This document shows, in pieces, positions 1 to 64,000 of a stretch of 64,000 nt of DNA. The stretch lies in the NCBI GenBank assembly GCA_913054455.1, contig CAJXIL010000001.1:33387-97386 (forward strand), in the 5' to 3' direction. A program made the translations under genes and the position numbers. Each line of letters begins with the position of its first letter. The first letter of the stretch is position 1. The notes beneath the pieces are model-generated. The model did not search any database. It saw only the letters and a program-made list of their open reading frames with translations, and was not told where the DNA came from. The DNA is from an uncultured Roseobacter sp. GTDB taxonomy: Bacteria; Pseudomonadota; Alphaproteobacteria; Rhodobacterales; Rhodobacteraceae.

Positions 1-187
1 CCAATAGCGTTTGGTTTTGATATTGATCTTGAAACTCAAGCTCCTGCACCCCGCCGGAAATCGAGATATTCCAGTCCAGAACCGTTTGGTGCTTTGTGGA
101 GGTCGGGGTCAGGCGCACCTGTTGCAAGCCGTAAGAGACCGGTGCATCATAGGTGTATTGGGTCGTATGAGAGATTTCCAGTTTCAT
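1..187 (-). CDS. Transglutaminase-family protein, N-terminal part (cut by window edge)
   Basis: This reading frame is absent from the ORF track because it runs off the left edge. Reading the minus strand from an ATG at 187 gives MKLEISHTTQYTYDAPVSYG..., the beta-strand domain (H-T-T-x-Y-x-Y-D-x-P-V) that begins bacterial transglutaminase-like proteins. About 62 codons are present and the catalytic Cys/His/Asp part lies outside. It follows the alpha-E gene by 12 bases on the same strand, so it is the last visible member of the alpha-E/ATP-grasp/transglutaminase operon. The family is a cysteine-protease-fold group whose bacterial substrates are mostly unknown. Confidence 0.8.
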   Translation of the reverse strand, partial: MKLEISHTTQYTYDAPVSYGLQQVRLTPTSTKHQTVLDWNISISGGVQELEFQDQYQNQTLL

Positions 188-199
188 AGTTTCAAATGC

Positions 200-1141
200 C
201 TATCCGATGAACCGATAGTCTTTTTCGATTTGCTGTCCGATCGCGTTGATGTCGTCGATAAAGGCTGTGATGAATTGATGCAGTCCCTCGTCAAAAACTG
301 TTGCAATCGTGTGCCCGCGTAGCCTGTCACGCTGCGCGCTAATCATGTCGTGACAGGTCAAACGGGTGCCATAATCCTTGGCGAGAAAACCGAGACTCTC
401 TTCTAGAATTCGGCTGCAAAAGGACAGAGAGCGTGGAAAGCGTGGGTCAAGAATGAGGAAGTCAGCGACGCTGGCGGGCGTCATGTTTTCATCGTTGAGC
501 CAGCGAAACGACCGGTGCGCAGAAACCGAGCGCAAAATGGTTTCCCATTGCACGTTATCCAAAGCAGACCCGACAAAACTGGCGGAAGGTAATAGCGTGT
601 AATACTTCACATCAATGATCCGCGCTGTATTGTCTGCTCTTTCCAATGCGATGCCCATTTGGGTGAAATCAAAAATATCATTGCGCAGCATTGTGCCGTG
701 CAGAGCCCCGCGGACCAATGCGCTATGGCGGCGAATCTCTCCGAGCACGGCTGGTAGGTCCGTTTCCTTGACAGGTGACTTGAGTGTCTGTTTCAAGCCC
801 ATCCAGCCCTCATTGACAGCCTCCCACACCTCTGTGGTCAAGGCGGTTCGAACCATACGGGCGTTGGTCCGTGCTTTTTCGACAGCTGAGAGAACACTTG
901 ACAGATTGGCGGGGTCACGCAGCAGGAAATCCACCACATAGGCGGCTTCGTAGGTGTCGTATTTTGCGTCATAATTGCTGCGGGCACCCGCTGTGGTCAC
1001 AACAGATTTCCATTCGGAAGCAGGATCATTGGACCGTGTCAGAGCAATCCTGAAACCGGCTTCGACAAGGCGCGCAGTATTTTCGCAGCGTTCCAATAAG
1101 CGAAACATCCAATAGAGGCCACCCGCGGTTTTTCCAAGCAT
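200..1141 (-). CDS. Alpha-E domain protein (DUF403)
   Basis: The 313-residue, mostly helical protein begins MLGKTAGGLYWMFRLLERCENTARLVEAG, the characteristic opening of the alpha-E (DUF403) family, and has the usual full length. It starts 4 bases after the circularly permuted ATP-grasp gene and is followed by a transglutaminase; this trio is a widely conserved gene set. Alpha-E proteins have no established biochemical role; from constant linkage they are presumed partners of the ATP-grasp and transglutaminase proteins in a peptide-ligation or peptide-modification process. There is no signal peptide or membrane segment, so it is probably cytoplasmic. The family call is firm, the function unknown. 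Confidence 0.9.
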   Translation of the reverse strand: MLGKTAGGLYWMFRLLERCENTARLVEAGFRIALTRSNDPASEWKSVVTTAGARSNYDAKYDTYEAAYVVDFLLRDPANLSSVLSAVEKARTNARMVRTALTTEVWEAVNEGWMGLKQTLKSPVKETDLPAVLGEIRRHSALVRGALHGTMLRNDIFDFTQMGIALERADNTARIIDVKYYTLLPSASFVGSALDNVQWETILRSVSAHRSFRWLNDENMTPASVADFLILDPRFPRSLSFCSRILEESLGFLAKDYGTRLTCHDMISAQRDRLRGHTIATVFDEGLHQFITAFIDDINAIGQQIEKDYRFIG

Positions 1142-1145
1142 TCTG

Positions 1146-2573
1146 CTAGTCCTCCAGAACCCAAGTGTCTTTGGTGCCGCCGCCCTGACTAGAGTTGACC
1201 ACCAGAGAACCGGCCTTCAAAGCTACGCGGGTCAGCCCGCCAGGGGCTATGTCAATACCCTCAGGAGATACCAGGGCAAAGGGCCGTAGATCGACGTGAC
1301 GCGGCGCAAGGCCTTTTTTGGCAAAGATGGGCACTGTCGACAAAGACAGGGTTGGCTGCGCGATATAGTTGCCTGGATTTCTGCGCAGTTTGGCGGCAAA
1401 GGAGGACAGCTCTTTCTTGCTGGCCGCTGGCCCCACAAGCATCCCGTAGCCGCCTGAACCGTGAACCTCTTTCACCACAAGCTCTGCCAGATGTTCCAGC
1501 ACATAGGCCAGCGAGTCTGGTTCTGAACAGCGCCATGTCTCGACGTTCTTCAAGATTGCTTTCTCGCCAGTATAGAACTCGATGATATCAGGCATGTAGG
1601 AGTAGATCGCTTTGTCGTCAGCAATGCCTGTACCAGGTGCGTTGGCAATCGTGATGTTGCCGGCGCGGTAGACATCCATGATCCCCGGAACACCCAGCAT
1701 GGAGTCTGGGTTGAAATTCAGCGGGTCAAGATATTCATCATCGACCCTGCGATACAGAACATCGATATTCTTGTAGCCCCTGGTTGTTCGCATTGCGATG
1801 TGGCCGTCCACGACCATCAGATCATGACCTTCTACCAGCTCGACGCCCATCTGATCGGCGAGAAACGAATGCTCAAAATAGGCAGAGTTGTGAATTCCAG
1901 GCGTCAGAATGGCCACAGTGGGTTTGCCAGCGCATCCTTGGGGCGCACATGCGGCAAGGGAGCGCCGCAGGTTCTTGGGATAGTCGCTGACCCGTTGAAC
2001 TTTGATCTGGCTAAACAGTTCGGGGAACATGTGCAGCATCGTTTCGCGATTTTCCAGCATATAGGACACACCCGACGGGGTACGGGCGTTGTCTTCTAGC
2101 ACGTAAAAATCATCCTCACCCGTGCGCACCAGATCAGTGCCAACGATGTGGGTGTAGACTTTACCCGGTGGTGTGATGCCGATCATCTGCGGCAGGAACG
2201 CTTCATTGCGCGAAATCAATTCAGTTGGCACGATCCCCGCCCGCAGGATTTCTTGTCGGTGATAAATGTCGTGCAGGAAAGCATTGATGGCAACCACACG
2301 CTGCTTGATCCCTTTGGACAATTTTGTCCACTCGCGGTTTGCGATGATCCTGGGGATCAGGTCAAACGGGATCAAACGTTCTTGGGCCTCGGCTTGCCCA
2401 TAGACATTAAAGGTGATGCCGGTTCGTCTAAAAAACGCCTCGGCTTCCTTTGATTTCTTTGAAAGACGCGTGGGGTCTTCGTTTGCAAACCACTTTTGGT
2501 ATTCGGCATACGGAGCGCGTACGCCATCTGAACCCAAAAGCATTTCATCAAAGTGGCGGCGTTCTAAATCCAT
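1146..2573 (-). CDS. Circularly permuted ATP-grasp type 2 protein (DUF404/DUF407)
   Basis: At 475 residues this is the usual length of the family. Recognisable stretches are YVLEDNARTPSGVSYMLENR near residue 155, VAILTPGIHNSAYFEHSFLA near residue 220 and VVKEVHGSGGYGMLVGP near residue 365, the last containing the glycine-rich nucleotide-binding region. ATP-grasp enzymes join a carboxylate to an amine or thiol through an acyl phosphate. The permuted version encoded with alpha-E and transglutaminase genes is thought to make or modify a peptide, but no product is established. It lies between a transglutaminase (49 bases upstream) and the alpha-E gene (4 bases downstream), as one minus-strand operon. 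Confidence 0.92.
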   Translation of the reverse strand: MDLERRHFDEMLLGSDGVRAPYAEYQKWFANEDPTRLSKKSKEAEAFFRRTGITFNVYGQAEAQERLIPFDLIPRIIANREWTKLSKGIKQRVVAINAFLHDIYHRQEILRAGIVPTELISRNEAFLPQMIGITPPGKVYTHIVGTDLVRTGEDDFYVLEDNARTPSGVSYMLENRETMLHMFPELFSQIKVQRVSDYPKNLRRSLAACAPQGCAGKPTVAILTPGIHNSAYFEHSFLADQMGVELVEGHDLMVVDGHIAMRTTRGYKNIDVLYRRVDDEYLDPLNFNPDSMLGVPGIMDVYRAGNITIANAPGTGIADDKAIYSYMPDIIEFYTGEKAILKNVETWRCSEPDSLAYVLEHLAELVVKEVHGSGGYGMLVGPAASKKELSSFAAKLRRNPGNYIAQPTLSLSTVPIFAKKGLAPRHVDLRPFALVSPEGIDIAPGGLTRVALKAGSLVVNSSQGGGTKDTWVLED

Positions 2574-2621
2574 AAGAACACTTTAGGAGGTACTGATGCT
2601 TTAGCAATGCGTATTGTTCGG

Positions 2622-3401
2622 TCAGATAATTCGCGACACATTAACTGCCTGTTTTTTGAGCGACATACTGCCGTAGGAGGTCATGAAAGAGACGTCTGCT
2701 GCGTCCCTGCCCACACCAATTCGGGCAATCTCGCTCGCTTTTGCCATGCCGGTCGGGTCGACCAAATGCCACTGGCCCTCTAGATAAACCTCTGCCACGG
2801 CGTGAAAATCCTGGGGGGTGACATCTGGCGCATAGGCGCTCACAAATCGGGCGGGAATGCCCACTGCACGTGCCATTGCGATCAAGACATGCGCATAGTC
2901 ACGACAAACGCCTGCACGCGCCCCAAAACTGTCCGTTGCGGTTGTCATACCGTTGCTCACAAGGTTGTCGTAGGTGAATTCGTTCCTGATCCATTTGGAC
3001 ATCACTGCAATCAACTGCCCACCAGAACGCGGCCCAAACAAAGCTGGGACAGAATTCAGGAAGTCTTCAGGGTGACAGTATCTTGAGGGCATCAGAAATT
3101 TAGTGACCTCACTGGGGATCTGGTTGAGCGGTGTGGTTTGCAGATCAGACAGTTCAACACTTTGCCGATCTACCACGACCTTGGTTTGATACAGGCACTC
3201 AAACGCGTCGGCCACGCGCAGCCAGCGCCTGATCCCAACCTGCTCTTCACCTCGCACAATATTGGTTTCAATATCGGATGAAATGCGAAACTGCATCTCC
3301 TCGAGCCGTTGCTCGGGATCTTGTGCCACCTCAATCTGCAGCAAAAGATCGCAAGGCTGTGCGCATGTGTAGATGAGGTGGGCCTGAATCGATAGAAGCA
3401 A
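2622..3401 (-). CDS. Transglutaminase-like cysteine peptidase family protein
   Basis: The 259-residue protein has the transglutaminase-like triad: Cys in RAGVCRDYAHVLI, His in DFHAVAEVYL and Asp in WHLVDPTG. The N-terminal third is the beta-rich domain common to bacterial members. The start is a TTG (the track shows it as M) preceded by GAGGA at a suitable distance, and no better ATG lies upstream. It is the first gene of the minus-strand operon running through the permuted ATP-grasp and alpha-E genes to a second transglutaminase at the window edge. Family members act as proteases or amide transferases; the substrate here is unknown. Confidence 0.88.
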   Translation of the reverse strand: MLLSIQAHLIYTCAQPCDLLLQIEVAQDPEQRLEEMQFRISSDIETNIVRGEEQVGIRRWLRVADAFECLYQTKVVVDRQSVELSDLQTTPLNQIPSEVTKFLMPSRYCHPEDFLNSVPALFGPRSGGQLIAVMSKWIRNEFTYDNLVSNGMTTATDSFGARAGVCRDYAHVLIAMARAVGIPARFVSAYAPDVTPQDFHAVAEVYLEGQWHLVDPTGMAKASEIARIGVGRDAADVSFMTSYGSMSLKKQAVNVSRII

Positions 3402-3556
3402 GAGGTATCCTCACGGGGCGAGCAGGGCGAAAACGTATGACGTTTATGCTCTCATCTTACGGCCAAAGTGTCGATGCATTTTCCGGCTAAGGCCCAATGG
3501 GCCGTTCGGATAACCCAGCTGTCTGAGACGGGCAAATCTAGCTCAGTGTGGGCTGT

Positions 3557-3579
3557 GCTTTCCCTACTTTTCGGAAAGC
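3557..3579 (-). terminator. Hairpin downstream of the thioesterase operon
   Basis: GCTTTCC and GGAAAGC form a perfect 7-base stem with a 9-base loop. It lies about 90 bases past the thioesterase stop in the minus direction and upstream of the transglutaminase start. There is no clear T-run, so termination is only a guess. Confidence 0.3.
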
Positions 3580-3665
3580 TTAGGGAGCCAACCGCAACGG
3601 AGATTGGAATGCGAGGGTGCCTTTTGCATCAGCTGGGGCCATATAGTTACCAGAGGGCAGCTAAA

Positions 3666-4454
3666 TCAGTGCAGTTGACTTGGTTGTACAAACCGAAGCC
3701 GAAACCGATCCCACAAGGCCCTGAACGGGTTCCTTTGGGGCGGGGTTGCCTCACGAGATTTTTCCGAAATAAATTCTGCCAGTTTCTGGACATTTGGTTC
3801 AAGGAAATAGGTGCCATGCTTTCCCTCCAAGAAGTCCCAAGAATACTGGGAGTTCCGCTCACTCCAGAATTCAATGGGGTTTCGCGTTGAGAGGAATGGA
3901 TTGAACCCGCTCTCACGGCCAAACAGCATGAACCTTTGGCCGCGGTAGGTTCTCTTACCGATGTAGTCTATCGACAAAAGATAGGGGGACACGCCTGCGT
4001 CATCCATCATTTGTATCGCCATGGATTCGGCAATTGGCGCACCTTGGCAATTGCCGCCAATGAGAAAGCTCGAGGCGCCTTTCACCTGCCTGACGCTTTC
4101 AATGTAGCGTTTCGCAAGGGGTTCGTTGAACCTAGTTTTCAGCCCCCATTTGTTCGTAATACCGCTAAACGAACCCATGGCATAGAGAGGCTGGTTTTCG
4201 TCCAAATGGTTGGCCAGAAGGAAAGGTTCGGCCCAGCTGTTGAAGCACCAAAACAAGGGTGGTTTCTTTCCTTTGGTATTCCAGGCAAGAAAGTCCCCAA
4301 CAGCGCTAGGTGCATGTTTTGAGGCCCGGTTCTTTTCGGCCAAGATAGCGGCAAAAATGTCTTCGAACTCAGCTGCGGGCCCCGGCGACAGGGTCTCAGG
4401 AAGCATTTTGTTCGGCACATAGCTCCAACGTTTATAGGCATCGGTATTGGTCAT
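3666..4454 (-). CDS. Thioesterase-family alpha/beta hydrolase with Cys nucleophile
   Basis: The 262-residue protein resembles the thioesterase domains of peptide and polyketide assembly lines. It has an opening strand LFWCFNSWAEP, the nucleophile elbow LIGGNCQGAP with Cys136 where most have Ser, a probable acid Asp163 in LLSIDYIG, and a C-terminal His213 in GKHGTYFLEPNVQKLAEFI. Its expected role is releasing or transferring an acyl group from a carrier protein. It is the last gene of a minus-strand trio behind an ATP-grasp gene and a free-standing acyl carrier protein (65-base gap), which is the natural partner. The Cys-for-Ser change resembles PHA synthases and a few assembly-line thioesterases that form beta-lactones or amides. 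Confidence 0.78.
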   Translation of the reverse strand: MTNTDAYKRWSYVPNKMLPETLSPGPAAEFEDIFAAILAEKNRASKHAPSAVGDFLAWNTKGKKPPLFWCFNSWAEPFLLANHLDENQPLYAMGSFSGITNKWGLKTRFNEPLAKRYIESVRQVKGASSFLIGGNCQGAPIAESMAIQMMDDAGVSPYLLSIDYIGKRTYRGQRFMLFGRESGFNPFLSTRNPIEFWSERNSQYSWDFLEGKHGTYFLEPNVQKLAEFISEKSREATPPQRNPFRALWDRFRLRFVQPSQLH

Positions 4455-4519
4455 GTCGGTTCTATTTCTTGATCACCGAAGCGGGCGGAACCCTTGGAGG
4501 GGAGGGGATGAAAAGTAGT

Positions 4520-4780
4520 TTAGACCAGCCGCGCAACGACATCATAAACAGATTCAGTCCGCCTCATGAATGTTTCAGGATGCACTCGGAGTTTGAAAGT
4601 GTTCTGTAGTTCGATGGCCATGGTAACTGCGTCAATAGAATCCAAATCATACTCCGACAAGAGGTCGGACGCATCCAGGCTATCAGTTGGCTCCCCAATG
4701 ATGGTTGCCAGATAGACCAAAATCCAACGGTTCAAGGTTTCGCTATCAAGGGTTTGTACCGCGTGCACGGAGGGCTCCAT
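4520..4780 (-). CDS. Acyl carrier protein (phosphopantetheine-binding)
   Basis: The 86-residue acidic helical protein has the carrier-protein signature YDLDSIDAVTMAIEL, in which Ser48 of the DSI motif would carry 4'-phosphopantetheine. Its length fits a single free-standing carrier domain. It lies between an ATP-grasp gene (39-base gap) and a thioesterase gene on the minus strand. No ketosynthase, adenylation domain or fatty-acid gene is nearby, so it is unlikely to be the housekeeping AcpP. The context suggests a dedicated carrier that is loaded, extended or amidated by the neighbouring ATP-grasp enzyme and unloaded by the thioesterase. Confidence 0.88.
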   Translation of the reverse strand: MEPSVHAVQTLDSETLNRWILVYLATIIGEPTDSLDASDLLSEYDLDSIDAVTMAIELQNTFKLRVHPETFMRRTESVYDVVARLV

Positions 4781-4819
4781 TCAAAGTCAGAGGGAAGAAT
4801 GAGGATGCAGGCAAGTGCA

Positions 4820-5872
4820 TTATGTTGTCTTATAGTGGCGCTCAAGGAGGTTCAGTATTTTAGCGGCGACATCGACCTTTTTTCCTTGCCATGGGTAGTA
4901 AAAGGACAGGAGCGCCGGGCTCGCATTGAATTCCAGCAGCCAGTAATTGTCGTCCGTGGCCGGCACCGTGTAATTCTCAATCACCAGGTCGACACCAGAG
5001 TAAAGCAGGCCGGGAATTTCCTTGCAGGCTTTGGCGACGATCTCTCGATAGCTGGGGTGTACCTCGTCCCAGAACAAATAACTGTCCGCCCCTGCCGTCG
5101 CATTGGAGACGCCGCTTAGGAAAACGCGCTCGCCGGCTGACGGAATATCCTCCAGTGTCCGGCCGTGACGCTCCAGATACTCGCAAATGGCCTCGCCGAT
5201 GGGAAACTGAGGGTGTGTTGGCAGTTTGCGCTCGGCGCGTTCCGCGTTTTTAGCTTGCGCCAGTTGCAACAAAGACGAGCATCCATCACCGACCACACTG
5301 CAGGGGCGCCCGTAGCGGATCCCGACGACCTCCGGTTCAACGTAAAAAAACCGAAAATGTTCGCCGGTGACACTCTCTTCGATCAGGATGTTGGGAAAGC
5401 GCGCAGCAACGCGATCAATTGCGGTTTTGAGCCAGGCCTCCTCAGTGATGTTTGGGAAAACGCAACGTCCCTCAGACCCGTGATTGGGTTTAACGCAGAT
5501 CGGACCAGAGAAATCCTTAAAGGATGCATAGGCAGCTTCGAGATTGCGCCGGCGAAAGAACTGGCCTTTGGGGACGCTAAAGCCCTTGCTGGAAAGATGC
5601 TGTTTGCATTTAAATTTGTGGGCTATCAGCAATGAGGCATCGTGGTTCACATTCAGGCCAATGCGGTCCCATTCGTCACTGCCCTGTGCCAGCAACATGC
5701 CGCGCGCATAAAAGAATTCTTGGCCGGCGATGTAGAATGTGAGCCAGGTATTCCGCTTACCCCCAGATTGTACAATTTTTGTGACAGTGGGGATTCCCCT
5801 GGCCTCTGCTGCTGCCTTTACATGGGTGGAATGCAGGTCCAGTTTGGCCTCTGGAGCTTCAAGAATCGGCAC
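4820..5872 (-). CDS. ATP-grasp ligase, cyanophycin synthetase/GshF-like
   Basis: The track ORF (to 6043) extends across the start of the divergent gene. A GTG at 5872 preceded by AAGGGGG gives a better start, VPILEAPEAKLDLHS, and a protein of about 350 residues. ATP-grasp features are the lid and strand KPNHGSEGRCVF, the CphA/GshF-type segment GIRYGRPCSVVGDGCSSLLQL, and the metal-binding end YWLLEFNASPALLSFYYPW. Enzymes with this GDG segment join amino acids to a carboxylate (glutathione, cyanophycin). It heads the ligase-ACP-thioesterase operon, with 116 bases separating it from a second ATP-grasp gene on the plus strand. The substrate is unknown. Confidence 0.82.
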   Translation of the reverse strand: MPILEAPEAKLDLHSTHVKAAAEARGIPTVTKIVQSGGKRNTWLTFYIAGQEFFYARGMLLAQGSDEWDRIGLNVNHDASLLIAHKFKCKQHLSSKGFSVPKGQFFRRRNLEAAYASFKDFSGPICVKPNHGSEGRCVFPNITEEAWLKTAIDRVAARFPNILIEESVTGEHFRFFYVEPEVVGIRYGRPCSVVGDGCSSLLQLAQAKNAERAERKLPTHPQFPIGEAICEYLERHGRTLEDIPSAGERVFLSGVSNATAGADSYLFWDEVHPSYREIVAKACKEIPGLLYSGVDLVIENYTVPATDDNYWLLEFNASPALLSFYYPWQGKKVDVAAKILNLLERHYKTT

Positions 5873-5988
5873 TTCTGCCCCCTTGCTTCTTGTGAATGCA
5901 TGCGGTCTTGACCTACTGGTCGAAAGGGGTAACAAGCTTAAATAGTTAAATTGTTTCAAACCTATCAAAAAAATTTGAGAGGGTGTCA

Positions 5989-7095
5989 ATGACAAAAATT
6001 GGCTTGCTGTACTTTCGCAAAGTCCCTGTCGCGACCATGCCAAGGCTACGTATGCGTGCGCTCCTGGCTGAGGCTGCGCTGCAGGACCTTGATCTGGTCT
6101 TGCTCAACCCACAGGATTGCAAGCCTGAGGAAAAGACGATCGTCACCAAACGTTTCATCGGGGGGGAGTGGGATCAGCAAGAGGAGGCCTTGCCTGATGT
6201 TGTTTACATCGTGGGCGCGCCTCTTTTGCCTGCCCACGCAGTGGTCAACACGCTGGTGCGAGAAAACTGTCGGATCATCGCTGACAAAGGCGTCAATAAG
6301 CTAAAGCTGGCGACGATCTTGGCTGGAAGCCCTGCAGAAGCCTATCTGCCGCCAACGGAGAAAATTCCCGATGAGGCGCCTGCCGAGATGCTCTGTGACT
6401 TTCTGCGCGCCAATGGCGGCGCGGTTGTGAAACGGGCCAACGGCAACCAAGGCGTTGGCCTGTTCTTTGTTACTCAGGAACCAGGCACGGAAACCTGGCA
6501 GGTTAAATCTGATAGCAAGGTCTTCTTGGGGACGCTAGAAGAGGCGGCAAACTATGTAGCAAAGCGTATTGCCGGGCGTATGAGGTATCGAGCCTATTTG
6601 GCACAACGCCATATCTGTTCAGTGGCGGGCGACGGTCGGCCTGCGGATGTGCGCGTACATGTGCAGCGCCATGCAGATGGCGCCTGGGGTATTACCCGCG
6701 CCTATGTGCGCTTGGCCGAGGTGGGCATGCCCTTGGCGAATATCAGCAAAGGCGGCTATCAAGGCCCCCTGGAAGGGTTTCTCAATCAGCGAAAGGTGCG
6801 CGCTCCTGCCGAGATTGAAGCGGAACTCCTGGAGGCTGCGGTATCTATCGCGGAGGTGGAGGATAGTTATCGCCCGCGGCCGTTGAGTGAGCTGGGAATC
6901 GATTTTTTGATTGATGAAAAAGACCAGATTTGGCTGATCGAAACCAATACTTTCCCACAGAGCTTTTTGCATGAGCATGACAGGGCTATGCATTTTCTTT
7001 CCTACTGCAAATGGTTGGCAGAACAGGAGCGACAGCTAGACCGGGTAATCCAGCCGATGGCTGCCAACGCGCAAGAAAACCAAGATTTAGCCTGA
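5989..7095 (+). CDS. YheC/YheD-family ATP-grasp protein
   Basis: The track begins at a GTG (5983); the ATG two codons later is better placed behind GAGAGGG. The roughly 368-residue protein has an N-terminal preATP-grasp region (KIGLLYFRKVPVATMPRLRM), the ATP-binding AVVKRANGNQGVGLFFV, the central RPADVRVHVQRH and the metal-site IDFLIDEKDQIWLIETNTF. This matches the YheC/YheD group first named for endospore coat association, although this organism type does not sporulate. It is divergent from the ATP-grasp/ACP/thioesterase operon across a short AT-rich gap, so shared regulation is likely. Two different ligases beside one carrier protein suggests stepwise amide formation; the product is unknown. 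Confidence 0.8.
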   Translation: MTKIGLLYFRKVPVATMPRLRMRALLAEAALQDLDLVLLNPQDCKPEEKTIVTKRFIGGEWDQQEEALPDVVYIVGAPLLPAHAVVNTLVRENCRIIADKGVNKLKLATILAGSPAEAYLPPTEKIPDEAPAEMLCDFLRANGGAVVKRANGNQGVGLFFVTQEPGTETWQVKSDSKVFLGTLEEAANYVAKRIAGRMRYRAYLAQRHICSVAGDGRPADVRVHVQRHADGAWGITRAYVRLAEVGMPLANISKGGYQGPLEGFLNQRKVRAPAEIEAELLEAAVSIAEVEDSYRPRPLSELGIDFLIDEKDQIWLIETNTFPQSFLHEHDRAMHFLSYCKWLAEQERQLDRVIQPMAANAQENQDLA

Positions 7096-7151
7096 AGAGC
7101 GTACAATGAATGAACGCAAAAGCTTCGCGGTTGTCCCAATATCAGTATCTG

Positions 7152-7171
7152 GCTCCTTGTTGCGAAGGAGC
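7152..7171 (+). terminator. Hairpin terminator between convergent genes
   Basis: GCTCCTT-GTTGCG-AAGGAGC is a perfect 7-base stem followed by TAGTGTTTATTTG on the plus strand. It lies between the convergent YheC/D-like gene and the LysR gene and abuts the LysR stop codon, so it could serve both. Confidence 0.6.
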
Positions 7172-8058
7172 TAGTGTTTATTTGTCCGTTTTTTTGCCTG
7201 CGAGGTGAGCCAAGATACAACCGTGTCAATGGCAGCATTCGACGTGGTTTTGCGCAACGTCAACAAGTAGAAATCCTGAGCTCCGACGCTGTTCACCGGT
7301 CCAATCTCAAGCAGATTTCCAGCGTCTATGTCATTGGCCACGAGAAAACGGCTGACCAAGGCGACACCTTGACCAGAGATCGCTGCATCCACTGCAAGGG
7401 CAGTTTGGCTGAGCCGAAGACCCCGTTTGCTTTGGTCTCCTATCCCCCATTCCGACAGCACCCTTGGCCAGAGATCATGTGTGTCATGAATTTTCGGCAA
7501 GTGGGCTAGCGTTTCATCGCTGTAGGGAGGTCGCGCGGTTTTCACCAGTTTGGGGGCAACTACGGCGATTAGATTTTGTCTAAATAAAAGCGTGGCATCT
7601 AGTGCTGCGCCGAACGGTGGCGATCCCTGTCTAATGGCGAGGTCAATGCCGTCACTATGGAAACTAGAGACTTTTTCAGTTGCCAGAATACGCAAATCTA
7701 TCTCGGGATGCCTGTTTGAGAAATCTGGTAGGTTTGGAATCAGCCACTTTGAAGCAAAGGTTGGCGTGACACTGATCAGAACTTTTCCGTTCTCAGGCTT
7801 TAGCTGGGCCGTCGCCGAGCGCAGCTCGGCAAAGGCGTGTGCAATTCTCTCGTGATAGCTGCGGCCAGCAGGTGTCAGGGCAAGTCCTTTGGGGAGACGT
7901 TCAAAAAGCGTGATGCCGAGATGCGCTTCAAGTTGACGTACCTGCTGTGCCACGGCCCCTTGGGTAACGCCTATCTCATCTGCAGCGGCACGAAAATTCA
8001 GCCTACGGCCAGAAACATCAAAGGCTCGTAGCCCGTTGAGGGGAGGAAGATCTATCAT
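7171..8058 (-). CDS. LysR-family regulator, GcvA-like
   Basis: The 295-residue protein has a winged helix-turn-helix at residues 1-65 (FRAAADEIGVTQGAVAQQVRQLEAHLG) and a periplasmic-binding-like effector domain. The ITPTFASKWLIPNLPDF and DLAIRQGSPP segments are typical of the GcvA subgroup. It is divergent from an SDR gene and a small membrane-protein gene over a 97-base gap, so it probably controls them and itself. The inducer cannot be read from sequence. Confidence 0.9.
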   Translation of the reverse strand: MIDLPPLNGLRAFDVSGRRLNFRAAADEIGVTQGAVAQQVRQLEAHLGITLFERLPKGLALTPAGRSYHERIAHAFAELRSATAQLKPENGKVLISVTPTFASKWLIPNLPDFSNRHPEIDLRILATEKVSSFHSDGIDLAIRQGSPPFGAALDATLLFRQNLIAVVAPKLVKTARPPYSDETLAHLPKIHDTHDLWPRVLSEWGIGDQSKRGLRLSQTALAVDAAISGQGVALVSRFLVANDIDAGNLLEIGPVNSVGAQDFYLLTLRKTTSNAAIDTVVSWLTSQAKKRTNKH

Positions 8059-8155
8059 TTGACGATAGTATTTCTACTGGCGCGAAACATCAATTCTCAA
8101 TCCTGGAACTTCTCAAGACCCAATATAATAGACGGGAAAAGCATTGGAGTTGGAT

Positions 8156-8860
8156 ATGTCAGTAGAAAAAGTAGCCCTGGTAACAGCAGGTGGTAGCGGG
8201 ATGGGCGCAGACGCAGCGCGGCGGCTTGCAGCTGACGGATTCAAGGTCGGTATCCTCTCATCATCGGGTAAAGGCGAAGCACTAGGCACTGAACTCGGCG
8301 GTTTTGGTGTCACCGGGTCCAATCTCAATGGCGATGATTTGTCCAGGCTTGTGCAGGGGGCACAGGAGCGGTGGGGCCGGGTGGATGTTTTGATCAATTC
8401 GGCAGGACACGGTCCTAAGGGGCCGGTGTTGGAAATCAGCGATGACGATTGGCACCAGGGTATGGAGGTGTATTTGATGAATGTGATCCGCCCGACGCGG
8501 TTGATCACGCCCCTGATGCAAAGACAGGGAGGTGGGGCGATCATTAATATCTCTACCTTTGCCGCGTTTGAACCTGATCCGCTCTTCCCGACATCTGGTG
8601 TGTTTCGCGCCGGGTTGGCTGCTTTCTGCAAGCTGTACTCCGACAAATACGCCTCAGACAACATTCGCATGAACAACGTCTTGCCCGGCTTTATCGATAG
8701 CCTGCCTGAAACCGCAGACCGCAAGGCCCGCATTCCGATGGGGCGCTATGGCCGTACCGAAGAAGTGTCTTCGATCATCTCGTTACTCGCTTCTGAGGAT
8801 GGCGGCTACATGACCGGCCAAAATTTGCGCATTGACGGGGGATTAACCCGTGCCGTCTGA
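8156..8860 (+). CDS. Short-chain dehydrogenase-like protein with non-canonical active site
   Basis: The track starts at a TTG; the ATG at 8156 behind TTGGAG is preferred, giving 234 residues. The Rossmann part is clear: ALVTAGGSGMGADAARRLA, VDVLINSAG and the C-terminal MTGQNLRIDGGL. At the position of the catalytic YxxxK the protein reads TSGVFRAG (residues 146-153), so Tyr becomes Ser and Lys becomes Arg. The fold and NAD(P) binding look intact, but classical SDR proton relay is not possible, so activity may be altered or the protein may act as a binder. It overlaps the downstream membrane-protein gene by 11 bases and is probably regulated by the divergent LysR. Confidence 0.85.
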   Translation: MSVEKVALVTAGGSGMGADAARRLAADGFKVGILSSSGKGEALGTELGGFGVTGSNLNGDDLSRLVQGAQERWGRVDVLINSAGHGPKGPVLEISDDDWHQGMEVYLMNVIRPTRLITPLMQRQGGGAIINISTFAAFEPDPLFPTSGVFRAGLAAFCKLYSDKYASDNIRMNNVLPGFIDSLPETADRKARIPMGRYGRTEEVSSIISLLASEDGGYMTGQNLRIDGGLTRAV

Positions 8861-9101
8861 CCTGGCCTTTAACTCAGAGCTCCGTGAACGCCTTGTATTC
8901 ACGGTTAAATGGGCGGCATCCGCCATTCAAATCATGGGGTACACTGCGACGGGATTTGGCTGGACACCCTGGAACCTCTATCTGTTTCTAGTTGGTGTTC
9001 TGGGGTGGTTTGCCGTTGGCGCATTATGGAACGACAAAGCCTTGATGCTTGTCCACCTTGTTGCACTCGGAGCCATGATTGCAGGCATGACGAGCAGTTA
9101 A
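8850..9101 (+). CDS. Small two-helix membrane protein
   Basis: The 83-residue protein starts at a GTG inside the 3' end of the SDR gene, a coupling overlap that supports translation. It has two hydrophobic segments, LYLFLVGVLGWFAVGAL and LMLVHLVALGAMIAGM, preceded by WAASAIQIMGYTATGFGWTPWNLY. The pattern resembles small uncharacterised inner-membrane proteins found next to this kind of SDR in Rhodobacteraceae. No enzymatic motif is visible; its role may be to anchor or assist the SDR-like protein. Confidence 0.7.
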   Translation: MPSDLAFNSELRERLVFTVKWAASAIQIMGYTATGFGWTPWNLYLFLVGVLGWFAVGALWNDKALMLVHLVALGAMIAGMTSS

Positions 9102-9201
9102 ACTCCTTATGCTGCCCTTGAAGAAAATCACAGCGTTTATCAATACGGACACAGAGCGGCCTTTGCCCCCCCATTAGGCAGGTCTGTTTTCCATTGGAGA
9201 G

Positions 9202-9546
9202 TTAGCTTTGCAAAGGGTCTGTCAAATCAGGCAGTGCAACAATTTCTGCGCAGTTTTCGATTTGCCCTCCGCAACAATCTGCGATCAGAAACTGGACGAG
9301 CGCATTCACACTTGCAAGGTTCGCCGAGTAGTGGATTTCGCGTTGATGACGGGTTGCTGTTAGGACGCCTGCGCGTTTCAGAATGGACAGGTGGCCAGAA
9401 AGGGTTGATGGCTTTGTCCCCAGTCGGCGCGAGACTTCCAGAGCAGGCAAGCCTTTTGGGCCAATTCTGACCAACAACCGGAAAGCCTCCAGTCTTGTGG
9501 GGTGTGCAAGGGCCGTAAAGGCGTCAATGGCATCGGCTTGATCCAT
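9202..9546 (-). CDS. arsR: ArsR-family metalloregulator
   Basis: The 114-residue winged-helix protein has the ArsR/SmtB fold (AFTALAHPTRLEAFRLLV, SRRLGTKPSTLSGHLSILKRAGVL) and a C-terminal Cys cluster DCCGGQIENCAE of the sort used for arsenite in alphaproteobacterial ArsR proteins. It is divergent from an operon containing an aquaglyceroporin and arsH, which fixes the metal as arsenic. It would repress both directions until As(III) or an organoarsenical binds. Palindromic sequence between the two genes provides the likely operator. Confidence 0.9.
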   Translation of the reverse strand: MDQADAIDAFTALAHPTRLEAFRLLVRIGPKGLPALEVSRRLGTKPSTLSGHLSILKRAGVLTATRHQREIHYSANLASVNALVQFLIADCCGGQIENCAEIVALPDLTDPLQS

Positions 9547-9616
9547 AATTCGTTATTGCCCGAAATGACGAAGCTTGACAAGTGAACCGGTCTGGCCTCA
9601 TTTAGCGAAATAACAC

Positions 9617-9632
9617 TTCGGCATTTGCCGAA
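9617..9632. promoter_or_regulatory. Candidate ArsR operator
   Basis: TTCGGCA-TT-TGCCGAA is a perfect inverted repeat (7-base arms) in the arsR/deacylase intergenic region. A weaker relative, TTCGTTATTGCCCGAA (9549-9564), lies just in front of the arsR start codon, so one site could serve each direction. Confidence 0.6.
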
Positions 9633-9655
9633 ATATTGTTTTGGGGGAACCACTG

Positions 9656-10675
9656 TTGGCTGCAACATCCATTACGTCTGAAGTTGACTTCAACGCGACC
9701 GGGAAGCAGACGGCTTTTTTGCGCGTGCCACATTCTGTCCACCGTTCGGCCTATGGTTGGATCCCTGTCCCGATCACCTGCATCCAGAACGGTGAAGGCC
9801 CGACCCTTGTCATAATGGCTGGAAACCACGGCGACGAATATGAGGGGCAGATCGCGGTTTCGAACCTGGCGCGTTCGTTAGATGCGGCAGACATTCGTGG
9901 ACGGTTGATATTGTTGCCGATGGTGAATGCCCCCGCAGCCGAGGCCGGTTTGCGCACATCGCCAATTGACTCTGGTAATCTCAACCGCTCGTTTCCGGGC
10001 AGCGCCACCGGCACGCCAACTGAAATGATTGCGCATTACGTCGAAGAGGTTCTGATGCCTCTAGCGGACTATTCCGTTGATCTGCACTCTGGTGGCAGTT
10101 CTTTGTACTACCCGCCAACACTGTTGCGTGGACAAGGGCATAGCCCTGAAGAAACCAAGGCTCTGGTCGGACTGCAAGACGCGTTTGATCTCCCCTATGC
10201 ATGGGTGTTTACCAGCGGTGGTGGGCGCAGCAGCACGGCGCGTACAGCAATGGGGGCTGCCAATCGTAAGGGCGTTGTCAATGTGATGGCGGAACTTGGC
10301 GGGAGCGGCGTAGTCACGCCTGAGATCCTTCAGCGCACTGAACGGGGCTTGCGACGCATTCTGAACTCTTTGGGCATGTTGCCAGACTACCAGCTAGACG
10401 CGCGCCGTGGTACCCGAGAGCTGAACGCGCAGGGTTCGGTCTATGCCTATTCGGCGGGGCTATTTGAGCCACTGAAAGCGATTGGAGATGAGATCAAAGT
10501 GGGGGAAACGGTCGGCCTTATTCACCACCCAGAAACGCCGGGATCTGAGCCCGATAAGATTACCTCTCCCTATGCGGGGATCGCCCTGTGCCAACGCGCT
10601 ATGGCGCAGGTTGTGCGGGGTGATGCAGTATTTCAAATCGCCTCCGACGCCGAGCCGGAAGCGCACAAGGCATGA
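9656..10675 (+). CDS. Succinylglutamate desuccinylase/aspartoacylase-family deacylase
   Basis: This zinc deacylase of about 339 residues belongs to the AstE/AspA/DoeB superfamily: GNHGDEYEG gives the first His and Glu ligands and DLHSGGSS the second His, followed by a C-terminal beta domain. Family members remove acyl groups from N-acyl amino acids. No ATG is usable near the start; a TTG at 9656 follows GGGGGA at about the right distance, while the track's TTG at 9641 overlaps it. It is the first gene of the arsR-controlled operon, ahead of the aquaporin, which is unusual because such deacylases are not standard ars genes. An N-acylated arsenical or amino acid is a possible substrate (inference). 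Confidence 0.82.
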   Translation: MAATSITSEVDFNATGKQTAFLRVPHSVHRSAYGWIPVPITCIQNGEGPTLVIMAGNHGDEYEGQIAVSNLARSLDAADIRGRLILLPMVNAPAAEAGLRTSPIDSGNLNRSFPGSATGTPTEMIAHYVEEVLMPLADYSVDLHSGGSSLYYPPTLLRGQGHSPEETKALVGLQDAFDLPYAWVFTSGGGRSSTARTAMGAANRKGVVNVMAELGGSGVVTPEILQRTERGLRRILNSLGMLPDYQLDARRGTRELNAQGSVYAYSAGLFEPLKAIGDEIKVGETVGLIHHPETPGSEPDKITSPYAGIALCQRAMAQVVRGDAVFQIASDAEPEAHKA

Positions 10676-10769
10676 AGGTGCAGCCCCTCACGCTTACCGT
10701 GATCTGCGACAGCTATCACATGCGGCAACATCGACGGGGCACGGTTTGTATTCCCCACAGGAGACGATC

Positions 10770-11435
10770 ATGACGCTTGAACGACGCCTTATGGCAGAAT
10801 GGCTTGGGACGTTTTCGCTTTTGGCAACCGTCATTGGCTCCGGCATCATGGCCGAGCGCTTGGCAGATGGGAATGTCGCAATTGCGCTTTTGGGAAATAC
10901 GATCCCGACCGGGGCAATCCTTGTGGTGCTGATTACGATATTCGGCCCCATTTCGGGCGCGCATTTCAACCCGGCGGTCACCTTGTGCTTTGCCCTGCGC
11001 CAAGAGATCGAAAAGCGTGACGCGCTTTTTTACGTTGGCGCGCAGGTGTTTGGTGGGATCATTGGCGTGCTGGCAGCCCATGTTATGTTCGACCACCCGC
11101 TGGTCGATCCGTCCACCACCACCCGCAGCGGCATCGGCCAATGGGTGGGTGAGTTTGTCGCGACCTTTGGCCTGGTAGGTACGATCCTTGCCTGTTTGAA
11201 GGCGCGCCCAACTGCGGTGCCAATGGCTGTTGGCCTATATATCACCGCGGCCTATTGGTTCACCTCTTCCACATCCTTTGCAAACCCCGCTGTCACGATT
11301 GCGCGTGGGTTTTCGGACACTTTCGCAGGAATTGCGCCAGTGGATGTGGCCGCTTTCATTGTGGTTCAGGTGATCGCGGCTGTGATGGCGACAGGGTTCT
11401 TTGGCTGGCTACTGCGTGAGGAAAACGATGGCTGA
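10770..11435 (+). CDS. aqpS: Aquaglyceroporin (MIP family), AqpS-like arsenite channel
   Basis: The track ORF is extended out of the upstream gene; ATG 10770 behind CAGGAGA is the clear start, giving 221 residues. Six hydrophobic segments and two NPA boxes are visible: GAHFNPAVTL and SFANPAVTIARGFSDTFAGI. The extended second box is typical of the channels found in ars operons of Sinorhizobium and relatives, where AqpS lets As(III) leave the cell down its gradient. Its stop overlaps the start of the next gene (ATGGCTGA). Placement between arsR and arsH supports the arsenic role. Confidence 0.88.
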   Translation: MTLERRLMAEWLGTFSLLATVIGSGIMAERLADGNVAIALLGNTIPTGAILVVLITIFGPISGAHFNPAVTLCFALRQEIEKRDALFYVGAQVFGGIIGVLAAHVMFDHPLVDPSTTTRSGIGQWVGEFVATFGLVGTILACLKARPTAVPMAVGLYITAAYWFTSSTSFANPAVTIARGFSDTFAGIAPVDVAAFIVVQVIAAVMATGFFGWLLREENDG

Positions 11436-12606
11436 GGCATTCGATTTTGACGAGGTGATCAATCGCCGCGAGGTGCCTGCGCTCAAAACCCACCGCATGG
11501 TGCTGGGCGAGGACGGGATGGACCTGTTTCCGGGAGGGGTCGCGGACATGGATTTTCGTGCCCCTCAACCCGTGCTGGACGCAATGACGCAGCGGTTAGC
11601 CCATGGTGTCTTTGGCTATGAGACCGTGCCGGATGGCCTGTTGCCTGCCCTCACGGGATGGATGAAGGACAGACATGGCTGGAATATTGTTCCCGACCAC
11701 ATCCTGCGTGCGCCCAATGTGCTCAACAGCCTGTCGATGGCGGCAAATCTGTTCACCAACCCCGGTGACGGCATCATCGTTCAGCCGCCCGTGTTCTTTG
11801 ATTTCGCCGATATTATTGCCGAGAATGGACGGTGCCTAGTTGAAAACCCGCTTGTTTTGTCCGCAGGCAAGTATGACATGGACTTTGAAGGCCTGGAGGC
11901 CTGCGCCGCCGACCCGCGCACCAAAATGCTCTTCTTGTGCAATCCACATAATCCCGTGGGGCGGGTCTGGAGCAAGGAAGACCTGGCGCGGCTTGGCGCA
12001 ATTTGTCGCCAGCACGGGGTGTTCGTCGTGGCGGATGAAATTCACGGGGATATCACCTTTTCGGGGCACGCCTACACACCCTTTGCTACGGTCTCAGAAG
12101 CAGATGCAATCAACTCCATCACCTGCCTGTCCCCCGCCAAGAGCTTCAACATTGCGGCCTGTTGCGGGGCGTTCACCATCGTACCTGATGAGGGACGTCG
12201 TAATGCCTTCAAGGCTGAGAACAGTCGCCTGACGGTGAATAAGAACAACGCCTTTGCAAGTGTGGCAATGGAAGCGGCCTACAGGCAGGGCGGCCCATGG
12301 TTGGACGCGGCTGTTTCATACATCGAGGGCAATCTAGCTCTGGTGCTCGCGCGTTTAAACGATATCCCGGAAGTCACCTTGATCACGCCCGAAGGCACGT
12401 TCCTGCTATGGCTCGATTTTCGTGCCTTGGGCTTGGCCCAGGATGACTTGACCCGATTTTTGCGCACAGAGGCCGGCTGGGCCATTACCCGCGGCATTGC
12501 ATTTGGAGAAGCAGGCAAAGGGTTCGGACGCCTGAATATAGCCTGCCAACGGGCGCGCCTGGACCAGGCCCTTGATGGGCTAGATGCGGCAATTTCAAAA
12601 CGATGA
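11428..12606 (+). CDS. MalY/PatB-type PLP C-S lyase or aminotransferase
   Basis: The start is ATG 11428, overlapping the aquaporin stop, which gives 392 residues. It is a fold-type I PLP enzyme of the MalY/PatB group: [17 protein letters not shown] at the N terminus, [17 protein letters not shown] and [10 protein letters not shown] near the cofactor, and the Schiff-base Lys in [12 protein letters not shown]. Members cleave cystathionine and other cysteine conjugates to thiol, pyruvate and ammonia. It sits inside the ars operon, tightly coupled to aqpS and 7 bases ahead of arsH, so co-transcription with arsenic genes is almost certain. A cysteine-S- or As-linked conjugate is a possible substrate; this is inference. 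Confidence 0.85.
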
Positions 12607-12613
12607 GACAAAC

Positions 12614-13324
12614 ATGACTGACACACCCAACATCGAAGATGACCACTTTCGCGCCATTGACAGTGATCGGCTGTTCGCAAGCGACGACATCGGTCACGCA
12701 CCCCGTATTTTGCTGCTCTATGGCTCCCTCCGGGCGCGATCCTTTAGCCGCTTGATGACCGAGGAAGCCGCCCACGTTCTACATCGTTTCGGGGCCGAGA
12801 CTAAGACCTTCAACCCCAGCGGATTGCCACTGCCCGATGATACCGAAGCGGACCATCCAAAGGTTCAGGAACTACGCGACTTGGTGGCCTGGAGCGAAGG
12901 CATGGTCTGGTGTTCGCCGGAACGACACGGCGCCATGACAGGCATAATGAAATCGCAGATCGACTGGATTCCGCTCTCGCTCGGGGCTGTCCGGCCAACC
13001 CAAGGCAAGACCCTGGCGGTTATGCAGGTCAATGGCGGCTCGCAAAGCTTCAATGCTGTTAATCAGTTGCGTATTCTTGGTCGCTGGATGCGCCTTCTGA
13101 CGATCCCCAACCAATCCTCTACGCCCAAGGCCTTTCTGGAATTCGACGATAATGACCGGATGAAGCCATCGCCAAACTACGACCGGATGGTTGATGTCAT
13201 GGAGGAATTGGTCAAATTCACGCTCCTCACTCGGGGGCGTTCTGATTACCTTGTTGAACGTTATAGTGAGCGGAAAGAAACCGGTGAAGCGTTGATCAGG
13301 CGCGTGAACCAGACGGCGATCTGA
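12614..13324 (+). CDS. arsH: ArsH, NADPH-dependent FMN oxidoreductase
   Basis: ATG 12614 follows the previous stop by 7 bases and gives about 236 residues, the normal size. The flavodoxin-like phosphate loop [19 protein letters not shown] and the segments [19 protein letters not shown] and [20 protein letters not shown] are diagnostic of ArsH. ArsH oxidises trivalent organoarsenicals to the less toxic pentavalent state and reduces quinones or azo dyes in vitro. It ends the arsR-regulated operon. No arsC, acr3 or arsB is present, so handling of inorganic arsenate must rely on genes elsewhere. Confidence 0.93.
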
Positions 13325-13387
13325 CGCGCTTTCGGGGAGCCCGCAGGTTTTGTTTGCATGCGCGTCATACCCGTCGCGGCGCGCGTG

Positions 13388-14311
13388 TCAGCTGCGATGT
13401 CTAGGCGTCCTGTGGGCCACATTTGCACGACCCAATTGATCGATCAGAAAATCCATAAAAACACGGACTTTGGCTGAAACGACATTGCTTTTAGGATAGA
13501 TCAGCCAAAGCGCCGGTTCGGTCGACAGGGCATAGTCGGGCAATACACGGGTCAGGGTTCCGTCTGCGATTTCCTCTTGCACCGCCCAGAGCGAATTGAC
13601 GGAAATGCCGGCCCCGTTGAGCGTCGTTAGTTTTTGGGTCAACCCATCGTTCAGGATCAGACAATGCGCGGCGGACTTGGGGTCAAACAGCGCCTGCATC
13701 CCGTTGTTAGAGATCAAGGCCTTTGGTTCGGTATCTTTAAAGGCAATCAATCGGTGTTTCGCCAGGTCTTTTGGATTAGCCGGAGTGCCATACCGTTCCA
13801 GATAAGCGGGCGAAGCACAAAGGATACGGGTATCATCTGCCAGTTTGCGCGCGGTGAGACTGCTATCGGCAAGAACCGCGTTGCGCAGGGCGAGGTCAAA
13901 GCTGCCCTCGATCAGATCAAACTGCGAATCTGATAGATGCAGGTCGAGCCGAAGGTCAGGGTACTTGTCCATAAATGCCGGCAACAGCGGTGCTAAGTAG
14001 AGTTGTGCAAAGGTGCTGGGCGCCGCAAAGCGCAGGGTGCCGCTGACCTTGGTACGGCCTTTGCCTAGCGCGGCCAGCGCGGCTTCCTCCTGAGCGATCA
14101 TTTCACGCGCGTAGGGCAAAAAATCCTGCCCCTCGAGGGACAGTGAAACCTTGCGGGTTGAGCGATGCAGCAAATCCGCGCCGACAAGACGCTCTAGCTT
14201 GGCGATACGTGTGCTTGCGACTGCAGGCGCCATGCCCAGTGTGCGACCCGCCGCGCTGATATTCAGCGTCTCACAGGCGAGAACAAAAAGGCGCAGGGTT
14301 TGAGTGTCCAT
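13388..14311 (-). CDS. LysR-family transcriptional regulator
   Basis: The 307-residue protein has an N-terminal HTH (LNISAAGRTLGMAPAVASTRIAKLERLVG) and a LysR substrate domain beginning GTLRFAAPSTFAQLYLAPLLPAF. It is of the short-linker type that usually controls a neighbouring oxidoreductase. It is divergent from an SDR gene with 98 bases between the start codons, and a near-palindrome lies right in front of it. Regulation of the SDR in response to an unknown (possibly electrophile or quinone) signal is likely. Confidence 0.9.
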   Translation of the reverse strand: MDTQTLRLFVLACETLNISAAGRTLGMAPAVASTRIAKLERLVGADLLHRSTRKVSLSLEGQDFLPYAREMIAQEEAALAALGKGRTKVSGTLRFAAPSTFAQLYLAPLLPAFMDKYPDLRLDLHLSDSQFDLIEGSFDLALRNAVLADSSLTARKLADDTRILCASPAYLERYGTPANPKDLAKHRLIAFKDTEPKALISNNGMQALFDPKSAAHCLILNDGLTQKLTTLNGAGISVNSLWAVQEEIADGTLTRVLPDYALSTEPALWLIYPKSNVVSAKVRVFMDFLIDQLGRANVAHRTPRHRS

Positions 14312-14322
14312 ATTATTTACTT

Positions 14323-14344
14323 ATTCGGAATTCTGAATTCGAAT
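14323..14344. promoter_or_regulatory. Candidate LysR binding site
   Basis: ATTCGGAATTCTGAATTCGAAT is a 22-base near-palindrome placed 12 bases upstream of the lysR start, between the divergent lysR and SDR genes. This is the usual position for a LysR autoregulatory site. Confidence 0.45.
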
Positions 14345-14409
14345 ATACCCTGTTTATATAGGAAACAGAAGTGATAATTCTGTTAGCGAGACGAGCACAG
14401 GAGCTGCCA

Positions 14410-15198
14410 ATGACTAAGACAATTCTCATCACGGGCGCTACCGATGGTATCGGTCTTTTGACAGCGCAAACTCTTGCGGCTGAAGGGCATAGAATCCTCT
14501 TGCATGGTCGCAATGTGGCCAAGCTGGAGGCAGCGGCAAAAACTGTCGGCGGCACCACAGAGCAATATATCGCGGATCTGTCGAATATGGCGCAGGTACA
14601 TGCACTGGCCGCGGCCATTGTTGCAAAGCACAATCAGATTGATGTGGTTATCAACAACGCTGGCATCCTCAAGACCCCGGTCACCAAGATCAAAGAGGGG
14701 TACGATATTAGGTTTGTGGTGAATACCTTTGCCCCCTATGCGCTGACGCGCGACCTGCTGCCGATCATGGCGAAAGACGGTCGTGTCGTGAACCTATCCT
14801 CGGCTGCGCAGGCACCGGTTGATCTGGAGGCGCTGCTGGGGCGCAAAAAGCTGGACGATATGGGCGCCTATGCCCAGAGCAAACTGGCCATTACAATCTG
14901 GTCCCGCGAGATGGCAAAGGCCCTGCCTGAGGGCCCCGTGATTGTCGCCGTGAACCCAGGCTCCTTGCTGGCCTCGAAAATGGTCAAAGAGGGCTTTGGC
15001 ATTGCCGGCAACGATCTGAGTATTGGCGTGAGCATTCTGCGCGAAGCCGCATTGGGGACCTCATTTGCAGATGCCAGTGGCAAATATTTTGACAATGACA
15101 GCGGGCAGTTTACGCAGCCACATGCGGCTGCGCTGGATGCGGCGCATAGTGCCGATGTGATGCAGGCTATCCAGGATGTGCTGACCCCACAGCCCTAA
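14410..15198 (+). CDS. Short-chain dehydrogenase/reductase
   Basis: ATG 14410 is preferred over the track start, giving 262 residues. The canonical elements are all present: ILITGATDGIGLLTAQTLA for NAD(P) binding, VINNAGIL, Ser in VVNLSSAAQAP and the catalytic GAYAQSKLA (YxxxK), followed by VNPGSLLASKM. The longer C terminus and the retinol dehydrogenase-like layout suggest a reductase acting on a small carbonyl or ketone. It is divergent from the LysR gene that probably controls it. A short GC hairpin follows the stop. Confidence 0.88.
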   Translation: MTKTILITGATDGIGLLTAQTLAAEGHRILLHGRNVAKLEAAAKTVGGTTEQYIADLSNMAQVHALAAAIVAKHNQIDVVINNAGILKTPVTKIKEGYDIRFVVNTFAPYALTRDLLPIMAKDGRVVNLSSAAQAPVDLEALLGRKKLDDMGAYAQSKLAITIWSREMAKALPEGPVIVAVNPGSLLASKMVKEGFGIAGNDLSIGVSILREAALGTSFADASGKYFDNDSGQFTQPHAAALDAAHSADVMQAIQDVLTPQP

Positions 15199-15880
15199 AC
15201 CGCTTCGGCCCGACTGAAACCGGGCCTTGCCCCCCATCAAAACCAAAGTAATCGGCCAGAGAATTCTGCGCGGCGCCGAGATAGGCAAGCCAGTGAAGTA
15301 TGAGAACTTCAGGGCATTTGACATCAAAGTCGAAAGCGCTATTGCCACTGTCATCTCTTATTTGGGGGCAGTGAATGCGTAAGGTCAGGAAATACTGTCC
15401 GATTTTAATAGGCTGGCCAGCGGTTGGAACGCGACATAAAGGTGGTTATCGTTCTATCTGACAGCCCGGAAATCTGATCTGCCGCTATGACTCTGAACTC
15501 CTGAAGGAGATGCCCACCGAGCCCGCGTCACGTGAGGAGCCGCAGTTGCTTGATCTGTAATCGGTTTGAGAGCGCATCATCAGGTTCAGCTGCCCGGCTT
15601 TGATGAAGGTCCAACAGAGCTTGATGCGAGGAAGCGTTGGAGCGCGCCGACAACATCAACCGACGGTTTTGCCCCGTTCTATAGTCAGTCGTGCGCCATT
15701 TGGGCGTGCTTACGAGGGGCGCCATCCGCGCAGCCCTCGTAATGCTGTTTTCGAAGCGCAGCCAAAGATGCAGTTTTAATTGTATTCAAAACCGGAAAAC
15801 TGAACTTAGTTTTGGGCCAATTTACTCAAATATGTAGTGCTATACATAGCTCGCATCTCTTACTTACTAGGATGCGCACA
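15199..15880. other. 682-base gap with no convincing gene
   Basis: Just after the SDR stop, GGCCCG (15207-15212) and CGGGCC (15221-15226) form a weak terminator stem. The remainder has short frames interrupted by stops in every phase (for example a plus-strand stretch reading VIGQRILRGAEIGKPVKYE) that look like decayed coding sequence, but I could not match them to a family. The last 70 bases, AT-rich, would hold the promoter of the downstream MDR gene. Confidence 0.45.
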
Positions 15881-16867
15881 ATGAAAGCCATGACCCTCAC
15901 TGCTTACGGTGAAACCGCAAAATTCGAGGCTGCCGATCTCCCCAAGCCAGAGCCGATCTCGGGCCATGTTGTGGTCCGCATTGCGGCCAGCAGCGTGAAC
16001 ACAGTTGACACAATGATCCGGGCAATGGGCCGTGACCTGCCGCTTTCTCCGGCTCTGCCTGCGGTATTGGGCATGGATTTTGCCGGGGTCATTGAGGCCG
16101 TTGGCGAAGGCGTGAGCGCGTTTGCCGTTGGCGATGAGGTCTACGGCTGCGCCGGCGGATTGGCTGATTTACAGGGCGCATTGGCTGAGTTCATGCTCGC
16201 CGATGCGCGCTTGATTGCCCACAAACCTAAATCCATCTCAATGCGCGAGGCCGCGGCCATGCCTCTGGTTGGCATCACCGCCTATGAGGGGCTAGAACGG
16301 ACAGGCGTCAGGGCGGGCCAAAAGGTTCTGGTGCAGGGAGGCGCAGGCGGCGTTGGTCACCTGGCAGTGCAGCTGGCCAAACACTTTGGCGCAGAGGTCT
16401 ATGCCACCGGCACGGGCCACACCCAGATGGGCGTGATCCAGGGGTATGGCGCGACGCCAATTGATTTTGCTGCTGAAAAGATCGTCGATTATGTAGCAAA
16501 ATATACCGACGGTGCAGGGTTTGATGTGATCTTCGACACCGTTGGCGGCGCCAATATGACCAATTCCTTCGAGGCCGCAGCGCTGAACGCCAATATCGCC
16601 TCAACCGTAGGTCTGCTGGAAATAGATCTGTCGCCTGCACATTTCAAAGGATTGTCGCTGCACATCGTCTTCATGCTGTTGCCAATGCTTAGTAATCTAG
16701 GTCGTGAAAACCACGGGACGATCCTGGCTGAGCTGGCAAAAATAGTAGATCAAGGCGCATTGAAGCCTCTTCTGGATGAGGCTGTATATGGTCTCGGTAA
16801 CGTCGCTGGGGCCTATGACCACCTGACCAGCGGAAAGGCCATCGGCAAGGTTGTGATAGACGTCTAA
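15881..16867 (+). CDS. Zinc-independent MDR-family NADPH:quinone reductase/alcohol dehydrogenase
   Basis: ATG 15881 (MKAMTLTAYGETAKFEA) behind CTAGGA is the natural start; the track adds 23 upstream codons. The 328-residue protein has the GroES-like N-terminal domain (VLGMDFAGVIEAVGEGV, FAVGDEVYG) and the Rossmann AGQKVLVQGGAGGVGHLAVQLA. The structural-zinc Cys cluster and catalytic zinc ligands are lacking, which points to the quinone oxidoreductase/enoyl reductase branch. It stands alone between the decayed gap and the LacI operon. The substrate is unknown. Confidence 0.85.
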   Translation: MKAMTLTAYGETAKFEAADLPKPEPISGHVVVRIAASSVNTVDTMIRAMGRDLPLSPALPAVLGMDFAGVIEAVGEGVSAFAVGDEVYGCAGGLADLQGALAEFMLADARLIAHKPKSISMREAAAMPLVGITAYEGLERTGVRAGQKVLVQGGAGGVGHLAVQLAKHFGAEVYATGTGHTQMGVIQGYGATPIDFAAEKIVDYVAKYTDGAGFDVIFDTVGGANMTNSFEAAALNANIASTVGLLEIDLSPAHFKGLSLHIVFMLLPMLSNLGRENHGTILAELAKIVDQGALKPLLDEAVYGLGNVAGAYDHLTSGKAIGKVVIDV

Positions 16868-16929
16868 CCAAACGAGATGGTGTCTGAAAGCGACTGTCAC
16901 ACTCCTGTAGAGAATCACCTGTAACAAAT

Positions 16930-16945
16930 ATGGAAACGTTTCCAT
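16930..16945. promoter_or_regulatory. LacI-family operator
   Basis: ATGGAAACGTTTCCAT is a perfect 16-base palindrome with the central CG typical of LacI/GalR operators. It lies 12 bases before the lacI-type start codon, so the regulator likely represses its own operon, including the ABC importer genes downstream. Confidence 0.8.
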
Positions 16946-16957
16946 TCAGGTGCTGTC

Positions 16958-18046
16958 ATGCCCCCAAAGGCCAAGGTCACAATCAAAGATGTCGCGCTCA
17001 AAGCGGGATGTGGCATTGCGACTGCAAGCCGGGTTTTGAACAATTCAGGCCCCACCAGTGCTGAGGTACGCGAACGGGTTAACAGGGCAGCACTCGATCT
17101 TGGGTTTTCCTTCAGCGCCATCGGCCGCGCTTTGCAGAGCAGCAAATCCATGACTGTGGGCTGCCTTGTGCCCTCGCTCGCGAATCCGGTTTTTGCCGAA
17201 GCAGTGCAAGGCGTTCAAAATGAGCTGGTCGGTACCAATTATCAGCTTTTGATTTCCAGCTCGAACTATGATGACAAAGCCGACGACGCTGCGATTTCGA
17301 CACTTGTCTCCAAAGAGGTGGACGGGTTGATCGTGACAATGGTGGCACCAGAACGGAGCCCGGCCCTGAAACTGGCACATCAGCGCGGCATTCCTGCTTC
17401 GCTGATGTTCCATGACCCAATTAAGGGGTTTGCGACCTCATATGTGGACAATTTCGAAGCCGCGCGCGATGTGGCGCAGCGGTTTTCAGAGTGCGGCCAC
17501 CGCCGGACCGGATTTCTGGCTTTGCGTCTTGCGACATCAGACCGCTCACGCAATCGCTACGCCGGTTTCCATGCTGAGTGCCGGGCGCGCGGGATGCCCG
17601 ATCCGGCCCTTATCGAGCTTAGTGAAACAGACGCAAATCGACCTGAAAAACTGGCAGCTATCCTTGCCGCTCATCCCGACCTAACGGCGATTTTTGCCTC
17701 AAATGATTTTCTTGCTATTGCAGTGCAGAAAGCAGCACGCCTTTTGGGCTGGATCGTCCCGCGCGATTTATCCGTTGTCGGCTTTGACGGGATCGAAATT
17801 GGCAAGCTTCTGGATGTTCCGCTTGCGACGATTGAAACCATGCCTGAGAAGATGGGCCGTCAGGCCGCGAAGTCACTTCTCACCGCGATGCAGGGAGGAG
17901 TGCTAGAGCAATTGCCCCCCCTTCCTTTCAGATTTCGCGCAGGCGCCACGCTTGCAGCGCCGCGCGCGAAAAGCCGAGACGACGGTCGGGTTGCAGCCCA
18001 ACCGCCGTCAGTTCCCCTGATCAAGACCATACTCAAACAAGGATGA
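16958..18046 (+). CDS. LacI-family transcriptional regulator
   Basis: The 362-residue protein has the LacI HTH and hinge at the N terminus (VTIKDVALKAGCGIATASRVLNNSG, then FSFSAIGRALQSSKSMTVGCLVP) and a periplasmic-binding-type effector domain with IFASNDFLAIAVQKAARLLG and LSVVGFDGIEIGKLL. The C-terminal tail is a little longer than usual. It is the first gene of a six-gene operon and 4 bases from the binding-protein gene. A perfect palindrome sits immediately upstream. The likely inducer is the imported substrate or its hydrolysis product. Confidence 0.93.
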   Translation: MPPKAKVTIKDVALKAGCGIATASRVLNNSGPTSAEVRERVNRAALDLGFSFSAIGRALQSSKSMTVGCLVPSLANPVFAEAVQGVQNELVGTNYQLLISSSNYDDKADDAAISTLVSKEVDGLIVTMVAPERSPALKLAHQRGIPASLMFHDPIKGFATSYVDNFEAARDVAQRFSECGHRRTGFLALRLATSDRSRNRYAGFHAECRARGMPDPALIELSETDANRPEKLAAILAAHPDLTAIFASNDFLAIAVQKAARLLGWIVPRDLSVVGFDGIEIGKLLDVPLATIETMPEKMGRQAAKSLLTAMQGGVLEQLPPLPFRFRAGATLAAPRAKSRDDGRVAAQPPSVPLIKTILKQG

Positions 18047-18050
18047 ACCC

Positions 18051-19046
18051 ATGAAACATACTGCTCTTGCGATGCTCTTCGCAACCACCATTGCCGCCCC
18101 CGCCATGGCGGAAGATGCAATCTGCTATAACTGCCCACCGCAATGGGCCGACTGGGCCTCGATGCTCGAGGCGATTGATAAGACCCTCGATATCCAGATG
18201 CCGCATGACAACAAAAACTCAGGCCAGACGCTGAGCCAGCTTCTCGCTGAGCGCGCAAGCCCGGTGGCAGACGTGGCCTATTACGGTGTCACAACCGGCA
18301 TCAAGGCCGGCAATGAAAAAGTGGCACAGCCCTATAAGCCTGCCGGCTTTGAAGAGATCCCAGAAGGGCTGAAAGATCCCGAAGGCAACTGGTTTGCCAT
18401 TCACTACGGCACGCTTGGTTTCTTTGTGAATGTTGATGCTCTGGGCGGCGCTGATGTGCCGCAGTGCTTTGCCGATTTGACCAAGCCCGAATACCGCGGG
18501 ATGGTGGGCTATCTCGACCCCTCTTCGGCCTTTGTAGGTTATGCTGGTGCTGTGGCGGCAAATATCGCTTTTGGCGGCGATCTGGGCAACTTTGATCCCG
18601 CGATCAAATACTTCAACGACCTAGCTGCAAACGATCCGATCGTTCCCAAGCAGACCTCCTTTGCACGGGTCGTCTCCGGCGAGATCCCAATCCTGTTTGA
18701 CTATGACTTCAATGCCTATCGCGGCAAATACGAAGAGGACGGAAATTTTGAGTTTGTCCTGCCCTGCGAAGGATCTGTGCGCGTGCCCTACGTCATGAGC
18801 CTCGTTGCCGATGCGCCGAACCCTGAACTTGGCAAGCGGGTGCTAGACTTCATCTTGTCGGACGAAGGTCAGGCGATATGGACAAACGCCTATCTGCAGC
18901 CGGCCCGGCCCGTGGAACTGCCCGCAGAAGTCGCCGAAAAATTCCTGCCCGCCAGCGAATATGAGCGCGCGATGGCCGTGAACTATGCCGAGATGGAAAA
19001 GGCGCAGGCGGGTTTTGGCCAGCGCTATCTCTCCGAAGTTAAGTAA
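18051..19046 (+). CDS. ABC transporter periplasmic substrate-binding protein
   Basis: The 331-residue protein has a Sec signal peptide (MKHTALAMLFATTIAAPAMAEDA) and the family-1 extracellular-binding fold of the iron(III)/2-aminoethylphosphonate/putrescine type: FAIHYGTLGFFVNVDAL, DLTKPEYRGMVGYLDPSSAF, PILFDYDFNAYRGKYEEDG. Two Cys residues soon after the cleavage site (CYNC) may form a disulfide. Permease and ATPase genes follow. Because the operon ends in a metallophosphodiesterase, a phosphodiester or organophosphorus ligand is more likely than iron; this is inference. Confidence 0.88.
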   Translation: MKHTALAMLFATTIAAPAMAEDAICYNCPPQWADWASMLEAIDKTLDIQMPHDNKNSGQTLSQLLAERASPVADVAYYGVTTGIKAGNEKVAQPYKPAGFEEIPEGLKDPEGNWFAIHYGTLGFFVNVDALGGADVPQCFADLTKPEYRGMVGYLDPSSAFVGYAGAVAANIAFGGDLGNFDPAIKYFNDLAANDPIVPKQTSFARVVSGEIPILFDYDFNAYRGKYEEDGNFEFVLPCEGSVRVPYVMSLVADAPNPELGKRVLDFILSDEGQAIWTNAYLQPARPVELPAEVAEKFLPASEYERAMAVNYAEMEKAQAGFGQRYLSEVK

Positions 19047-19061
19047 CGCGAAACCAAACGG

Positions 19062-19089
19062 TCGGGCGGAGCGCCGTTGCTTCGCCCGA
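19062..19089 (+). terminator. Intercistronic hairpin after the binding-protein gene
   Basis: TCGGGCG and CGCCCGA (7-base perfect arms, 14-base loop) lie between the binding-protein and permease genes. Such stem-loops commonly cap the abundant binding-protein transcript or cause partial termination, so that the permease is made at a lower level. Confidence 0.55.
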
Positions 19090-19115
19090 TTGTTGTCTGC
19101 CTTGGAATTATCTGC

Positions 19116-19919
19116 ATGACACAACGCCAATTCCTGCTGCTTTGCTTCTTGCCGCTGGCGATATTCACGCTGGCCTTTCTGGCCTTGCCGCTCGCGCGTC
19201 TTATTCTCGCCTCAAGCGAGAGCGAAGCAGGCTGGGCGATCTATCTAAAAATCCTGCAAACCCCGCGCTATCTTTCGACGCTGTTTCAAACCGTTTTGGT
19301 TTCCATCGCTGTGACCTTTACGGCCCTGGCGATCTCGACCACTGCAGGCCTGTTTCTGGTGCGCAACAAATTCCCAGGGCGAGGGGTGCTTTTGTCAATC
19401 CTCACTTTGCCACTGGCTTTTCCAGGGGTGGTTGTCGGTTTTATGATCATCCTTTTGGGTGGACGTCAGGGTTTGGTAAACCAGCTACTGCCGGGCCATT
19501 GGGTCTTTGCCTATTCTGTCTTTGGCCTGTTTCTGGGCTATCTCTATTTCTCGATTCCGCGGGTGTTGCTGACTGTAATGGCCGCTGCGGAGAAGATTGA
19601 TCCAGCTTTGGAGGAGGCGGCGCTGACACTGGGCGCGCCTTCTTATCGGATTATCCTTGATGTCCTGCTCCCCGCCCTCGCGCCGGCATTGATCGCAGCG
19701 GGTGCGATTGCTTTTGCCACCGCAATGGGCGCCTTTGGTACCGCCTTTACCCTCGCCACCAATATCGATGTTCTGCCGATGGTCATCTATACAGAGTTCA
19801 CGCTGTCAGCGAATATCGCCATGGCCTCGGCTCTCTCTGTAGTTCTGGGCCTTGTGACCTGGGCATTGCTGCTGATCGCCCGTAGTTTCTCTGGCACGAC
19901 CGTGGCGGCAGGAGGCTGA
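19116..19919 (+). CDS. ABC transporter permease (first)
   Basis: The true start is ATG 19116 (MTQRQFLLLCFLPLAIF), giving 267 residues with about six membrane segments. The EAA loop for ATPase contact is visible as EEAALTLGAPSYRIILDVLLPALAPALIAAG. It is of the BPD type found in iron(III), aminoethylphosphonate and spermidine importers. It lies 69 bases after the binding-protein gene, separated by a hairpin, and one base before the second permease. Confidence 0.9.
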   Translation: MTQRQFLLLCFLPLAIFTLAFLALPLARLILASSESEAGWAIYLKILQTPRYLSTLFQTVLVSIAVTFTALAISTTAGLFLVRNKFPGRGVLLSILTLPLAFPGVVVGFMIILLGGRQGLVNQLLPGHWVFAYSVFGLFLGYLYFSIPRVLLTVMAAAEKIDPALEEAALTLGAPSYRIILDVLLPALAPALIAAGAIAFATAMGAFGTAFTLATNIDVLPMVIYTEFTLSANIAMASALSVVLGLVTWALLLIARSFSGTTVAAGG

Positions 19920-19920
19920 C

Positions 19921-20712
19921 ATGCTGAAATCACCCACAAAGCTCCTCCAGCTCATCGTGACACTCGCGGCCTGTGCTTTCCTCTTCGTACCAACCCTGCA
20001 ATCGGTCTTGGCTGGGGTTACCGCCAATTACTTCAGGGGCGTGTCTTCGGGCCTGACCCTGAAATGGGTTGGGCAGGTCTGGGAGCTCTATGCGGGAAGC
20101 ATTTTTTTGTCGATACAGATTGCCCTGGCCTGCCTTGCGGCTACGCTGATTATCGGCGTTCCGGCGGCCTATGCGTTGGCAAGAAACCCAGGACGCATCT
20201 CACGTGTGCTCGAAGAATTTATCTCGCTGCCACTCGCCGTGCCCGGCCTCGCGCTGGCGTTGGCGCTACTGCAGCTTTATGGAACCAACCACGGCTTTCG
20301 CACCCATTGGAGCTTTGTCCTCGTCGGTCACGTGCTTTACACGCTGCCGTTCATGGTCCGCTCGGTGATGTCGGTCTTGGCCGCAATTGACCTCAAAACG
20401 CTGGAAGAGGGAGCGGCGTCACTTGGAGCCAGCCCGCAACGACGGTTTTTCGATATCGTTGTCCCCAATGCTCTACCTGGTATTCTTGCGGGTGCACTCA
20501 CGGTTGTTACCCTCTCGATAGGAGAGTTCAATCTAACCTGGATGCTGCATACGCCCCATCTGAAAACCCTGCCAGTTGGGTTGGCCGATAGCTATGCCTC
20601 AATGCGGCTCGAAGTCGCGTCAGCCTACACGCTGGTCTTTTTTGTAATGATCGTGCCGCTTCTCCTCGCCATGCAATGGGCCTCTGCCCGCGCTCAAAGG
20701 ATCACTCAATGA
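19921..20712 (+). CDS. ABC transporter permease (second)
   Basis: The 263-residue integral membrane protein of the BPD permease family has about six hydrophobic segments and an EAA loop EEGAASLGASPQRRFFDIVVPNALPGILAG. It pairs with the preceding permease to form the channel. Its stop overlaps the ATPase start by 4 bases (ATGA), consistent with translational coupling in a LacI-headed operon. Confidence 0.9.
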   Translation: MLKSPTKLLQLIVTLAACAFLFVPTLQSVLAGVTANYFRGVSSGLTLKWVGQVWELYAGSIFLSIQIALACLAATLIIGVPAAYALARNPGRISRVLEEFISLPLAVPGLALALALLQLYGTNHGFRTHWSFVLVGHVLYTLPFMVRSVMSVLAAIDLKTLEEGAASLGASPQRRFFDIVVPNALPGILAGALTVVTLSIGEFNLTWMLHTPHLKTLPVGLADSYASMRLEVASAYTLVFFVMIVPLLLAMQWASARAQRITQ

Positions 20713-21743
20713 CGTTGACACTGCGCAATATCGCCAAGACCTTTGCTGGCGGAACCCGTGCCCTTTTGCCCACCGACTTAGAGATCAACAAGGGCGAGAT
20801 TGTCTCGCTCTTAGGCCCGTCGGGCTGCGGAAAATCGACGCTTCTGCGCATCATTGCCGGGCTTGAAACGGCCGACCCAGGGGCTGCGATCCATTTTGAC
20901 GGCGAGGATGTAACCGCGCAACCAGTGGAAAGCCGCAAGGTTGGCATGGTGTTCCAGTCCTATGCGCTGTTTCCCAACATGTCGGTGCGTGGCAATATCG
21001 CCTATGGGCTGAAGATGCAAAAGCTGCCCAAATCCGAAATCAAAGCGCGTTTGGATGAGGTTATCACCCTGTGTCAGCTTGAAAAATACGTGTCCCAGCC
21101 CATCGCATCCTTGTCAGGTGGGCAACGCCAGCGGGTTGCTTTGGCCCGCGCCTTTGCACCGCGCCCACGGCTCTTGCTGCTGGATGAACCGCTCTCGGCG
21201 CTTGATGCCGCGCTGCGAACCCAATTGCGCGATGAATTGGCACAGCTGCTGCGTAACTTTGGCATTACCGCAATTTTCGTGACCCATGACCAGAATGAAG
21301 CAATGGCCATCGCTGATCGCGTCGCTGTGATGTCCCATGGCAAAGTCGCGCAGATCGGCACACCGGAAGCGCTCTATCGCAATCCGGATACCGCCTTCGT
21401 CGCCAGGTTCGTTGGGGATGCCCAGCCACTTGTTGGCCAGATCGAAGGCAATATGCTCTATCTCGAGGGCGGAACACTGCCACTGCCGAGAGCGGCAGAG
21501 GGGCATCAGGCCTTCGTGCGCGCCGAGGATATCCGCCTTGAACCGCAAGGGCCGCTTTGTGCCAGGGTCGAAGCGGTTACCTTCCTGGGCGCCCACTACC
21601 GTATTGCGCTTACTGGCGCGGCAAAGGAGACGCTGTTTGCCCTATATGGCGGGCTAAATGCCCCCAATCCTGGCGACACCGTGCGCCTTGCCATCGCGCC
21701 TCAATCGATCCTCACCCTGCCAGCTGATAAAGAAGCCGCATAG
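20709..21743 (+). CDS. ABC transporter ATP-binding protein
   Basis: The start is ATG 20709, overlapping the permease stop; the track ORF includes 11 extra codons. The 344-residue ATPase shows Walker A GPSGCGKST, the Q-loop MVFQSYALFPNM, the signature LSGGQRQRVALARA, Walker B LLLLDEPLSALD and the H-loop FVTHDQNEA, then a C-terminal TOBE-type beta domain. This is the PotA/FbpC/PhnT class. It energises the two permeases just upstream and is followed immediately by the phosphodiesterase gene. Confidence 0.93.
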   Translation: MTLTLRNIAKTFAGGTRALLPTDLEINKGEIVSLLGPSGCGKSTLLRIIAGLETADPGAAIHFDGEDVTAQPVESRKVGMVFQSYALFPNMSVRGNIAYGLKMQKLPKSEIKARLDEVITLCQLEKYVSQPIASLSGGQRQRVALARAFAPRPRLLLLDEPLSALDAALRTQLRDELAQLLRNFGITAIFVTHDQNEAMAIADRVAVMSHGKVAQIGTPEALYRNPDTAFVARFVGDAQPLVGQIEGNMLYLEGGTLPLPRAAEGHQAFVRAEDIRLEPQGPLCARVEAVTFLGAHYRIALTGAAKETLFALYGGLNAPNPGDTVRLAIAPQSILTLPADKEAA

Positions 21744-22562
21744 ATGCCCCGCTTTGTTCAAATCACCGACACCCACATCGTCGCCAAAGATGCCCTTGTC
21801 TGTGGCCAGTCTGATTCCTCCAAGGCACTGGAAGCTGCCATCACGACACTCAATACTAAATTGCCTGTGCTGGGAGAGGTTGATTGCGTGATTGTGACGG
21901 GGGACCTGACGGACCATGGCACGCCGCAAGAATACGCGCAGTTTACCGCGATCATGGCGGGTCTCAAATTGCCTTGGCTTGCAGTTCCGGGCAATCACGA
22001 TCAGCGTGAGGCAATGCGTACAAGTCTTTCGGCTGCATCCTGGATGCCGCGATCCGGCCCCATCCAATGGCACCACGATTTAGGTGCATTTTCATTGATC
22101 GGTCTCGATACGCTGTTGGAAGGCGCCCATCACGGCGAGCTTTGCAAGGAAGGGTTTGCCTTCTTGGACGCAACTCTGACTGCGATTGGAACGCAGCCCG
22201 TGATCATCGCGACCCATCACCCCTGGATGCACTCTGGTATTGCAGCCATGGATGCTGACAATCTGCGAAACGGCGCGGCGCTGATGGACCGTTTGGAAGC
22301 GCACCCTGGTCCCGTGCGCATGATTTCGGGACATGTCCACCGCGCGCTGACCACACAAATCGGACGCGTGACCTGCCAGGTGGCCCCCGCAACCTGCCAT
22401 GCGGTAGATATCGACCATCGCCCAGGAGTTTCAAACGGGTTGATCTTGGAACCCGGCGCAGTGACCATTCACAGCTGGCTCACCACGCCAGAACCCTGCC
22501 TGGTCTCTGATATTATCCCAACTGGCGTGTTCGCTGGCCCCTGGCCGTTTAGTGATGGCTGA
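21744..22562 (+). CDS. Metallophosphodiesterase, CpdA/GpdQ class
   Basis: The ATG directly abuts the ATPase stop. The 272-residue protein carries the calcineurin-like metal motifs in order: DTHI (QITDTHIVAKD), GDLTDHG, GNHDQREAM, ATHHPW and SGHVHRAL. This is the class III cyclic-nucleotide/glycerophosphodiester phosphodiesterase group (CpdA, GpdQ). There is no signal peptide, so it acts in the cytoplasm. Its place as the last gene of an importer operon suggests that it hydrolyses the imported compound, making a phosphodiester the best guess for the substrate; a cAMP-hydrolysing role is the alternative. Confidence 0.85.
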   Translation: MPRFVQITDTHIVAKDALVCGQSDSSKALEAAITTLNTKLPVLGEVDCVIVTGDLTDHGTPQEYAQFTAIMAGLKLPWLAVPGNHDQREAMRTSLSAASWMPRSGPIQWHHDLGAFSLIGLDTLLEGAHHGELCKEGFAFLDATLTAIGTQPVIIATHHPWMHSGIAAMDADNLRNGAALMDRLEAHPGPVRMISGHVHRALTTQIGRVTCQVAPATCHAVDIDHRPGVSNGLILEPGAVTIHSWLTTPEPCLVSDIIPTGVFAGPWPFSDG

Positions 22563-22571
22563 AGCCGTGCT

Positions 22572-22587
22572 AACCTAGACCTAGGTT
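22572..22587 (+). terminator. Inverted repeat after the phosphodiesterase operon
   Basis: AACCTAG-AC-CTAGGTT has perfect 7-base arms and lies 9 bases after the operon stop. A TTTTTT run begins about 16 bases after the repeat, too far for a classic terminator. Partial termination or a regulatory dyad are both possible. Confidence 0.35.
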
Positions 22588-22617
22588 GGGCTAACCACCG
22601 CATTTTTTAGCGTACCT

Positions 22618-22644
22618 TGTCACAAAGGCTCTCATCCAACCGTC
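22618..22644 (+). promoter_or_regulatory. ECF41-type promoter
   Basis: TGTCACA (22618-22624) and CGTC (22641-22644) are separated by exactly 16 bases, matching the published ECF41 promoter pattern as I recall it (TGTCACA-n16-CGTC). The element sits about 30 bases before the first gene of the operon that encodes the ECF41 sigma factor itself, so it implies autoregulation. Confidence 0.8.
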
Positions 22645-22674
22645 ATATCTCTGAAACTCGAATTTGGAGGGATG

Positions 22675-23061
22675 ATGCGAAACTTGTTAATGATCGGGAT
22701 TGGGGGGCTCTCAGTAATGACTGCCGCCTATATGTGGACCGCCACCCAGCACTGGTATGACACTATTCCGGGGGTCAGTCTTACCGGCCCGTTGAACTCC
22801 CACTTTGCGAAGGATGTCGCGCTAGCCTATCTGACAAGCGGGGTCGCGTTGATCTGGGCTGGGGTAAAACAGGATAGATATATTGGCCTGTTTGGCGCTG
22901 CTTGGTTGGCGTTACATGCTCTGTTTCACATCTGGATCTGGGTCCATCGGGGCGCGCCTGTAGACTTAGTTGCGCTTATCAACCTTACAGGTATTCAATT
23001 GCCTGCCTTTATTGGCCTTGCCTCGGCGATCAGCCTGACTTCGGAAAAGGTGAAAACATGA
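22675..23061 (+). CDS. Four-helix membrane protein of unknown function
   Basis: The 128-residue protein (second of two tandem ATGs, chosen for spacing from GGAGG) has about four hydrophobic helices: LLMIGIGGLSVMTAAYMW, ALAYLTSGVALIWAG, LFGAAWLALHALFHIWIW and INLTGIQLPAFIGLASAIS. His residues in the third helix region (LHALFHIWIWVHRG) could bind a cofactor or metal. It is the first gene of the ECF41 operon and overlaps the next gene by 4 bases. I recognise no named family with confidence. Confidence 0.75.
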   Translation: MRNLLMIGIGGLSVMTAAYMWTATQHWYDTIPGVSLTGPLNSHFAKDVALAYLTSGVALIWAGVKQDRYIGLFGAAWLALHALFHIWIWVHRGAPVDLVALINLTGIQLPAFIGLASAISLTSEKVKT

Positions 23062-23600
23062 TCCTTAGACTTCTCAAAGCAGGCATTCGGCGGTTCGGAT
23101 CGCGTTACAATTACGATACAACCTATATGACCCATGTTGCAGACATCTCAACATCGGCAGGACTTCGACTATCTATGCTATCGACCTATAGCCAGTTCCG
23201 TGGCCCGCAAAAGGCCCAGAACGTCTGGGCCGGCGCCATGCTTGCATCGACACGGGAAGGAGACTGTGGGCCATGTGTGCAACTGATTGTTGATATGGCG
23301 TTGGAGGCCGGAGTTCCGACCGACCAAATCGCTCGTTGCCTCACGGGCCATGCGAAATCGGCCGGGGAAGTTGGCTTAGGATTCAGATTTTCCCATGCTG
23401 CCATTTCTGACTCTCCAGAATTGGAAAGCCTGCGCAGGGAGATTGAAACACGCTTTGGCGAAACAGCCGTCGTTGCGGCGTCATTTGCGGCTTCTAGCGG
23501 ACGCATATACCCAGTGTTGAAACGAGGCCTGGGCTTCGGTCATGCTTGCAGTCTTGTGACGATCGAAGACGAACCAGTAAAGGTCCTGCACCAAACATGA
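23058..23600 (+). CDS. AhpD/carboxymuconolactone decarboxylase-like protein
   Basis: ATG 23058 overlaps the upstream stop (ATGA); the longer track ORF starts inside the upstream gene. The 180-residue protein has a CxxC-type motif in EGDCGPCVQLIVDMALEAGVP, as in the AhpD/CMD fold, where the pair acts as a redox-active thiol. ECF41 sigma factors are characteristically encoded next to a carboxymuconolactone decarboxylase, oxidoreductase or epimerase, and this gene fills that place. The substrate is unknown; a peroxidase- or thiol-stress-type function is plausible. Confidence 0.75.
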   Translation: MILRLLKAGIRRFGSRYNYDTTYMTHVADISTSAGLRLSMLSTYSQFRGPQKAQNVWAGAMLASTREGDCGPCVQLIVDMALEAGVPTDQIARCLTGHAKSAGEVGLGFRFSHAAISDSPELESLRREIETRFGETAVVAASFAASSGRIYPVLKRGLGFGHACSLVTIEDEPVKVLHQT

Positions 23601-24472
23601 ACATCTCGGTTGAAATATTTGAAGCGGAGCGAACCAAGCTGATTTCGCTTTGCTATCGCATGCTGGGCGAACGTGCGCGTGCGGAGGATGTGGTACAGGA
23701 TACCTGGCTGAAATGGGCGGTGGCGGACAGAGGTCAGATTGACAACCCAGCGGCTTGGCTGCGCCGGGTTGCCACGAACATCGCGATAGACACCCTGCGC
23801 AGCGCGCATCACCAACGCGAGGTATATGTAGGTCCCTGGCTTCCCGAGCCTCTCATTCAATCAGAGACGCTAGAGCCAAGGCACCCGTTTGAGCTTGCCC
23901 AGGAATGCGAATTGGCCCTGTTGTGGGCCATGGAACGTCTCACCGAAAGAGAACGCGCAGCGTTTATTCTTCGGGAGGCGTTTGATGCCAGCTACGCGGA
24001 AATCGCTGACACGCTGGGCACAACGGAAGCCAGCTGCCGTCAACTTGTCAGTCGCTCTCAGAAGAAGTTACAAGACTCCGGACCTCGCTTCGATGCGACA
24101 CCAGAGGAAGTATCTGATTTGAGTCAGCGCTTCTTCATGGCGATCATGGCGGAAGATTTTGACACAGCCCTCTCTCTCTTGAGCCCCAGCTCAATTGCGT
24201 TGTCAGATGGTGGCGCCAAAAGACGCGCAGCCCGGCGCCCGCTCGTGGGTGGGAGCGAGATCCTTCAAGTGTTCCGTGCTTTGTATGAGAAAGCACGGAA
24301 CGAGCCGGGTTGGACGACACAAATATCAACGGTGAATTCCAAGCCCGCGTTTCTGCGCTACCAATTCGGACAGTTGGATTCCATCACGACACTCGCCCCA
24401 GATTACCACGGGAAAATTGCCTGGCTATATATCATGCGAAATCCAGACAAAATCCAAGAAACCCTACATTAG
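23597..24472 (+). CDS. ECF41-family RNA polymerase sigma factor with fused regulatory domain
   Basis: ATG 23597 overlaps the previous stop, giving 291 residues. Sigma-70 regions 2 and 4 are at the N terminus (YRMLGERARAEDVVQDTWLKW and LTERERAAFILREAFDASYAEIADTLG), followed by an NTF2-like C-terminal domain. ECF41 signatures are visible: WLPEPL in the linker, DGGAK (usually DGGGK) and NPDK near the end. In this family the C-terminal domain modulates sigma activity instead of a separate anti-sigma factor. It is the third gene of an operon preceded by a matching ECF41 promoter. Confidence 0.93.
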   Translation: MNISVEIFEAERTKLISLCYRMLGERARAEDVVQDTWLKWAVADRGQIDNPAAWLRRVATNIAIDTLRSAHHQREVYVGPWLPEPLIQSETLEPRHPFELAQECELALLWAMERLTERERAAFILREAFDASYAEIADTLGTTEASCRQLVSRSQKKLQDSGPRFDATPEEVSDLSQRFFMAIMAEDFDTALSLLSPSSIALSDGGAKRRAARRPLVGGSEILQVFRALYEKARNEPGWTTQISTVNSKPAFLRYQFGQLDSITTLAPDYHGKIAWLYIMRNPDKIQETLH

Positions 24473-24794
24473 TGATGACCTATTGGCAGTCATATGCTGA
24501 AAAAGAAAAACCAGTCAGTATGCGCTCATAGATTTCCTGCGGCACCGCAGCGCCTTGGCCCTTCATCAGGGTGCAGACAGATAGGTTATGAGGGAGAGTT
24601 CGCAGCAAAAATGCGAGGCCTATTCAGACCGAAGGTCCTCTGCGCATACCCCCATTGCTCTTAAAAGTACTATGGTAGGCAAGGCAGGAGGCGACCTTGT
24701 TTGCCAAAGTGTCGCAATTGAGCCTGCATATTATGTGCGCGCACTGCACGGTTTTGGGCATGCTTCAAATGCGCTCGGGGAGGGGCTAGCATAA
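24473..24794. other. 322-base gap, no confident gene
   Basis: A 68-codon plus-strand frame (24588-24794) runs through most of the gap but resembles nothing I recognise and has no good ribosome site. The 3' end contains GGGGAGGGG ahead of the BCCT start codon. The gap presumably holds the BCCT promoter. Confidence 0.4.
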
Positions 24795-26612
24795 ATGAAA
24801 CAGCCATTTACTGATCTTGAAATAAAAAAAGCCGGTTCAGGTTTCTACGAAGGGCACAGCGTCGAAATCGCTCTGCTGAGCAAAGGTATTATCGTCGCTC
24901 TGGTGATTTGGGCTTTGATCTGGCCCGCAAATGCCAATGGTGTTCTAGGGAGCCTGAATTGGCGAATTCTTGAAGATTTTAATGCATTCTACATCATCAT
25001 AGTTGGCTTCTTTGCGTTCTTTTTGCTGGTCGTTGCAGCCCTGCCGCAGACAGGAAAGCGGGTCATGGGCAGAAATGGGGAAGCCCCTGAATTTTCAAAC
25101 TTTTCATGGTTTTCAATGATGTTCGGGGCAGGTCTGGGCGTTGGCCTGATGGTATTTGCGACTGCAGAGCCCTTGGGTCTTTGGGGGTCAAACCCCTTGG
25201 TCGTTTCCGGTGCCGTCGAAGGCAATACAACCGAGGCGCTCCAATCAGGCTACCGCTATACCTTCTTGCACTACGGTTTTCATGCCTGGGCCATTTATGT
25301 GGTGACGGGGCTGTCACTGGCCTACTATGCCTATACACGCGATATGCCACTCACCATTCGTTCTGCTTTGACTCCATTGTTTGGCAAATGGGTCAACGGC
25401 ATACTGGGACATGTCGTTGATGTCTTGGGCGTTGTTGCAACCATTCTTGGTGTTTCGGTGACGATTGGGTTTGGTGTCAGCCAGTTCATTGACGGGGTTT
25501 ATGCAATTACTGGCATGGAATGGATGATGGACATGACCGGAGATGCGCCAGCGCCGGGAACAGTTGGGCTGATTGCAGGCCTCGTTGTCATCATGGGCCT
25601 GTCTATCATATCCGCGGTTTCAGGTGTCGGTCGCGGCGTAAAATACCTTTCAAACCTGAACTTGGTTCTGTCGGTCATACTGCTGTTGACCTTCGTGGTG
25701 TTCGGCTCGTTCCTGTTCGCCATGACGACCTATGCGAGCGCCTTTGTAGACTATGTCTTGAACTTTGCCTCGCTCAGCTTTGGGGCCTATGGCCCGCAAT
25801 CGGCAGACGCATTTGCGGCGGCCTTGCCTGAGGCAGCAAAGCCTTTGGCCGGTGAACTTAAGGCCGGTGCCACCAATGCTTGGGGATCTTACGATGGGTT
25901 TGTTGGCGGACTGACAGGCGCCGCGGCTGAGCTTCCAGCGGAAACCCTGGCTGTGGTGTATGAGGCTGGCAATGAGGGGCGTCAGTTTGGTTGGCAGGCT
26001 GGCTGGACAACCTTTTACTGGGCTTGGTGGATCGCCTTTTCACCCTTTGTCGGTCTGTTTCTTGCACGGATCTCCAGAGGGCGCACCGTGCGTGAATTCA
26101 TTATAGGCTGCGTCTTTGCACCTGCGATGGTTTGCTTCGCATGGATGACCATTCTGGGCGGCACCGCCATTGATCTTGAACTGACTGGAGCCGCCGAAGG
26201 CGTCATAATCGGCGCCTCAAACACATCCAAGCTTTTTGTTACCCTCGGCGAAATGATCTCAGGCGGCTTTCTGTCTGGCATCACCATCATGTGCGTGGTC
26301 TTAATCATGACGTTCCTGGTGACATCAGCGGATTCAGGCATCCTGGTGATGAATACGATCATGTCAGGTGGCGAGCAGGATACAGGCATCAAACATCGCA
26401 TCGTTTGGGGGGTTTTGCTGACGTTTGTAATCGGCGCGCTTCTCATCGCTGGCAAGACCAACGGTGGAGCCGACCCCATGGAGGCCTTGAAAAGTGCAAT
26501 GATTATTGGGGCGCTGCCATTCACCGTCGTAATGGGTTTAATGTGTCTCGCGTTGGTCAAAGCGCTGTTCCGGGACGGAAAACGAGAGGCTCTTTCAACG
26601 CCTTCGAACTAA
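24795..26612 (+). CDS. BCCT-family betaine/choline/carnitine transporter
   Basis: The 605-residue membrane protein has about twelve transmembrane helices. Family signatures are FSMMFGAGLGVGLMVFATAEP, HYGFHAWAIYVVTGLSLAYYAYTRDMPLTIRSALTPL and the substrate-box helix TTFYWAWWIAFSPFVGLFLARISRGRTVREFI. BCCT proteins import quaternary ammonium or sulfonium solutes (glycine betaine, choline, DMSP) with sodium or protons. An extra stretch of some 60 residues around position 350 (ADAFAAALPEAAKPLAGELK) is a loop seen in marine members. It is a single-gene unit ended by a good terminator, and no osmoregulatory C-terminal tail is evident. Confidence 0.92.
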   Translation: MKQPFTDLEIKKAGSGFYEGHSVEIALLSKGIIVALVIWALIWPANANGVLGSLNWRILEDFNAFYIIIVGFFAFFLLVVAALPQTGKRVMGRNGEAPEFSNFSWFSMMFGAGLGVGLMVFATAEPLGLWGSNPLVVSGAVEGNTTEALQSGYRYTFLHYGFHAWAIYVVTGLSLAYYAYTRDMPLTIRSALTPLFGKWVNGILGHVVDVLGVVATILGVSVTIGFGVSQFIDGVYAITGMEWMMDMTGDAPAPGTVGLIAGLVVIMGLSIISAVSGVGRGVKYLSNLNLVLSVILLLTFVVFGSFLFAMTTYASAFVDYVLNFASLSFGAYGPQSADAFAAALPEAAKPLAGELKAGATNAWGSYDGFVGGLTGAAAELPAETLAVVYEAGNEGRQFGWQAGWTTFYWAWWIAFSPFVGLFLARISRGRTVREFIIGCVFAPAMVCFAWMTILGGTAIDLELTGAAEGVIIGASNTSKLFVTLGEMISGGFLSGITIMCVVLIMTFLVTSADSGILVMNTIMSGGEQDTGIKHRIVWGVLLTFVIGALLIAGKTNGGADPMEALKSAMIIGALPFTVVMGLMCLALVKALFRDGKREALSTPSN

Positions 26613-26636
26613 AATAGACATCACTACAGGTAGAGG

Positions 26637-26664
26637 AGAGGCGTCATTTGTGGCGCCTCTTTTC
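26637..26664 (+). terminator. Rho-independent terminator of the BCCT gene
   Basis: AGAGGCG-TCATTTGTGG-CGCCTCT followed by TTTC: a perfect 7-base stem with a T-run directly after, 25 bases past the BCCT stop codon. Confidence 0.85.
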
Positions 26665-26781
26665 TGCGTTTCGGTTCATCTACGGTTCCTGCCAATTGCG
26701 CACAGGGGCTGCAAAATGCGAAATGTCGCCGCCGTCGGCCTCCCAGGGATCGAGGGAAAGGATTAAGCGGCAAACAAGACA

Positions 26782-27249
26782 TCAAACATCAGGAAATACA
26801 GGCGTGTTTTTGACGATGTTGTAACAAAGGCTGCTGTCGATAGAGGCGATACCGCCAATTGCATGTAGCCGATTGCGAATAAAGTCATCGTAACCATCGA
26901 GGTCTTTGACCAGGACATGCAGCAAATAGTCCTGCCCTCCCGTCAACAAATAGCAGACCAGAATTTCGTCGATCAGTTTGATGCGGCTTTCGAAATGTGA
27001 AACGCACTCTTTGGTGTGCCGCTCCAGACGGATAGAGATAAAGGCCATCATCGAAAGGCCATACTGTTTGGGGTCTATGTCGGCATTGTAACCCCGGATA
27101 ACGCCACTCTCCTCGAGTATCCGTAACCGTCGCAAACAGGGGGAAGGAGACAAGTTAACCTCCTCAGCAAGTGCGTGATTGGTGATGCGCCCATTGCGTT
27201 GCAACGCCTGGAGAATTTGGCGGTCCTTCGCATCCAACTTTGTATTCAT
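26782..27249 (-). CDS. mdeR: Lrp/AsnC-family regulator, MdeR-like
   Basis: The internal ATG at 27249 (MNTKLDAKDRQILQALQRNG) after GGGAGACAGAGAT is the natural start, giving 155 residues, the usual Lrp length; the track adds 27 codons. It shows an N-terminal HTH (ITNHALAEEVNLSPSPCLRRLRILEESGVI) and a C-terminal ligand (RAM) domain with VCYLLTGGQDYLLHVLVKDL. It is divergent from methionine gamma-lyase, the arrangement known for mdeR/mdeA/mdeB in Pseudomonas putida. It would activate the operon in response to methionine or a related amino acid. The symbol is assigned by context. Confidence 0.85.
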   Translation of the reverse strand: MNTKLDAKDRQILQALQRNGRITNHALAEEVNLSPSPCLRRLRILEESGVIRGYNADIDPKQYGLSMMAFISIRLERHTKECVSHFESRIKLIDEILVCYLLTGGQDYLLHVLVKDLDGYDDFIRNRLHAIGGIASIDSSLCYNIVKNTPVFPDV

Positions 27250-27351
27250 ATCTCTGTCTCCCGGCGGCATGCGCTCACCGAGTAGTAAGGCACGAATCAT
27301 CCCAAATCTGACGTTTTCTGGCGTTCTCATTAGATATATAAAAGGGTTTGT

Positions 27352-27374
27352 GAAATCTTCTGCTAAGAAATCTT
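27352..27374. promoter_or_regulatory. Direct repeat in the mdeR-mdeA gap (candidate Lrp site)
   Basis: GAAATCTT occurs twice with starts 15 bases apart (27352 and 27367), the second inside AAGAAATCTT. The site lies in the AT-rich divergent promoter region between the Lrp-type gene and methionine gamma-lyase. A repeat near one and a half helical turns is compatible with an Lrp-type oligomer. Confidence 0.4.
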
Positions 27375-27451
27375 AATTTTCGAGTGATCTTTGGCAGTTT
27401 CATCCAAACATCGTGCGGGACATTGGACTTCAGTTAACTGGAGACCTCCGC

Positions 27452-28654
27452 ATGACCCGTCTTACCGATGATTTTGCCACCCGTGCCATTCACCATGGCT
27501 ATGATCCTCAGCAAAACCAAGGCGCGCTGACGCCACCGCTGCATATGACATCAACCTTTGTTTTTGAAACCGCCGAGGCGGGTGGCGAAATGTTTGCAGG
27601 CGAACGTCAGGGGCATTTCTATTCGCGTATTTCCAACCCCACCAACGACCTGCTGGAGCAGCGCATTGCATGTCTGGAAGGCGCAGAAGCCGGTCTGGCG
27701 CTGGCGTCAGGCATGGGTGGCATCACTTCAACGCTTTGGACACTGCTGTCCCCAGGCGATGAGCTGATCATCGACAAGACGCTCTATGGCTGCACCTTTG
27801 CCTTTATGCAGCATGGGCTGAGCAAGTTTGGCATCACGGTGACGCCTATCGACATGACTGATCCGGTGAATTTGGAGCGCGCTATCAGCGAAAACACCCG
27901 TGTTGTCTACTTTGAAACTCCAGCCAATCCGAACATGCGCCTGGTTGATATTGCCGCTGTATCCGCAATCGCAAAAACCGCCGGTGCAATCGTAGTCGTC
28001 GACAATACCTATGCCACGCCCTTTTTGACCCGGCCATTGGAGCACGGGGCAGATATTGTTGTGCATTCCGCGACCAAATATCTGGGTGGCCACGGAGATC
28101 TGGTTGCCGGTTTGGTCGCCGGTAGTGCCGAGATGATCCAGCAGATCCGCCTGTTTGGTATGAAAGATATGACCGGCGCGGTGATCTCTCCCTTCAACGC
28201 CATGTTGGTGCTGCGCGGCATCAAAACGCTTGCTTTGCGGATGGAGCGCCATTGTCAAAGCGCAATGACTGTTGCCCAGATGCTGGAGGCGCATCCCGCT
28301 GTCCGCGAAGTCCACTACCCCGGCCTGACCAGCTTTGCGCAACATGATTTGGCGAAACGGCAAATGGATGGCTTTGGGGGCATGATCGCCTTTGAACTGG
28401 AAGGCGGCATTGCAGCGGGCCGCGCCATGATGAACGCCCTGACCATGATTGGGCGGGCAGTCTCATTGGGGGATGCCGAAACGCTGATCCAGCACCCCGC
28501 CAGCATGACTCATTCCACCTACTCTCCCGAAGAACGGGCAGAACACGGCATTAGCGACGGATTGATCCGGCTATCGATCGGATTGGAGGGCGTTGAAGAC
28601 ATACTTGCCGATCTGAGCTCTGCCTTGCCCGCGCCCCAGACCGCTGCTGCCTAA
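27452..28654 (+). CDS. mdeA: Methionine gamma-lyase
   Basis: ATG 27452 behind CTGGAGA gives 400 residues. It belongs to the Cys/Met metabolism PLP family, with Schiff-base Lys209 in VVHSATKYLGGHGD. Cys114 in TLYGCTFAFMQHGLSKFG matches the active-site Cys that distinguishes methionine gamma-lyase from cystathionine enzymes. It splits L-methionine into methanethiol, ammonia and 2-oxobutyrate. It is divergent from an Lrp-type regulator and followed by a 2-oxoacid dehydrogenase that can use the 2-oxobutyrate, which strengthens the call. Homocysteine or other S-substituted substrates are also possible. Confidence 0.9.
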   Translation: MTRLTDDFATRAIHHGYDPQQNQGALTPPLHMTSTFVFETAEAGGEMFAGERQGHFYSRISNPTNDLLEQRIACLEGAEAGLALASGMGGITSTLWTLLSPGDELIIDKTLYGCTFAFMQHGLSKFGITVTPIDMTDPVNLERAISENTRVVYFETPANPNMRLVDIAAVSAIAKTAGAIVVVDNTYATPFLTRPLEHGADIVVHSATKYLGGHGDLVAGLVAGSAEMIQQIRLFGMKDMTGAVISPFNAMLVLRGIKTLALRMERHCQSAMTVAQMLEAHPAVREVHYPGLTSFAQHDLAKRQMDGFGGMIAFELEGGIAAGRAMMNALTMIGRAVSLGDAETLIQHPASMTHSTYSPEERAEHGISDGLIRLSIGLEGVEDILADLSSALPAPQTAAA

Positions 28655-28686
28655 ACAATAAACGACCAAGGAAACAGGAGATGAAC

Positions 28687-31365
28687 ATGCAACAGGGTTT
28701 CAATCCATCGGCAGCAGTTGCCGACACCGATCCGGAAGAAACGCGCGATTGGGTAGAGGCTTTCCTTGGTCTCAAAAACGCAGTGGGCGCAGACCGTGCC
28801 CGCTTCATCCTAAAACAGCTTGAAGACACAGCCCGGCTCGAAGGACTGAACTCCGGTGAGCAACCCTATTCGTCTTACCGCAATACCATATCTGTCGAGC
28901 AACAGGGCACCTACCCCGGCGATCTAGAGATCGAATCCCGGCTGACCTCAATTATGCGCTGGAACGCTCTGGCCATGGTGGTGCGCGCCAATGAGGCCTA
29001 TGGCGGCCTGGGTGGACATATCGCCAGCTATGCCTCTGCAGCCGAGATCTTTGAGGTTGGATTTAACCATTTTTTTCGTGCCCGCGACGACAGTTTTGGC
29101 GGCGATCTGGTCTACTACCAGCCTCATTCTGCCCCTGGCATCTATGCACGCGCCTTTTTGGAAGGGCGTCTGGACCGGACCCAACTGGCCAACTATCGCC
29201 AGGAGGTTGCCGGCAATGGGCTGTGTTCCTACCCTCATCCCTGGCTGATGCCCGATTTCTGGCAATTCCCCACCGGATCCATGGGAATTGGGCCGCTCAA
29301 TGCGGTCTATCAGGCGCGCTATATGCGCTATCTTGAAGCGCGCGGCTTCGCCCAAACCCAGGACCGCCATGTCTGGGGCGTGTTTGGCGACGGCGAGATG
29401 GACGAGCCGGAATCCATTGCCGGCCTCACACTGGCTGCACGCGAGGGATTGGATAACCTGACCTTTATCGTCAATTGCAATCTACAGCGTCTGGATGGTC
29501 CGGTGCGCGGCAATGGCCAGGTGATCCAAGAGCTGGAATCCCTGTTCATCGGCGCGGGTTGGAATGTGATCAAGGTGCTTTGGGGATCTGAATGGGATGA
29601 ACTGTTTGCCCGTGACAAAGACAATGTGCTGTTGAGCCGTTTTGCCCAAACCGTTGATGGACAATACCAAAATCTTGGCGCCAAGGATGGCGACTATAAC
29701 CGGGAAAAGTTCTTTAATGCGGATCCACGCAGTGCCGCTTTGGTCAGCCATATGTCCGAGGAGGAAATCAACAACCTCAAACGCGGCGGCCATGATCTGC
29801 GCAAACTCTATGCAGCCTTTGCCGCCGCCAAGGCCGAAAAGGGACGACCAACCGTCATCCTCGCCAAAACCAAAAAGGGATATGGCATGGGCGGCGCTGG
29901 CGAAAGCCGGATGATCGCGCATCAGGCCAAGAAAATAGACACGGAGGCACTGTTTCAGTTTCGCGACAGGTTCAATCTTCCCATCTCGGATCAGGACGTA
30001 GAAGAGATGAACCTATTTGAGCCGAAAGCAGAGAGCAAAGAAATGATCTATCTGCACGCAAAGCGTCAGGCGCTGGGGGGCTATATGCCCAAGCGGGAGC
30101 GCGCCGCTCCAAAGGCCAGCATGGCCGCTGCTCCGGCACTGGAAAAATACGGAAAATTTGCGCTGGAGGCGGATGGCAAGGAAATGTCCTCCACTATGGC
30201 GGCCGTTCGGATGATGGGTGGACTGCTCAAGGACAAACAGTTTGGCCCTCGCGTTGTTCCCATTGTCGCAGATGAGGCCCGTACCTTTGGTATGGATAAC
30301 CTGTTCCGTCAGATTGGCATCTATGCGCCCTATGGTCAGCTCTATACCCCCGAAGATGCCGGATCGATGATGTACTACAAAGAAGCTGAAAATGGTCAGC
30401 TTCTGGAAGAAGGCATCACCGAAGCCGGCGCGCTTTCGTCTTGGGTGGCTGCGGCGAGTTCCTACTCCATCCACGGCATGCCGATGCTGCCCATCTACAT
30501 CTACTATTCCATGTTTGGGTTCCAACGGGTTGGCGATTTGATCTGGGCCGCAGCGGATCAGCGTGCGCGCGGTTTCCTTCTGGGCGCCACAGCCGGGCGT
30601 ACCACCCTATCGGGCGAAGGGCTGCAGCACCAAGATGGCACCAGCCAGTTGATTGCCGCCACCATCCCCAATTGCCGCAGCTATGATCCTGCCTACGCTT
30701 ATGAGCTGGCAGTGATCATGGATCACGGCACCCGCCGGATGATGGATGAACAGATTGACGAGTTTTACTACATCACGGTGATGAACGAAAACTACGCCCA
30801 GCCCTCACTGCCTGACGGCGCGCAAGAGGGTATTCTCAAAGGCCTGTACAAAGTTGCTTCACAGGGCAACGGGCCAAAGGTCAATCTGTTGGGATCGGGC
30901 ACCATTTTGCCCGAGGTCCTGGCCGCAGCCGAAATACTGGAGCAAGAGTTTTGCATCGCCTCTGATGTGTTCAGCGCAACCAGCTATGCTGAGCTCACCC
31001 GTGAAGCAGAGGATTGCGCGCGCCAAAACCGCTTGTCACCCAGGGCGACGCCGCGCCAGCCCTATGTTCAGGACTGTCTTGGTTCTGAGGCGCCCGTGAT
31101 TGCGGCCAGCGACTATGTGCGGGCGGTGCCGCAAATGATCGCCGCCTATCTGCCGCAACGGGTAGTGACTTTGGGCACCGACGGTTTTGGGCGTAGTGAT
31201 CAGCGCGCGCCTTTGCGGGCCTTCTTTGAAATCGACCGCAACAGCATTGCCCTGGCAGCAATCGAGGCCCTGCAGCAAGAGGGCTCTCTTCCCCAGGGCA
31301 CCCATGCCACGGCATTGGAGCTGCTCCAGATGCCCCTCGAGAAACCCGCCCCCTGGACAGTGTAA
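28687..31365 (+). CDS. mdeB: 2-oxoacid dehydrogenase E1, homodimeric AceE type (2-oxobutyrate dehydrogenase, MdeB-like)
   Basis: A start at ATG 28687 gives the better spacing from CAGGAG; the protein has about 892 residues, full length for single-chain E1. Thiamine diphosphate features include the GDGEMDEPES stretch followed by FIVNCNLQRLDGPVRGNGQ. Housekeeping E1 in alphaproteobacteria is usually the split PdhA/PdhB form, whereas this AceE-like version follows methionine gamma-lyase, as mdeB does in Pseudomonas putida, where it oxidises 2-oxobutyrate to propionyl-CoA. Its own E2 and E3 genes follow with short gaps. Pyruvate may also be accepted. Confidence 0.85.
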   Translation: MQQGFNPSAAVADTDPEETRDWVEAFLGLKNAVGADRARFILKQLEDTARLEGLNSGEQPYSSYRNTISVEQQGTYPGDLEIESRLTSIMRWNALAMVVRANEAYGGLGGHIASYASAAEIFEVGFNHFFRARDDSFGGDLVYYQPHSAPGIYARAFLEGRLDRTQLANYRQEVAGNGLCSYPHPWLMPDFWQFPTGSMGIGPLNAVYQARYMRYLEARGFAQTQDRHVWGVFGDGEMDEPESIAGLTLAAREGLDNLTFIVNCNLQRLDGPVRGNGQVIQELESLFIGAGWNVIKVLWGSEWDELFARDKDNVLLSRFAQTVDGQYQNLGAKDGDYNREKFFNADPRSAALVSHMSEEEINNLKRGGHDLRKLYAAFAAAKAEKGRPTVILAKTKKGYGMGGAGESRMIAHQAKKIDTEALFQFRDRFNLPISDQDVEEMNLFEPKAESKEMIYLHAKRQALGGYMPKRERAAPKASMAAAPALEKYGKFALEADGKEMSSTMAAVRMMGGLLKDKQFGPRVVPIVADEARTFGMDNLFRQIGIYAPYGQLYTPEDAGSMMYYKEAENGQLLEEGITEAGALSSWVAAASSYSIHGMPMLPIYIYYSMFGFQRVGDLIWAAADQRARGFLLGATAGRTTLSGEGLQHQDGTSQLIAATIPNCRSYDPAYAYELAVIMDHGTRRMMDEQIDEFYYITVMNENYAQPSLPDGAQEGILKGLYKVASQGNGPKVNLLGSGTILPEVLAAAEILEQEFCIASDVFSATSYAELTREAEDCARQNRLSPRATPRQPYVQDCLGSEAPVIAASDYVRAVPQMIAAYLPQRVVTLGTDGFGRSDQRAPLRAFFEIDRNSIALAAIEALQQEGSLPQGTHATALELLQMPLEKPAPWTV

Positions 31366-31377
31366 GGAGCGCAGACC

Positions 31378-32676
31378 ATGAGCGATATTATTGAATTGCG
31401 CGTTCCGAACATCGGAGATGTTAGCGATGTCCCAGTGATCGAGATGCCGCTCATCGTGGGCGATCATATCGACCTGGATGACACAGTCCTGGTCTTGGAG
31501 AGCGATAAGGCCACATTGGATGTGCCCGCTACCAGCTCAGGAAAACTGCTGGAAGTCTTGATCCGCGAAGGCGACACAGTCTCGGAAGGTGATATCATCG
31601 GACGAGTGGAAGTGATCGGCAAGGCTGAGGGGCCCGCGCCAGAGGCCTCTTCTGTTCAGATCCCCAGTCCTGCAGCCAATCCAACAGAAGCTGTAGCGAG
31701 GGCCGCCGCTGGAACGGTTGATGCGGGGCAGGCCAGTACTTCGGGAATTTTGCCAAGTCGTTTACCAGAGGGTCCCCAATCCACGCATATGGTTCATGCG
31801 TCACCTTCTCTTCGCAAACTGGCACGTGAACTTGGGCTGGATATTAGTCAGGTCACAGGTACAGGGCCAAAATCGCGGATCACCCGCGAGGACGTGACAG
31901 CCCATATCAAAAAGGCGCTGCAAACACCTACCCTAGCCACAGGGTTTAGGTTGGACCTGCCAGCCTGGCCGGATGTGGATCCTGCGAAATTTGGGCACGT
32001 GAGCCGCACAAAGTTATCGCGGATCGCACGCATTTCAGGCCCTAGCCTGGCGCGCAATGCCATTACGATCCCGCATGTGACCAACTTTGAAAATGCAGAT
32101 GTCACCGACCTTGAGAGCTTTCGAAAGTCCGTCAACAGCGAGGGGCAGGGGGCCAAGCTGACCCTATTGGCCTTTGTCGTGAAAGCCGTCGTCGCCGCAT
32201 TGAAGGCCCATCCCAAATTCAACGCCTCTTTGGATGGAGAGGATCTGGTCCTGAAAGAATACTTCAATATTGGCGTTGCGGCGGACACCCCGGACGGATT
32301 GGTTGTTCCGGTTATCAAAGCGGCGGACCAGAAATCTTTGCGCGACATTGCCGTTGAGATGGCGGATCTGGCAGCCGATGCACGGGACGGACGGATCAAA
32401 CCTGCTGACATGCAGGGCGGCAGTTTTACCATCTCATCTCTGGGCGGCATTGGTGGTACAAATTTCACCCCAATCATCAATGCCCCAGAGGTGGCAATTC
32501 TGGGCATGGTCCGGTCCAGCATGCAACCGGTGTGGGATGGCAGTGCTTTCCAACCCCGCTTGATCCAACCCATGAGCCTGAGCTGGGATCACCGGGTTGT
32601 TGACGGGGTTGCCGCGGCCCGTTTTCTGCAAACCGTGCAATCTATCCTGCAAGATTTTCGCCGCATCAGCCTGTGA
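31378..32676 (+). CDS. 2-oxoacid dehydrogenase E2, dihydrolipoamide acyltransferase
   Basis: The 432-residue protein comprises one lipoyl domain (lipoyl-Lys in LVLESDKATLDVP, residue about 43), a flexible linker, a peripheral subunit-binding domain (ASPSLRKLARELGLDISQVTGTG) and the catalytic core ending in MSLSWDHRVVDGVAAARFL, which holds the active-site His and Asp. It transfers the acyl group from E1 to CoA. It lies 12 bases after the E1 gene and 11 bases before E3, forming a complete dedicated complex. With methionine gamma-lyase upstream the product would be propionyl-CoA. Confidence 0.93.
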   Translation: MSDIIELRVPNIGDVSDVPVIEMPLIVGDHIDLDDTVLVLESDKATLDVPATSSGKLLEVLIREGDTVSEGDIIGRVEVIGKAEGPAPEASSVQIPSPAANPTEAVARAAAGTVDAGQASTSGILPSRLPEGPQSTHMVHASPSLRKLARELGLDISQVTGTGPKSRITREDVTAHIKKALQTPTLATGFRLDLPAWPDVDPAKFGHVSRTKLSRIARISGPSLARNAITIPHVTNFENADVTDLESFRKSVNSEGQGAKLTLLAFVVKAVVAALKAHPKFNASLDGEDLVLKEYFNIGVAADTPDGLVVPVIKAADQKSLRDIAVEMADLAADARDGRIKPADMQGGSFTISSLGGIGGTNFTPIINAPEVAILGMVRSSMQPVWDGSAFQPRLIQPMSLSWDHRVVDGVAAARFLQTVQSILQDFRRISL

Positions 32677-32687
32677 GGGACGCCAAG

Positions 32688-34394
32688 ATGACAACTCTCG
32701 TGGAAATTCCCGACATCGGAGATTTTTCGGATGTGCCGGTGATTGAGGTCAATGTTGCAGTTGGGGACCGGGTCGAAGTGGATGACCCGATCCTCATGCT
32801 CGAAAGCGACAAGGCGACGCTGGATATTCCGGCGCCTGTGGCAGGTATTGTGGCAGAAATCCGGGTCGCACCTGGGGATCTGGTCAATATCGGATCCGTG
32901 GTCATGGTCATATCTGTGGGGGCAGGTGACACATCGCCCTCCCCGGTCGGCTCTGGTTCACAAAAGCTAGATCAGCAGGCCGCGCTCGGATCTGGTGAAC
33001 AGAATTCTGTACAGGCAGATGTGGTCGTCATAGGGGCAGGACCCGGCGGCTATAGTGCTGCGTTCCGTGCCGCCGACCTCGGCCTGTCGGTCATTCTGAT
33101 TGACAGTTCTGATACGCTCGGCGGCGTCTGTCTGAATAGAGGCTGTATTCCGTCCAAGGCCCTGCTGCACATCGCCAAAACTATGGACGAGGCCGAAGCT
33201 GCCGCCGATCATGGCTTGACCTTTGCCGCACCGGATTTGGATCTGGACAAGCTGCGCAGCTGGAAGGATGGCGTTGTTGCCCGGTTGACAGGAGGGCTCA
33301 AAAGTCTGGCGCGCAGGCGTAAAGTGACGCTTTTACAAGGTCATGCCCGGTTCCAGAGCCCGCATACCCTATCTGTGCATAGTCTTGATAGTGAAACTCA
33401 AATCGGCTTTCAATCTGCCATTGTTGCAGTTGGTTCGTCGCCAGTGTCCCTGCCATTCCTGCCTCAGGATCCGCGGATCATCGACAGCACCGGAGCATTG
33501 GATCTTGACGACATTCCCAAACGCCTGTTGGTGCTGGGAGGCGGCATCATCGGAATGGAGCTAGGGCAGGTTTACCAACGTTTCGGGGCTGAGGTTTCGG
33601 TGGTCGAGATGATGGCGCAACTAATCCCCGGAGCCGATGCGGATATTGTGGCGCCCCTGTTCAAACGTGTCTCAACCCGCTTCAGCGAGGTGATGCTCTC
33701 TACACGGGTGACCGGTGTAGACGCCCACGAGACGGGATTAACTGTCAGCTTTGAGAAAGACGGCAAAACCCACCAGGCCGAATATGACAAAATCCTTGTC
33801 GCGGTTGGACGCAGCCCAAATGGCCATTGCATCGCGCCAGAGGCTGCCGGGCTCGGGGTCGACAAGGCCGGGTTCATACAGGTGAACAAACAGATGCGCA
33901 GCAACATCCCGCATATCTTTGCGATTGGAGATGTGGTGGGCCAACCCATGTTGGCGCATAAGGCGGTTCATGAGGCCCATGTCGCCGCCGAGGTAATCGC
34001 AGGACACAAAGCCTCTTTTGACGCCGCTGTCATCCCATCCGTGGCCTATTGCGATCCTGAAATTGCCTGGGTTGGCCTGACCGAAACGCAGGCTAAGGCA
34101 AAAGGGATCAAAGTCCAGAGGGGCCTCTTCCCCTGGATGGCCTCAGGCCGGTCTTTGTCCATGGGGCGCGACGATGGCATAACTAAGCTGTTGTTTGATC
34201 CAGATAGTAAACGCCTTCTTGGGGCTGGGATTGCAGGGCAGGGTGCTGGAGATCTGATCGCAGAACTTGCCCTGGCGATCGAAATGGGAGCTGATGCAGA
34301 GGATATTGCATTGACTGTGCATCCGCATCCGACCCTATCAGAAACAGTGGGTCTGGCCTCAGAGGCTTTTCTGGGCACCATTACCGACCTGTGA
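32688..34394 (+). CDS. lpd: Dihydrolipoamide dehydrogenase (E3) with N-terminal lipoyl domain
   Basis: ATG 32688 (MTTLVEIPDIGDFSDVPV) gives 568 residues. An N-terminal lipoyl domain (ESDKATLDIPAP) is fused through a linker to the flavoprotein: FAD-binding VVIGAGPGGYSAAFRAADLG, redox disulfide GGVCLNRGCIPSKALLHI, NAD-binding LVLGGGIIGMELGQVYQRFG and the His-Glu end HPHPTLSET. It reoxidises the lipoamide of the E2 upstream. The lipoyl domain closely resembles that of the adjacent E2, suggesting duplication. A strong terminator follows. Confidence 0.93.
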   Translation: MTTLVEIPDIGDFSDVPVIEVNVAVGDRVEVDDPILMLESDKATLDIPAPVAGIVAEIRVAPGDLVNIGSVVMVISVGAGDTSPSPVGSGSQKLDQQAALGSGEQNSVQADVVVIGAGPGGYSAAFRAADLGLSVILIDSSDTLGGVCLNRGCIPSKALLHIAKTMDEAEAAADHGLTFAAPDLDLDKLRSWKDGVVARLTGGLKSLARRRKVTLLQGHARFQSPHTLSVHSLDSETQIGFQSAIVAVGSSPVSLPFLPQDPRIIDSTGALDLDDIPKRLLVLGGGIIGMELGQVYQRFGAEVSVVEMMAQLIPGADADIVAPLFKRVSTRFSEVMLSTRVTGVDAHETGLTVSFEKDGKTHQAEYDKILVAVGRSPNGHCIAPEAAGLGVDKAGFIQVNKQMRSNIPHIFAIGDVVGQPMLAHKAVHEAHVAAEVIAGHKASFDAAVIPSVAYCDPEIAWVGLTETQAKAKGIKVQRGLFPWMASGRSLSMGRDDGITKLLFDPDSKRLLGAGIAGQGAGDLIAELALAIEMGADAEDIALTVHPHPTLSETVGLASEAFLGTITDL

Positions 34395-34414
34395 GCTCCG
34401 TTAGCTTGGACTTG

Positions 34415-34446
34415 CACGCCCACCTTTATGACCAAAGGTGGGCGTG
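34415..34446 (+). terminator. Strong hairpin after the E3 gene
   Basis: CACGCCCACCTTT-ATGACC-AAAGGTGGGCGTG: a 13-base perfect stem, followed by TTGCGTTT. It closes the mdeA-mdeB-E2-E3 transcript and separates it from the second PLP gene. Confidence 0.75.
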
Positions 34447-34585
34447 TTGCGTTTAGAGCTGTACCGAAGGATACGTGAAAGAATTGGCAGTTTCTTCCAA
34501 TTTCGCCTCTCCCGTGCACCAACTTTGGATCTGTTTCACCCAAAATACCGTTCTAGCCTGCCAATGAGCAACGCAAGGATCGGCT

Positions 34586-35911
34586 ATGACAACATCGAAC
34601 ACAACACGCGGGGACGCATCCAGCCAATCCCCGCTCTCCCCCGGCATCAACTGGCTGTCTGATTTGAAACGCAGCCGTAAGCCCGGCCCCTTCTTTGGAG
34701 AGGCGCAACACACCTGGTCTGGCGCATCGACCTGTGCAGTCCATGCGGGCAGTTCAGATGATCCCCGCACCGGAGCTGTGGGAACCCCAATCTATCAGTC
34801 ATCGACCTTCTTGCTCGAGGACGACCAGTATAACTCGATCCATGATGGTTATGCGCGCGATCGATTTATCTATGCGCGCTATGGAAATCCGTCTCAGTGG
34901 GCAGTGCAACAAAAACTGGCTGCCTTGGAGGGCGCGGAATCCGCTATAGTCTTTAGTTCAGGCATGGCCGCGATCACCACGGCTGTCCTGAGCTTCATGG
35001 ATAAGGGCGCGCATGTGGTGGCCTCAAAAGAACTCTATGGCGGCACCTACAACCTGTTCAATCAGGAGCTGCCAAGTCTGGACATGTCCGCCACATTGGT
35101 CGACCCACGCGACTTTGACGCTATTGAAGCGGCGATCCAGCCCAATACGCAGATTCTGTATTTTGAGGCGATTACCAATCCGCTGCTGACGGTTGTGGAC
35201 ATCCCAAAGATTGTTGAAATTGCCAAAAAGCACAGCCTGCGTGTGATCATAGACGCCACATTTGCCACCCCTATTGGCCTGCGGTGCCTGGAACTTGGCG
35301 TTGATATTGTGGTGCACTCAGCATCCAAATACCTAAACGGCCATAGCGATTTGATTGCCGGGGTTGTATTGGGCTCTCGCAAGCTGATTGATCAGGTTTG
35401 GCCGCGGATGCTGACATATGGGGGCTCGCTTGATCCCCATGCCAGCTTCCTGCTCGAACGTGGTCTAAAGACTTTGGCGATCCGAATGAAGGCCCATCAG
35501 GACAGCGCTTTTGCCTTGGCAACCTATCTGGAACAGCACCCCGCGATTGAGAGGGTGTTTTATCCGCTTTTGCCCAGCCACCCGGATCATGCCATTGCGC
35601 AGCGCCTGCTCGACAATGCGACAGGCAACGTGACCTTTGTGGTCCGAGGTGGGGACGGGGCTGCTCTCGCGCTCTTAAAGGCACTTCGCCTACCCAAACA
35701 GGCAACCAGCCTTGGGGGTGTCGAGAGCCTGATAAGCCTGCCTTTCAACTCATCCCAAGCGGGATTCACCCAACAACAACGGGTCGAGATGGGCATCCTG
35801 CCAGGCACAGTGCGCCTATCGGTCGGTATCGAAGACGCCACCGATCTGATTGCAGATTTTAAACAAGCCCTAGGCCAGATGACAGATCAGACGGAGACAA
35901 CACATGCGTAA
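34586..35911 (+). CDS. Cys/Met metabolism PLP-dependent lyase, cystathionine beta-lyase-like
   Basis: The 441-residue protein has about 45 extra N-terminal residues before the fold begins at TCAVHAGSSDDPRTGAVGTPIYQSSTF. The Schiff-base Lys is in VVHSASKYLNGHSDLIAGVV. At the position of the methionine gamma-lyase Cys it reads ELYGGTYNLF, so a Gly replaces it; this fits cystathionine beta/gamma-lyase or O-acetylhomoserine-type enzymes. It is separated from the E3 gene by a terminator and overlaps the OsmC gene by 8 bases. Probably a sulfur amino acid lyase complementing methionine gamma-lyase; the exact reaction is unresolved. Confidence 0.82.
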   Translation: MTTSNTTRGDASSQSPLSPGINWLSDLKRSRKPGPFFGEAQHTWSGASTCAVHAGSSDDPRTGAVGTPIYQSSTFLLEDDQYNSIHDGYARDRFIYARYGNPSQWAVQQKLAALEGAESAIVFSSGMAAITTAVLSFMDKGAHVVASKELYGGTYNLFNQELPSLDMSATLVDPRDFDAIEAAIQPNTQILYFEAITNPLLTVVDIPKIVEIAKKHSLRVIIDATFATPIGLRCLELGVDIVVHSASKYLNGHSDLIAGVVLGSRKLIDQVWPRMLTYGGSLDPHASFLLERGLKTLAIRMKAHQDSAFALATYLEQHPAIERVFYPLLPSHPDHAIAQRLLDNATGNVTFVVRGGDGAALALLKALRLPKQATSLGGVESLISLPFNSSQAGFTQQQRVEMGILPGTVRLSVGIEDATDLIADFKQALGQMTDQTETTHA

Positions 35912-36449
35912 TGGTATTCCAGCAGCCGCGCTAAGCGAGTTTGTGAATGAGGTCCGCGATACTCCGCATGAGGCGGTGATGGACTATGGCATCAACATCA
36001 CCTGGGAAAGCGGCACCCGCAGCCATGTCGAGGCCAAGCCCATGCATGTCGGCGGCCATAGGGTCAGTCGCAAATTCAGCTGGAAGGCCGATGAACCGCG
36101 CCAATTAATGGGCACCAACCACGCAGCGAACCCGCAAGAGCTGCTTCTGTCCGGGTTAGGGGCCTGCATGATGGTGAGCTTTCTGGCCGGCGCCTCCGCC
36201 AAGGGAATTCAGATCGAAACGCTTGAAATCGATTTTGAAGCCAGCTTGGACCTACGCGGCTTCATGGGGATTGAGGCAAATAGCGCTGTAGGTTTTCCAG
36301 AGATCCAATACACGATCCATGTGACAGGAGACGCCAGCGCAGAGGCCTTTGAAACCCTGCATAGGGCCTCCGTTGTTCATAGCCCAAATGCCCAAACGAT
36401 ATTGAACCAGGTTGCCCTGAAAGGCGCTATCGTTAGCACTTCGATCTGA
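35904..36449 (+). CDS. OsmC-family protein
   Basis: The 181-residue protein has the OsmC/Ohr fold: GTNHAANPQELLLSGLGACMMVSFLAGASAKG carries the first Cys, and the second region HRASVVHSPNAQTIL has no Cys where Ohr/OsmC peroxidases place theirs. The two-Cys hydroperoxidase mechanism therefore seems unavailable. The start overlaps the PLP lyase gene by 8 bases, tying it to sulfur amino acid breakdown; handling of thiols, sulfide or persulfides is a possibility. Close relatives are annotated only as OsmC family. Confidence 0.82.
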   Translation: MRNGIPAAALSEFVNEVRDTPHEAVMDYGINITWESGTRSHVEAKPMHVGGHRVSRKFSWKADEPRQLMGTNHAANPQELLLSGLGACMMVSFLAGASAKGIQIETLEIDFEASLDLRGFMGIEANSAVGFPEIQYTIHVTGDASAEAFETLHRASVVHSPNAQTILNQVALKGAIVSTSI

Positions 36450-36808
36450 CGATGTTTTCAAAGGTTATGGTTTGCTCCCTTTAGTCTGGGAAATCTCGAG
36501 CCCCCAGCGCTTAAGGGCAGGCGCTTGGGGCACGTCATTAGACTTACCCTTAGAGCATGGATCGTCTCTATCTAAACTCTGAAACTGAGCATAAGGCACT
36601 TCCGAGACTCCGATAGTCTGCTCCCGCGCTGTGGCGTGCACCCTTTGGCTCAACACCGAAGTGTCGCGACCGATACATCTGAGTGTGGGGAAACAGGAGC
36701 TGCTTTACCTACAGCAAGACGCTGCCTAAATGGCAAACGCCTCATCAATCACAGACCTGTGGAATTTGGCGATTTTCTCAAACCTGGTAACGCATCGCAA
36801 TGCGAACG
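36450..36808. other. 359-base gap between convergent units
   Basis: The gap contains a stem-loop CCCCAGCGC...GCGCTTGGGG (36502-36530, one bulge) that could end the PLP lyase/OsmC transcript, and no credible gene. The right edge holds a second dyad that spans the GNAT stop codon (separate entry). Confidence 0.5.
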
Positions 36809-36813
36809 TTACC
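36786..36813. repeat. GGTAACG...CGTTACC dyad at the GNAT stop codon
   Basis: Arms GGTAACG and CGTTACC (perfect, 7 bases) enclose CATCGCAATGCGAA, which itself can pair (TCG/CGA). It spans the GNAT stop codon. The same 7-base arms occur again at 43464-43482, just past the far end of this gene block. Confidence 0.5.
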
Positions 36814-37651
36814 CAAGCTCCATCGAAGCAATTGCCATGCTGAGCGAGGAGGATTTCGGGACCACTCCGCTATACATTCGTGCTGTTTTAAAGGTTTCAA
36901 CAAACCCCAGTTCTTCTAAGGCTTTGCGGAATGCGATGGCTGAGCTGGGCAAGTCTAGAGTTACATCGGCAACATCAAGAGAGGCCGCTGCGGCGCGCAA
37001 CAATTTGAGCGCCGTTGCTGTATCCGGCGCCGTAATGGGCCCGACCTTGGCGCCGTTTTGGCACAGGCGTATAGTTGCAAAACCCGACACTTCTCCGTTT
37101 TGGGTCGACACAACCGTTTTGCGCGTTCCTGCCCCCTCTCCCACCCAATGCGACAGGAACCGAGAACGATCATACCCGTTTGCAAGCTGATCGAGGGCTG
37201 CAACCGCTGTAAAATCACGGGCCATATCGAAGCTACGGGTCCCCACTGTGGTTCCCGTTGGAGCCTTTCCCTGCAGACGCGTGGTGGCACCGGTTCGGAC
37301 GAAACCGGATTTGGCATAGTTGGGTTCTTGTTCCGCAACCCCATCCAAACCGACACAACGCGCCCCAGCATGGTGTAACGCGTGGCGCCATAGCGCAAAC
37401 CCGATGCCTTGGCCGCGAAATTCTGCTTTGCACAGGTACAGACCAAGGAAGGCCATGGTATCACTGTGGTTCACCACACTGATTGCGGCAATGGCTTCAC
37501 CAGCAACACGCGCGACAAAAAAGCCATCCGGGTCAGCGGCCAAAAACGCCTGCGCATCCTGAAGGCCAGGGTTCCAGCCCTCTTGCGCAGCCCAGATCAG
37601 CGCTGTTTCAAGGTCCTTCAGGTTGGCGGTGTCAAAGATCAGATCCTTCAT
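36809..37651 (-). CDS. GNAT-family N-acetyltransferase with C-terminal second domain
   Basis: The 280-residue protein has a GNAT acetyl-CoA site at KAEFRGQGIGFALWRHAL and the downstream strand VGLDGVAEQEPNYAKSGFV, followed by a second domain (about residue 145 onward, with VSGFATIRLCQNGAKVGPITA) like the extra domain of two-domain GNATs. It overlaps the GntR regulator by 4 bases on the minus strand, so the two are co-expressed. It would acetylate an amine, perhaps the compound carried by the divergent importer; the substrate is not known. Confidence 0.85.
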   Translation of the reverse strand: MKDLIFDTANLKDLETALIWAAQEGWNPGLQDAQAFLAADPDGFFVARVAGEAIAAISVVNHSDTMAFLGLYLCKAEFRGQGIGFALWRHALHHAGARCVGLDGVAEQEPNYAKSGFVRTGATTRLQGKAPTGTTVGTRSFDMARDFTAVAALDQLANGYDRSRFLSHWVGEGAGTRKTVVSTQNGEVSGFATIRLCQNGAKVGPITAPDTATALKLLRAAAASLDVADVTLDLPSSAIAFRKALEELGFVETFKTARMYSGVVPKSSSLSMAIASMELG

Positions 37652-38334
37652 TGTCCAAGCGCATCCTTGAGCGACAGGGGCGCCGACGTCTTGTTGCGCA
37701 GGTCCAAAGAGGTGACCAAATCGAGAAGATGGTTGCGCATCAATTCATCTGCCCTTGGGCCGTCCTGATCTGCAAGAGCGGACACCAGTGCGTCATGAGC
37801 GTGGCTTTCGCACATGGCCGTTCGGCGCTGCCAGTAAAGGGCCACGATGAGAGAAGACCGCGAGATCAACTGCTTAATGAAGGTCTCAATCGTGGTCTGG
37901 TCAGCAATCCGCGCAATTTCGATATGAAACTGGCCAGATAGGTAGAGTGCCCGGCCATGGTTGCCAACGGCCATGGCCTCGTGCTCGGCGTCGATATGAA
38001 CTTGTAGCTTTGCGATGTCTTCTTCTGTGGTCCGTTCCGCCGCAGAAAAGGCCGTGCGGGGTTCCAACAAGGCACGGGCTTCAAACACTTCCCGAGCCTC
38101 CCGAAGGCTGGGCTGCGCGACATAGGCACCACGGTTGCGCTTGTGCTCCACTAGTCGTTGCAGCGAAAGCGCCTGCAAAGCAGAACGTACCGTTGTTCGA
38201 CTTACACTGTAGATACTCGCTATTTCATCCTCCCCCAGTTTTGTGCCTGGAGCCAAGCGGTGTTCATGAATTGCCAGCTCCAACTGGGAAACCAATTGCT
38301 CTGCGGTCAACGGTGCTGAGGTCAGTTCGGTCAT
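37648..38334 (-). CDS. GntR-family regulator, FCD (FadR) subgroup
   Basis: The 228-residue protein has an N-terminal winged HTH (LGEDEIASIYSVSRTTVRSALQALSLQRLVEH) and an all-helical FCD ligand domain with the metal/ligand His pattern (GQFHIEIARIA, CESHAHDALVSALA). It overlaps the GNAT gene and is divergent from the ABC importer operon across 231 bases holding a TTGTGTACAA-type palindrome. It probably represses both arms until the imported amino acid or its derivative binds. Confidence 0.9.
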   Translation of the reverse strand: MTELTSAPLTAEQLVSQLELAIHEHRLAPGTKLGEDEIASIYSVSRTTVRSALQALSLQRLVEHKRNRGAYVAQPSLREAREVFEARALLEPRTAFSAAERTTEEDIAKLQVHIDAEHEAMAVGNHGRALYLSGQFHIEIARIADQTTIETFIKQLISRSSLIVALYWQRRTAMCESHAHDALVSALADQDGPRADELMRNHLLDLVTSLDLRNKTSAPLSLKDALGQ

Positions 38335-38412
38335 GTCTCATCCTTCGGTGATCACCTTGGGCTGACCCTGGTTAATAGGCAACCGATGATAAGCATCAAT
38401 TTTGTTTTCAAT

Positions 38413-38424
38413 ATTGTGTACAAT
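38413..38424. promoter_or_regulatory. Candidate GntR/FCD operator
   Basis: ATTGT-GT-ACAAT is a perfect-arm palindrome of the form bound by FadR-type GntR proteins. A related half-symmetric TTTTGCGCACAAAA follows directly. It lies between the gntR and ABC ATPase genes. Confidence 0.6.
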
Positions 38425-38565
38425 TTTGCGCACAAAAATCAAGATCGCCGCAGCGCAGGCGCACAAATAAACGGCAATCTCTGTTTTGCAGTCTGGAAAG
38501 CAGCGGAAAGGCTGGCTGGAGGGGATCGTCGCAACCTTAAGCTTGTTTGAACACGGCGAATTCAG

Positions 38566-39558
38566 ATGAGCGATGGGGTGGATATGCGCGGCACATATGA
38601 TCTTGAACTGGTTGGTCTGACGAAGAAATACGGCGACACGCTTGCTGTAGATGAAATCAACCACCTCTTTAAGGGGGGCTCCTATGTCTGCCTGTTGGGG
38701 CCGTCGGGCTGCGGCAAGTCCTCGACCCTGCGCATGATCGCTGGTCATGAAAAGGTGACCGAGGGAGCTATCGTTCTGGCGGGATCTGATGTCTCGCATC
38801 TTACCCCGGCCAAACGCGGCACTGCGATGATGTTTCAGAACTATGCTTTGTTCCCGCATTTGAATGTCCGTGACAACGTGGCGTTTTCCCTGCGGATGAA
38901 GGGCGAAGACAAAGCCACGCGCGATGCCAAGGCAAATGAGCTGCTAGAACTTGTGGATATGACAGACCTTGCTGATCGCCTTCCGGCGCAGCTCTCGGGT
39001 GGCCAGCAGCAGCGTGTTGCACTGGCGCGGGCGCTGATCACGCAGCCAAAGGTATTGTTGCTGGATGAACCGCTGTCGGCGCTTGATCCGTTTTTGCGCA
39101 TCCGCATGCGGGCCGAGCTGAAAAAGCTGCAGCGTGAACTGGGGATCACGTTTGTGCATGTCACCCACGGGCAGGATGAGGCGCTGGCGCTGGGAGATGA
39201 GCTGGTCGTCATGAACAACGCCCTGATCGAACAAGCAGGCAGCGCGCGGGAGGTCTGGACGGCCCCTAGAACCGAATTTGTGGCCCGGTTCATGGGCGGT
39301 CACAATGTCATCGCTCTGGACGGGGCCAAAGTGGCCCTGCGGGCCGATGATGTGAAGCTGGGCGACCACGGGCTGCCCGCATGGGTTACGTCGATCGAAT
39401 ATCAAGGCGGCCATGTGGCGCTGACAGCACGTATCGAGGCAGGCGAGCAGGTGCTGGCCTTGGTGCCCGAAGCCGCCTTTTTCCAATCACCAAAAAACCT
39501 GGGCGATCTGGTCAATCTCGCCTGGGATGAGGGGCGGCTGCACCGCCTCCAATCTTAA
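38566..39558 (+). CDS. ABC transporter ATP-binding protein, PotA class
   Basis: This 330-residue ATPase has Walker A GPSGCGKSS, Q-loop MMFQNYALFPHL, signature LSGGQQQRVALARA, Walker B LLLDEPLSALD and H-loop FVHVTHGQDEA, plus a C-terminal TOBE-like region. It is of the spermidine/putrescine PotA class. A second start six codons downstream is possible and has a G-rich site in front. It is the first gene of a five-gene operon (ATPase, binding protein, two permeases, racemase) divergent from a GntR regulator. Confidence 0.92.
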   Translation: MSDGVDMRGTYDLELVGLTKKYGDTLAVDEINHLFKGGSYVCLLGPSGCGKSSTLRMIAGHEKVTEGAIVLAGSDVSHLTPAKRGTAMMFQNYALFPHLNVRDNVAFSLRMKGEDKATRDAKANELLELVDMTDLADRLPAQLSGGQQQRVALARALITQPKVLLLDEPLSALDPFLRIRMRAELKKLQRELGITFVHVTHGQDEALALGDELVVMNNALIEQAGSAREVWTAPRTEFVARFMGGHNVIALDGAKVALRADDVKLGDHGLPAWVTSIEYQGGHVALTARIEAGEQVLALVPEAAFFQSPKNLGDLVNLAWDEGRLHRLQS

Positions 39559-39586
39559 TCAAATCAACCAACAAGGGATGAACTCA

Positions 39587-40852
39587 ATGTCTAAAATGCG
39601 TTATAGTCGTCGTACTGTTTTGAAAGGTGGCGCTGCTGTTGCCGCTGCCTCCACATTGGCCGCACCGATGGTCTGGGCTCAGGAAATCAAGGATATCACC
39701 CTGCGTCAGTTCGGGACCGGTGTTTCCAACCTCAACGATGTCGCAACCAAGGTCAAAGAAGACCTGGGTTTCAATCTGGAAATGACGGCTCTGGACAGTG
39801 ACAGCGTTACCCAGCGCGCCGCGACGCAGCCTGACAGTTTTGATGTCGCCGACATTGAATACTGGATCTGCAAAAAGGTCTGGCCAACGGGCAACCTGCA
39901 GGCAATGGATACATCCAAGATCGCCAATTACGACAAGATCGTCGGCACCTTTCGTTCGGGCAAGCTGACTCCGGAAAGCGTGATTGCACAGGGCACTGCG
40001 CCCCATACTGTAGGCTTTGTTGAGGGGCCAGGCGGCAAAACCTTTGCCGACAACGAAACCGGTTGGATGACTCTGATCCCGACGATCTACAACGCTGACA
40101 CCCTGGGCATTCGACCTGACCTGATTGGCCGCCCCATCGAAAGCTGGACCGAGCTGCTAAACCCCGAGTTCAAGGGCAAGGCCTCTATCCTCGACATTTC
40201 ATCGATCGGGATCATGGACATGGCCATGGTCTGCGAAGCCATGGGCGAGATCCAGTATGGCGACAAGGGCAACATGACCAAGGAAGAGATCGACAAGACC
40301 TTTGCGATCTTTACTGAAGCCAAACAAAACGGCCAGTTCCGCGCCTTCTGGAAATCGTTTGATGAATCCGTCAACCTGATGGCTTCTGGTGAGGTGGTGA
40401 TCCAGTCCATGTGGTCGCCTGCGATCACAGCCGTCAAATCGCGCGGTATTCCTTGTGTCTACCAGCCGCTCAAAGAGGGCTACCGGTCATGGGGTGGCGG
40501 TCTTGGCCTGTCCTCCAGCCTGTCGGGGATGGAGCTGGATGCGGCCTATGAATACATCAACTGGTATCTGTCCGGTTGGGTCGGCGGCTACCTGATGCGT
40601 CAGGGCTATTACTCGGCCGTGCCCGAGACGTCCAAAGAATTCATGAGCGCCAACGAGTGGGGCTACTGGTTCGAAGGCAAGCCCGCAACCGACGTCATCA
40701 CCTCGCCGACAGGGGACCAGTTGGCCAAGGCCGGAGATGTGCGCGATGGTGGTTCGTTCACCGAGCGCATGGGCGCCGTTGCCTGTTGGAATTCCGTCAT
40801 GGACGAGAACCAGTACATGGTGCGCAAATGGAATGAATTCATCGCAGCCTGA
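39587..40852 (+). CDS. ABC transporter substrate-binding protein (Tat-exported, PotD class)
   Basis: ATG 39587 behind AAGGGA is favoured over 39578. The twin-arginine leader MSKMRYSRRTVLKGGAAVAAASTLAAPMVWAQ marks folded export through Tat. The mature part of about 390 residues is a family-1 extracellular binding protein of the polyamine/opine type (MTLIPTIYNADTLGIRPDLIG, ASGEVVIQSMWSPAITAVKSRG). It is larger than PotD itself. With a hydantoin/Asp-Glu racemase in the same operon, an amino-acid-like or hydantoin-like ligand is likelier than a polyamine; this is inference. Confidence 0.88.
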   Translation: MSKMRYSRRTVLKGGAAVAAASTLAAPMVWAQEIKDITLRQFGTGVSNLNDVATKVKEDLGFNLEMTALDSDSVTQRAATQPDSFDVADIEYWICKKVWPTGNLQAMDTSKIANYDKIVGTFRSGKLTPESVIAQGTAPHTVGFVEGPGGKTFADNETGWMTLIPTIYNADTLGIRPDLIGRPIESWTELLNPEFKGKASILDISSIGIMDMAMVCEAMGEIQYGDKGNMTKEEIDKTFAIFTEAKQNGQFRAFWKSFDESVNLMASGEVVIQSMWSPAITAVKSRGIPCVYQPLKEGYRSWGGGLGLSSSLSGMELDAAYEYINWYLSGWVGGYLMRQGYYSAVPETSKEFMSANEWGYWFEGKPATDVITSPTGDQLAKAGDVRDGGSFTERMGAVACWNSVMDENQYMVRKWNEFIAA

Positions 40853-40935
40853 CCAAACAGGGGCGTCGGCCGATTGGTCGGCGTCCTCTACCGCATCCGG
40901 CAACAGATCCACGTTTAGAGCACAAGAAAGCCACC

Positions 40936-41790
40936 ATGGGCAAATCCCGAGATATCATTGCTTATCTGCAAGCCGCGCCGTTGATGGCTGTGTTGCTCGC
41001 CTTTCTTGTTGTGCCAATCGGCATGATTGTTGTGGTCAGTTTTTGGGGCGCGACCGAGTTTTCGATCTACCCCGCGTTTCAGTTTGATAACTATGCGTTC
41101 CTGTTCGGGTCGCCCGTCACCTACAAGGTGTTCTTTGCCACGTTCAAATACGCCTTCATCACCTGGATCTTCACCCTGTCGATAGGCTTCACCGTGGCCT
41201 ATTTCCTGGCGTTTCATGTGCGCACGCAGGCCATGCAAACCGCCTTGTTCTTACTCTGCACGATCCCGTTCCTGACCTCGAATATAATCCGGATGATTTC
41301 GTGGATCCCGTTTCTGGGCCGCAATGGCATAGCCAATCAGACTCTGATCTCATGGGGCTTGATTGATGAACCGCTGGAGTGGCTGCTGTACTCTGATTTT
41401 TCGGTCATCCTTGCCTTTGTTCACCTATATACGCTGTTCATGGTTGTTCCGATCTTCAACACCATGATGCGGATCGACAAATCCCTGATCGAAGCGGCCT
41501 ATGACAATGGCGCAACCGGGTTGCAAACACTTTGGCATGTGATCGTCCCGCTGACGAAGCCGGGCATCATGATCGGAACCATCTTTGTGGTGACGCTGGT
41601 GATGGGGGATTTCATCACCGTGCGGTTCATGTCTGGCAGTCAAAAGGCCAATGTGGGGCGCCTGATCTCCAATGATATCGCGCTGCTGCAATACCCCTCG
41701 GCCGCGGCTACGGCTGTTGTGTTGCTCTGTACGGTCCTGATCGTCATCGGCGTGCTGCTGCGTTTTGTAAACATCCGCAAGGAACTTTGA
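40936..41790 (+). CDS. ABC transporter permease, PotB class
   Basis: The 284-residue BPD permease has about six hydrophobic helices (APLMAVLLAFLVVPIGMIVVVSFWG at the start) and an EAA loop EAAYDNGATGLQTLWHVIVPLTKPGIMIG. It lies 83 bases after the binding-protein gene and two bases before the partner permease. Confidence 0.92.
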   Translation: MGKSRDIIAYLQAAPLMAVLLAFLVVPIGMIVVVSFWGATEFSIYPAFQFDNYAFLFGSPVTYKVFFATFKYAFITWIFTLSIGFTVAYFLAFHVRTQAMQTALFLLCTIPFLTSNIIRMISWIPFLGRNGIANQTLISWGLIDEPLEWLLYSDFSVILAFVHLYTLFMVVPIFNTMMRIDKSLIEAAYDNGATGLQTLWHVIVPLTKPGIMIGTIFVVTLVMGDFITVRFMSGSQKANVGRLISNDIALLQYPSAAATAVVLLCTVLIVIGVLLRFVNIRKEL

Positions 41791-41791
41791 T

Positions 41792-42628
41792 ATGGAACAG
41801 CGCCCCCGGTCTTTCTACTGTCTTGCTGCCTTCTTTTGCCTCTTCCTGCTGTTCCTTTATGGTCCGACCCTGACGATCGGAATCTTGTCGTTCCAAGGCA
41901 AAGGTGGCGGGCTGACCTTCCCGATGCGCGGTGTCTCCCTAAACTGGTTCCGCGAGTTGTTTGAACAACAGGCGGTCGGAGACATTTGGGGGTCGTTCCG
42001 TCGTTCACTGGCACTGGGGCTCATGGTGATGGTCTCCACCGTGGTGGTTTCGGTCATGGCGGGGCTGGCCTTTCGCAAAAAATTCGCCGGTTCAACCGTG
42101 TTGTTCTACCTGGCGATTACATCGCTGGTAATCCCGTCCATCCTTGTCTCATTGGGGGTCGGTCTGATTTTCAACCAGCTTGGCCTCAAGGTTCACTGGA
42201 CCAGCTCTGGCTTTGGCAGCCAGCTGACATGGACATTGCCATTTGGGCTGCTGATCATATTTGCCGTCTTTAACCGGTTCGACAAATCCTATGAGGAAGC
42301 CGCCCGTGATCAGGGGGCCACGTCCTGGCAGACTATTCGCCATGTGATCTTGCCCATTATCGCGCCCTCGCTGATCGGGGTCGCTCTGTTCGGCTTTACC
42401 CTATCCTACGATGAATTTGCCCGGACCTTGTTGACCGCAGGCAGCTACAACACCCTACCGCTGGAGATCTTTGGCATGACCACCAATGTCACCACCCCGG
42501 TCATCTATGCGCTTGGAACGCTTACTACCCTGTTTTCATTGGCGATCATCGGCGTGTTTTTGCTGATCGTCTGGATTGTCGGGAAACGCCGCTCACGTGT
42601 GGGATCCGACGCCGGAAAGGCGGTCTGA
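41792..42628 (+). CDS. ABC transporter permease, PotC class
   Basis: The 278-residue membrane protein has the expected six helices and an EAA loop EEAARDQGATSWQTIRHVILPIIAPSLIG. It partners with the preceding permease. Its stop overlaps the racemase start (TGATG), so the two are translationally coupled. Confidence 0.92.
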   Translation: MEQRPRSFYCLAAFFCLFLLFLYGPTLTIGILSFQGKGGGLTFPMRGVSLNWFRELFEQQAVGDIWGSFRRSLALGLMVMVSTVVVSVMAGLAFRKKFAGSTVLFYLAITSLVIPSILVSLGVGLIFNQLGLKVHWTSSGFGSQLTWTLPFGLLIIFAVFNRFDKSYEEAARDQGATSWQTIRHVILPIIAPSLIGVALFGFTLSYDEFARTLLTAGSYNTLPLEIFGMTTNVTTPVIYALGTLTTLFSLAIIGVFLLIVWIVGKRRSRVGSDAGKAV

Positions 42629-43293
42629 TGCATCTGGTTTACATCAATCCCAACTCGACCGAGGCGATGACACAGAGTGTGGTCGCGGTCGCCGCCCGAA
42701 ATGCCCCGCAGGTGCAGGTAACAGGGCTGACAAACAGCAAAGGCCCGGCGGCCATTGAGGGGCCAGAGGACGGCGATGCGGCAATTCCTGGTGTGTTGCA
42801 GCTTGTTGCCGAGGCTCAGCTCCGAGGGGCCGACGCCATTGTCATCGCCTGTTTTGATGACACCGGCCTAAGCCAGGCCCGCAGCCTGGCAAGCTGTCCA
42901 GTTCTGGGCATTGGCCACTCGGCCTATACGATGGCATCATTGCAGGGTGGGGGATTTTGTGTCGTCACATCCGTTGAAAATGCGGTACCAGTCATCAAGG
43001 GCAATATAGAGACTTCGGGCTTTGGCGAAAATTGCACCTTGGTTAAAGCAAGCGGGCTGTCTGTTCTGACGATCGAACAAGGCGGAGAAGAAATGTTGGA
43101 TCAATTGTCTCAGGCCATTCTCGAAGCGAAAGATCAATATATCTGCCAAACCGTTATTCTGGGCTGCGCCGGTATGGCAATGCATCACAGTGTTCTTGCA
43201 CGCAGAACAGGCACAAAGCTGATAGATGGAGTCGTCGCCTCCACGCATTTGGCCGTTGCTGCCGCACTGACCTTGCCAGAAAAGACACCTTAG
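42628..43293 (+). CDS. Asp/Glu/hydantoin racemase-family protein
   Basis: The 221-residue protein begins with the family signature VYINPNSTEAMTQSV, with the two catalytic-type Cys residues in VIACFDDTGL and VILGCAGMAMH. These enzymes racemise 5-substituted hydantoins, allantoin or acidic amino acids without a cofactor. It is coupled to the last permease gene, so the racemised compound is probably what the importer brings in. A hydantoinase is not adjacent; a HyuA/HyuB pair lies about 13 kb away under different control. Confidence 0.88.
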   Translation: MHLVYINPNSTEAMTQSVVAVAARNAPQVQVTGLTNSKGPAAIEGPEDGDAAIPGVLQLVAEAQLRGADAIVIACFDDTGLSQARSLASCPVLGIGHSAYTMASLQGGGFCVVTSVENAVPVIKGNIETSGFGENCTLVKASGLSVLTIEQGGEEMLDQLSQAILEAKDQYICQTVILGCAGMAMHHSVLARRTGTKLIDGVVASTHLAVAAALTLPEKTP

Positions 43294-43611
43294 AATTTAC
43301 CGGCACGGCAACTCGCGCTACCCATTTCGGGCAGGCAGACTGCCGCGGCAGTTCTTTGAGAAGACCGCAGCCTGATGCATCGCGGACGCCAACTCGCCGC
43401 AGGATCAGTCGCGCCCGTGTTAAAGGCTCCGGCGGCTACGTCTGAACCAAATGCAGGAAAAGCGGTAACGGATCACGTTACCAGACCATCGCGGGGCAGG
43501 CTGGTCAGTGAATGGCCCTCAGATCACCAGGCCTGGTTGGGTTGGCCATGAAGTCATCGAGTTCTGGGATCGGAAGAAACATCGGGCCGTTTCCGCTTGA
43601 TGGTGGTGCCT
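43294..43611. other. 318-base gap with two dyads
   Basis: ACTGCCGCGGCAGT (43339-43352) followed by TCTTTG may end the racemase operon. A GGTAACG-GATCA-CGTTACC hairpin is listed separately. I see no gene. Confidence 0.45.
43464..43482. repeat. GGTAACG-GATCA-CGTTACC hairpin
   Basis: Perfect 7-base arms with a 5-base loop, and the arms are identical to those of the dyad at 36786-36813. The two dyads lie just outside the two ends of the GNAT/GntR/ABC/racemase block. Confidence 0.55.
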
Positions 43612-44085
43612 TTAGGGCTGATAGGGGAGCGAGGAATGATGCAGGACGATGCGCATCGTACCGCCCTTGTCCTTCTTGTAGCCAAAGCTTTTGTCGACAG
43701 TGGTGACCGACCCGTCCTTGTTGGTCAGCTTGACCCAGCCCATCCACATCGCCACGTCGCCCTGAAGGAAGCTGGCCGAAGGAATGCTCTCCATCGCGCG
43801 CCAACCCATAATCGCAAAACCATTATCAAGTGGATACTCTGCAGAGTGGCCACAGAAATAGGCCAAGGCACCGGCCTTGGTCGGGCGGAACGTCTGAGCA
43901 CCGCTTGCCATGGTCGGTTTGAACAGGACCGGCCCAAGGTCATAGCCATAATAGCTGTCGATATTGGCAGAAGCCACCACGCGGGCCGCTTCTATTCCAC
44001 CCTCTTCGAAGGCCTTCGAAATGGAGATTTTCCCGTCGCCCCAGGTTTCCAGGGCGGTTTCAATTTCATCATGTGTGATCTGCAA
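43612..44085 (-). CDS. NTF2/SnoaL-like protein of unknown function
   Basis: The 157-residue protein, behind a GGAGGATC ribosome site, has a cone-shaped NTF2-like pattern: a helical start MQITHDEIETALETWGDG, ANIDSYYGYDLGPVLFKPT, then beta strands with FLQGDVAMWMGWVKLTNKDG and a conserved end GGTMRIVLHHSSLPYQP. Close relatives are often labelled phosphoribosyl-AMP cyclohydrolase in databases, but none of the HisI Cys/His metal motifs is present. It is monocistronic, and its function is unknown. Confidence 0.75.
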   Translation of the reverse strand: MQITHDEIETALETWGDGKISISKAFEEGGIEAARVVASANIDSYYGYDLGPVLFKPTMASGAQTFRPTKAGALAYFCGHSAEYPLDNGFAIMGWRAMESIPSASFLQGDVAMWMGWVKLTNKDGSVTTVDKSFGYKKDKGGTMRIVLHHSSLPYQP

Positions 44086-44345
44086 GAGATCCTCCTTTTC
44101 GTCACAACTCAGACGATGGGGCGCTTAGTGTCTCCTTGCCGAGCGCCGCCATCAGCCTCGCCGAGCGAGGGTTTTCGCCTCTGCTACCAGTGCTCGCATC
44201 GCCCCGTCCAGTGACGGAGTTTGGTACTGGTCGGTTCCGTGGCGGCGGATCGTCGGGCTACGCTCTTCTGTCAGCGATGGTTGAACTGCGACAGCTATTG
44301 CCTGTGCGGATAGGGGGAGCGGCCCATTTCTTCCATCCTCTTATC

Positions 44346-44432
44346 TTGGGAAACTTCGTTAGGTGTCTGCCATCCGGGGCATTTGCGTGGCGTATTGTTG
44401 AGCTGGTCACCGCTCTGCTTGATGTCGCGCAG
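44346..44432 (-). pseudogene. IS30-family transposase C-terminal remnant
   Basis: A minus-strand frame reads IKQSGDQLNNTPRKCPGWQT followed by PNEV, matching the conserved C-terminal end of IS30-type transposases (L-N-x-R-P-R-K-x-L-G-x-x-T-P-x-E). The upstream DDE-domain sequence is not recognisable, and no terminal repeats were found, so only a fragment survives. Confidence 0.6.
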
Positions 44433-44856
44433 GCTGGGCAAACAGTGTCTGGCGCGACAACCCTGGCCCATATCAAAGGCTCGGAATACGTTTGATGAGT
44501 GCCAAGAGCCGACACCGTGCCCTCGTTGCTGTGGCTCGCAAGTTGGCCGTTCCACTGCATCGCGCATTTGGATCGTTGGAACGGGTTTCCGTCAGGAATA
44601 TTATTTTTTTGGGGCCCACGGCATGACATTAGTTGCCAAGTATCCAAACCTGACAGGGGCGTCCTCTCGAGATGTGGGTTGTGAAAAGACCGAAAAGTTC
44701 GCTGAGCAACCAGAAACGCGCGAGAAAGTGGGGCCACCAACAGCCAATCCAACACATGCAGGTACGTTTGCCGCAAGGCTGCATCGGCAAGCTGCCTTGA
44801 TCTGCAAACGCAGCTTTGAAACTTTGCAAAAGGGCTGCAATGCGGACTTAGCGCTA

Positions 44857-45018
44857 TTTCGCCGCATCCGTTCCCATCCGCAGCAGACTGCGCATCACGA
44901 CGTCGCGCTCCCACAGGTTGGCTCGCAAGCGGCCGCGCTCGTCAGGTAGATCGCAGCAAATAGATGCGAATACCGAATGAACCTGCCCAGTGACGCGGTA
45001 CAGCCGGGGTTCTACGGT
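44857..45018 (-). pseudogene. Possible N-terminal remnant of a GntR regulator
   Basis: The minus-strand frame TVEPRLYRVTGQVHS... LPDERGRL resembles the first 25 residues of FCD-type GntR proteins, but the recognition helix is not readable. A TTGTATACAA palindrome lies 48 bases upstream and a truncated exported-protein start lies divergently beyond it, the normal layout of such a regulator. The match is weak. Confidence 0.25.
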
Positions 45019-45065
45019 TTTTTCACCGCCCTCTTTGTGGACAATTTGCGGCTGAAAGGCGAAAA

Positions 45066-45075
45066 TTGTATACAA
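45066..45075. promoter_or_regulatory. Orphan GntR/FCD-type palindrome
   Basis: TTGTATACAA is a perfect palindrome of the FadR/GntR-FCD operator form, 100 bases upstream of a truncated Tat-leader ORF. It resembles the ATTGTGTACAAT site at 38413. Confidence 0.4.
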
Positions 45076-45174
45076 CAATACACGTCCTGAAATTCCCACC
45101 CCAACTGAGAGTGGCCCCAAGGCCGGTGCTCGACAACATAGCTTCATCCACAATTGATCATGAAGGAATTGAAA

Positions 45175-45240
45175 ATGGATAGACGCAAGTTCCTTGCCGC
45201 CTCCGCCACTCTTGCAGCCGCTCAGGTCAAGTGGTTCTGA
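45175..45240 (+). pseudogene. Truncated Tat-leader ORF (exported protein remnant)
   Basis: Behind GAAGGAATTGAAA an ATG opens MDRRKFLAASATLAAAQVKWF and stops after 21 codons. The RRKFL and Ala-rich stretch are a twin-arginine signal of the kind that starts ABC or TRAP binding proteins and oxidoreductases. The mature protein is missing, so this looks like a gene cut by deletion or insertion just after its leader. Confidence 0.55.
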
Positions 45241-45530
45241 CCTGAAAACCTTCGTCCTCCGAAGGCTTCAACAGAACCCGTCTGAAACGGCACTGTTACC
45301 TCCACGCAGCCCACCGCGCCTCGATGTCATATTGGTTCCCAGGAGAAACCAGGCGCAAACGCTGATTTGTGGAACAAAGCCCTGCATGCACAGTCGAGAA
45401 CGCGAGAGACCCAGGGTCTGATCTTCGCCAATTCGCGCTGGAACGAGGTCTCGGTCGTGAGTGATCTGTGGCTTGCAAACCTGCCGCCCGGTTCACCAGA
45501 GAGTCTTGTGTTGGATCGCGGCTGCCCTTT

Positions 45531-45557
45531 GGGCGCCCCCTTTAACGGAGGGCGCCC
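45531..45557. terminator. GC-rich hairpin downstream of the surface-protein gene
   Basis: GGGCGCCC...GGGCGCCC forms a stem of at least 8 pairs, about 30 bases beyond the adhesin stop in the minus direction. It lacks a clear T-run but is well placed as the terminator. Confidence 0.5.
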
Positions 45558-45587
45558 GGCTGTGGTTTGGTTTTGGGCCAAGGCCGC

Positions 45588-48413
45588 TCAGAACCTCAGG
45601 GTATATCCGAGGCTCAGACCGTAGCTTTGGTAGTCCGAGGCCCCCAGACCATCCAGATAGGCCTTGATCGAGAGGGTGCCATGGCGAGGGCTGACGTAGT
45701 TCAGGCCGAGATCCAGCTTGCCGCGCCAACCGGCATAGCCCGGCAGAACCGTCTGGGCGACGGCGGTCCCGCCGGTGGAGGACCAGATGCCTGAGACCCC
45801 GCCCGAGAGCTCCAGGTCGCCGGTCTTGACCGCGACCGGATGCGCCACATCAAAGCCAAAGGCCACCTGCTTGAGATCAATGCTCTGGGCCGCGATTACA
45901 TTGCCGAGCCCGTCGGTATAGGCGTCTTGGTCGTCCTTGACATAGGCGGCATTCAGATAGGGGCTCAGCACTGTCTGGCCGTAAGCATAATCACCCGTTA
46001 CCTTGATCTGCGCCAGCAAACGGCTGGTGTCGAAATCATCCTCATAGGTGCCAAAGGGCGACAGGGAGTTGGAGGACTTGCCATAGAGCAGACGTCCCTC
46101 GAAGTAGAGCGGCTGATCGGGCAGTTTGGCGACCACATAGGGGCCAACCAGCCAGCCAGTACCTTCGATCCGAGCGGCGCCATCCTGCTGTGACAGGTGA
46201 TCGAATTGCAGCATTGCCCCCACAAGCAGTGTCTCGCGCAGGTGGATATGGCTGCCGATCACGCCAAAGGCAGAGCTAGTATCGGACGTCCCATCCTTGG
46301 CCCAGCTCCCTTTGAGAGCGAACCAGAGGGATCTGTCGGTGCCAGAACTCAGATCGAACTGCCCATGGCCACGGGTGACGGCTGCATTTAGGGTGCCGCC
46401 ACCTGAGCCGCTGATAAAGCCGGTCAGATCGGGCTGGTTGGCGATCAGCTGATTGGCGCGACTATACATAAAGCTGGCAATGGTCTTTTGGGTCTCTTCC
46501 ACTGTGGTGTCGGCAACCACCAGCGTATTGGAGGCCGTGGTCCCATTGCCCGCCGCATCCTCAGCTGCGTCGGCAGGGACTGCGAGATTGACATCCCCGG
46601 TACCCGTCGATGTTATGGTGGCCGTATAGATGGCGCCACTGCCGCTCAGGGCGGTGACATTGGCATGGCTCACCGTGATATCGCTTGCGGTGAAACCGGT
46701 CACGCTTTCACTAAATGTGATTGTGGCGTCAAAGCTGCCTTTGTGGGTCAGGCGCTCTGGGGCGCCGCTGATCACCACGTCCGGTGGGGTGGTGTCCACC
46801 AGCACAAGGCTGGCACCAGAGGTGTTGCCATTGACATCGGTTGCCGTCACCGTGACATCGCCGCTGGGTTGCGGGGTGGCTGAGGTGACCGTCCAGGAGC
46901 CTGTTGCCGCGTTCTGCACCGTTTGCCGGAACTGAGTCGCCCCAGCAGGGCTACCTCCCGAAGCGGTGGTGGTTGCCCGCGTTCCATCGGGGAAGGTGAC
47001 GGTCACGGTCGCGCCTGGCTCGGTTGTGCCAAAGACGATCAGGGTCTTGTCCGGGTTGATGGTCACCTCGGCGACCGTTGGCGCGGGCGGAGGCGTGACG
47101 TCACTGACGGTGACGGTAAAGCTGACCTGGATGGCAGCATTGCCTGCGCTATCCACCGCATCCATGGTCACCGTGGTTTCGCCGACGGGGAAGTCATAGG
47201 CGCCGGTCAGGGTGGTGGAGCCCACCTTGTAAGTGATGCCCAGATTGCTATCCACATTGTCACTGACCGAGCCAAGATCGGTCACATCGAGAGAGGCGGT
47301 GGTCTCGCCTGCATCGGTATCGGCGCTCTGCGCGCTTGGCGCTGTCAGAACAGGGATCTCATTATCGCTGACAGTCACCGTAAAGCTCGTGATGCCCGAG
47401 GAATTTCCTGCAGCGTCTTGTGCACTCATGTACACCGTGGTCTCGCCGACGGGGAAGTCATAGGCCCCTGACAGGTTGGTGTTCCCGGCCATATAGGTGA
47501 TCGTGACGCTGCTATCGACGTTGTCGGTGGCAATGCCAAGACCGGTCACATCAATGGAGGCCGTCGCCTTGCCCGCATCGGTATTGGCGGTCTGCGCACT
47601 CAGGGTGCCCAGTTGCGGCCCCTCACCATCATGAACGGTTACGGTAAAGCTCTTTTGAGTGGCATCGTTGCCTGCGGCGTCCTGCGCATCCATGGTCACC
47701 GTGGTGTCGCCCAGCGGAAAGATGTACGGGCCGGTCAGGGTGGTGGAGCCCACCTTGTAGGTGATGCTCAGATTGCTGTCCAAATTGTCGCTGACCGAGC
47801 CAAGGGAGGTCACATCATGCTGGTGGGTCGCAAGAAGGGAGTCTGTGCCCCGCGTCAGCGAAGAGGGCGGAGTGATCACAGGGGCTTCGGTGTCGGGTAC
47901 GGCAATGATCGCAAACTCATGGGGACCAGCGTTTAGGTACGGGGTAGCGGTTCCCAGTCTGAAGGAAAACCCGATGTAAGTGTCGGTGGCAAATGTTAGG
48001 TCTGCGCCATTTTGCTCTAAATCGAAGAGATCAGCACCAGGTACGTCAAGGCAGGACTCGAGATCAGGGAGTGTAATCTCTCTCCAGCTGGTTGGATTAT
48101 TTCCGACATAGTAGGTTCCGCCAGCTATGTTTTGGTAGCCGTCTTCTAAGATGGAAACACTTGTAATAATACTAGCGTTTGCCTCAAGTCTCACTATGCA
48201 CGAGGGGCCTATCGGTATATCAGTACTGACAAGATGATCGGCCGAGGTAAATCCGTGACCAACCGTGGGGATCAACAAGGGCATGGCGGCCAGGCCTGCA
48301 ATCAAGGCGGCCCTCGCGTGTCTCAGAACCAATCTCTCGGCGGCTGGTAACCAGCTTGGTCGTCCAAATTCCAGTTTCTGCATCTTCATTCTTGCGTCCT
48401 TGGCGATTCTCAT
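45588..48413 (-). CDS. HYR/Ig-repeat surface protein with autotransporter-like C-terminal barrel
   Basis: ATG 48413 is chosen over the track's TTG; about 941 residues (positions here follow the track numbering). An extended signal region ends near VGHGFTS (about residue 60). After a unique N-terminal domain come three HYR repeats of 88 residues (about 178-438, each with ITYKVG...FPVGETTVTMDAQDAAGN), two Ig-like modules (about 440-640, VFGTTEPGATVTVTFPDG and TITFSESVTGFTASDITVSH), and a C-terminal region of some 290 residues with alternating strands ending in SLGYTLRF, an outer-membrane barrel ending. This suggests a self-exported or outer-membrane-anchored adhesin. It is flanked by decayed sequence. 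Confidence 0.8.
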   Translation of the reverse strand: MRIAKDARMKMQKLEFGRPSWLPAAERLVLRHARAALIAGLAAMPLLIPTVGHGFTSADHLVSTDIPIGPSCIVRLEANASIITSVSILEDGYQNIAGGTYYVGNNPTSWREITLPDLESCLDVPGADLFDLEQNGADLTFATDTYIGFSFRLGTATPYLNAGPHEFAIIAVPDTEAPVITPPSSLTRGTDSLLATHQHDVTSLGSVSDNLDSNLSITYKVGSTTLTGPYIFPLGDTTVTMDAQDAAGNDATQKSFTVTVHDGEGPQLGTLSAQTANTDAGKATASIDVTGLGIATDNVDSSVTITYMAGNTNLSGAYDFPVGETTVYMSAQDAAGNSSGITSFTVTVSDNEIPVLTAPSAQSADTDAGETTASLDVTDLGSVSDNVDSNLGITYKVGSTTLTGAYDFPVGETTVTMDAVDSAGNAAIQVSFTVTVSDVTPPPAPTVAEVTINPDKTLIVFGTTEPGATVTVTFPDGTRATTTASGGSPAGATQFRQTVQNAATGSWTVTSATPQPSGDVTVTATDVNGNTSGASLVLVDTTPPDVVISGAPERLTHKGSFDATITFSESVTGFTASDITVSHANVTALSGSGAIYTATITSTGTGDVNLAVPADAAEDAAGNGTTASNTLVVADTTVEETQKTIASFMYSRANQLIANQPDLTGFISGSGGGTLNAAVTRGHGQFDLSSGTDRSLWFALKGSWAKDGTSDTSSAFGVIGSHIHLRETLLVGAMLQFDHLSQQDGAARIEGTGWLVGPYVVAKLPDQPLYFEGRLLYGKSSNSLSPFGTYEDDFDTSRLLAQIKVTGDYAYGQTVLSPYLNAAYVKDDQDAYTDGLGNVIAAQSIDLKQVAFGFDVAHPVAVKTGDLELSGGVSGIWSSTGGTAVAQTVLPGYAGWRGKLDLGLNYVSPRHGTLSIKAYLDGLGASDYQSYGLSLGYTLRF
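47115..47897 (-). repeat. Three tandem 264-base repeats (HYR modules)
   Basis: The three HYR-encoding units are related at DNA level; for example GGTGGTGGAGCCCACCTTGT occurs in both the first and third unit as read on the plus strand. The period is 264 bases (88 codons). Such repeats permit copy-number change by recombination. Confidence 0.75.
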
Positions 48414-49516
48414 TTTGATATCTCGCAAGTTCTGAGAGAAATTGTTTTACGATAGGTTTACGGTGTAGATCTTGAAAAAAGTATTTTTTTCAGTAGCTTA
48501 AAAATTTGTCACTCCTGTCAGGCCATGCCAAGGCAGCTCCGCCATCAGGTCGATGCACCCTTTCAGATATACCGCCTTGGTTGAGACATCTGCGCGTTTC
48601 TTGCCTTTAATCACCGATATCCCTCAAAGGCCTTACCTGGCTGGCCTCTGCATGTGCGAGGCCATAAACACCACCCACCACGTTCTCTAGTTCAGCATCT
48701 TGCGCGCATTGAGTGTTCGAATGTCAATTTGACCCAGGCCTTGCAAGGGACCTACTTGTGCATCTCCGTCGTTCATCCAGGACACAACATCAACCAAGGT
48801 CCCCGCCGCTCGCTGAATGGCTTCTCTCGTAGAGGTCCAAGTCAAACTCTTTTTCCGTTCTATTTTGGATCATGGGCACTCATCCGGGTCACGCTCCTCT
48901 TCGCAGTCTAAGTGGTTCTTGTGGGGACCCGCTGGATGCATGCGCCAGATTGACAGGTGTCTAATATGTTCGTCAGCCCTTTCAAGAGCCGCCATGAAAC
49001 GCTATATTGGAAGTGATGTTGCCAAGGATCACTGCGCTCTTTGCATGGCAAACACTACAGCTGGTTGTGCACTGTCCCGACCAGCATTTTATTGGCACGG
49101 GAACCTCAAAGAGTTGCTGCGCCCCGTGAAAGACAAATAGAAACTGCTGGTCCAGCGTTTTCATCCCCGTCGCCGCATGGGGCATGGGCCGACAACCCGC
49201 TGACCTTTGTTGAAGCCCACAAGACATTCGATCGGGTGGCCATTTATGGTCATGTGCCAACCCCAAGCCAGCTCTGACCTATGTGCGTCGCGCCCTTGCA
49301 AGGCCAACTCCATGTGGTCCAAACAGCAAATGCACGGTCGAAGGGTGTCCATTTTTTTTGTAGATTTGCGTCACCATGGCTCTTGGTATCCAAGGCGCCG
49401 CAAAGGTCAGCCAGCCTCGGGCTATCCGGGCTCAGGCGCGGTGCGAGATAGCAAGGCGTTCGTTGATCCGTACTGTCCCGACTTGCCCCGACCTATTGCC
49501 CGTTCGGCAAACCAAA
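48414..49516. other. 1.1-kb degenerate stretch with transposase debris
   Basis: Apart from the IS110 fragment, no gene is convincing in either strand. AT-rich sequence directly in front of the adhesin start (48420-48510) is the likely adhesin promoter region. Homopolymer runs near 49350 and overlapping short frames suggest old insertion and decay. Confidence 0.5.
48994..49140 (+). pseudogene. IS110-family transposase N-terminal remnant
   Basis: The frame MKRYIGSDVAKDHCALCMAN matches the start of IS110-type transposases (M-x-x-Y-I-G-x-D-V-S/A-K...), including the first catalytic Asp of the DEDD domain. It stops after 48 codons, and the remaining roughly 280 residues are absent. Confidence 0.6.
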
Positions 49517-50827
49517 TCAAAGCGATGGCAACCAAAGCGCCAATTGTGGAAAGACGATCAGCAATGCCACCAAGAACAGCGAGCAAAAGATAAACGGAAA
49601 AGCCGACGTGTAGATCTCGCGCATCGTTGTCCCTGCCGGCGCCACCCCTTTCATCACAAACAGCAATAATCCAAAGGGCGGTGTGGTGAAACTGATCTCC
49701 AAGGAAAGCAGCATGATCAGCGCGAACCAGATCGGGTCAAATCCAAGCGTTTGCGCAAGGGGAAAGAAGATCGGCACCGTCAGCAACATGATCGAGATCT
49801 GCTCCATGAACATCCCAAGAAGCAACAGTACGGCAAACATCACAAGCAGCATGGCCAAAGGCGCCAGGTCAAAGCTGGTTGCCCAGCTCACCAGCCCCCG
49901 AGACGCCCCAGAGAAGGCCAGAAGTTGGCTAAATGTGGCGGACCCAAAAACGATGAGATAGGCCATGAGCGTAACTTTGAGCGCACCGATGACGGACTTC
50001 TTCATAGCGTCCCACGTTAGGCAGCGAAAAACCGCGGCAAGGATCAATACGCCCAATGCGCCAAAGGCAGCAGCCTCGGAAGGTGTAACAAACCCCTGGA
50101 TCATCAAGGTGATGATAATGACCATGACACTCACCATGGGCACCACCTCGCGCAACAAGAGGACCAGCTTTACACGGAATGACATCGGCTCGACGTCGTA
50201 GGCAGGGGCAGCTGTCGGGTCGATCCGTGTCTGTAACCAGATCGTCGCAATGTAAAAGCCCGCAAGGATCAAACCCGGAATTACACCCGCGATAAGCAAC
50301 GCTGCTACGTCGATCTGTGCCAAGGTTGCCAACAAAACGGCCAATGCCGAAGGCGGAATGATGATCGCAAGACCGCCAGTGCCAAGAATGGGACCAATAC
50401 TCATGTGCGATTTATAGCCTCTGCGGCTCATTTCCGGGACCATGAGAGACCCCAGAAGTGCGGTTGAACCCATGGATGACCCCGAGAGCGTTGAAAAGGC
50501 CGTGCCACCCAGAACCGTGACATAGCTGAGCCGTCCCGGCAGGCGGCCAAGCAGCTTGTCGATCGCGGTAAACATGCGCCCGCCAAGCCCTGTGTGAAAG
50601 AAAATCTCACCCATCAGCAAGAATAACGGAATGGGCATCAGCGCGTATTTGGTGAGCGCCCCAAGACCGTTATTCAAGAGTTGCATCACCCCGCGCTCTC
50701 CGCCCATGAAGACCCAAGCGCCGATGATATTGGCGGCCAGAAAGGCCAACGCAATCGGCATTCCAACCGCCATGAGAAGCATAATCGTGCCAAGCAGCAG
50801 CGCAAGTGCCTCGTACCATTCCATCAT
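49517..50827 (-). CDS. dctM: TRAP transporter large permease
   Basis: The 436-residue DctM-type membrane protein has about twelve segments, with the family's FLLMGEIFFHTGLGGRMF, SSMGSTALLGSLMVPEM and IPPSALAVLLATLAQID motifs. It forms the sodium-driven channel of a TRAP importer with the small permease and DctP protein just upstream. It overlaps dctQ by 4 bases. It is the last gene of the minus arm of the GntR/LeuCD regulon, so the imported organic acid or related compound probably feeds that pathway. Confidence 0.94.
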   Translation of the reverse strand: MMEWYEALALLLGTIMLLMAVGMPIALAFLAANIIGAWVFMGGERGVMQLLNNGLGALTKYALMPIPLFLLMGEIFFHTGLGGRMFTAIDKLLGRLPGRLSYVTVLGGTAFSTLSGSSMGSTALLGSLMVPEMSRRGYKSHMSIGPILGTGGLAIIIPPSALAVLLATLAQIDVAALLIAGVIPGLILAGFYIATIWLQTRIDPTAAPAYDVEPMSFRVKLVLLLREVVPMVSVMVIIITLMIQGFVTPSEAAAFGALGVLILAAVFRCLTWDAMKKSVIGALKVTLMAYLIVFGSATFSQLLAFSGASRGLVSWATSFDLAPLAMLLVMFAVLLLLGMFMEQISIMLLTVPIFFPLAQTLGFDPIWFALIMLLSLEISFTTPPFGLLLFVMKGVAPAGTTMREIYTSAFPFIFCSLFLVALLIVFPQLALWLPSL

Positions 50828-51327
50828 TCATGTATCCCTGCTTCGCCGCTATGCATGAGCTCTTGGCCAAATACAAAGCGGGAAAATTCAACAGCCATCA
50901 TGCCAAATGAAAGCGGAAAGGCGATGGTCAACATCCAGCGCGGGAAGTAATAGGCACGAGTGTCAAAATCCCCCCGTGCGATATTGGTCATAACCAGCTC
51001 CGCGCCTTTCCATGTGAGGATCACGCAGACCAGCACGCAGGCGGCGGCCACGGCGCGGCTGAGAAGGCGGCGCAGGCCTGTAGGCAAAGCGGCCGTTAGC
51101 AGTTCGATATGCACATGGCCCTTTTCACGTACCAGCCAAGGCGCACCGAGCATCGTCATGTAAAGCAGGCCGTATTCGGCAGATGTAAACAGCCAGGCAA
51201 AGGGCTGAAGCCCAATGTTTCGCATCACCACGGAGATGATGACCGACACCATGATCCACACAAGCGTGAGGCCGGAAGTCCCTGCCATGCCATAGAGAAG
51301 GGCGTTGTAGGTCGTGTTGATCATCAA
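50824..51327 (-). CDS. dctQ: TRAP transporter small permease
   Basis: The 167-residue protein has four membrane helices and the DctQ features FTSAEYGLLYMTMLGAPWLVREKGHVHIELL. It pairs with the large permease, with which it overlaps by 4 bases, and follows the binding-protein gene by 56 bases. Confidence 0.92.
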   Translation of the reverse strand: MMINTTYNALLYGMAGTSGLTLVWIMVSVIISVVMRNIGLQPFAWLFTSAEYGLLYMTMLGAPWLVREKGHVHIELLTAALPTGLRRLLSRAVAAACVLVCVILTWKGAELVMTNIARGDFDTRAYYFPRWMLTIAFPLSFGMMAVEFSRFVFGQELMHSGEAGIHE

Positions 51328-51383
51328 AGATGGCTCCGAAAAAAGGCAGGCCAGCCCATACGAGGACAGGCCTGCGAAGGGGC

Positions 51384-52397
51384 TTAATTGGCCGCGTCGA
51401 GATCGTAGAAGAGCGAGATCAGCCGGTCATAGTTGTCTGTTCCACCGGGCTGGCCAGACATGACCTCTTTCATGCGCTCCCAGGTCTTTTCACGGGCAGC
51501 TGCCAGATAGTTGGCCTTCGCCTCACCTTCGAGCGAGACAACCTTCATACCCGCCGCCTCAAGCGCAGCGAAGTCTTCATCCCGCTTTGAACGCAATGCT
51601 TCAACGCTGTCTTTCTCGTGCTGGATCGCCACGTCCTGAAGCACCGTCCGCGCCTCATCCGAGAGCGAATTCCATTTTTCATTGTTCACGATCACACCGA
51701 GATCGGTCGAGAAGAAACACGGCTCAATCCGGTAGTTAAGGAACTCGTTCCACTTAAGATCAATAAGACCAATCTGGGTCCAGCCCGTCGCATCCACAAC
51801 GCCGCGCTGGAGTGCAGCGTAGACCTCACCAGTTGGCAGGTCGATCACCTGCGCACCGAGATAATTGGTGAAGAAGGCGTTATAGACATTGTTGCCGCGC
51901 AGCTTCAGGCCTTCGACTTCCAGGTTTCCATCAGCATCGAACTTTGGTTCGTCACGGGTCCAGAGGTTGTAGCAGACACCGCTGTCGAACCAGCCGAGGT
52001 ACTTAAGGCCCATCTTTTCTTGATGGATCTGGTCGATCAGGGCAATGCCACCATTGGCCCGCGTTTCAACGGCTGTAAGGTTAGAGGCAACCATGGCATC
52101 CTTTTCTGGTAGCGCGCCGCCATAAAACGACCCAGGAGTGTAAACCATATCCACGATACCATCGCGCACAGCGTCAGGCTGCTGGAACATGCCGATCGCC
52201 TCTGGGCCACCTCGCACATCGATCTGGATCACGCCTTTGCCTGCAGCGTTGACCTTATCGACAAAGCTCAGAAAGCTCTTTGTATAGATCAGTGTTTCGG
52301 GGAAAGCATGTACCGCCGAAATAGTCTCTTCTGCTTTGAGAGCCCCTGCAAAGAGCGTGGCCCCTGCAAGCAGGCTTCCTAGTAGTTTCATCTTCAT
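51384..52397 (-). CDS. dctP: TRAP transporter substrate-binding protein
   Basis: ATG 52397 behind GGAGGATTACAAG is the start. A Sec leader (MKMKLLGSLLAGATLFAGALKAEE) precedes a DctP-fold protein of some 315 residues; GLKYLGWFDSGVCYNLWTRDEP and GLKLRGNNVYNAFFTNYLGAQVIDLPTGEVYAALQRGVVDATGW hold the conserved ligand region. In many DctP proteins an Arg near the middle binds the substrate carboxylate; here the equivalent segment reads LRGNNVY, which may point to a ligand other than a simple dicarboxylate. It follows leuD-like gene by 84 bases. Confidence 0.9.
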   Translation of the reverse strand: MKMKLLGSLLAGATLFAGALKAEETISAVHAFPETLIYTKSFLSFVDKVNAAGKGVIQIDVRGGPEAIGMFQQPDAVRDGIVDMVYTPGSFYGGALPEKDAMVASNLTAVETRANGGIALIDQIHQEKMGLKYLGWFDSGVCYNLWTRDEPKFDADGNLEVEGLKLRGNNVYNAFFTNYLGAQVIDLPTGEVYAALQRGVVDATGWTQIGLIDLKWNEFLNYRIEPCFFSTDLGVIVNNEKWNSLSDEARTVLQDVAIQHEKDSVEALRSKRDEDFAALEAAGMKVVSLEGEAKANYLAAAREKTWERMKEVMSGQPGGTDNYDRLISLFYDLDAAN

Positions 52398-52481
52398 CTT
52401 GTAATCCTCCACTGGATTGAGGCCTGCGCCCCTTTGATTTGACCTTTTCAGGCCGTGGCTGCCGCGTTTAACGGTCGTTTT

Positions 52482-53093
52482 TCATTCTTTCGCAGTGGGC
52501 CACGCCCAGCCTGCAGTTTGGCTGCGGGTACGTTTAAACGCTGCGATGGCCCCGCCATGATTGCGCGTCAGATCAATATCGTCCCAGCCGTTGATCAGTT
52601 TCATGGCCCAGCTGTCATCAAGCACAAAGCCGATCTTGGCGGCTCCGACCGTGACAGTGCGGGTATCGATATCGATGATGACATCTTGCGGACCCTTTGC
52701 CAGTGACGCCTCCAGCGCAACGTAGCTCTCATCGTCGACCTTGGCTGGTAGCAGACTGTTGTTGACGGCGTTTGAGGCAAAGATGTCACCAAAGCTGGGG
52801 GCGATAACAGCACGGATACCGGCATCTACAAGCGCATAGACCGCCGCCTCACGCGAAGAACCGCTTCCGAAATTGCGCCCTGCAAGGATCACGCTAACCT
52901 CTGAGTGGGTATTCAGCGGGAAACCCGCACGCAGCTCTCCCGCCTCATCGCGGCGCATGTCGTGCAGTAGATAGGACCCGTAGCCCTCAGCGCGCGGCAC
53001 AGACATAAAGCGCGCCGGTATAAGCTGATCGGTATCAATATTCGCCACCGGCAGCCCCAGCACCGTGCCCCTATGCACCCGCCACCCAGCCAT
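52482..53093 (-). CDS. Aconitase-family hydro-lyase small subunit (LeuD-like)
   Basis: The 203-residue protein has the swivelling-domain motifs NIDTDQLIPARFM, LAGRNFGSGSSREAAVYAL and FGDIFASNAVNNSLLPA of the isopropylmalate/citraconate/dimethylmaleate hydratase small subunit. It overlaps the large-subunit gene by one base. There is no leuA or leuB nearby; the partners are a TRAP importer, a GntR regulator and, divergently, hydantoinase and lyase genes. A catabolic (de)hydratase acting on a substituted malate/maleate is therefore more likely than leucine synthesis. Confidence 0.88.
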   Translation of the reverse strand: MAGWRVHRGTVLGLPVANIDTDQLIPARFMSVPRAEGYGSYLLHDMRRDEAGELRAGFPLNTHSEVSVILAGRNFGSGSSREAAVYALVDAGIRAVIAPSFGDIFASNAVNNSLLPAKVDDESYVALEASLAKGPQDVIIDIDTRTVTVGAAKIGFVLDDSWAMKLINGWDDIDLTRNHGGAIAAFKRTRSQTAGWAWPTAKE

Positions 53094-54502
53094 CAGGCCC
53101 CCCTTCCCCTTAGGAGCGGGCGCACATCGGTGAGCGTTCCGGTCACGGCAGCCGCCGCGACCATGGCCGGGCTCATCAGATGGGTACGCGCGCCGCGCCC
53201 CTGACGACCCTTAAAATTGCGGTTCGTAGACGAGGCGCAGCGTTTGCCGTCGCCCACAAGATCGCCGTTCATGCCCACGCACATGGAACACCCGGAGCCA
53301 ACCCAGTCGAGGCCTGCCGCGGTAAAGACACGATCCAGCCCCTCGGCTTTGGCCTGCGCGTCGACCTGTGTCGAACCCGGTGAGATCATCCCGGAAACCT
53401 TGGCTTTGCGCCCCCGCAATACGGCAGCTGCGGCCCGCAAATCCTCGATCCGCCCGTTTGTGCAGGAGCCAATAAAGACCTGATCAACAGGCGTGCCTTC
53501 CAGCGTCTGCCCGGCTGTCAGCCCCATGTAATCAAGCGCAGCGCGTGCGGCTGCGGCCTTTTCAGGCGCCACATCGGCAGGGTCGGGGATGGCGGCGCTG
53601 ATCGGCAGCGCCTGTTCGGGGCTCGTGCCCCATGTGACAGTAGGGGAAATCTCGGCAGCTTTGATCTGCACCTCACGATCAAAACCTGCGCCTTCGTCGC
53701 TGGCGAGCGCTGTCCAATCCGCGCAGGCCGCCTGCCAGTCCGCAGCTTTGGGCGCATAACTGCGCCCTTCGAGATAGGTAAATGTTGTTTCGTCTGGGGC
53801 CACCATGCCCAAACGCGCTCCACCTTCAATCGATAGGTTACAGAGGGTCATGCGGCCCTCCATCGACAAGGACTCAATAGTGCTGCCAGCATATTCGACA
53901 GCATGACCCTGGGCGCCATCGGTGCCCAACTTTGCAATCCAGTAAAGCGCGATATCCTTAGCCGAGACCCCCGGTCCAAGAGTGCCGTCAACAGTGATAC
54001 GCATGGATTTTGGCTTGCGCTGCCAGACCGTTTGTGTTGCCAGAACATGGGCCACCTCGGTCGCGCCAATCCCAAAAGCCAGCGCGCCAAAGGCCCCATG
54101 GGTAGAGGTATGGCTATCACCGCAGTTTATCAGCAGCCCAGGCAAAGTCAGACCCTGTTCGGGCCCCACTACATGCACGATGCCCTGCTGGGGATCGTCA
54201 AGATCAAAAAGCTGCAGTCCATGCGCTGTCGCATTGCTGCGTAGGGTATCGATCATTCGTGCAATACGCGGATCAGCGATCTGTGACCGGCCCCGCGTGG
54301 GCGCATAATGATCAACAACAGCAAAGGTAAGCGCCGGTTCAGCCACGGACAGGCTGCGCTCCCTGATCTTGGCAAATGCGTGATGTGACCCTTCGTGCAC
54401 AAGATGCCGATCAACCCAAAGCAGCGAAACGCCATCATCGCGCCGAAGCACCTCATGCGCGGCCCAAAGCTTGTCGAGCATGGTCTGCGGAACCCCCATC
54501 AA
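53093..54502 (-). CDS. Aconitase-family hydro-lyase large subunit (LeuC-like)
   Basis: The 469-residue protein has the 4Fe-4S ligands in FIGSCTNGRIEDLRAAA and GSGCSMCVGMNGD and the substrate loop DSHTSTHGAFGALAFGIG. It is the bacterial LeuC size. It overlaps the GntR gene by 4 bases upstream and leuD-like gene by one base downstream. Members of this group hydrate maleate, citraconate or dimethylmaleate as well as isopropylmaleate. Given the divergent lyase gene, a hydration step producing a (alkyl)malate is proposed; this is inference. Confidence 0.9.
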   Translation of the reverse strand: MMGVPQTMLDKLWAAHEVLRRDDGVSLLWVDRHLVHEGSHHAFAKIRERSLSVAEPALTFAVVDHYAPTRGRSQIADPRIARMIDTLRSNATAHGLQLFDLDDPQQGIVHVVGPEQGLTLPGLLINCGDSHTSTHGAFGALAFGIGATEVAHVLATQTVWQRKPKSMRITVDGTLGPGVSAKDIALYWIAKLGTDGAQGHAVEYAGSTIESLSMEGRMTLCNLSIEGGARLGMVAPDETTFTYLEGRSYAPKAADWQAACADWTALASDEGAGFDREVQIKAAEISPTVTWGTSPEQALPISAAIPDPADVAPEKAAAARAALDYMGLTAGQTLEGTPVDQVFIGSCTNGRIEDLRAAAAVLRGRKAKVSGMISPGSTQVDAQAKAEGLDRVFTAAGLDWVGSGCSMCVGMNGDLVGDGKRCASSTNRNFKGRQGRGARTHLMSPAMVAAAAVTGTLTDVRPLLRGRGA

Positions 54503-55314
54503 CCCTCCCCTTCGCTCTGACCGATCGCAGGTTCCCAGTGACGCGTTGCACCCTGGCCAACGCGCGTCAGCGGCATTTCCAGCCGGAACATATCCGGACG
54601 GTAAAGCCCCGAGAGGTATTCCACTCCATTCCCCTCGACGTCGCGCACAACGCGACGTAGCGACAACAACGCCGATCCCTCGGCCACGCCCAGGGCCTCT
54701 GCCACATCGGGACCAGCAAGCGTCGCACTCACGGATTGATGCGCTTCTTCGATTAGCACGCCACTGCGCTCCAACAGCTTGAACAGGGGCGTGGTCGCGA
54801 GATCATTCTCGGAATAGTTCTGCGCAATCTGGGCAGGAACGTATGTTGTGAGATGGGAAAACGGCACATCCCCTGTCAGACGCACCCGCGTGGCGATCTG
54901 GACCTTGGTTTCGTCTCCAAGACGCATCGCAGAGGCGACGAAATCAGGTGCACGACCATACGAAAACGACAAAAGCCGCGCAGTCGTTTGCTGACCCATC
55001 TCGACCAACTGCGGCATGAGCGTGTTGAAATCCATCGCGGCAGCCTGGCCGCTGGCGGCTCGTGCGCGCACCTTCGTGCCGCTTCCTGCGCGGCGTTCAA
55101 TTAGTCCACCTTGGGACAGGGCATCAAGCGCGCGGCGCACGGTGACACGGCTCACCCCAAAGGTTTCGGCCAGCTTTTGTTCCCCCGGCAAAGTCTGCCC
55201 CTCGCGCAGATCGCCACCGGTGATCTGATCGCGCAAAGAAAGGTAAACGCGCCGCGCCTTTGTCCCCTCTGGCAGTATTTGAACAGCTTCCAACCGCACC
55301 TGTGATTCCCCCAT
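54499..55314 (-). CDS. GntR-family regulator, HutC/UTRA subgroup
   Basis: The 271-residue protein has an N-terminal HTH (LPGEQKLAETFGVSRVTVRRALDALSQGGLIERRAGSGTKV) and a C-terminal UTRA ligand domain (DVPFSHLTTYVPAQIAQNYSE, YLSGLYRPDMFRLEMPLTR). UTRA regulators usually bind a small catabolite related to the pathway they control. It is first in the minus arm and divergent from the tautomerase/hydantoinase arm, across 150 bases with a clear palindrome, so it likely controls both. Confidence 0.92.
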   Translation of the reverse strand: MGESQVRLEAVQILPEGTKARRVYLSLRDQITGGDLREGQTLPGEQKLAETFGVSRVTVRRALDALSQGGLIERRAGSGTKVRARAASGQAAAMDFNTLMPQLVEMGQQTTARLLSFSYGRAPDFVASAMRLGDETKVQIATRVRLTGDVPFSHLTTYVPAQIAQNYSENDLATTPLFKLLERSGVLIEEAHQSVSATLAGPDVAEALGVAEGSALLSLRRVVRDVEGNGVEYLSGLYRPDMFRLEMPLTRVGQGATRHWEPAIGQSEGEG

Positions 55315-55394
55315 GTTTCGAAGACGAGGGTAGATAGGTTTCCTTCAAAATCAAGTATTAGTATTTCATATATTCAAAAATTTTGTCTGGTAAG

Positions 55395-55409
55395 ATACAA
55401 TATTTGTAT
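55395..55409. promoter_or_regulatory. Candidate GntR/UTRA operator
   Basis: ATACAA-TAT-TTGTAT is a perfect palindrome in the AT-rich gap between the gntR and tautomerase-fusion genes, the position expected for control of both arms. Confidence 0.6.
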
Positions 55410-55464
55410 TACAGATAGTACTGATTGAAGTCAGTTCTGTTTGGATAGAGGGGGTAGGAGCGCA

Positions 55465-56031
55465 ATGCCGATCGTGGAATTACATGTTCTTGAAGGCTAC
55501 AATTCCCAGGAAAAACAACGCCTAGGCGCAGCTTTGACGGACGCGGTACGATTCGTCGTGCCCGCCGCACCAGAGCTTGTGACGGTGATGATCCATGATG
55601 TGTCAGCAGACAATTACCACCTTGGCCGCAGCCAGCGAAGCCTTGCACCCGCGCGGCCGGACCCGACGCAGATCGTGAAAGACTACCTTGCCGCGATGGA
55701 AACCCGCCAACTGGACGCAGCAAGCGCAATACTGGGCGATGGCTTTACCATGATCTTTCCCGGCACAGCGCCGATGTGCACACTTCAAGAACTGATTGAA
55801 TGGGCGAAACCGCGCTACAAGTTTGTCACCAAGACCTACGAGGGTTTTGACGCAATGCAGGGCACAGGTGACGCCGTCGTGGTCTATTGTCGGGGCACGC
55901 TGCAGGGTGAATATCACGATGGTAGCACCTTTGAAGACATCCGTTTTGTTGATCGCTTCGAGATCACGGGCGGCAAGATCACCAAACAGGACGTATGGAA
56001 CGACATGGCCGAAGTGAGGGCAAATGTATGA
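55465..56031 (+). CDS. Tautomerase (4-OT-like) fused to an NTF2/SnoaL-like domain
   Basis: ATG 55465 behind TAGGAGCGCA is chosen because it places Pro directly after Met (MPIVELHVLEGYN), the catalytic N-terminal proline of 4-oxalocrotonate tautomerases. Residues 1-60 form that domain (ELVTVMIHDVSADNYHLG). After a short linker, residues about 70-188 form an NTF2-like domain (PTQIVKDYLAAMETRQLDAASAIL, FEDIRFVDRFEITGGKITKQDVW) of the kind that binds or isomerises small molecules. It is the first gene of the plus arm and overlaps hyuB by 4 bases. The fusion suggests two consecutive enol/keto or ring steps. Confidence 0.82.
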   Translation: MPIVELHVLEGYNSQEKQRLGAALTDAVRFVVPAAPELVTVMIHDVSADNYHLGRSQRSLAPARPDPTQIVKDYLAAMETRQLDAASAILGDGFTMIFPGTAPMCTLQELIEWAKPRYKFVTKTYEGFDAMQGTGDAVVVYCRGTLQGEYHDGSTFEDIRFVDRFEITGGKITKQDVWNDMAEVRANV

Positions 56032-57722
56032 GCGAAATTGATCCAATCACCCTTTCTGTCCTTGCGGGCCGCATGGAGCAGATCGCAGATGAGATGGACG
56101 CCACGCTGTTTCGCGCGGCCTTCAACCCAATCATCGCCGAGGCGCATGATGCGAGCCATGGGCTTTATCACGCCGTGTCGGGGGATACGTTGGTGCAAGG
56201 CAAGTCAGGCCTACCGATTTTCGTGGGCGTCATGTCTTTTGCAGTGAAAGCCGTGATCGAAAAGGCCGCCAGGGATGGCGATCTCGAAAATGGTGACATT
56301 TACATCTTCAACGACGCTCATATTGGCGGAACCCATTTGTCGGACATGCGCCTCGTGCGGCCCTACTTCCGCGATGGGAACCTGTTTTGCTATCTGGCCT
56401 CGGTTGGGCATTGGCATGACGTGGGCGGCGCCGTGCCGGGAAATTATAATCCTGCGGCGACGGATGTTTTCCAAGAGGCCTTCAACTTACCGCCCGTGAA
56501 ACTTGCCCGCAAAGGGAAGATCAACCAGGACATCATCGACATTCTGATGCGCAACACGCGCCTGCCGCAATCGGCCATGGGTGATCTCAACGGTCAGCTT
56601 GGTGCGCTGGACCTGGGCGTCAGGCGCATGGACGAGCTTCTGGATGAATACGGCGCTGAGACGATCTCCTCTGCCCTTGAGGCGCTTGGCCATCGCGCCG
56701 AGACCTTGATGCGGTCAGAAATAACCGATCTGCCCGATGGCCGCTGGGAGGCCGAGGATTACCTGGACAACGACGGCATCACCGATGAGCCGCTGAAGAT
56801 CAGCATCGCACTGGAGGTCAAGAACGATGAAATGACACTTGATTTCACCGGGTCCTCACCGCAGTGCGCAGGCCCTGTAAATATCGCCCTGCCAACGACT
56901 GTTGCCACCGCCTATGTGGCCATCAAACACGTCTTTCCCGCACTGTCGGCCAATGCTGGTGTCATGCGGCCCATTGATGTGATCGTACCCGAGGGCAGCC
57001 TTTTGGCCGCGCAGTTTCCGGCACCGACGGGCGGCTATACCGAAACCATTCTGCGGATGATCGACGTGGTGTTTTCTGCCTTTGCGCAGGCCTCTCCCGA
57101 CCGCATCGTCGCCAACGCCTATGGCACCATCAATGCGCTCTCCATCGCGGGCAAGCGCAGCAACGGCCAGCCCTGGGTCATGTTTTCCTTCTATGGCGGC
57201 GGCCACGGCGGGTCGGTTGACTCCGACGGGCTCAATCATGGCAATGCACCCATTTCAACCGCCACGATCCCGCCAATGGAGATCCTGGAAGCGGCCTACC
57301 CGGTCATGTTCCGCAAATGGGCCCTGCGGCCCGACAGCGCTGGTGCCGGTACCCACCGCGGCGGTCTTGGCGCTGTCTACGAGATCGAAGTCTTGGAGGA
57401 AAACGGCGCCGAGGCCTTCCTCTTCGGCGAACGCGGACGCTTTGCTCCCAAGGGGATTGTCGAAGGCGGCGACGCGGCAATGAACGCGTTTCAATATGAA
57501 CAGGATGACGGCTGGCACAGCCCGCCACTGGCCTCCAAGATGCGCGGTATCAAACTCAAGACGGGGCAGGCCGTGCGGCTTGAAACGCCAGGCGGTGGCG
57601 GCTACGGCGCGGCCTCCGAGCGAAATCCCAAAGCCGTTGCCCGCGATGTAGCGCGCGGCCTGGTAAGCGACGACCATGCAGATGCCGCATATGGCACGCA
57701 ATGGCGAGAGGACACAGCATGA
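56028..57722 (+). CDS. hyuB: Hydantoinase B/oxoprolinase-family subunit
   Basis: ATG 56028 overlaps the upstream stop. The 564-residue protein shows the HyuB hallmarks DPITLSVLAGRMEQIADEMDATLFRAAFNPIIAEAHDAS, GDIYIFNDAHIGGTHLSDM, DFTGSSPQCAGPVN and the C-terminal ETPGGGGYG. With HyuA it forms an ATP-dependent enzyme of the N-methylhydantoinase/5-oxoprolinase/acetone carboxylase superfamily, which opens cyclic amides or imides or carboxylates ketones. It overlaps hyuA by 4 bases. The substrate is not fixed by sequence; context favours a cyclic imide or lactam. Confidence 0.92.
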   Translation: MSEIDPITLSVLAGRMEQIADEMDATLFRAAFNPIIAEAHDASHGLYHAVSGDTLVQGKSGLPIFVGVMSFAVKAVIEKAARDGDLENGDIYIFNDAHIGGTHLSDMRLVRPYFRDGNLFCYLASVGHWHDVGGAVPGNYNPAATDVFQEAFNLPPVKLARKGKINQDIIDILMRNTRLPQSAMGDLNGQLGALDLGVRRMDELLDEYGAETISSALEALGHRAETLMRSEITDLPDGRWEAEDYLDNDGITDEPLKISIALEVKNDEMTLDFTGSSPQCAGPVNIALPTTVATAYVAIKHVFPALSANAGVMRPIDVIVPEGSLLAAQFPAPTGGYTETILRMIDVVFSAFAQASPDRIVANAYGTINALSIAGKRSNGQPWVMFSFYGGGHGGSVDSDGLNHGNAPISTATIPPMEILEAAYPVMFRKWALRPDSAGAGTHRGGLGAVYEIEVLEENGAEAFLFGERGRFAPKGIVEGGDAAMNAFQYEQDDGWHSPPLASKMRGIKLKTGQAVRLETPGGGGYGAASERNPKAVARDVARGLVSDDHADAAYGTQWREDTA

Positions 57723-59782
57723 CCAACCGAATGATCGGTGTCGACGTGGGCGGCACATTTACAGATGTCTTCGTTCTGAATGAGGCCGAAGGCACCGCTA
57801 GCGTTGCCAAGGTTCCAACAACACGACCCGACCAATCAGGCGGTTTCCTCGATGGGATCGGGCGCGAAGTTCAGGATCTGTCCGAGATCTCCGTGGTGGT
57901 GCATGGCACAACAGCAGGCACGAACGCGCTCCTGGAACGCAAGGGCGCAAAAACCGGAGTAATCTGTACAGAAGGGCTGCGCGATGTATTGGAAATGCGG
58001 CGACGCGACAGGCCACGCACATGGGGGCTGCGCGGGGAATTCGAACCGGTGGTCGACCGCCGCAACCGCCTCGAAGTGCCGGAACGCACCCTGGCCGATG
58101 GCACCGTGCGCACCCCCGTAGACCTTGATGCCGTGCGCGCCGCCGCCAAAATGCTGCAGGCACAAGGCTGTGAAGGGGTGGCGATCCTATTTGCCAATTC
58201 CTACGCCAACACCACCAACGAAGACGCCGCCGTCGCGGTACTGCGCGAGGTCTGGCATAATGAACATGTCTCGGCCTCGTCGGAGATCCTGCCAGAGATC
58301 CGCGAATTCGAACGGTTCTCGACCACCGCTCTCAACGCCTATCTGCAGCCAGAGGTCTCTGGCTATCTGGGGCGGCTAGAAAACGCGCTCAAGGTCGGCG
58401 GGTTTGATGGCGAATTTATGATCGTGCAATCCAATGGCGGTGTTATGGCGGTGGATACCGCCTGTCGCTTGCCCGTGCGCACGGCGCTTTCCGGTCCTGC
58501 GGCAGGAGTCATTGCGGCCGGCTATATCGCTGGTTCGGCTGGGTTTGAGAATGTCATTACGGGCGATATGGGCGGGACGAGTTTTGATGTGTCTCTGATT
58601 GCCGAAGGACAATCCATGTTGTCGCCGCAAACCTCGATTGATTTTGGTATGGTTGTGCGCAATCCGATGATCGAAATCACAACCATCGGCGCAGGTGGTG
58701 GATCCATCGCCTGGGTCGACAAGGGCGGATTGCTCAATATCGGCCCCGAAAGTGCAGGCAGCAACCCGGGCCCGGTGGCTTATGGTCTTGGCAACACCCG
58801 CCCGACAGTGACAGACGCCAATGTGGTCCTGGGCCGGATCGATCCCGACAACCCCATCGGCGGCAAGCTTGACCGGCTGGATGTGGACGCAGCAAGCCGG
58901 GCGATTGATGACAATGTCGGCGGCCCGCTGGGTCTGTCCACGGTTGAGGCCGCAGAAGCGATCCTGAAGGTCGCCAATAGCCGCATGGCAGGGGCGATCC
59001 GCCTTGTGAGCATTGAACGTGGCTTTGATCCCAAGCGCTTTGCCTTTATGCCTTTCGGTGGCGGTGGCGCGCTTCATACAGGTGCGATGCTGGCGGAAGT
59101 TGGCATATCGCGGGCTATTGTGCCGCGTTATCCAGGGGTCACATCGGCCATGGGCTGTGTCATCGCCGATATGCGCCAGGATTTCGTGCAGACAATCAAC
59201 TCGCTTGTAGACACCCTTGATGAGACAGCACTGGGTGCGTTCATGCAGGATCACTGCGATCAGGGCATGGCACTGCTTGACGCCGCCCGGACCAAATTTG
59301 AAGCGCGTGAGCTGAGTTTTGAGCTCGACATGGCCTATATCGGGCAGACGCATACCGTATCTGTTCCTCTGGCTGTGGACACGGTGGGTGGCCGGACCAC
59401 CGCGCCAACGCGTGCCCAGATCGAAGAGGCCTTTGATACCGCCTACCGCGCAACTTTTGGCAGGCTCTTGCAAAATGGAGTGCGGCGTATCTTGAACCTG
59501 CGCAGCGCCGTGACCGGAAAGCGCCCAAAATTCGATCTGAGCGCTCTGGCCCCCTCTGGCGAAGGTTCGGCCGAGCCCATCGACCAGAGGCAGGTCCATT
59601 TTGCCAAAAGCTGGCGTTCAACGGCGATCTATGATCGACTTGCCCTGCCGGCAGGAACGGTCATCAAAGGCCCCGCGATCCTCACGCAACCTGACACCAC
59701 CGTGCTCATCGAACCCAACTTGCAGGGTCGTGTGGATCAGTTTGGCAATACAATTATCGAACCCTTGGAGGAGGCATCATGA
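57719..59782 (+). CDS. hyuA: Hydantoinase A/oxoprolinase-family subunit
   Basis: ATG 57719 gives 687 residues. The N-terminal nucleotide-binding part has GVDVGGTFTDVFVLN and VVVHGTTAGTNALLER, the middle GDMGGTSFDVSLI and ITTIGAGGGSIAWVDKGGLLNIGPESAGSNPGP, and the C terminus FMPFGGGGALHTGAMLAEVGI. These are standard HyuA/acetone carboxylase-beta features for ATP binding and phosphorylation of the substrate carbonyl. It partners with HyuB. Its stop overlaps the isochorismatase-like gene by 4 bases. Confidence 0.93.
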   Translation: MTNRMIGVDVGGTFTDVFVLNEAEGTASVAKVPTTRPDQSGGFLDGIGREVQDLSEISVVVHGTTAGTNALLERKGAKTGVICTEGLRDVLEMRRRDRPRTWGLRGEFEPVVDRRNRLEVPERTLADGTVRTPVDLDAVRAAAKMLQAQGCEGVAILFANSYANTTNEDAAVAVLREVWHNEHVSASSEILPEIREFERFSTTALNAYLQPEVSGYLGRLENALKVGGFDGEFMIVQSNGGVMAVDTACRLPVRTALSGPAAGVIAAGYIAGSAGFENVITGDMGGTSFDVSLIAEGQSMLSPQTSIDFGMVVRNPMIEITTIGAGGGSIAWVDKGGLLNIGPESAGSNPGPVAYGLGNTRPTVTDANVVLGRIDPDNPIGGKLDRLDVDAASRAIDDNVGGPLGLSTVEAAEAILKVANSRMAGAIRLVSIERGFDPKRFAFMPFGGGGALHTGAMLAEVGISRAIVPRYPGVTSAMGCVIADMRQDFVQTINSLVDTLDETALGAFMQDHCDQGMALLDAARTKFEARELSFELDMAYIGQTHTVSVPLAVDTVGGRTTAPTRAQIEEAFDTAYRATFGRLLQNGVRRILNLRSAVTGKRPKFDLSALAPSGEGSAEPIDQRQVHFAKSWRSTAIYDRLALPAGTVIKGPAILTQPDTTVLIEPNLQGRVDQFGNTIIEPLEEAS

Positions 59783-60399
59783 GCAATCCAGCCACATGGG
59801 ACATTTCGCGCACCGCGCTTCTGACGATTGATTTGCAAAACGATTTCATCCACCCAGAGGGAGCCTATGGACGCGCGGGCCAGAGAGCGGACAGCATTGC
59901 CGCCTTACCGGACCGCATCGCGCCGCTGGCTCGAGCGCTTCAGGCCAAGGGGGGGCGCTACTTCTCTGCGCAGTTCACGCTGGTGCCAGACAAGGATGGT
60001 GAGCCACTTATCGCGCCACACCTGAAGGAGCTGCGCCCGTTCCTCGGTAAGCGCGATTTCGCGCCGGGAAGCTTTGGCCATAGCCTTGTGGACCTGCTCC
60101 AGCCCGCTGATTTCGTCATTGAAAAAGTGGCCTATTCAGCCTTCTACCAGACCCGATTGGAATACCTGATGCGCGCAGTTGGGATCGACCATCTAATCGT
60201 GGGCGGCATCGTCACCAATGGCGGCGTAGCGTCTACTTTGCGCGATGCACATCTGCGCAACATTGAAACCGTGACGCTGACAGATGGTTGCGCAGCCTTC
60301 AAAGCAGAGGTGCACGACGCTACGCTCCTGTCGCTAGGCACTGTGACCCACCAGATGAGCTGTGCCGAGGCACTGACCTTGATCGAGGGCACGTCATGA
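59779..60399 (+). CDS. Isochorismatase-fold hydrolase lacking the catalytic Cys
   Basis: The 206-residue protein has the fold's Asp18 (LLTIDLQNDF) and Lys115 (IEKVAYSAFYQT), but the nucleophile position reads IVTNGGVASTLRDA, with Gly148 where amidases such as nicotinamidase and maleamate amidase have Cys (TNVCVxST). Loss of Cys argues against amide hydrolysis by the usual covalent route and recalls isochorismate-type hydrolases that do not use it. It is embedded in the operon by 4-base overlaps on both sides, so it must serve the same pathway. The reaction is undetermined. Confidence 0.8.
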   Translation: MSNPATWDISRTALLTIDLQNDFIHPEGAYGRAGQRADSIAALPDRIAPLARALQAKGGRYFSAQFTLVPDKDGEPLIAPHLKELRPFLGKRDFAPGSFGHSLVDLLQPADFVIEKVAYSAFYQTRLEYLMRAVGIDHLIVGGIVTNGGVASTLRDAHLRNIETVTLTDGCAAFKAEVHDATLLSLGTVTHQMSCAEALTLIEGTS

Positions 60400-61262
60400 G
60401 CCTGCGCGCACGCCTTCAGAACAAGGAAATCCTCGTCGCGCCCGGAGTTTATGACGGGCTAACCGCATCGCTCGCCGAGGCGGCAGGGTTCGAGGCGCTC
60501 TACCTCAGCGGCGCGGCCGTCGCCTACACGCGGTTGGGGCGGCCAGACATCGGCCTGACCACGGCCTCGGAGATGGCGGATACGATGACGCTCATCGCTG
60601 ATCGCACAGCCCTGCCGGTGATCATCGATGCCGACACAGGTTTTGGCAATGCGCTCAACGCACAGCGCACCATGCGGCTCTATGAGCGGGCCGGGGCCTC
60701 GGCCCTGCAGATGGAGGATCAGACATATCCGAAACGCTGCGGGCACCTGGCGGATAAATCCCTCATTCCGGCCTCGGAAATGGTCGGCAAGATTGCCGCG
60801 ATGGCCGATGCGCGGGCCTCTGATGAGACTCTGATCATTGCCCGCACCGATGCGATCGCCGTTGAAGGTTTTTCTGCCGCCTCAGACCGCGCAGAGGCCT
60901 ATCTGGAAGCAGGCGCAGATGTGCTCTTTATCGAAGCACCGCAGAGCCGTGAACAGCTTGAAACCATTGCCAAGCGCTTTGCCGGGCATGTGCCGCTTCT
61001 GGCCAATATGGTCGAAGGCGGTGCCACTCCGATTACCGGCGCGGACGACCTTGAGGAGCTCGGCTTCTCCATCGTCATCTTCCCCGGCGGTATCGTCCGT
61101 GCGCTGGCCCGCACAGCGCAGGACTATTACCAAAGTCTGGCCAGCAACGGTTCGAACAAACCCTTTGCCGACCGGATGTTTGATTTCGGCGGCTTAAACG
61201 GCGTGATCGGGACAGATGAAATGCTGAAAAACGGAGCGCGATATGACGACTCCGAGGGTTGA
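60396..61262 (+). CDS. Isocitrate lyase/PEP mutase-family C-C lyase
   Basis: ATG 60396 overlaps the upstream stop, giving 288 residues; the track adds 36 codons. The superfamily signature KRCGHL is present, with IIDADTGFGNALNAQRTMR and LIIARTDAIAVEGF as metal and substrate segments. Members of this size cleave 2-methylisocitrate (PrpB), 2,3-dimethylmalate or oxaloacetate into two carboxylic acids. With a LeuCD-like hydratase in the divergent arm, a 2,3-dimethylmalate-lyase-type step (giving pyruvate and propionate) or a close relative is plausible. It overlaps the FAD oxidoreductase gene by 20 bases. Confidence 0.88.
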   Translation: MSLRARLQNKEILVAPGVYDGLTASLAEAAGFEALYLSGAAVAYTRLGRPDIGLTTASEMADTMTLIADRTALPVIIDADTGFGNALNAQRTMRLYERAGASALQMEDQTYPKRCGHLADKSLIPASEMVGKIAAMADARASDETLIIARTDAIAVEGFSAASDRAEAYLEAGADVLFIEAPQSREQLETIAKRFAGHVPLLANMVEGGATPITGADDLEELGFSIVIFPGGIVRALARTAQDYYQSLASNGSNKPFADRMFDFGGLNGVIGTDEMLKNGARYDDSEG

Positions 61263-62622
61263 AACACCGCCTCGAAGCTTTGACCTAGAGATAGAGGTCC
61301 TGATCATCGGCGCTGGAGCTTGTGGTCTAATTGCGGCCCTCTCAGCTCATGAGTCTGGCCAAGACGTTCTGGTGATTGAGGCCGATGCGCTCCCTTCTGG
61401 GTCCACCGCTCTGTCGGCGGGGCTGATTCCAGCGGCAGGAACGAAGTTGCAACAGGCGGCAGGCATAGCTGACAGCCCAGCCCAGTTCGCCACAGATATT
61501 CAGGCCAAGGCACACGGTGAAAACGATCAGGGGCTTGTGGATCTTATGGCGCAGAATGCCGCCGATGTAATCGACTGGCTGACCGAGACGCATGGGCTAC
61601 CGTTCTCGGTTGTCGATGATTTTGACTATCCCGGCCATTCCAGCCGTCGGATGCATGGGCTACCAACGCGGGCGGGGTCAGAACTGATCGACGCGCTGCG
61701 CAGCACCGCCGAGCATGCAGGCATCGACATCATCTGCGAACGCCGCGCCGAGACGCTGTATTTTGCCGACGGGTCGGTGCATGGCATTGCCGCGCGTCGC
61801 CCCGATGGTGGGGTGGAAACCATTGGCTGCAAGCGCTTGATCCTTGCCTGCAACGGCTTTGGCGGCAACCGCGCGCTGGTGGCCCAGCACATGCCCGAAA
61901 TCGAAAGCGGCCTTTGGTTTGGCCATGATGGAAACCGTGGCGAGGCCGTGCTTTGGGCCGATGAGATTGGCGCGGCAACCCAGCATCTGGGCGCCTATCA
62001 GGGCCACGGCAATGTGGCCCATCCCCACGGCATCCTCATCACTTGGGCCACGATCACCGAAGGTGGCGTTCAGGTGAACAGCGCAGGAAAGCGTTTCTGG
62101 AACGAGGCACAGGGCTATTCCGAGGCCGCCCGCGCTGTGCTGTCGCAACCGGGTGGCGAGGCCTTTGCCATCTTTGATACGCGGATCGCAGATATCGCGC
62201 GGCAGTTCGAAGATTTCAAACGCGCCGAGGCCCAGGGCGCGGTCAAAATCGCCACCACGCTGGACGAACTGGCCAAGGCCCTTGGCCTGCCCGCCAACCC
62301 GCTCAAGGAAACCATAGACACTCTTCCAACCGGTGGCACGGATGGCTTTGGCCGCAGCTTCGGAACAACACGCCTTGCGCCTCCCTATTGTGGCGTGCGG
62401 GTCACCGGCGCGCTGTTTCACACGCAAGGGGGGCTGCGGATTGACAACTCAGCGCGGGTTATTGCCTGCAATGGCTTGCCGATCCCCAATCTATTCGCTG
62501 GCGGCGGCGCAGCCTGTGGTGTGTCTGGCCGTGGTGACAGTGGATATCTGTCAGGAAACGGTCTGCTGGCCGCAGCGGTATTGGGGCGTATCGCTGGAAA
62601 TGGAAATGTGAGCGATAAGTGA
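61243..62622 (+). CDS. FAD-dependent fumarate reductase/3-ketosteroid-dehydrogenase-like oxidoreductase
   Basis: The 459-residue protein starts inside the lyase gene. FAD-binding VLIIGAGACGLIAALSAHESGQDVLVIEAD is followed by the family's SGSTALSAGLIPAAGTK, the capping domain, and C-terminal YCGVRVTGALFHTQGGLRIDN and GRGDSGYLSGNGLLAAAVLG. This is the soluble succinate dehydrogenase/fumarate reductase-type group that adds or removes hydrogens across a C=C next to a carboxyl. It would introduce or saturate a double bond in the pathway substrate. It is the last gene of the plus arm. Confidence 0.88.
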   Translation: MTTPRVETPPRSFDLEIEVLIIGAGACGLIAALSAHESGQDVLVIEADALPSGSTALSAGLIPAAGTKLQQAAGIADSPAQFATDIQAKAHGENDQGLVDLMAQNAADVIDWLTETHGLPFSVVDDFDYPGHSSRRMHGLPTRAGSELIDALRSTAEHAGIDIICERRAETLYFADGSVHGIAARRPDGGVETIGCKRLILACNGFGGNRALVAQHMPEIESGLWFGHDGNRGEAVLWADEIGAATQHLGAYQGHGNVAHPHGILITWATITEGGVQVNSAGKRFWNEAQGYSEAARAVLSQPGGEAFAIFDTRIADIARQFEDFKRAEAQGAVKIATTLDELAKALGLPANPLKETIDTLPTGGTDGFGRSFGTTRLAPPYCGVRVTGALFHTQGGLRIDNSARVIACNGLPIPNLFAGGGAACGVSGRGDSGYLSGNGLLAAAVLGRIAGNGNVSDK

Positions 62623-62744
62623 ACTGCTACTCGGTTTGGCCTTCGGTTAGGGGTATCAACGCAATTCCAAATTGCAAAAACCTCCGTAGACTAAGATTGG
62701 CGCCGTCAAAACCTACCTCCAGCAGCATGAGCTCCCAGGGCTTT

Positions 62745-62760
62745 GTTTTCGCGCGTAAAG
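62745..62760. promoter_or_regulatory. Imperfect LacI operator in front of the lacI-type gene
   Basis: GTTTTCGCGCGTAAAG matches the perfect palindrome at 63892 (CTTTACGCGCGTAAAG) at 14 of 16 positions. It lies 70 bases before the regulator start and probably mediates autoregulation. Confidence 0.6.
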
Positions 62761-62830
62761 TATCTATTATATCGAAATCGTCAGCTGGACGACCGCGGCG
62801 GCGTCCTAAGAATCCATAGTAGGCGTTCAA

Positions 62831-63862
62831 ATGACCGGAATGAAAATAAGAAACATGGAAGAATTCGCTTCCGTCAGTGGTATTTCTCGGCCAACACTTT
62901 CTAAGTTTTTCAACGACCCCAACAGCGTGCGGGCCTCCACGCGGAAGCGTATTGAGGCCGCGTTGGAACGATATGATTATCAGCCCAACCTATATGCGGT
63001 AAACCAAAACCGGCGCCTAACCAAAAACATCGGCGTGGTGGTTCCTTATCTGGCAGATCCGTTCTTTGCAAAAATTGCCCGTACAATCGAAGAACACATC
63101 ATTGAGACCGGGTTCCGTCCGGTGCTGCTGGGGTCCCACGGCAGCCCCTCGATGGAAATCGCCAATCTCGAGAACCTGCGCAGCCTGAAACCCGCGGGTG
63201 TTCTGTTGGCGCCGCTTGGACGGGCCTCAGACCATGCCAAGATTGAGGCCTTCTGCCAAGATGTTCCAACTGTACTGTTTGACGCCAATATCGACGGGAT
63301 TGGTGAAGCCTTTGTAGGATCAAACAATGATCAAAGCATCCGTCTAATTGTAGACTACCTTTGTCGAACCGGGGAACCGCCCTGCTTATTCGAGATGAGG
63401 TCGCCCACCAACCCAAACGCATTCAAACGCCGCAACGCATATATCGCAGCGATGAACAAACTAGGACATAGCCCGAACCTAATTCAGGTAGAGGGCCAAG
63501 GTTGGGAATTTGAAGAGATCGGCTTTCGCGAAGGCCTGCGGCTTTTGCGGGATCGAAACCTGCCAACAAGCACCATTTTGTGTAGCAACGACCGCCTAGC
63601 CATTGGCCTTTTGTCAGCGGCCTTTGAAACAGGGTTGCGGGTTGGCATTGGCGAAGGATGCAATTTGCGGGTGGCTGGGCATGACGATCACCCGTTCTCC
63701 AAATACACCTGTCCAACCCTGACGACGATTTCACAGGATTATGAATCGATCGCCAAGAAAAGTGCCGCAGTTTTGTTGGAACGCATAGAGGCTGAAGAAA
63801 CCGCCGATTCGCGCCAGGAAACACTGTTTGATGGACGTTTGATCATCAGATCCTCTGCATAA
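62831..63862 (+). CDS. LacI-family transcriptional regulator
   Basis: The 343-residue protein has the LacI HTH (MEEFASVSGISRPTLSKFFNDPNSVRASTRKRIEAALERYDYQPN) and a ribose-binding-type effector domain (IGVVVPYLADPFFAKIARTIEEHI, ILCSNDRLAIGLLSAAFETG, LRVAGHDDHPFSKYTCPTLTTI). An ATG three codons downstream is also possible. It is separated from the FAD gene by about 208 bases and followed by an operator and a new operon start, so it probably governs the genes to the right of the window, likely for a sugar or sugar-like compound. Confidence 0.93.
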   Translation: MTGMKIRNMEEFASVSGISRPTLSKFFNDPNSVRASTRKRIEAALERYDYQPNLYAVNQNRRLTKNIGVVVPYLADPFFAKIARTIEEHIIETGFRPVLLGSHGSPSMEIANLENLRSLKPAGVLLAPLGRASDHAKIEAFCQDVPTVLFDANIDGIGEAFVGSNNDQSIRLIVDYLCRTGEPPCLFEMRSPTNPNAFKRRNAYIAAMNKLGHSPNLIQVEGQGWEFEEIGFREGLRLLRDRNLPTSTILCSNDRLAIGLLSAAFETGLRVGIGEGCNLRVAGHDDHPFSKYTCPTLTTISQDYESIAKKSAAVLLERIEAEETADSRQETLFDGRLIIRSSA

Positions 63863-63891
63863 GTATTTGATAATTATTCTCATATTTATTT

Positions 63892-63907
63892 CTTTACGCG
63901 CGTAAAG
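63892..63907. promoter_or_regulatory. LacI-family operator
   Basis: CTTTACGCGCGTAAAG is a perfect 16-base palindrome with a central CG, 30 bases after the lacI-type stop and about 70 bases before the next start codon. Confidence 0.8.
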
Positions 63908-63975
63908 TTTTAAATTGACCCGAGTTGGCTCACCGCTATAGGCTGGTTGCAAGCATCTAATTTGGGAGGACGACG

Positions 63976-64000
63976 ATGTTTAGGAAAGGCACGCTTCGTG
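63976..64000 (+). CDS. Start of a gene cut by the window edge
   Basis: GGGAGGA precedes ATG 63976 by the right distance; the visible codons read MFRKGTLR. The basic opening could be a signal peptide of a transporter binding protein, as is usual downstream of such LacI genes, but only eight codons are present. Confidence 0.5.

Follow-up and report, generated by a model that had tools for sequence, protein, structure and literature searches.

A conserved gene cluster of the Roseobacter group that may serve the catabolism of a carboxylated cyclic imide or lactam

Layout of the locus

The window, i.e. the whole stretch of 64,000 nucleotides that was analysed, originates from an assembly of an uncultured Roseobacter sp. 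(3.88 Mb, 86% complete), which its closest relatives place in the Roseobacter group. The cluster consists of 12 ORFs which form two divergent arms with a single GntR/UTRA regulator between them (Table 1). Most neighbouring genes overlap by a few bases, except for those next to DctP and those on either side of the divergent promoter. Every gene that had been named in a sequence-only reading of this DNA was found where it had been placed, and the arrangement could be confirmed. The start of the tautomerase fusion was corrected to 55465, where the protein begins with Met-Pro. For the lyase gene, the true start is likely the ATG at 60396, which overlaps the stop codon of the isochorismatase gene, and not the TTG at 60288.

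Table 1. Genes and putative regulatory elements of the cluster, with positions in the window.
Feature	Position	Strand	Basis
DctM, TRAP transporter large permease	49517..50827	-	Pfam DctM E 5.5e-75; NCBIfam dctM above cut-off
DctQ, TRAP transporter small permease	50824..51327	-	Pfam DctQ E 2.4e-23
DctP, TRAP solute-binding protein	51384..52412	-	Pfam DctP; nearest solved chain 4mnc, 177 bits
LeuD-type hydratase small subunit	52482..53093	-	leuD TIGR00171 135.8 bits, cut-off 116
LeuC-type hydratase large subunit	53093..54502	-	leuC TIGR00170 626.8 bits, cut-off 560
GntR/UTRA transcriptional regulator	54499..55314	-	Pfam GntR and UTRA
Second conserved element AAGTATTAGTATT, adjoining regulator start	55353..55365	.	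present in most of the aligned intergenic regions
Probable operator GTATTACAGATAGTAC, consensus GTATTA-N4-TAATAC	55406..55421	.	intergenic alignment, 22 loci
Tautomerase (Met-Pro start) fused to SnoaL/NTF2-like domain	55465..56031	+	Pfam
HyuB, hydantoinase B/oxoprolinase subunit	56028..57722	+	Pfam E 1.8e-166
HyuA, ATP-dependent hydantoinase A/oxoprolinase subunit	57701..59782	+	Pfam; glycine-rich motifs
Isochorismatase-fold protein without nucleophilic Cys (TNGGVAST)	59779..60399	+	alignment of homologues
ICL/PEP-mutase family C-C lyase (KRCGH)	60396..61262	+	PrpB model 299.8 bits, cut-off 354.4
FAD_binding_2 flavoprotein	61243..62622	+	active site not that of fumarate reductase

Conservation and regulation in the Roseobacter group

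The tautomerase fusion served as query for scanning public genomes, which resulted in 26 loci. All twelve genes occur with unchanged order and orientation in 19 other Roseobacter-group loci, and thus the arrangement is far beyond chance. Among the others, four end at contig ends (two of these, L027 and L028, apparently represent one contig), one (L033) shows a rearrangement, and the remaining two carry only the tautomerase/NTF2 part. Across these loci, the proteins are about 55 to 97% identical. The Sulfitobacter clusters are carried on plasmids.

The palindrome GTATTA-N4-TAATAC is found between the two arms. It is exact, and at the same place, in 16 of the 22 aligned intergenic regions, being located 34 to 38 bases ahead of the tautomerase start in related loci, and is absent elsewhere in the 165 loci examined. 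The copy in the window has one mismatch and lies 59 bases ahead of the tautomerase start; the number of such sites expected by chance is 0.02. It seems that both arms are controlled by the one GntR/UTRA regulator, acting via this putative operator, and the second conserved element may be functional as well. The cluster had initially been read as a single co-regulated catabolic unit, and this is supported by the linkage of the 12 genes and by the shared palindrome. Gene content, co-conservation and the conserved operator-like site are direct observations, as are the enzyme families and active-site states described below.

Related clusters in other bacteria

Related clusters with different importers occur across the Alphaproteobacteria and in some Burkholderiales; the carriers include many proteobacteria from the sea and from soil. 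About thirty further loci have a common core with variations, the most frequently shared enzymes being HyuAB, the isochorismatase-fold protein, an aconitase-type hydratase, and the C-C lyase. An ABC transporter serves as importer in Roseomonas, Azospirillum and Neorhizobium, whose clusters sometimes also contain genes for MmgE/PrpD or an Asp/Glu racemase. The cluster from Paraburkholderia is reduced to a regulator, an importer, a LeuC/LeuD-family hydratase, HyuAB, the isochorismatase, and the lyase. Within the cluster family, HyuB sequences are at least 60% identical, with a sharp fall to about 42% outside of it. Of 385 alphaproteobacterial genomes sampled, 26 encode the isochorismatase-fold protein, which is rare in the other sampled class (1 of 369 genomes, the class of G784), the samples being subsets with many draft assemblies. 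Relatives of the lyase, HyuB and the isochorismatase protein that are found in plasmid records belong largely to one set of organisms.

While the parts are members of known families, neither their combination and its wide distribution nor the Cys-free member could be traced in the open-access literature searched, which also yielded no description of the cluster or of a bacterial route using hematinic acid or maleimide fragments. The cluster represents a conserved catabolic module without earlier characterisation, even if its substrate should be another ring than the one proposed below.

HyuAB and an isochorismatase-fold protein without catalytic cysteine

HyuAB has the hydantoinase A and B domains together with the ATP-site glycine motifs; those of HyuA (e.g. 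GVDVGGTFTD and GDMGGTSFD) are retained in 36 homologues. Among solved structures, HyuA is nearest to N-methylhydantoinase and 5-oxoprolinase. The two-subunit fold and the glycine motifs are shared with the ATP-dependent HyuAB lactamases (caprolactamase CapAB, 5-oxoprolinase, N-methylhydantoinase), but against the caprolactamase equivalog, with its cut-off of 1000, the window pair scores 501 and 318 bits, about half of the required value, and it forms a separate group. Another HyuAB pair, about 41% identical, adjoins 6-hydroxynicotinate reductase in a nicotinate-type cluster; in the pathway of that reductase a lactam needs to be opened. The role of ring opener, which had been assigned to HyuAB from the start, agrees with the activity of these relatives, which open lactams. 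A route from hydantoins to amino acids was rejected because it would leave no work for LeuCD and the lyase.

The isochorismatase-fold protein has its fold and the catalytic Asp and Lys (Asp18, Lys116) in common with the amidohydrolases RutB and biuret hydrolase. However, the position of the nucleophilic Cys is occupied by Gly in 38 of 38 homologues. As the catalytic Cys is absent from all aligned members, the protein is not a standard amidase, and an ordinary isochorismatase-fold amidase step is not supported, the Asp-Lys-Cys triad being incomplete. The loss is masked by the present public annotation, which calls the protein a "cysteine hydrolase".

Half-amides of dialkylmaleic acids are readily hydrolysed by attack of the neighbouring carboxylate. 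If the enzyme had to contribute only acid catalysis and geometry, a Cys would be unnecessary. Alternatively, the Cys-free protein might hydrolyse an enamine or enol ether by analogy with the true isochorismatases (PhzD, EntB) which, unlike the amidases, have lost the Cys. HyuAB would then open an enamide-type lactam or another N-heterocycle, and LeuCD and the lyase would process the resulting acid. The resemblance in Cys loss speaks for such a substrate, as does the fact that the pair from the nicotinate-type cluster is among the closest HyuAB outside of the family. Opening of such a ring would, however, produce an aldehyde or a ketone, for which the minimal cluster from Paraburkholderia encodes no dehydrogenase, while an imide would directly yield the cis-dicarboxylate that is needed by LeuCD. 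We regard an enamide-type substrate as unlikely.

The hydratase and the C-C lyase

Both hydratase subunits exceed the NCBIfam cut-offs for leuC and leuD (Table 1) and remain below those of HacA/DmdB-type enzymes (75.5 versus 109 bits for LEUD_arch, which covers LeuD/DmdB, and 331.9 versus 385.7 bits for hacA_fam). The label of a dimethylmaleate hydratase, with which LeuCD had originally been compared, was rejected on the basis of these scores. In the sister cluster from Paraburkholderia, the hydratase slot is occupied by a HacA/DmdB-type enzyme, which exceeds the cut-off for the family to which DmdB belongs. Across the clusters, this slot is filled by two non-orthologous types from the aconitase superfamily.

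The lyase has a KRCGH motif that is invariant in the 33 homologues aligned. Its nearest relative in the PDB is PrpB, but its score is below the PrpB equivalog cut-off (Table 1), and a PrpB role in the methylcitrate cycle was rejected on this ground. The lyase mixes features of two enzymes: it has the NMVE-GATP stretch in common with 2,3-dimethylmalate lyase, while R235 is also found in methylisocitrate lyases and is a Gly in dimethylmalate lyase.

The leuC/leuD scores, together with PrpB as nearest solved relative of the lyase, would fit a chance neighbourhood, in which LeuCD would make leucine and the lyase would belong to the methylcitrate cycle. However, a second LeuCD, of housekeeping type, is encoded in the same genome (contig C182), and at least two LeuC-like genes are present in each of the 12 genomes checked. 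This also answers a question raised by the sequence-only reading, namely if the LeuCD of the cluster is the only copy. In the LeuC tree, the cluster clade and housekeeping LeuC are fully split with a support of 100/100. Considering also the PrpB score and a linkage that is constant across families, we regard a chance neighbourhood as extremely improbable. Hydration and C-C cleavage of a substituted maleate, as had been proposed, would be consistent with the combination of this hydratase with a Cys-type lyase.

An equivalent succession is known from the end of the anaerobic nicotinate fermentation (DmdAB and 2,3-dimethylmalate lyase), where, as in the window, an aconitase-superfamily hydratase is followed by an ICL/PEP-mutase lyase that acts on a substituted malate. 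The differences are that the window LeuCD is of the LeuC/LeuD type rather than the HacA/DmdB type, that HyuAB and the isochorismatase-fold protein would act before the hydratase, and that there are no nicotinate genes nearby. The methylcitrate pathway (AcnB/PrpD, PrpB) may be another analogue, with a methylated unsaturated tricarboxylate being hydrated and cleaved to pyruvate and a dicarboxylate. There, the lyase is a PrpB proper and the hydratase is not LeuCD; in addition, no prpC was found in the cluster.

A glutarate module in related clusters

In Tistrella, the operon has the order GntR, HyuB, HyuA, isochorismatase, acyl-CoA dehydrogenase, CoA-transferase, LeuC, LeuD, while lyase, tautomerase and flavoprotein are encoded on a sister plasmid of the same strain. 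Operons of this type also occur at loci L121, L129 and L130. Over 388 residues, the dehydrogenase shares 72% identity with human glutaryl-CoA dehydrogenase, and it retains the Glu87/Arg94/Ser95 stretch, whose residues presumably have the roles generally ascribed to them in that enzyme. For the CoA-transferase, the best model is succinate-glutarate CoA-transferase (533 bits, under the cut-off of 750), and the closest relatives with solved structures include human succinate-hydroxymethylglutarate CoA-transferase. In a second lineage (G306), the transferase and the lyase are found together in one cluster. The glutarate CoA-transferase family is widespread by itself (81 of 385 genomes), and in one genome (G326) the transferase/dehydrogenase pair occurs alone. 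Because the family is so common, only its placement inside these clusters counts as evidence. The evidence for the module comes from these two lineages (in G306 only in part), and it is absent from the cluster in the window.

Its position inside the Tistrella operon suggests that glutarate is a product of the pathway, and this in turn points to hematinic acid, which would give pyruvate and glutarate. The earlier idea that tetrapyrrole breakdown products may be one natural source is strengthened by this finding, while the propionate-type end products envisaged at the same time look less likely than a dicarboxylate.

This bears on the substrates that had been proposed previously, simple alkylated maleimides or succinimides (methyl-, dimethyl- or ethylmethylmaleimide), which would be converted via an alkylmaleate and an alkylmalate to pyruvate and acetate, propionate or butyrate. 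For these, HyuAB, isochorismatase, hydratase and lyase of Paraburkholderia would be enough, and the NMVE-GATP stretch of the lyase matches 2,3-dimethylmalate lyase. On the other hand, the Tistrella module indicates a dicarboxylate product, R235 is as in methylisocitrate lyases, and DctP-type importers suggest a carboxylated ligand. Such simple imides seem unlikely to us. Relatives of DctP in the PDB, of which 4mnc is the nearest, did not permit a safe ligand assignment.

Proposed pathway

With moderate confidence, we propose that the cluster represents a single catabolic regulon for a carboxylated cyclic imide or lactam, comprising import, ring opening, hydration and cleavage by the lyase, with hematinic acid as the best specific candidate. 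The substrate, the order of steps and the products are deduced from the genes and their relatives. The sequence of ring opening, hydration and C-C cleavage that had been suggested earlier is still the best reading, while the labels amidase, fumarate reductase and dimethylmaleate hydratase had to be corrected.

Under control of the GntR/UTRA protein bound to the palindrome between the arms, the TRAP importer would take up the carboxylated ring, which HyuAB would open at the expense of ATP. Release of the nitrogen may be aided by the Cys-less isochorismatase-fold protein, perhaps by acid catalysis together with the neighbouring carboxylate that arises from ring opening. That this step would proceed without the standard catalytic residue is a point against our preferred explanation, as are the narrow basis of the glutarate clue and the mixed features of the lyase. 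The product would be a cis-vicinal unsaturated di- or tricarboxylate, which LeuCD would hydrate to a substituted malate, and a retro-aldol cut by the lyase would then yield pyruvate as the 2-oxo acid, together with a carboxylate.

Hematinic acid is 3-(2-carboxyethyl)-4-methylmaleimide. An imide opener, a maleate-type hydratase, a lyase resembling methylisocitrate lyase and an outlet for glutarate fit this compound, which would be converted via methyl-cis-homoaconitate and methylhomoisocitrate, so that its two ring substituents would end up as glutarate and pyruvate. The full proposal, a complete bacterial catabolism of hematinic acid and related maleimides by HyuAB and a Cys-free enzyme with substrate assistance, followed by homoaconitase-like hydration and methylisocitrate lyase-like cleavage, is a tentative one. 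If true, it would provide a route for the monopyrrolic compounds that remain at the end of chlorophyll, bilin and heme oxidation. Hematinic acid is a reported product of chlorophyll oxidation; both it and maleimides have been reported from leaves and lake sediments, and chlorophyll turnover, including synthesis and destruction, is in the order of 10^12 kg per year (PMC7318184).

A route from citrazinate or isonicotinate via cis-aconitamide was also considered and rejected; no supporting paper was found in the open-access literature, and an ordinary aconitase and ICL would be sufficient for it.

Flavoprotein and tautomerase

The flavoprotein is nearest in sequence to flavocytochrome c, with which it shares the FAD domain as a whole and a single catalytic His. 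From the fumarate reductase catalytic set (His, Glu, Arg, Arg, His, Arg), it retains one of six residues, the first His; the remaining five positions are W, I, Y, F and Y, with Tyr now at both substrate-binding Arg positions. The description as fumarate reductase-like cannot be upheld for the protein or its step. We take the Tyr pattern to recall ketosteroid dehydrogenases. A role as tricarballylate dehydrogenase (TcuA) was rejected, as the catalytic residues are gone and the TcuA score is 164 versus 369 bits. Flavoprotein and tautomerase may have an accessory function and channel ring variants, such as those with exocyclic double bonds or saturated rings, into the main route. Pro2 of the tautomerase is present in 35 of 37 aligned sequences.

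Isochorismatase-fold proteins and related gene sets

The catalytic cysteine is absent throughout the cluster's own group of isochorismatase-fold proteins, despite the public name 'cysteine hydrolase' (loci L048, L049 and L050). A different isochorismatase-fold protein, encoded on a Variovorax sp. RA8 plasmid, likewise lacks a cysteine at that site (STAWAV). Together with a luciferase-like monooxygenase, a flavin reductase and RibBA, it adjoins a related lyase and LeuCD set, and possibly another substrate feeds into the same hydratase-lyase pair there. On Tistrella plasmid pTM1, the lyase, tautomerase and flavoprotein occur without HyuAB, and the region also holds two MmgE/PrpD and two Asp/Glu-racemase genes.

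Coordinates of the features discussed
Location	Coordinates	Feature
Window	45588-48428	large HYR/Ig-like repeat protein, before cluster
Window	62831-63862	LacI-family regulator, after cluster
L048	16567-17181	isochorismatase-fold protein
L049	16738-17346	isochorismatase-fold protein
L050	14510-15112	isochorismatase-fold protein
L047	2370-17638	pTM1 region
L053	9315-19289	Variovorax region
L059	4335-11606	cluster copy in G001
L033	7948-20552	rearranged cluster

Flanking genes and altered copies

Neither of the genes flanking the cluster in the window is constant beside it in other genomes. The rearranged locus L033 has no UTRA gene separating its arms, and it carries a DctP-like gene past the flavoprotein end. 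In the same-genus genome G001, split ORFs for HyuB, LeuC and the isochorismatase-fold protein suggest decay or sequencing errors. What is apparently one contig (L027 and L028) occurs in metagenome-assembled genomes labelled Roseobacter and Flavobacteriia, and thus one of the two bins is probably mislabelled or contaminated.
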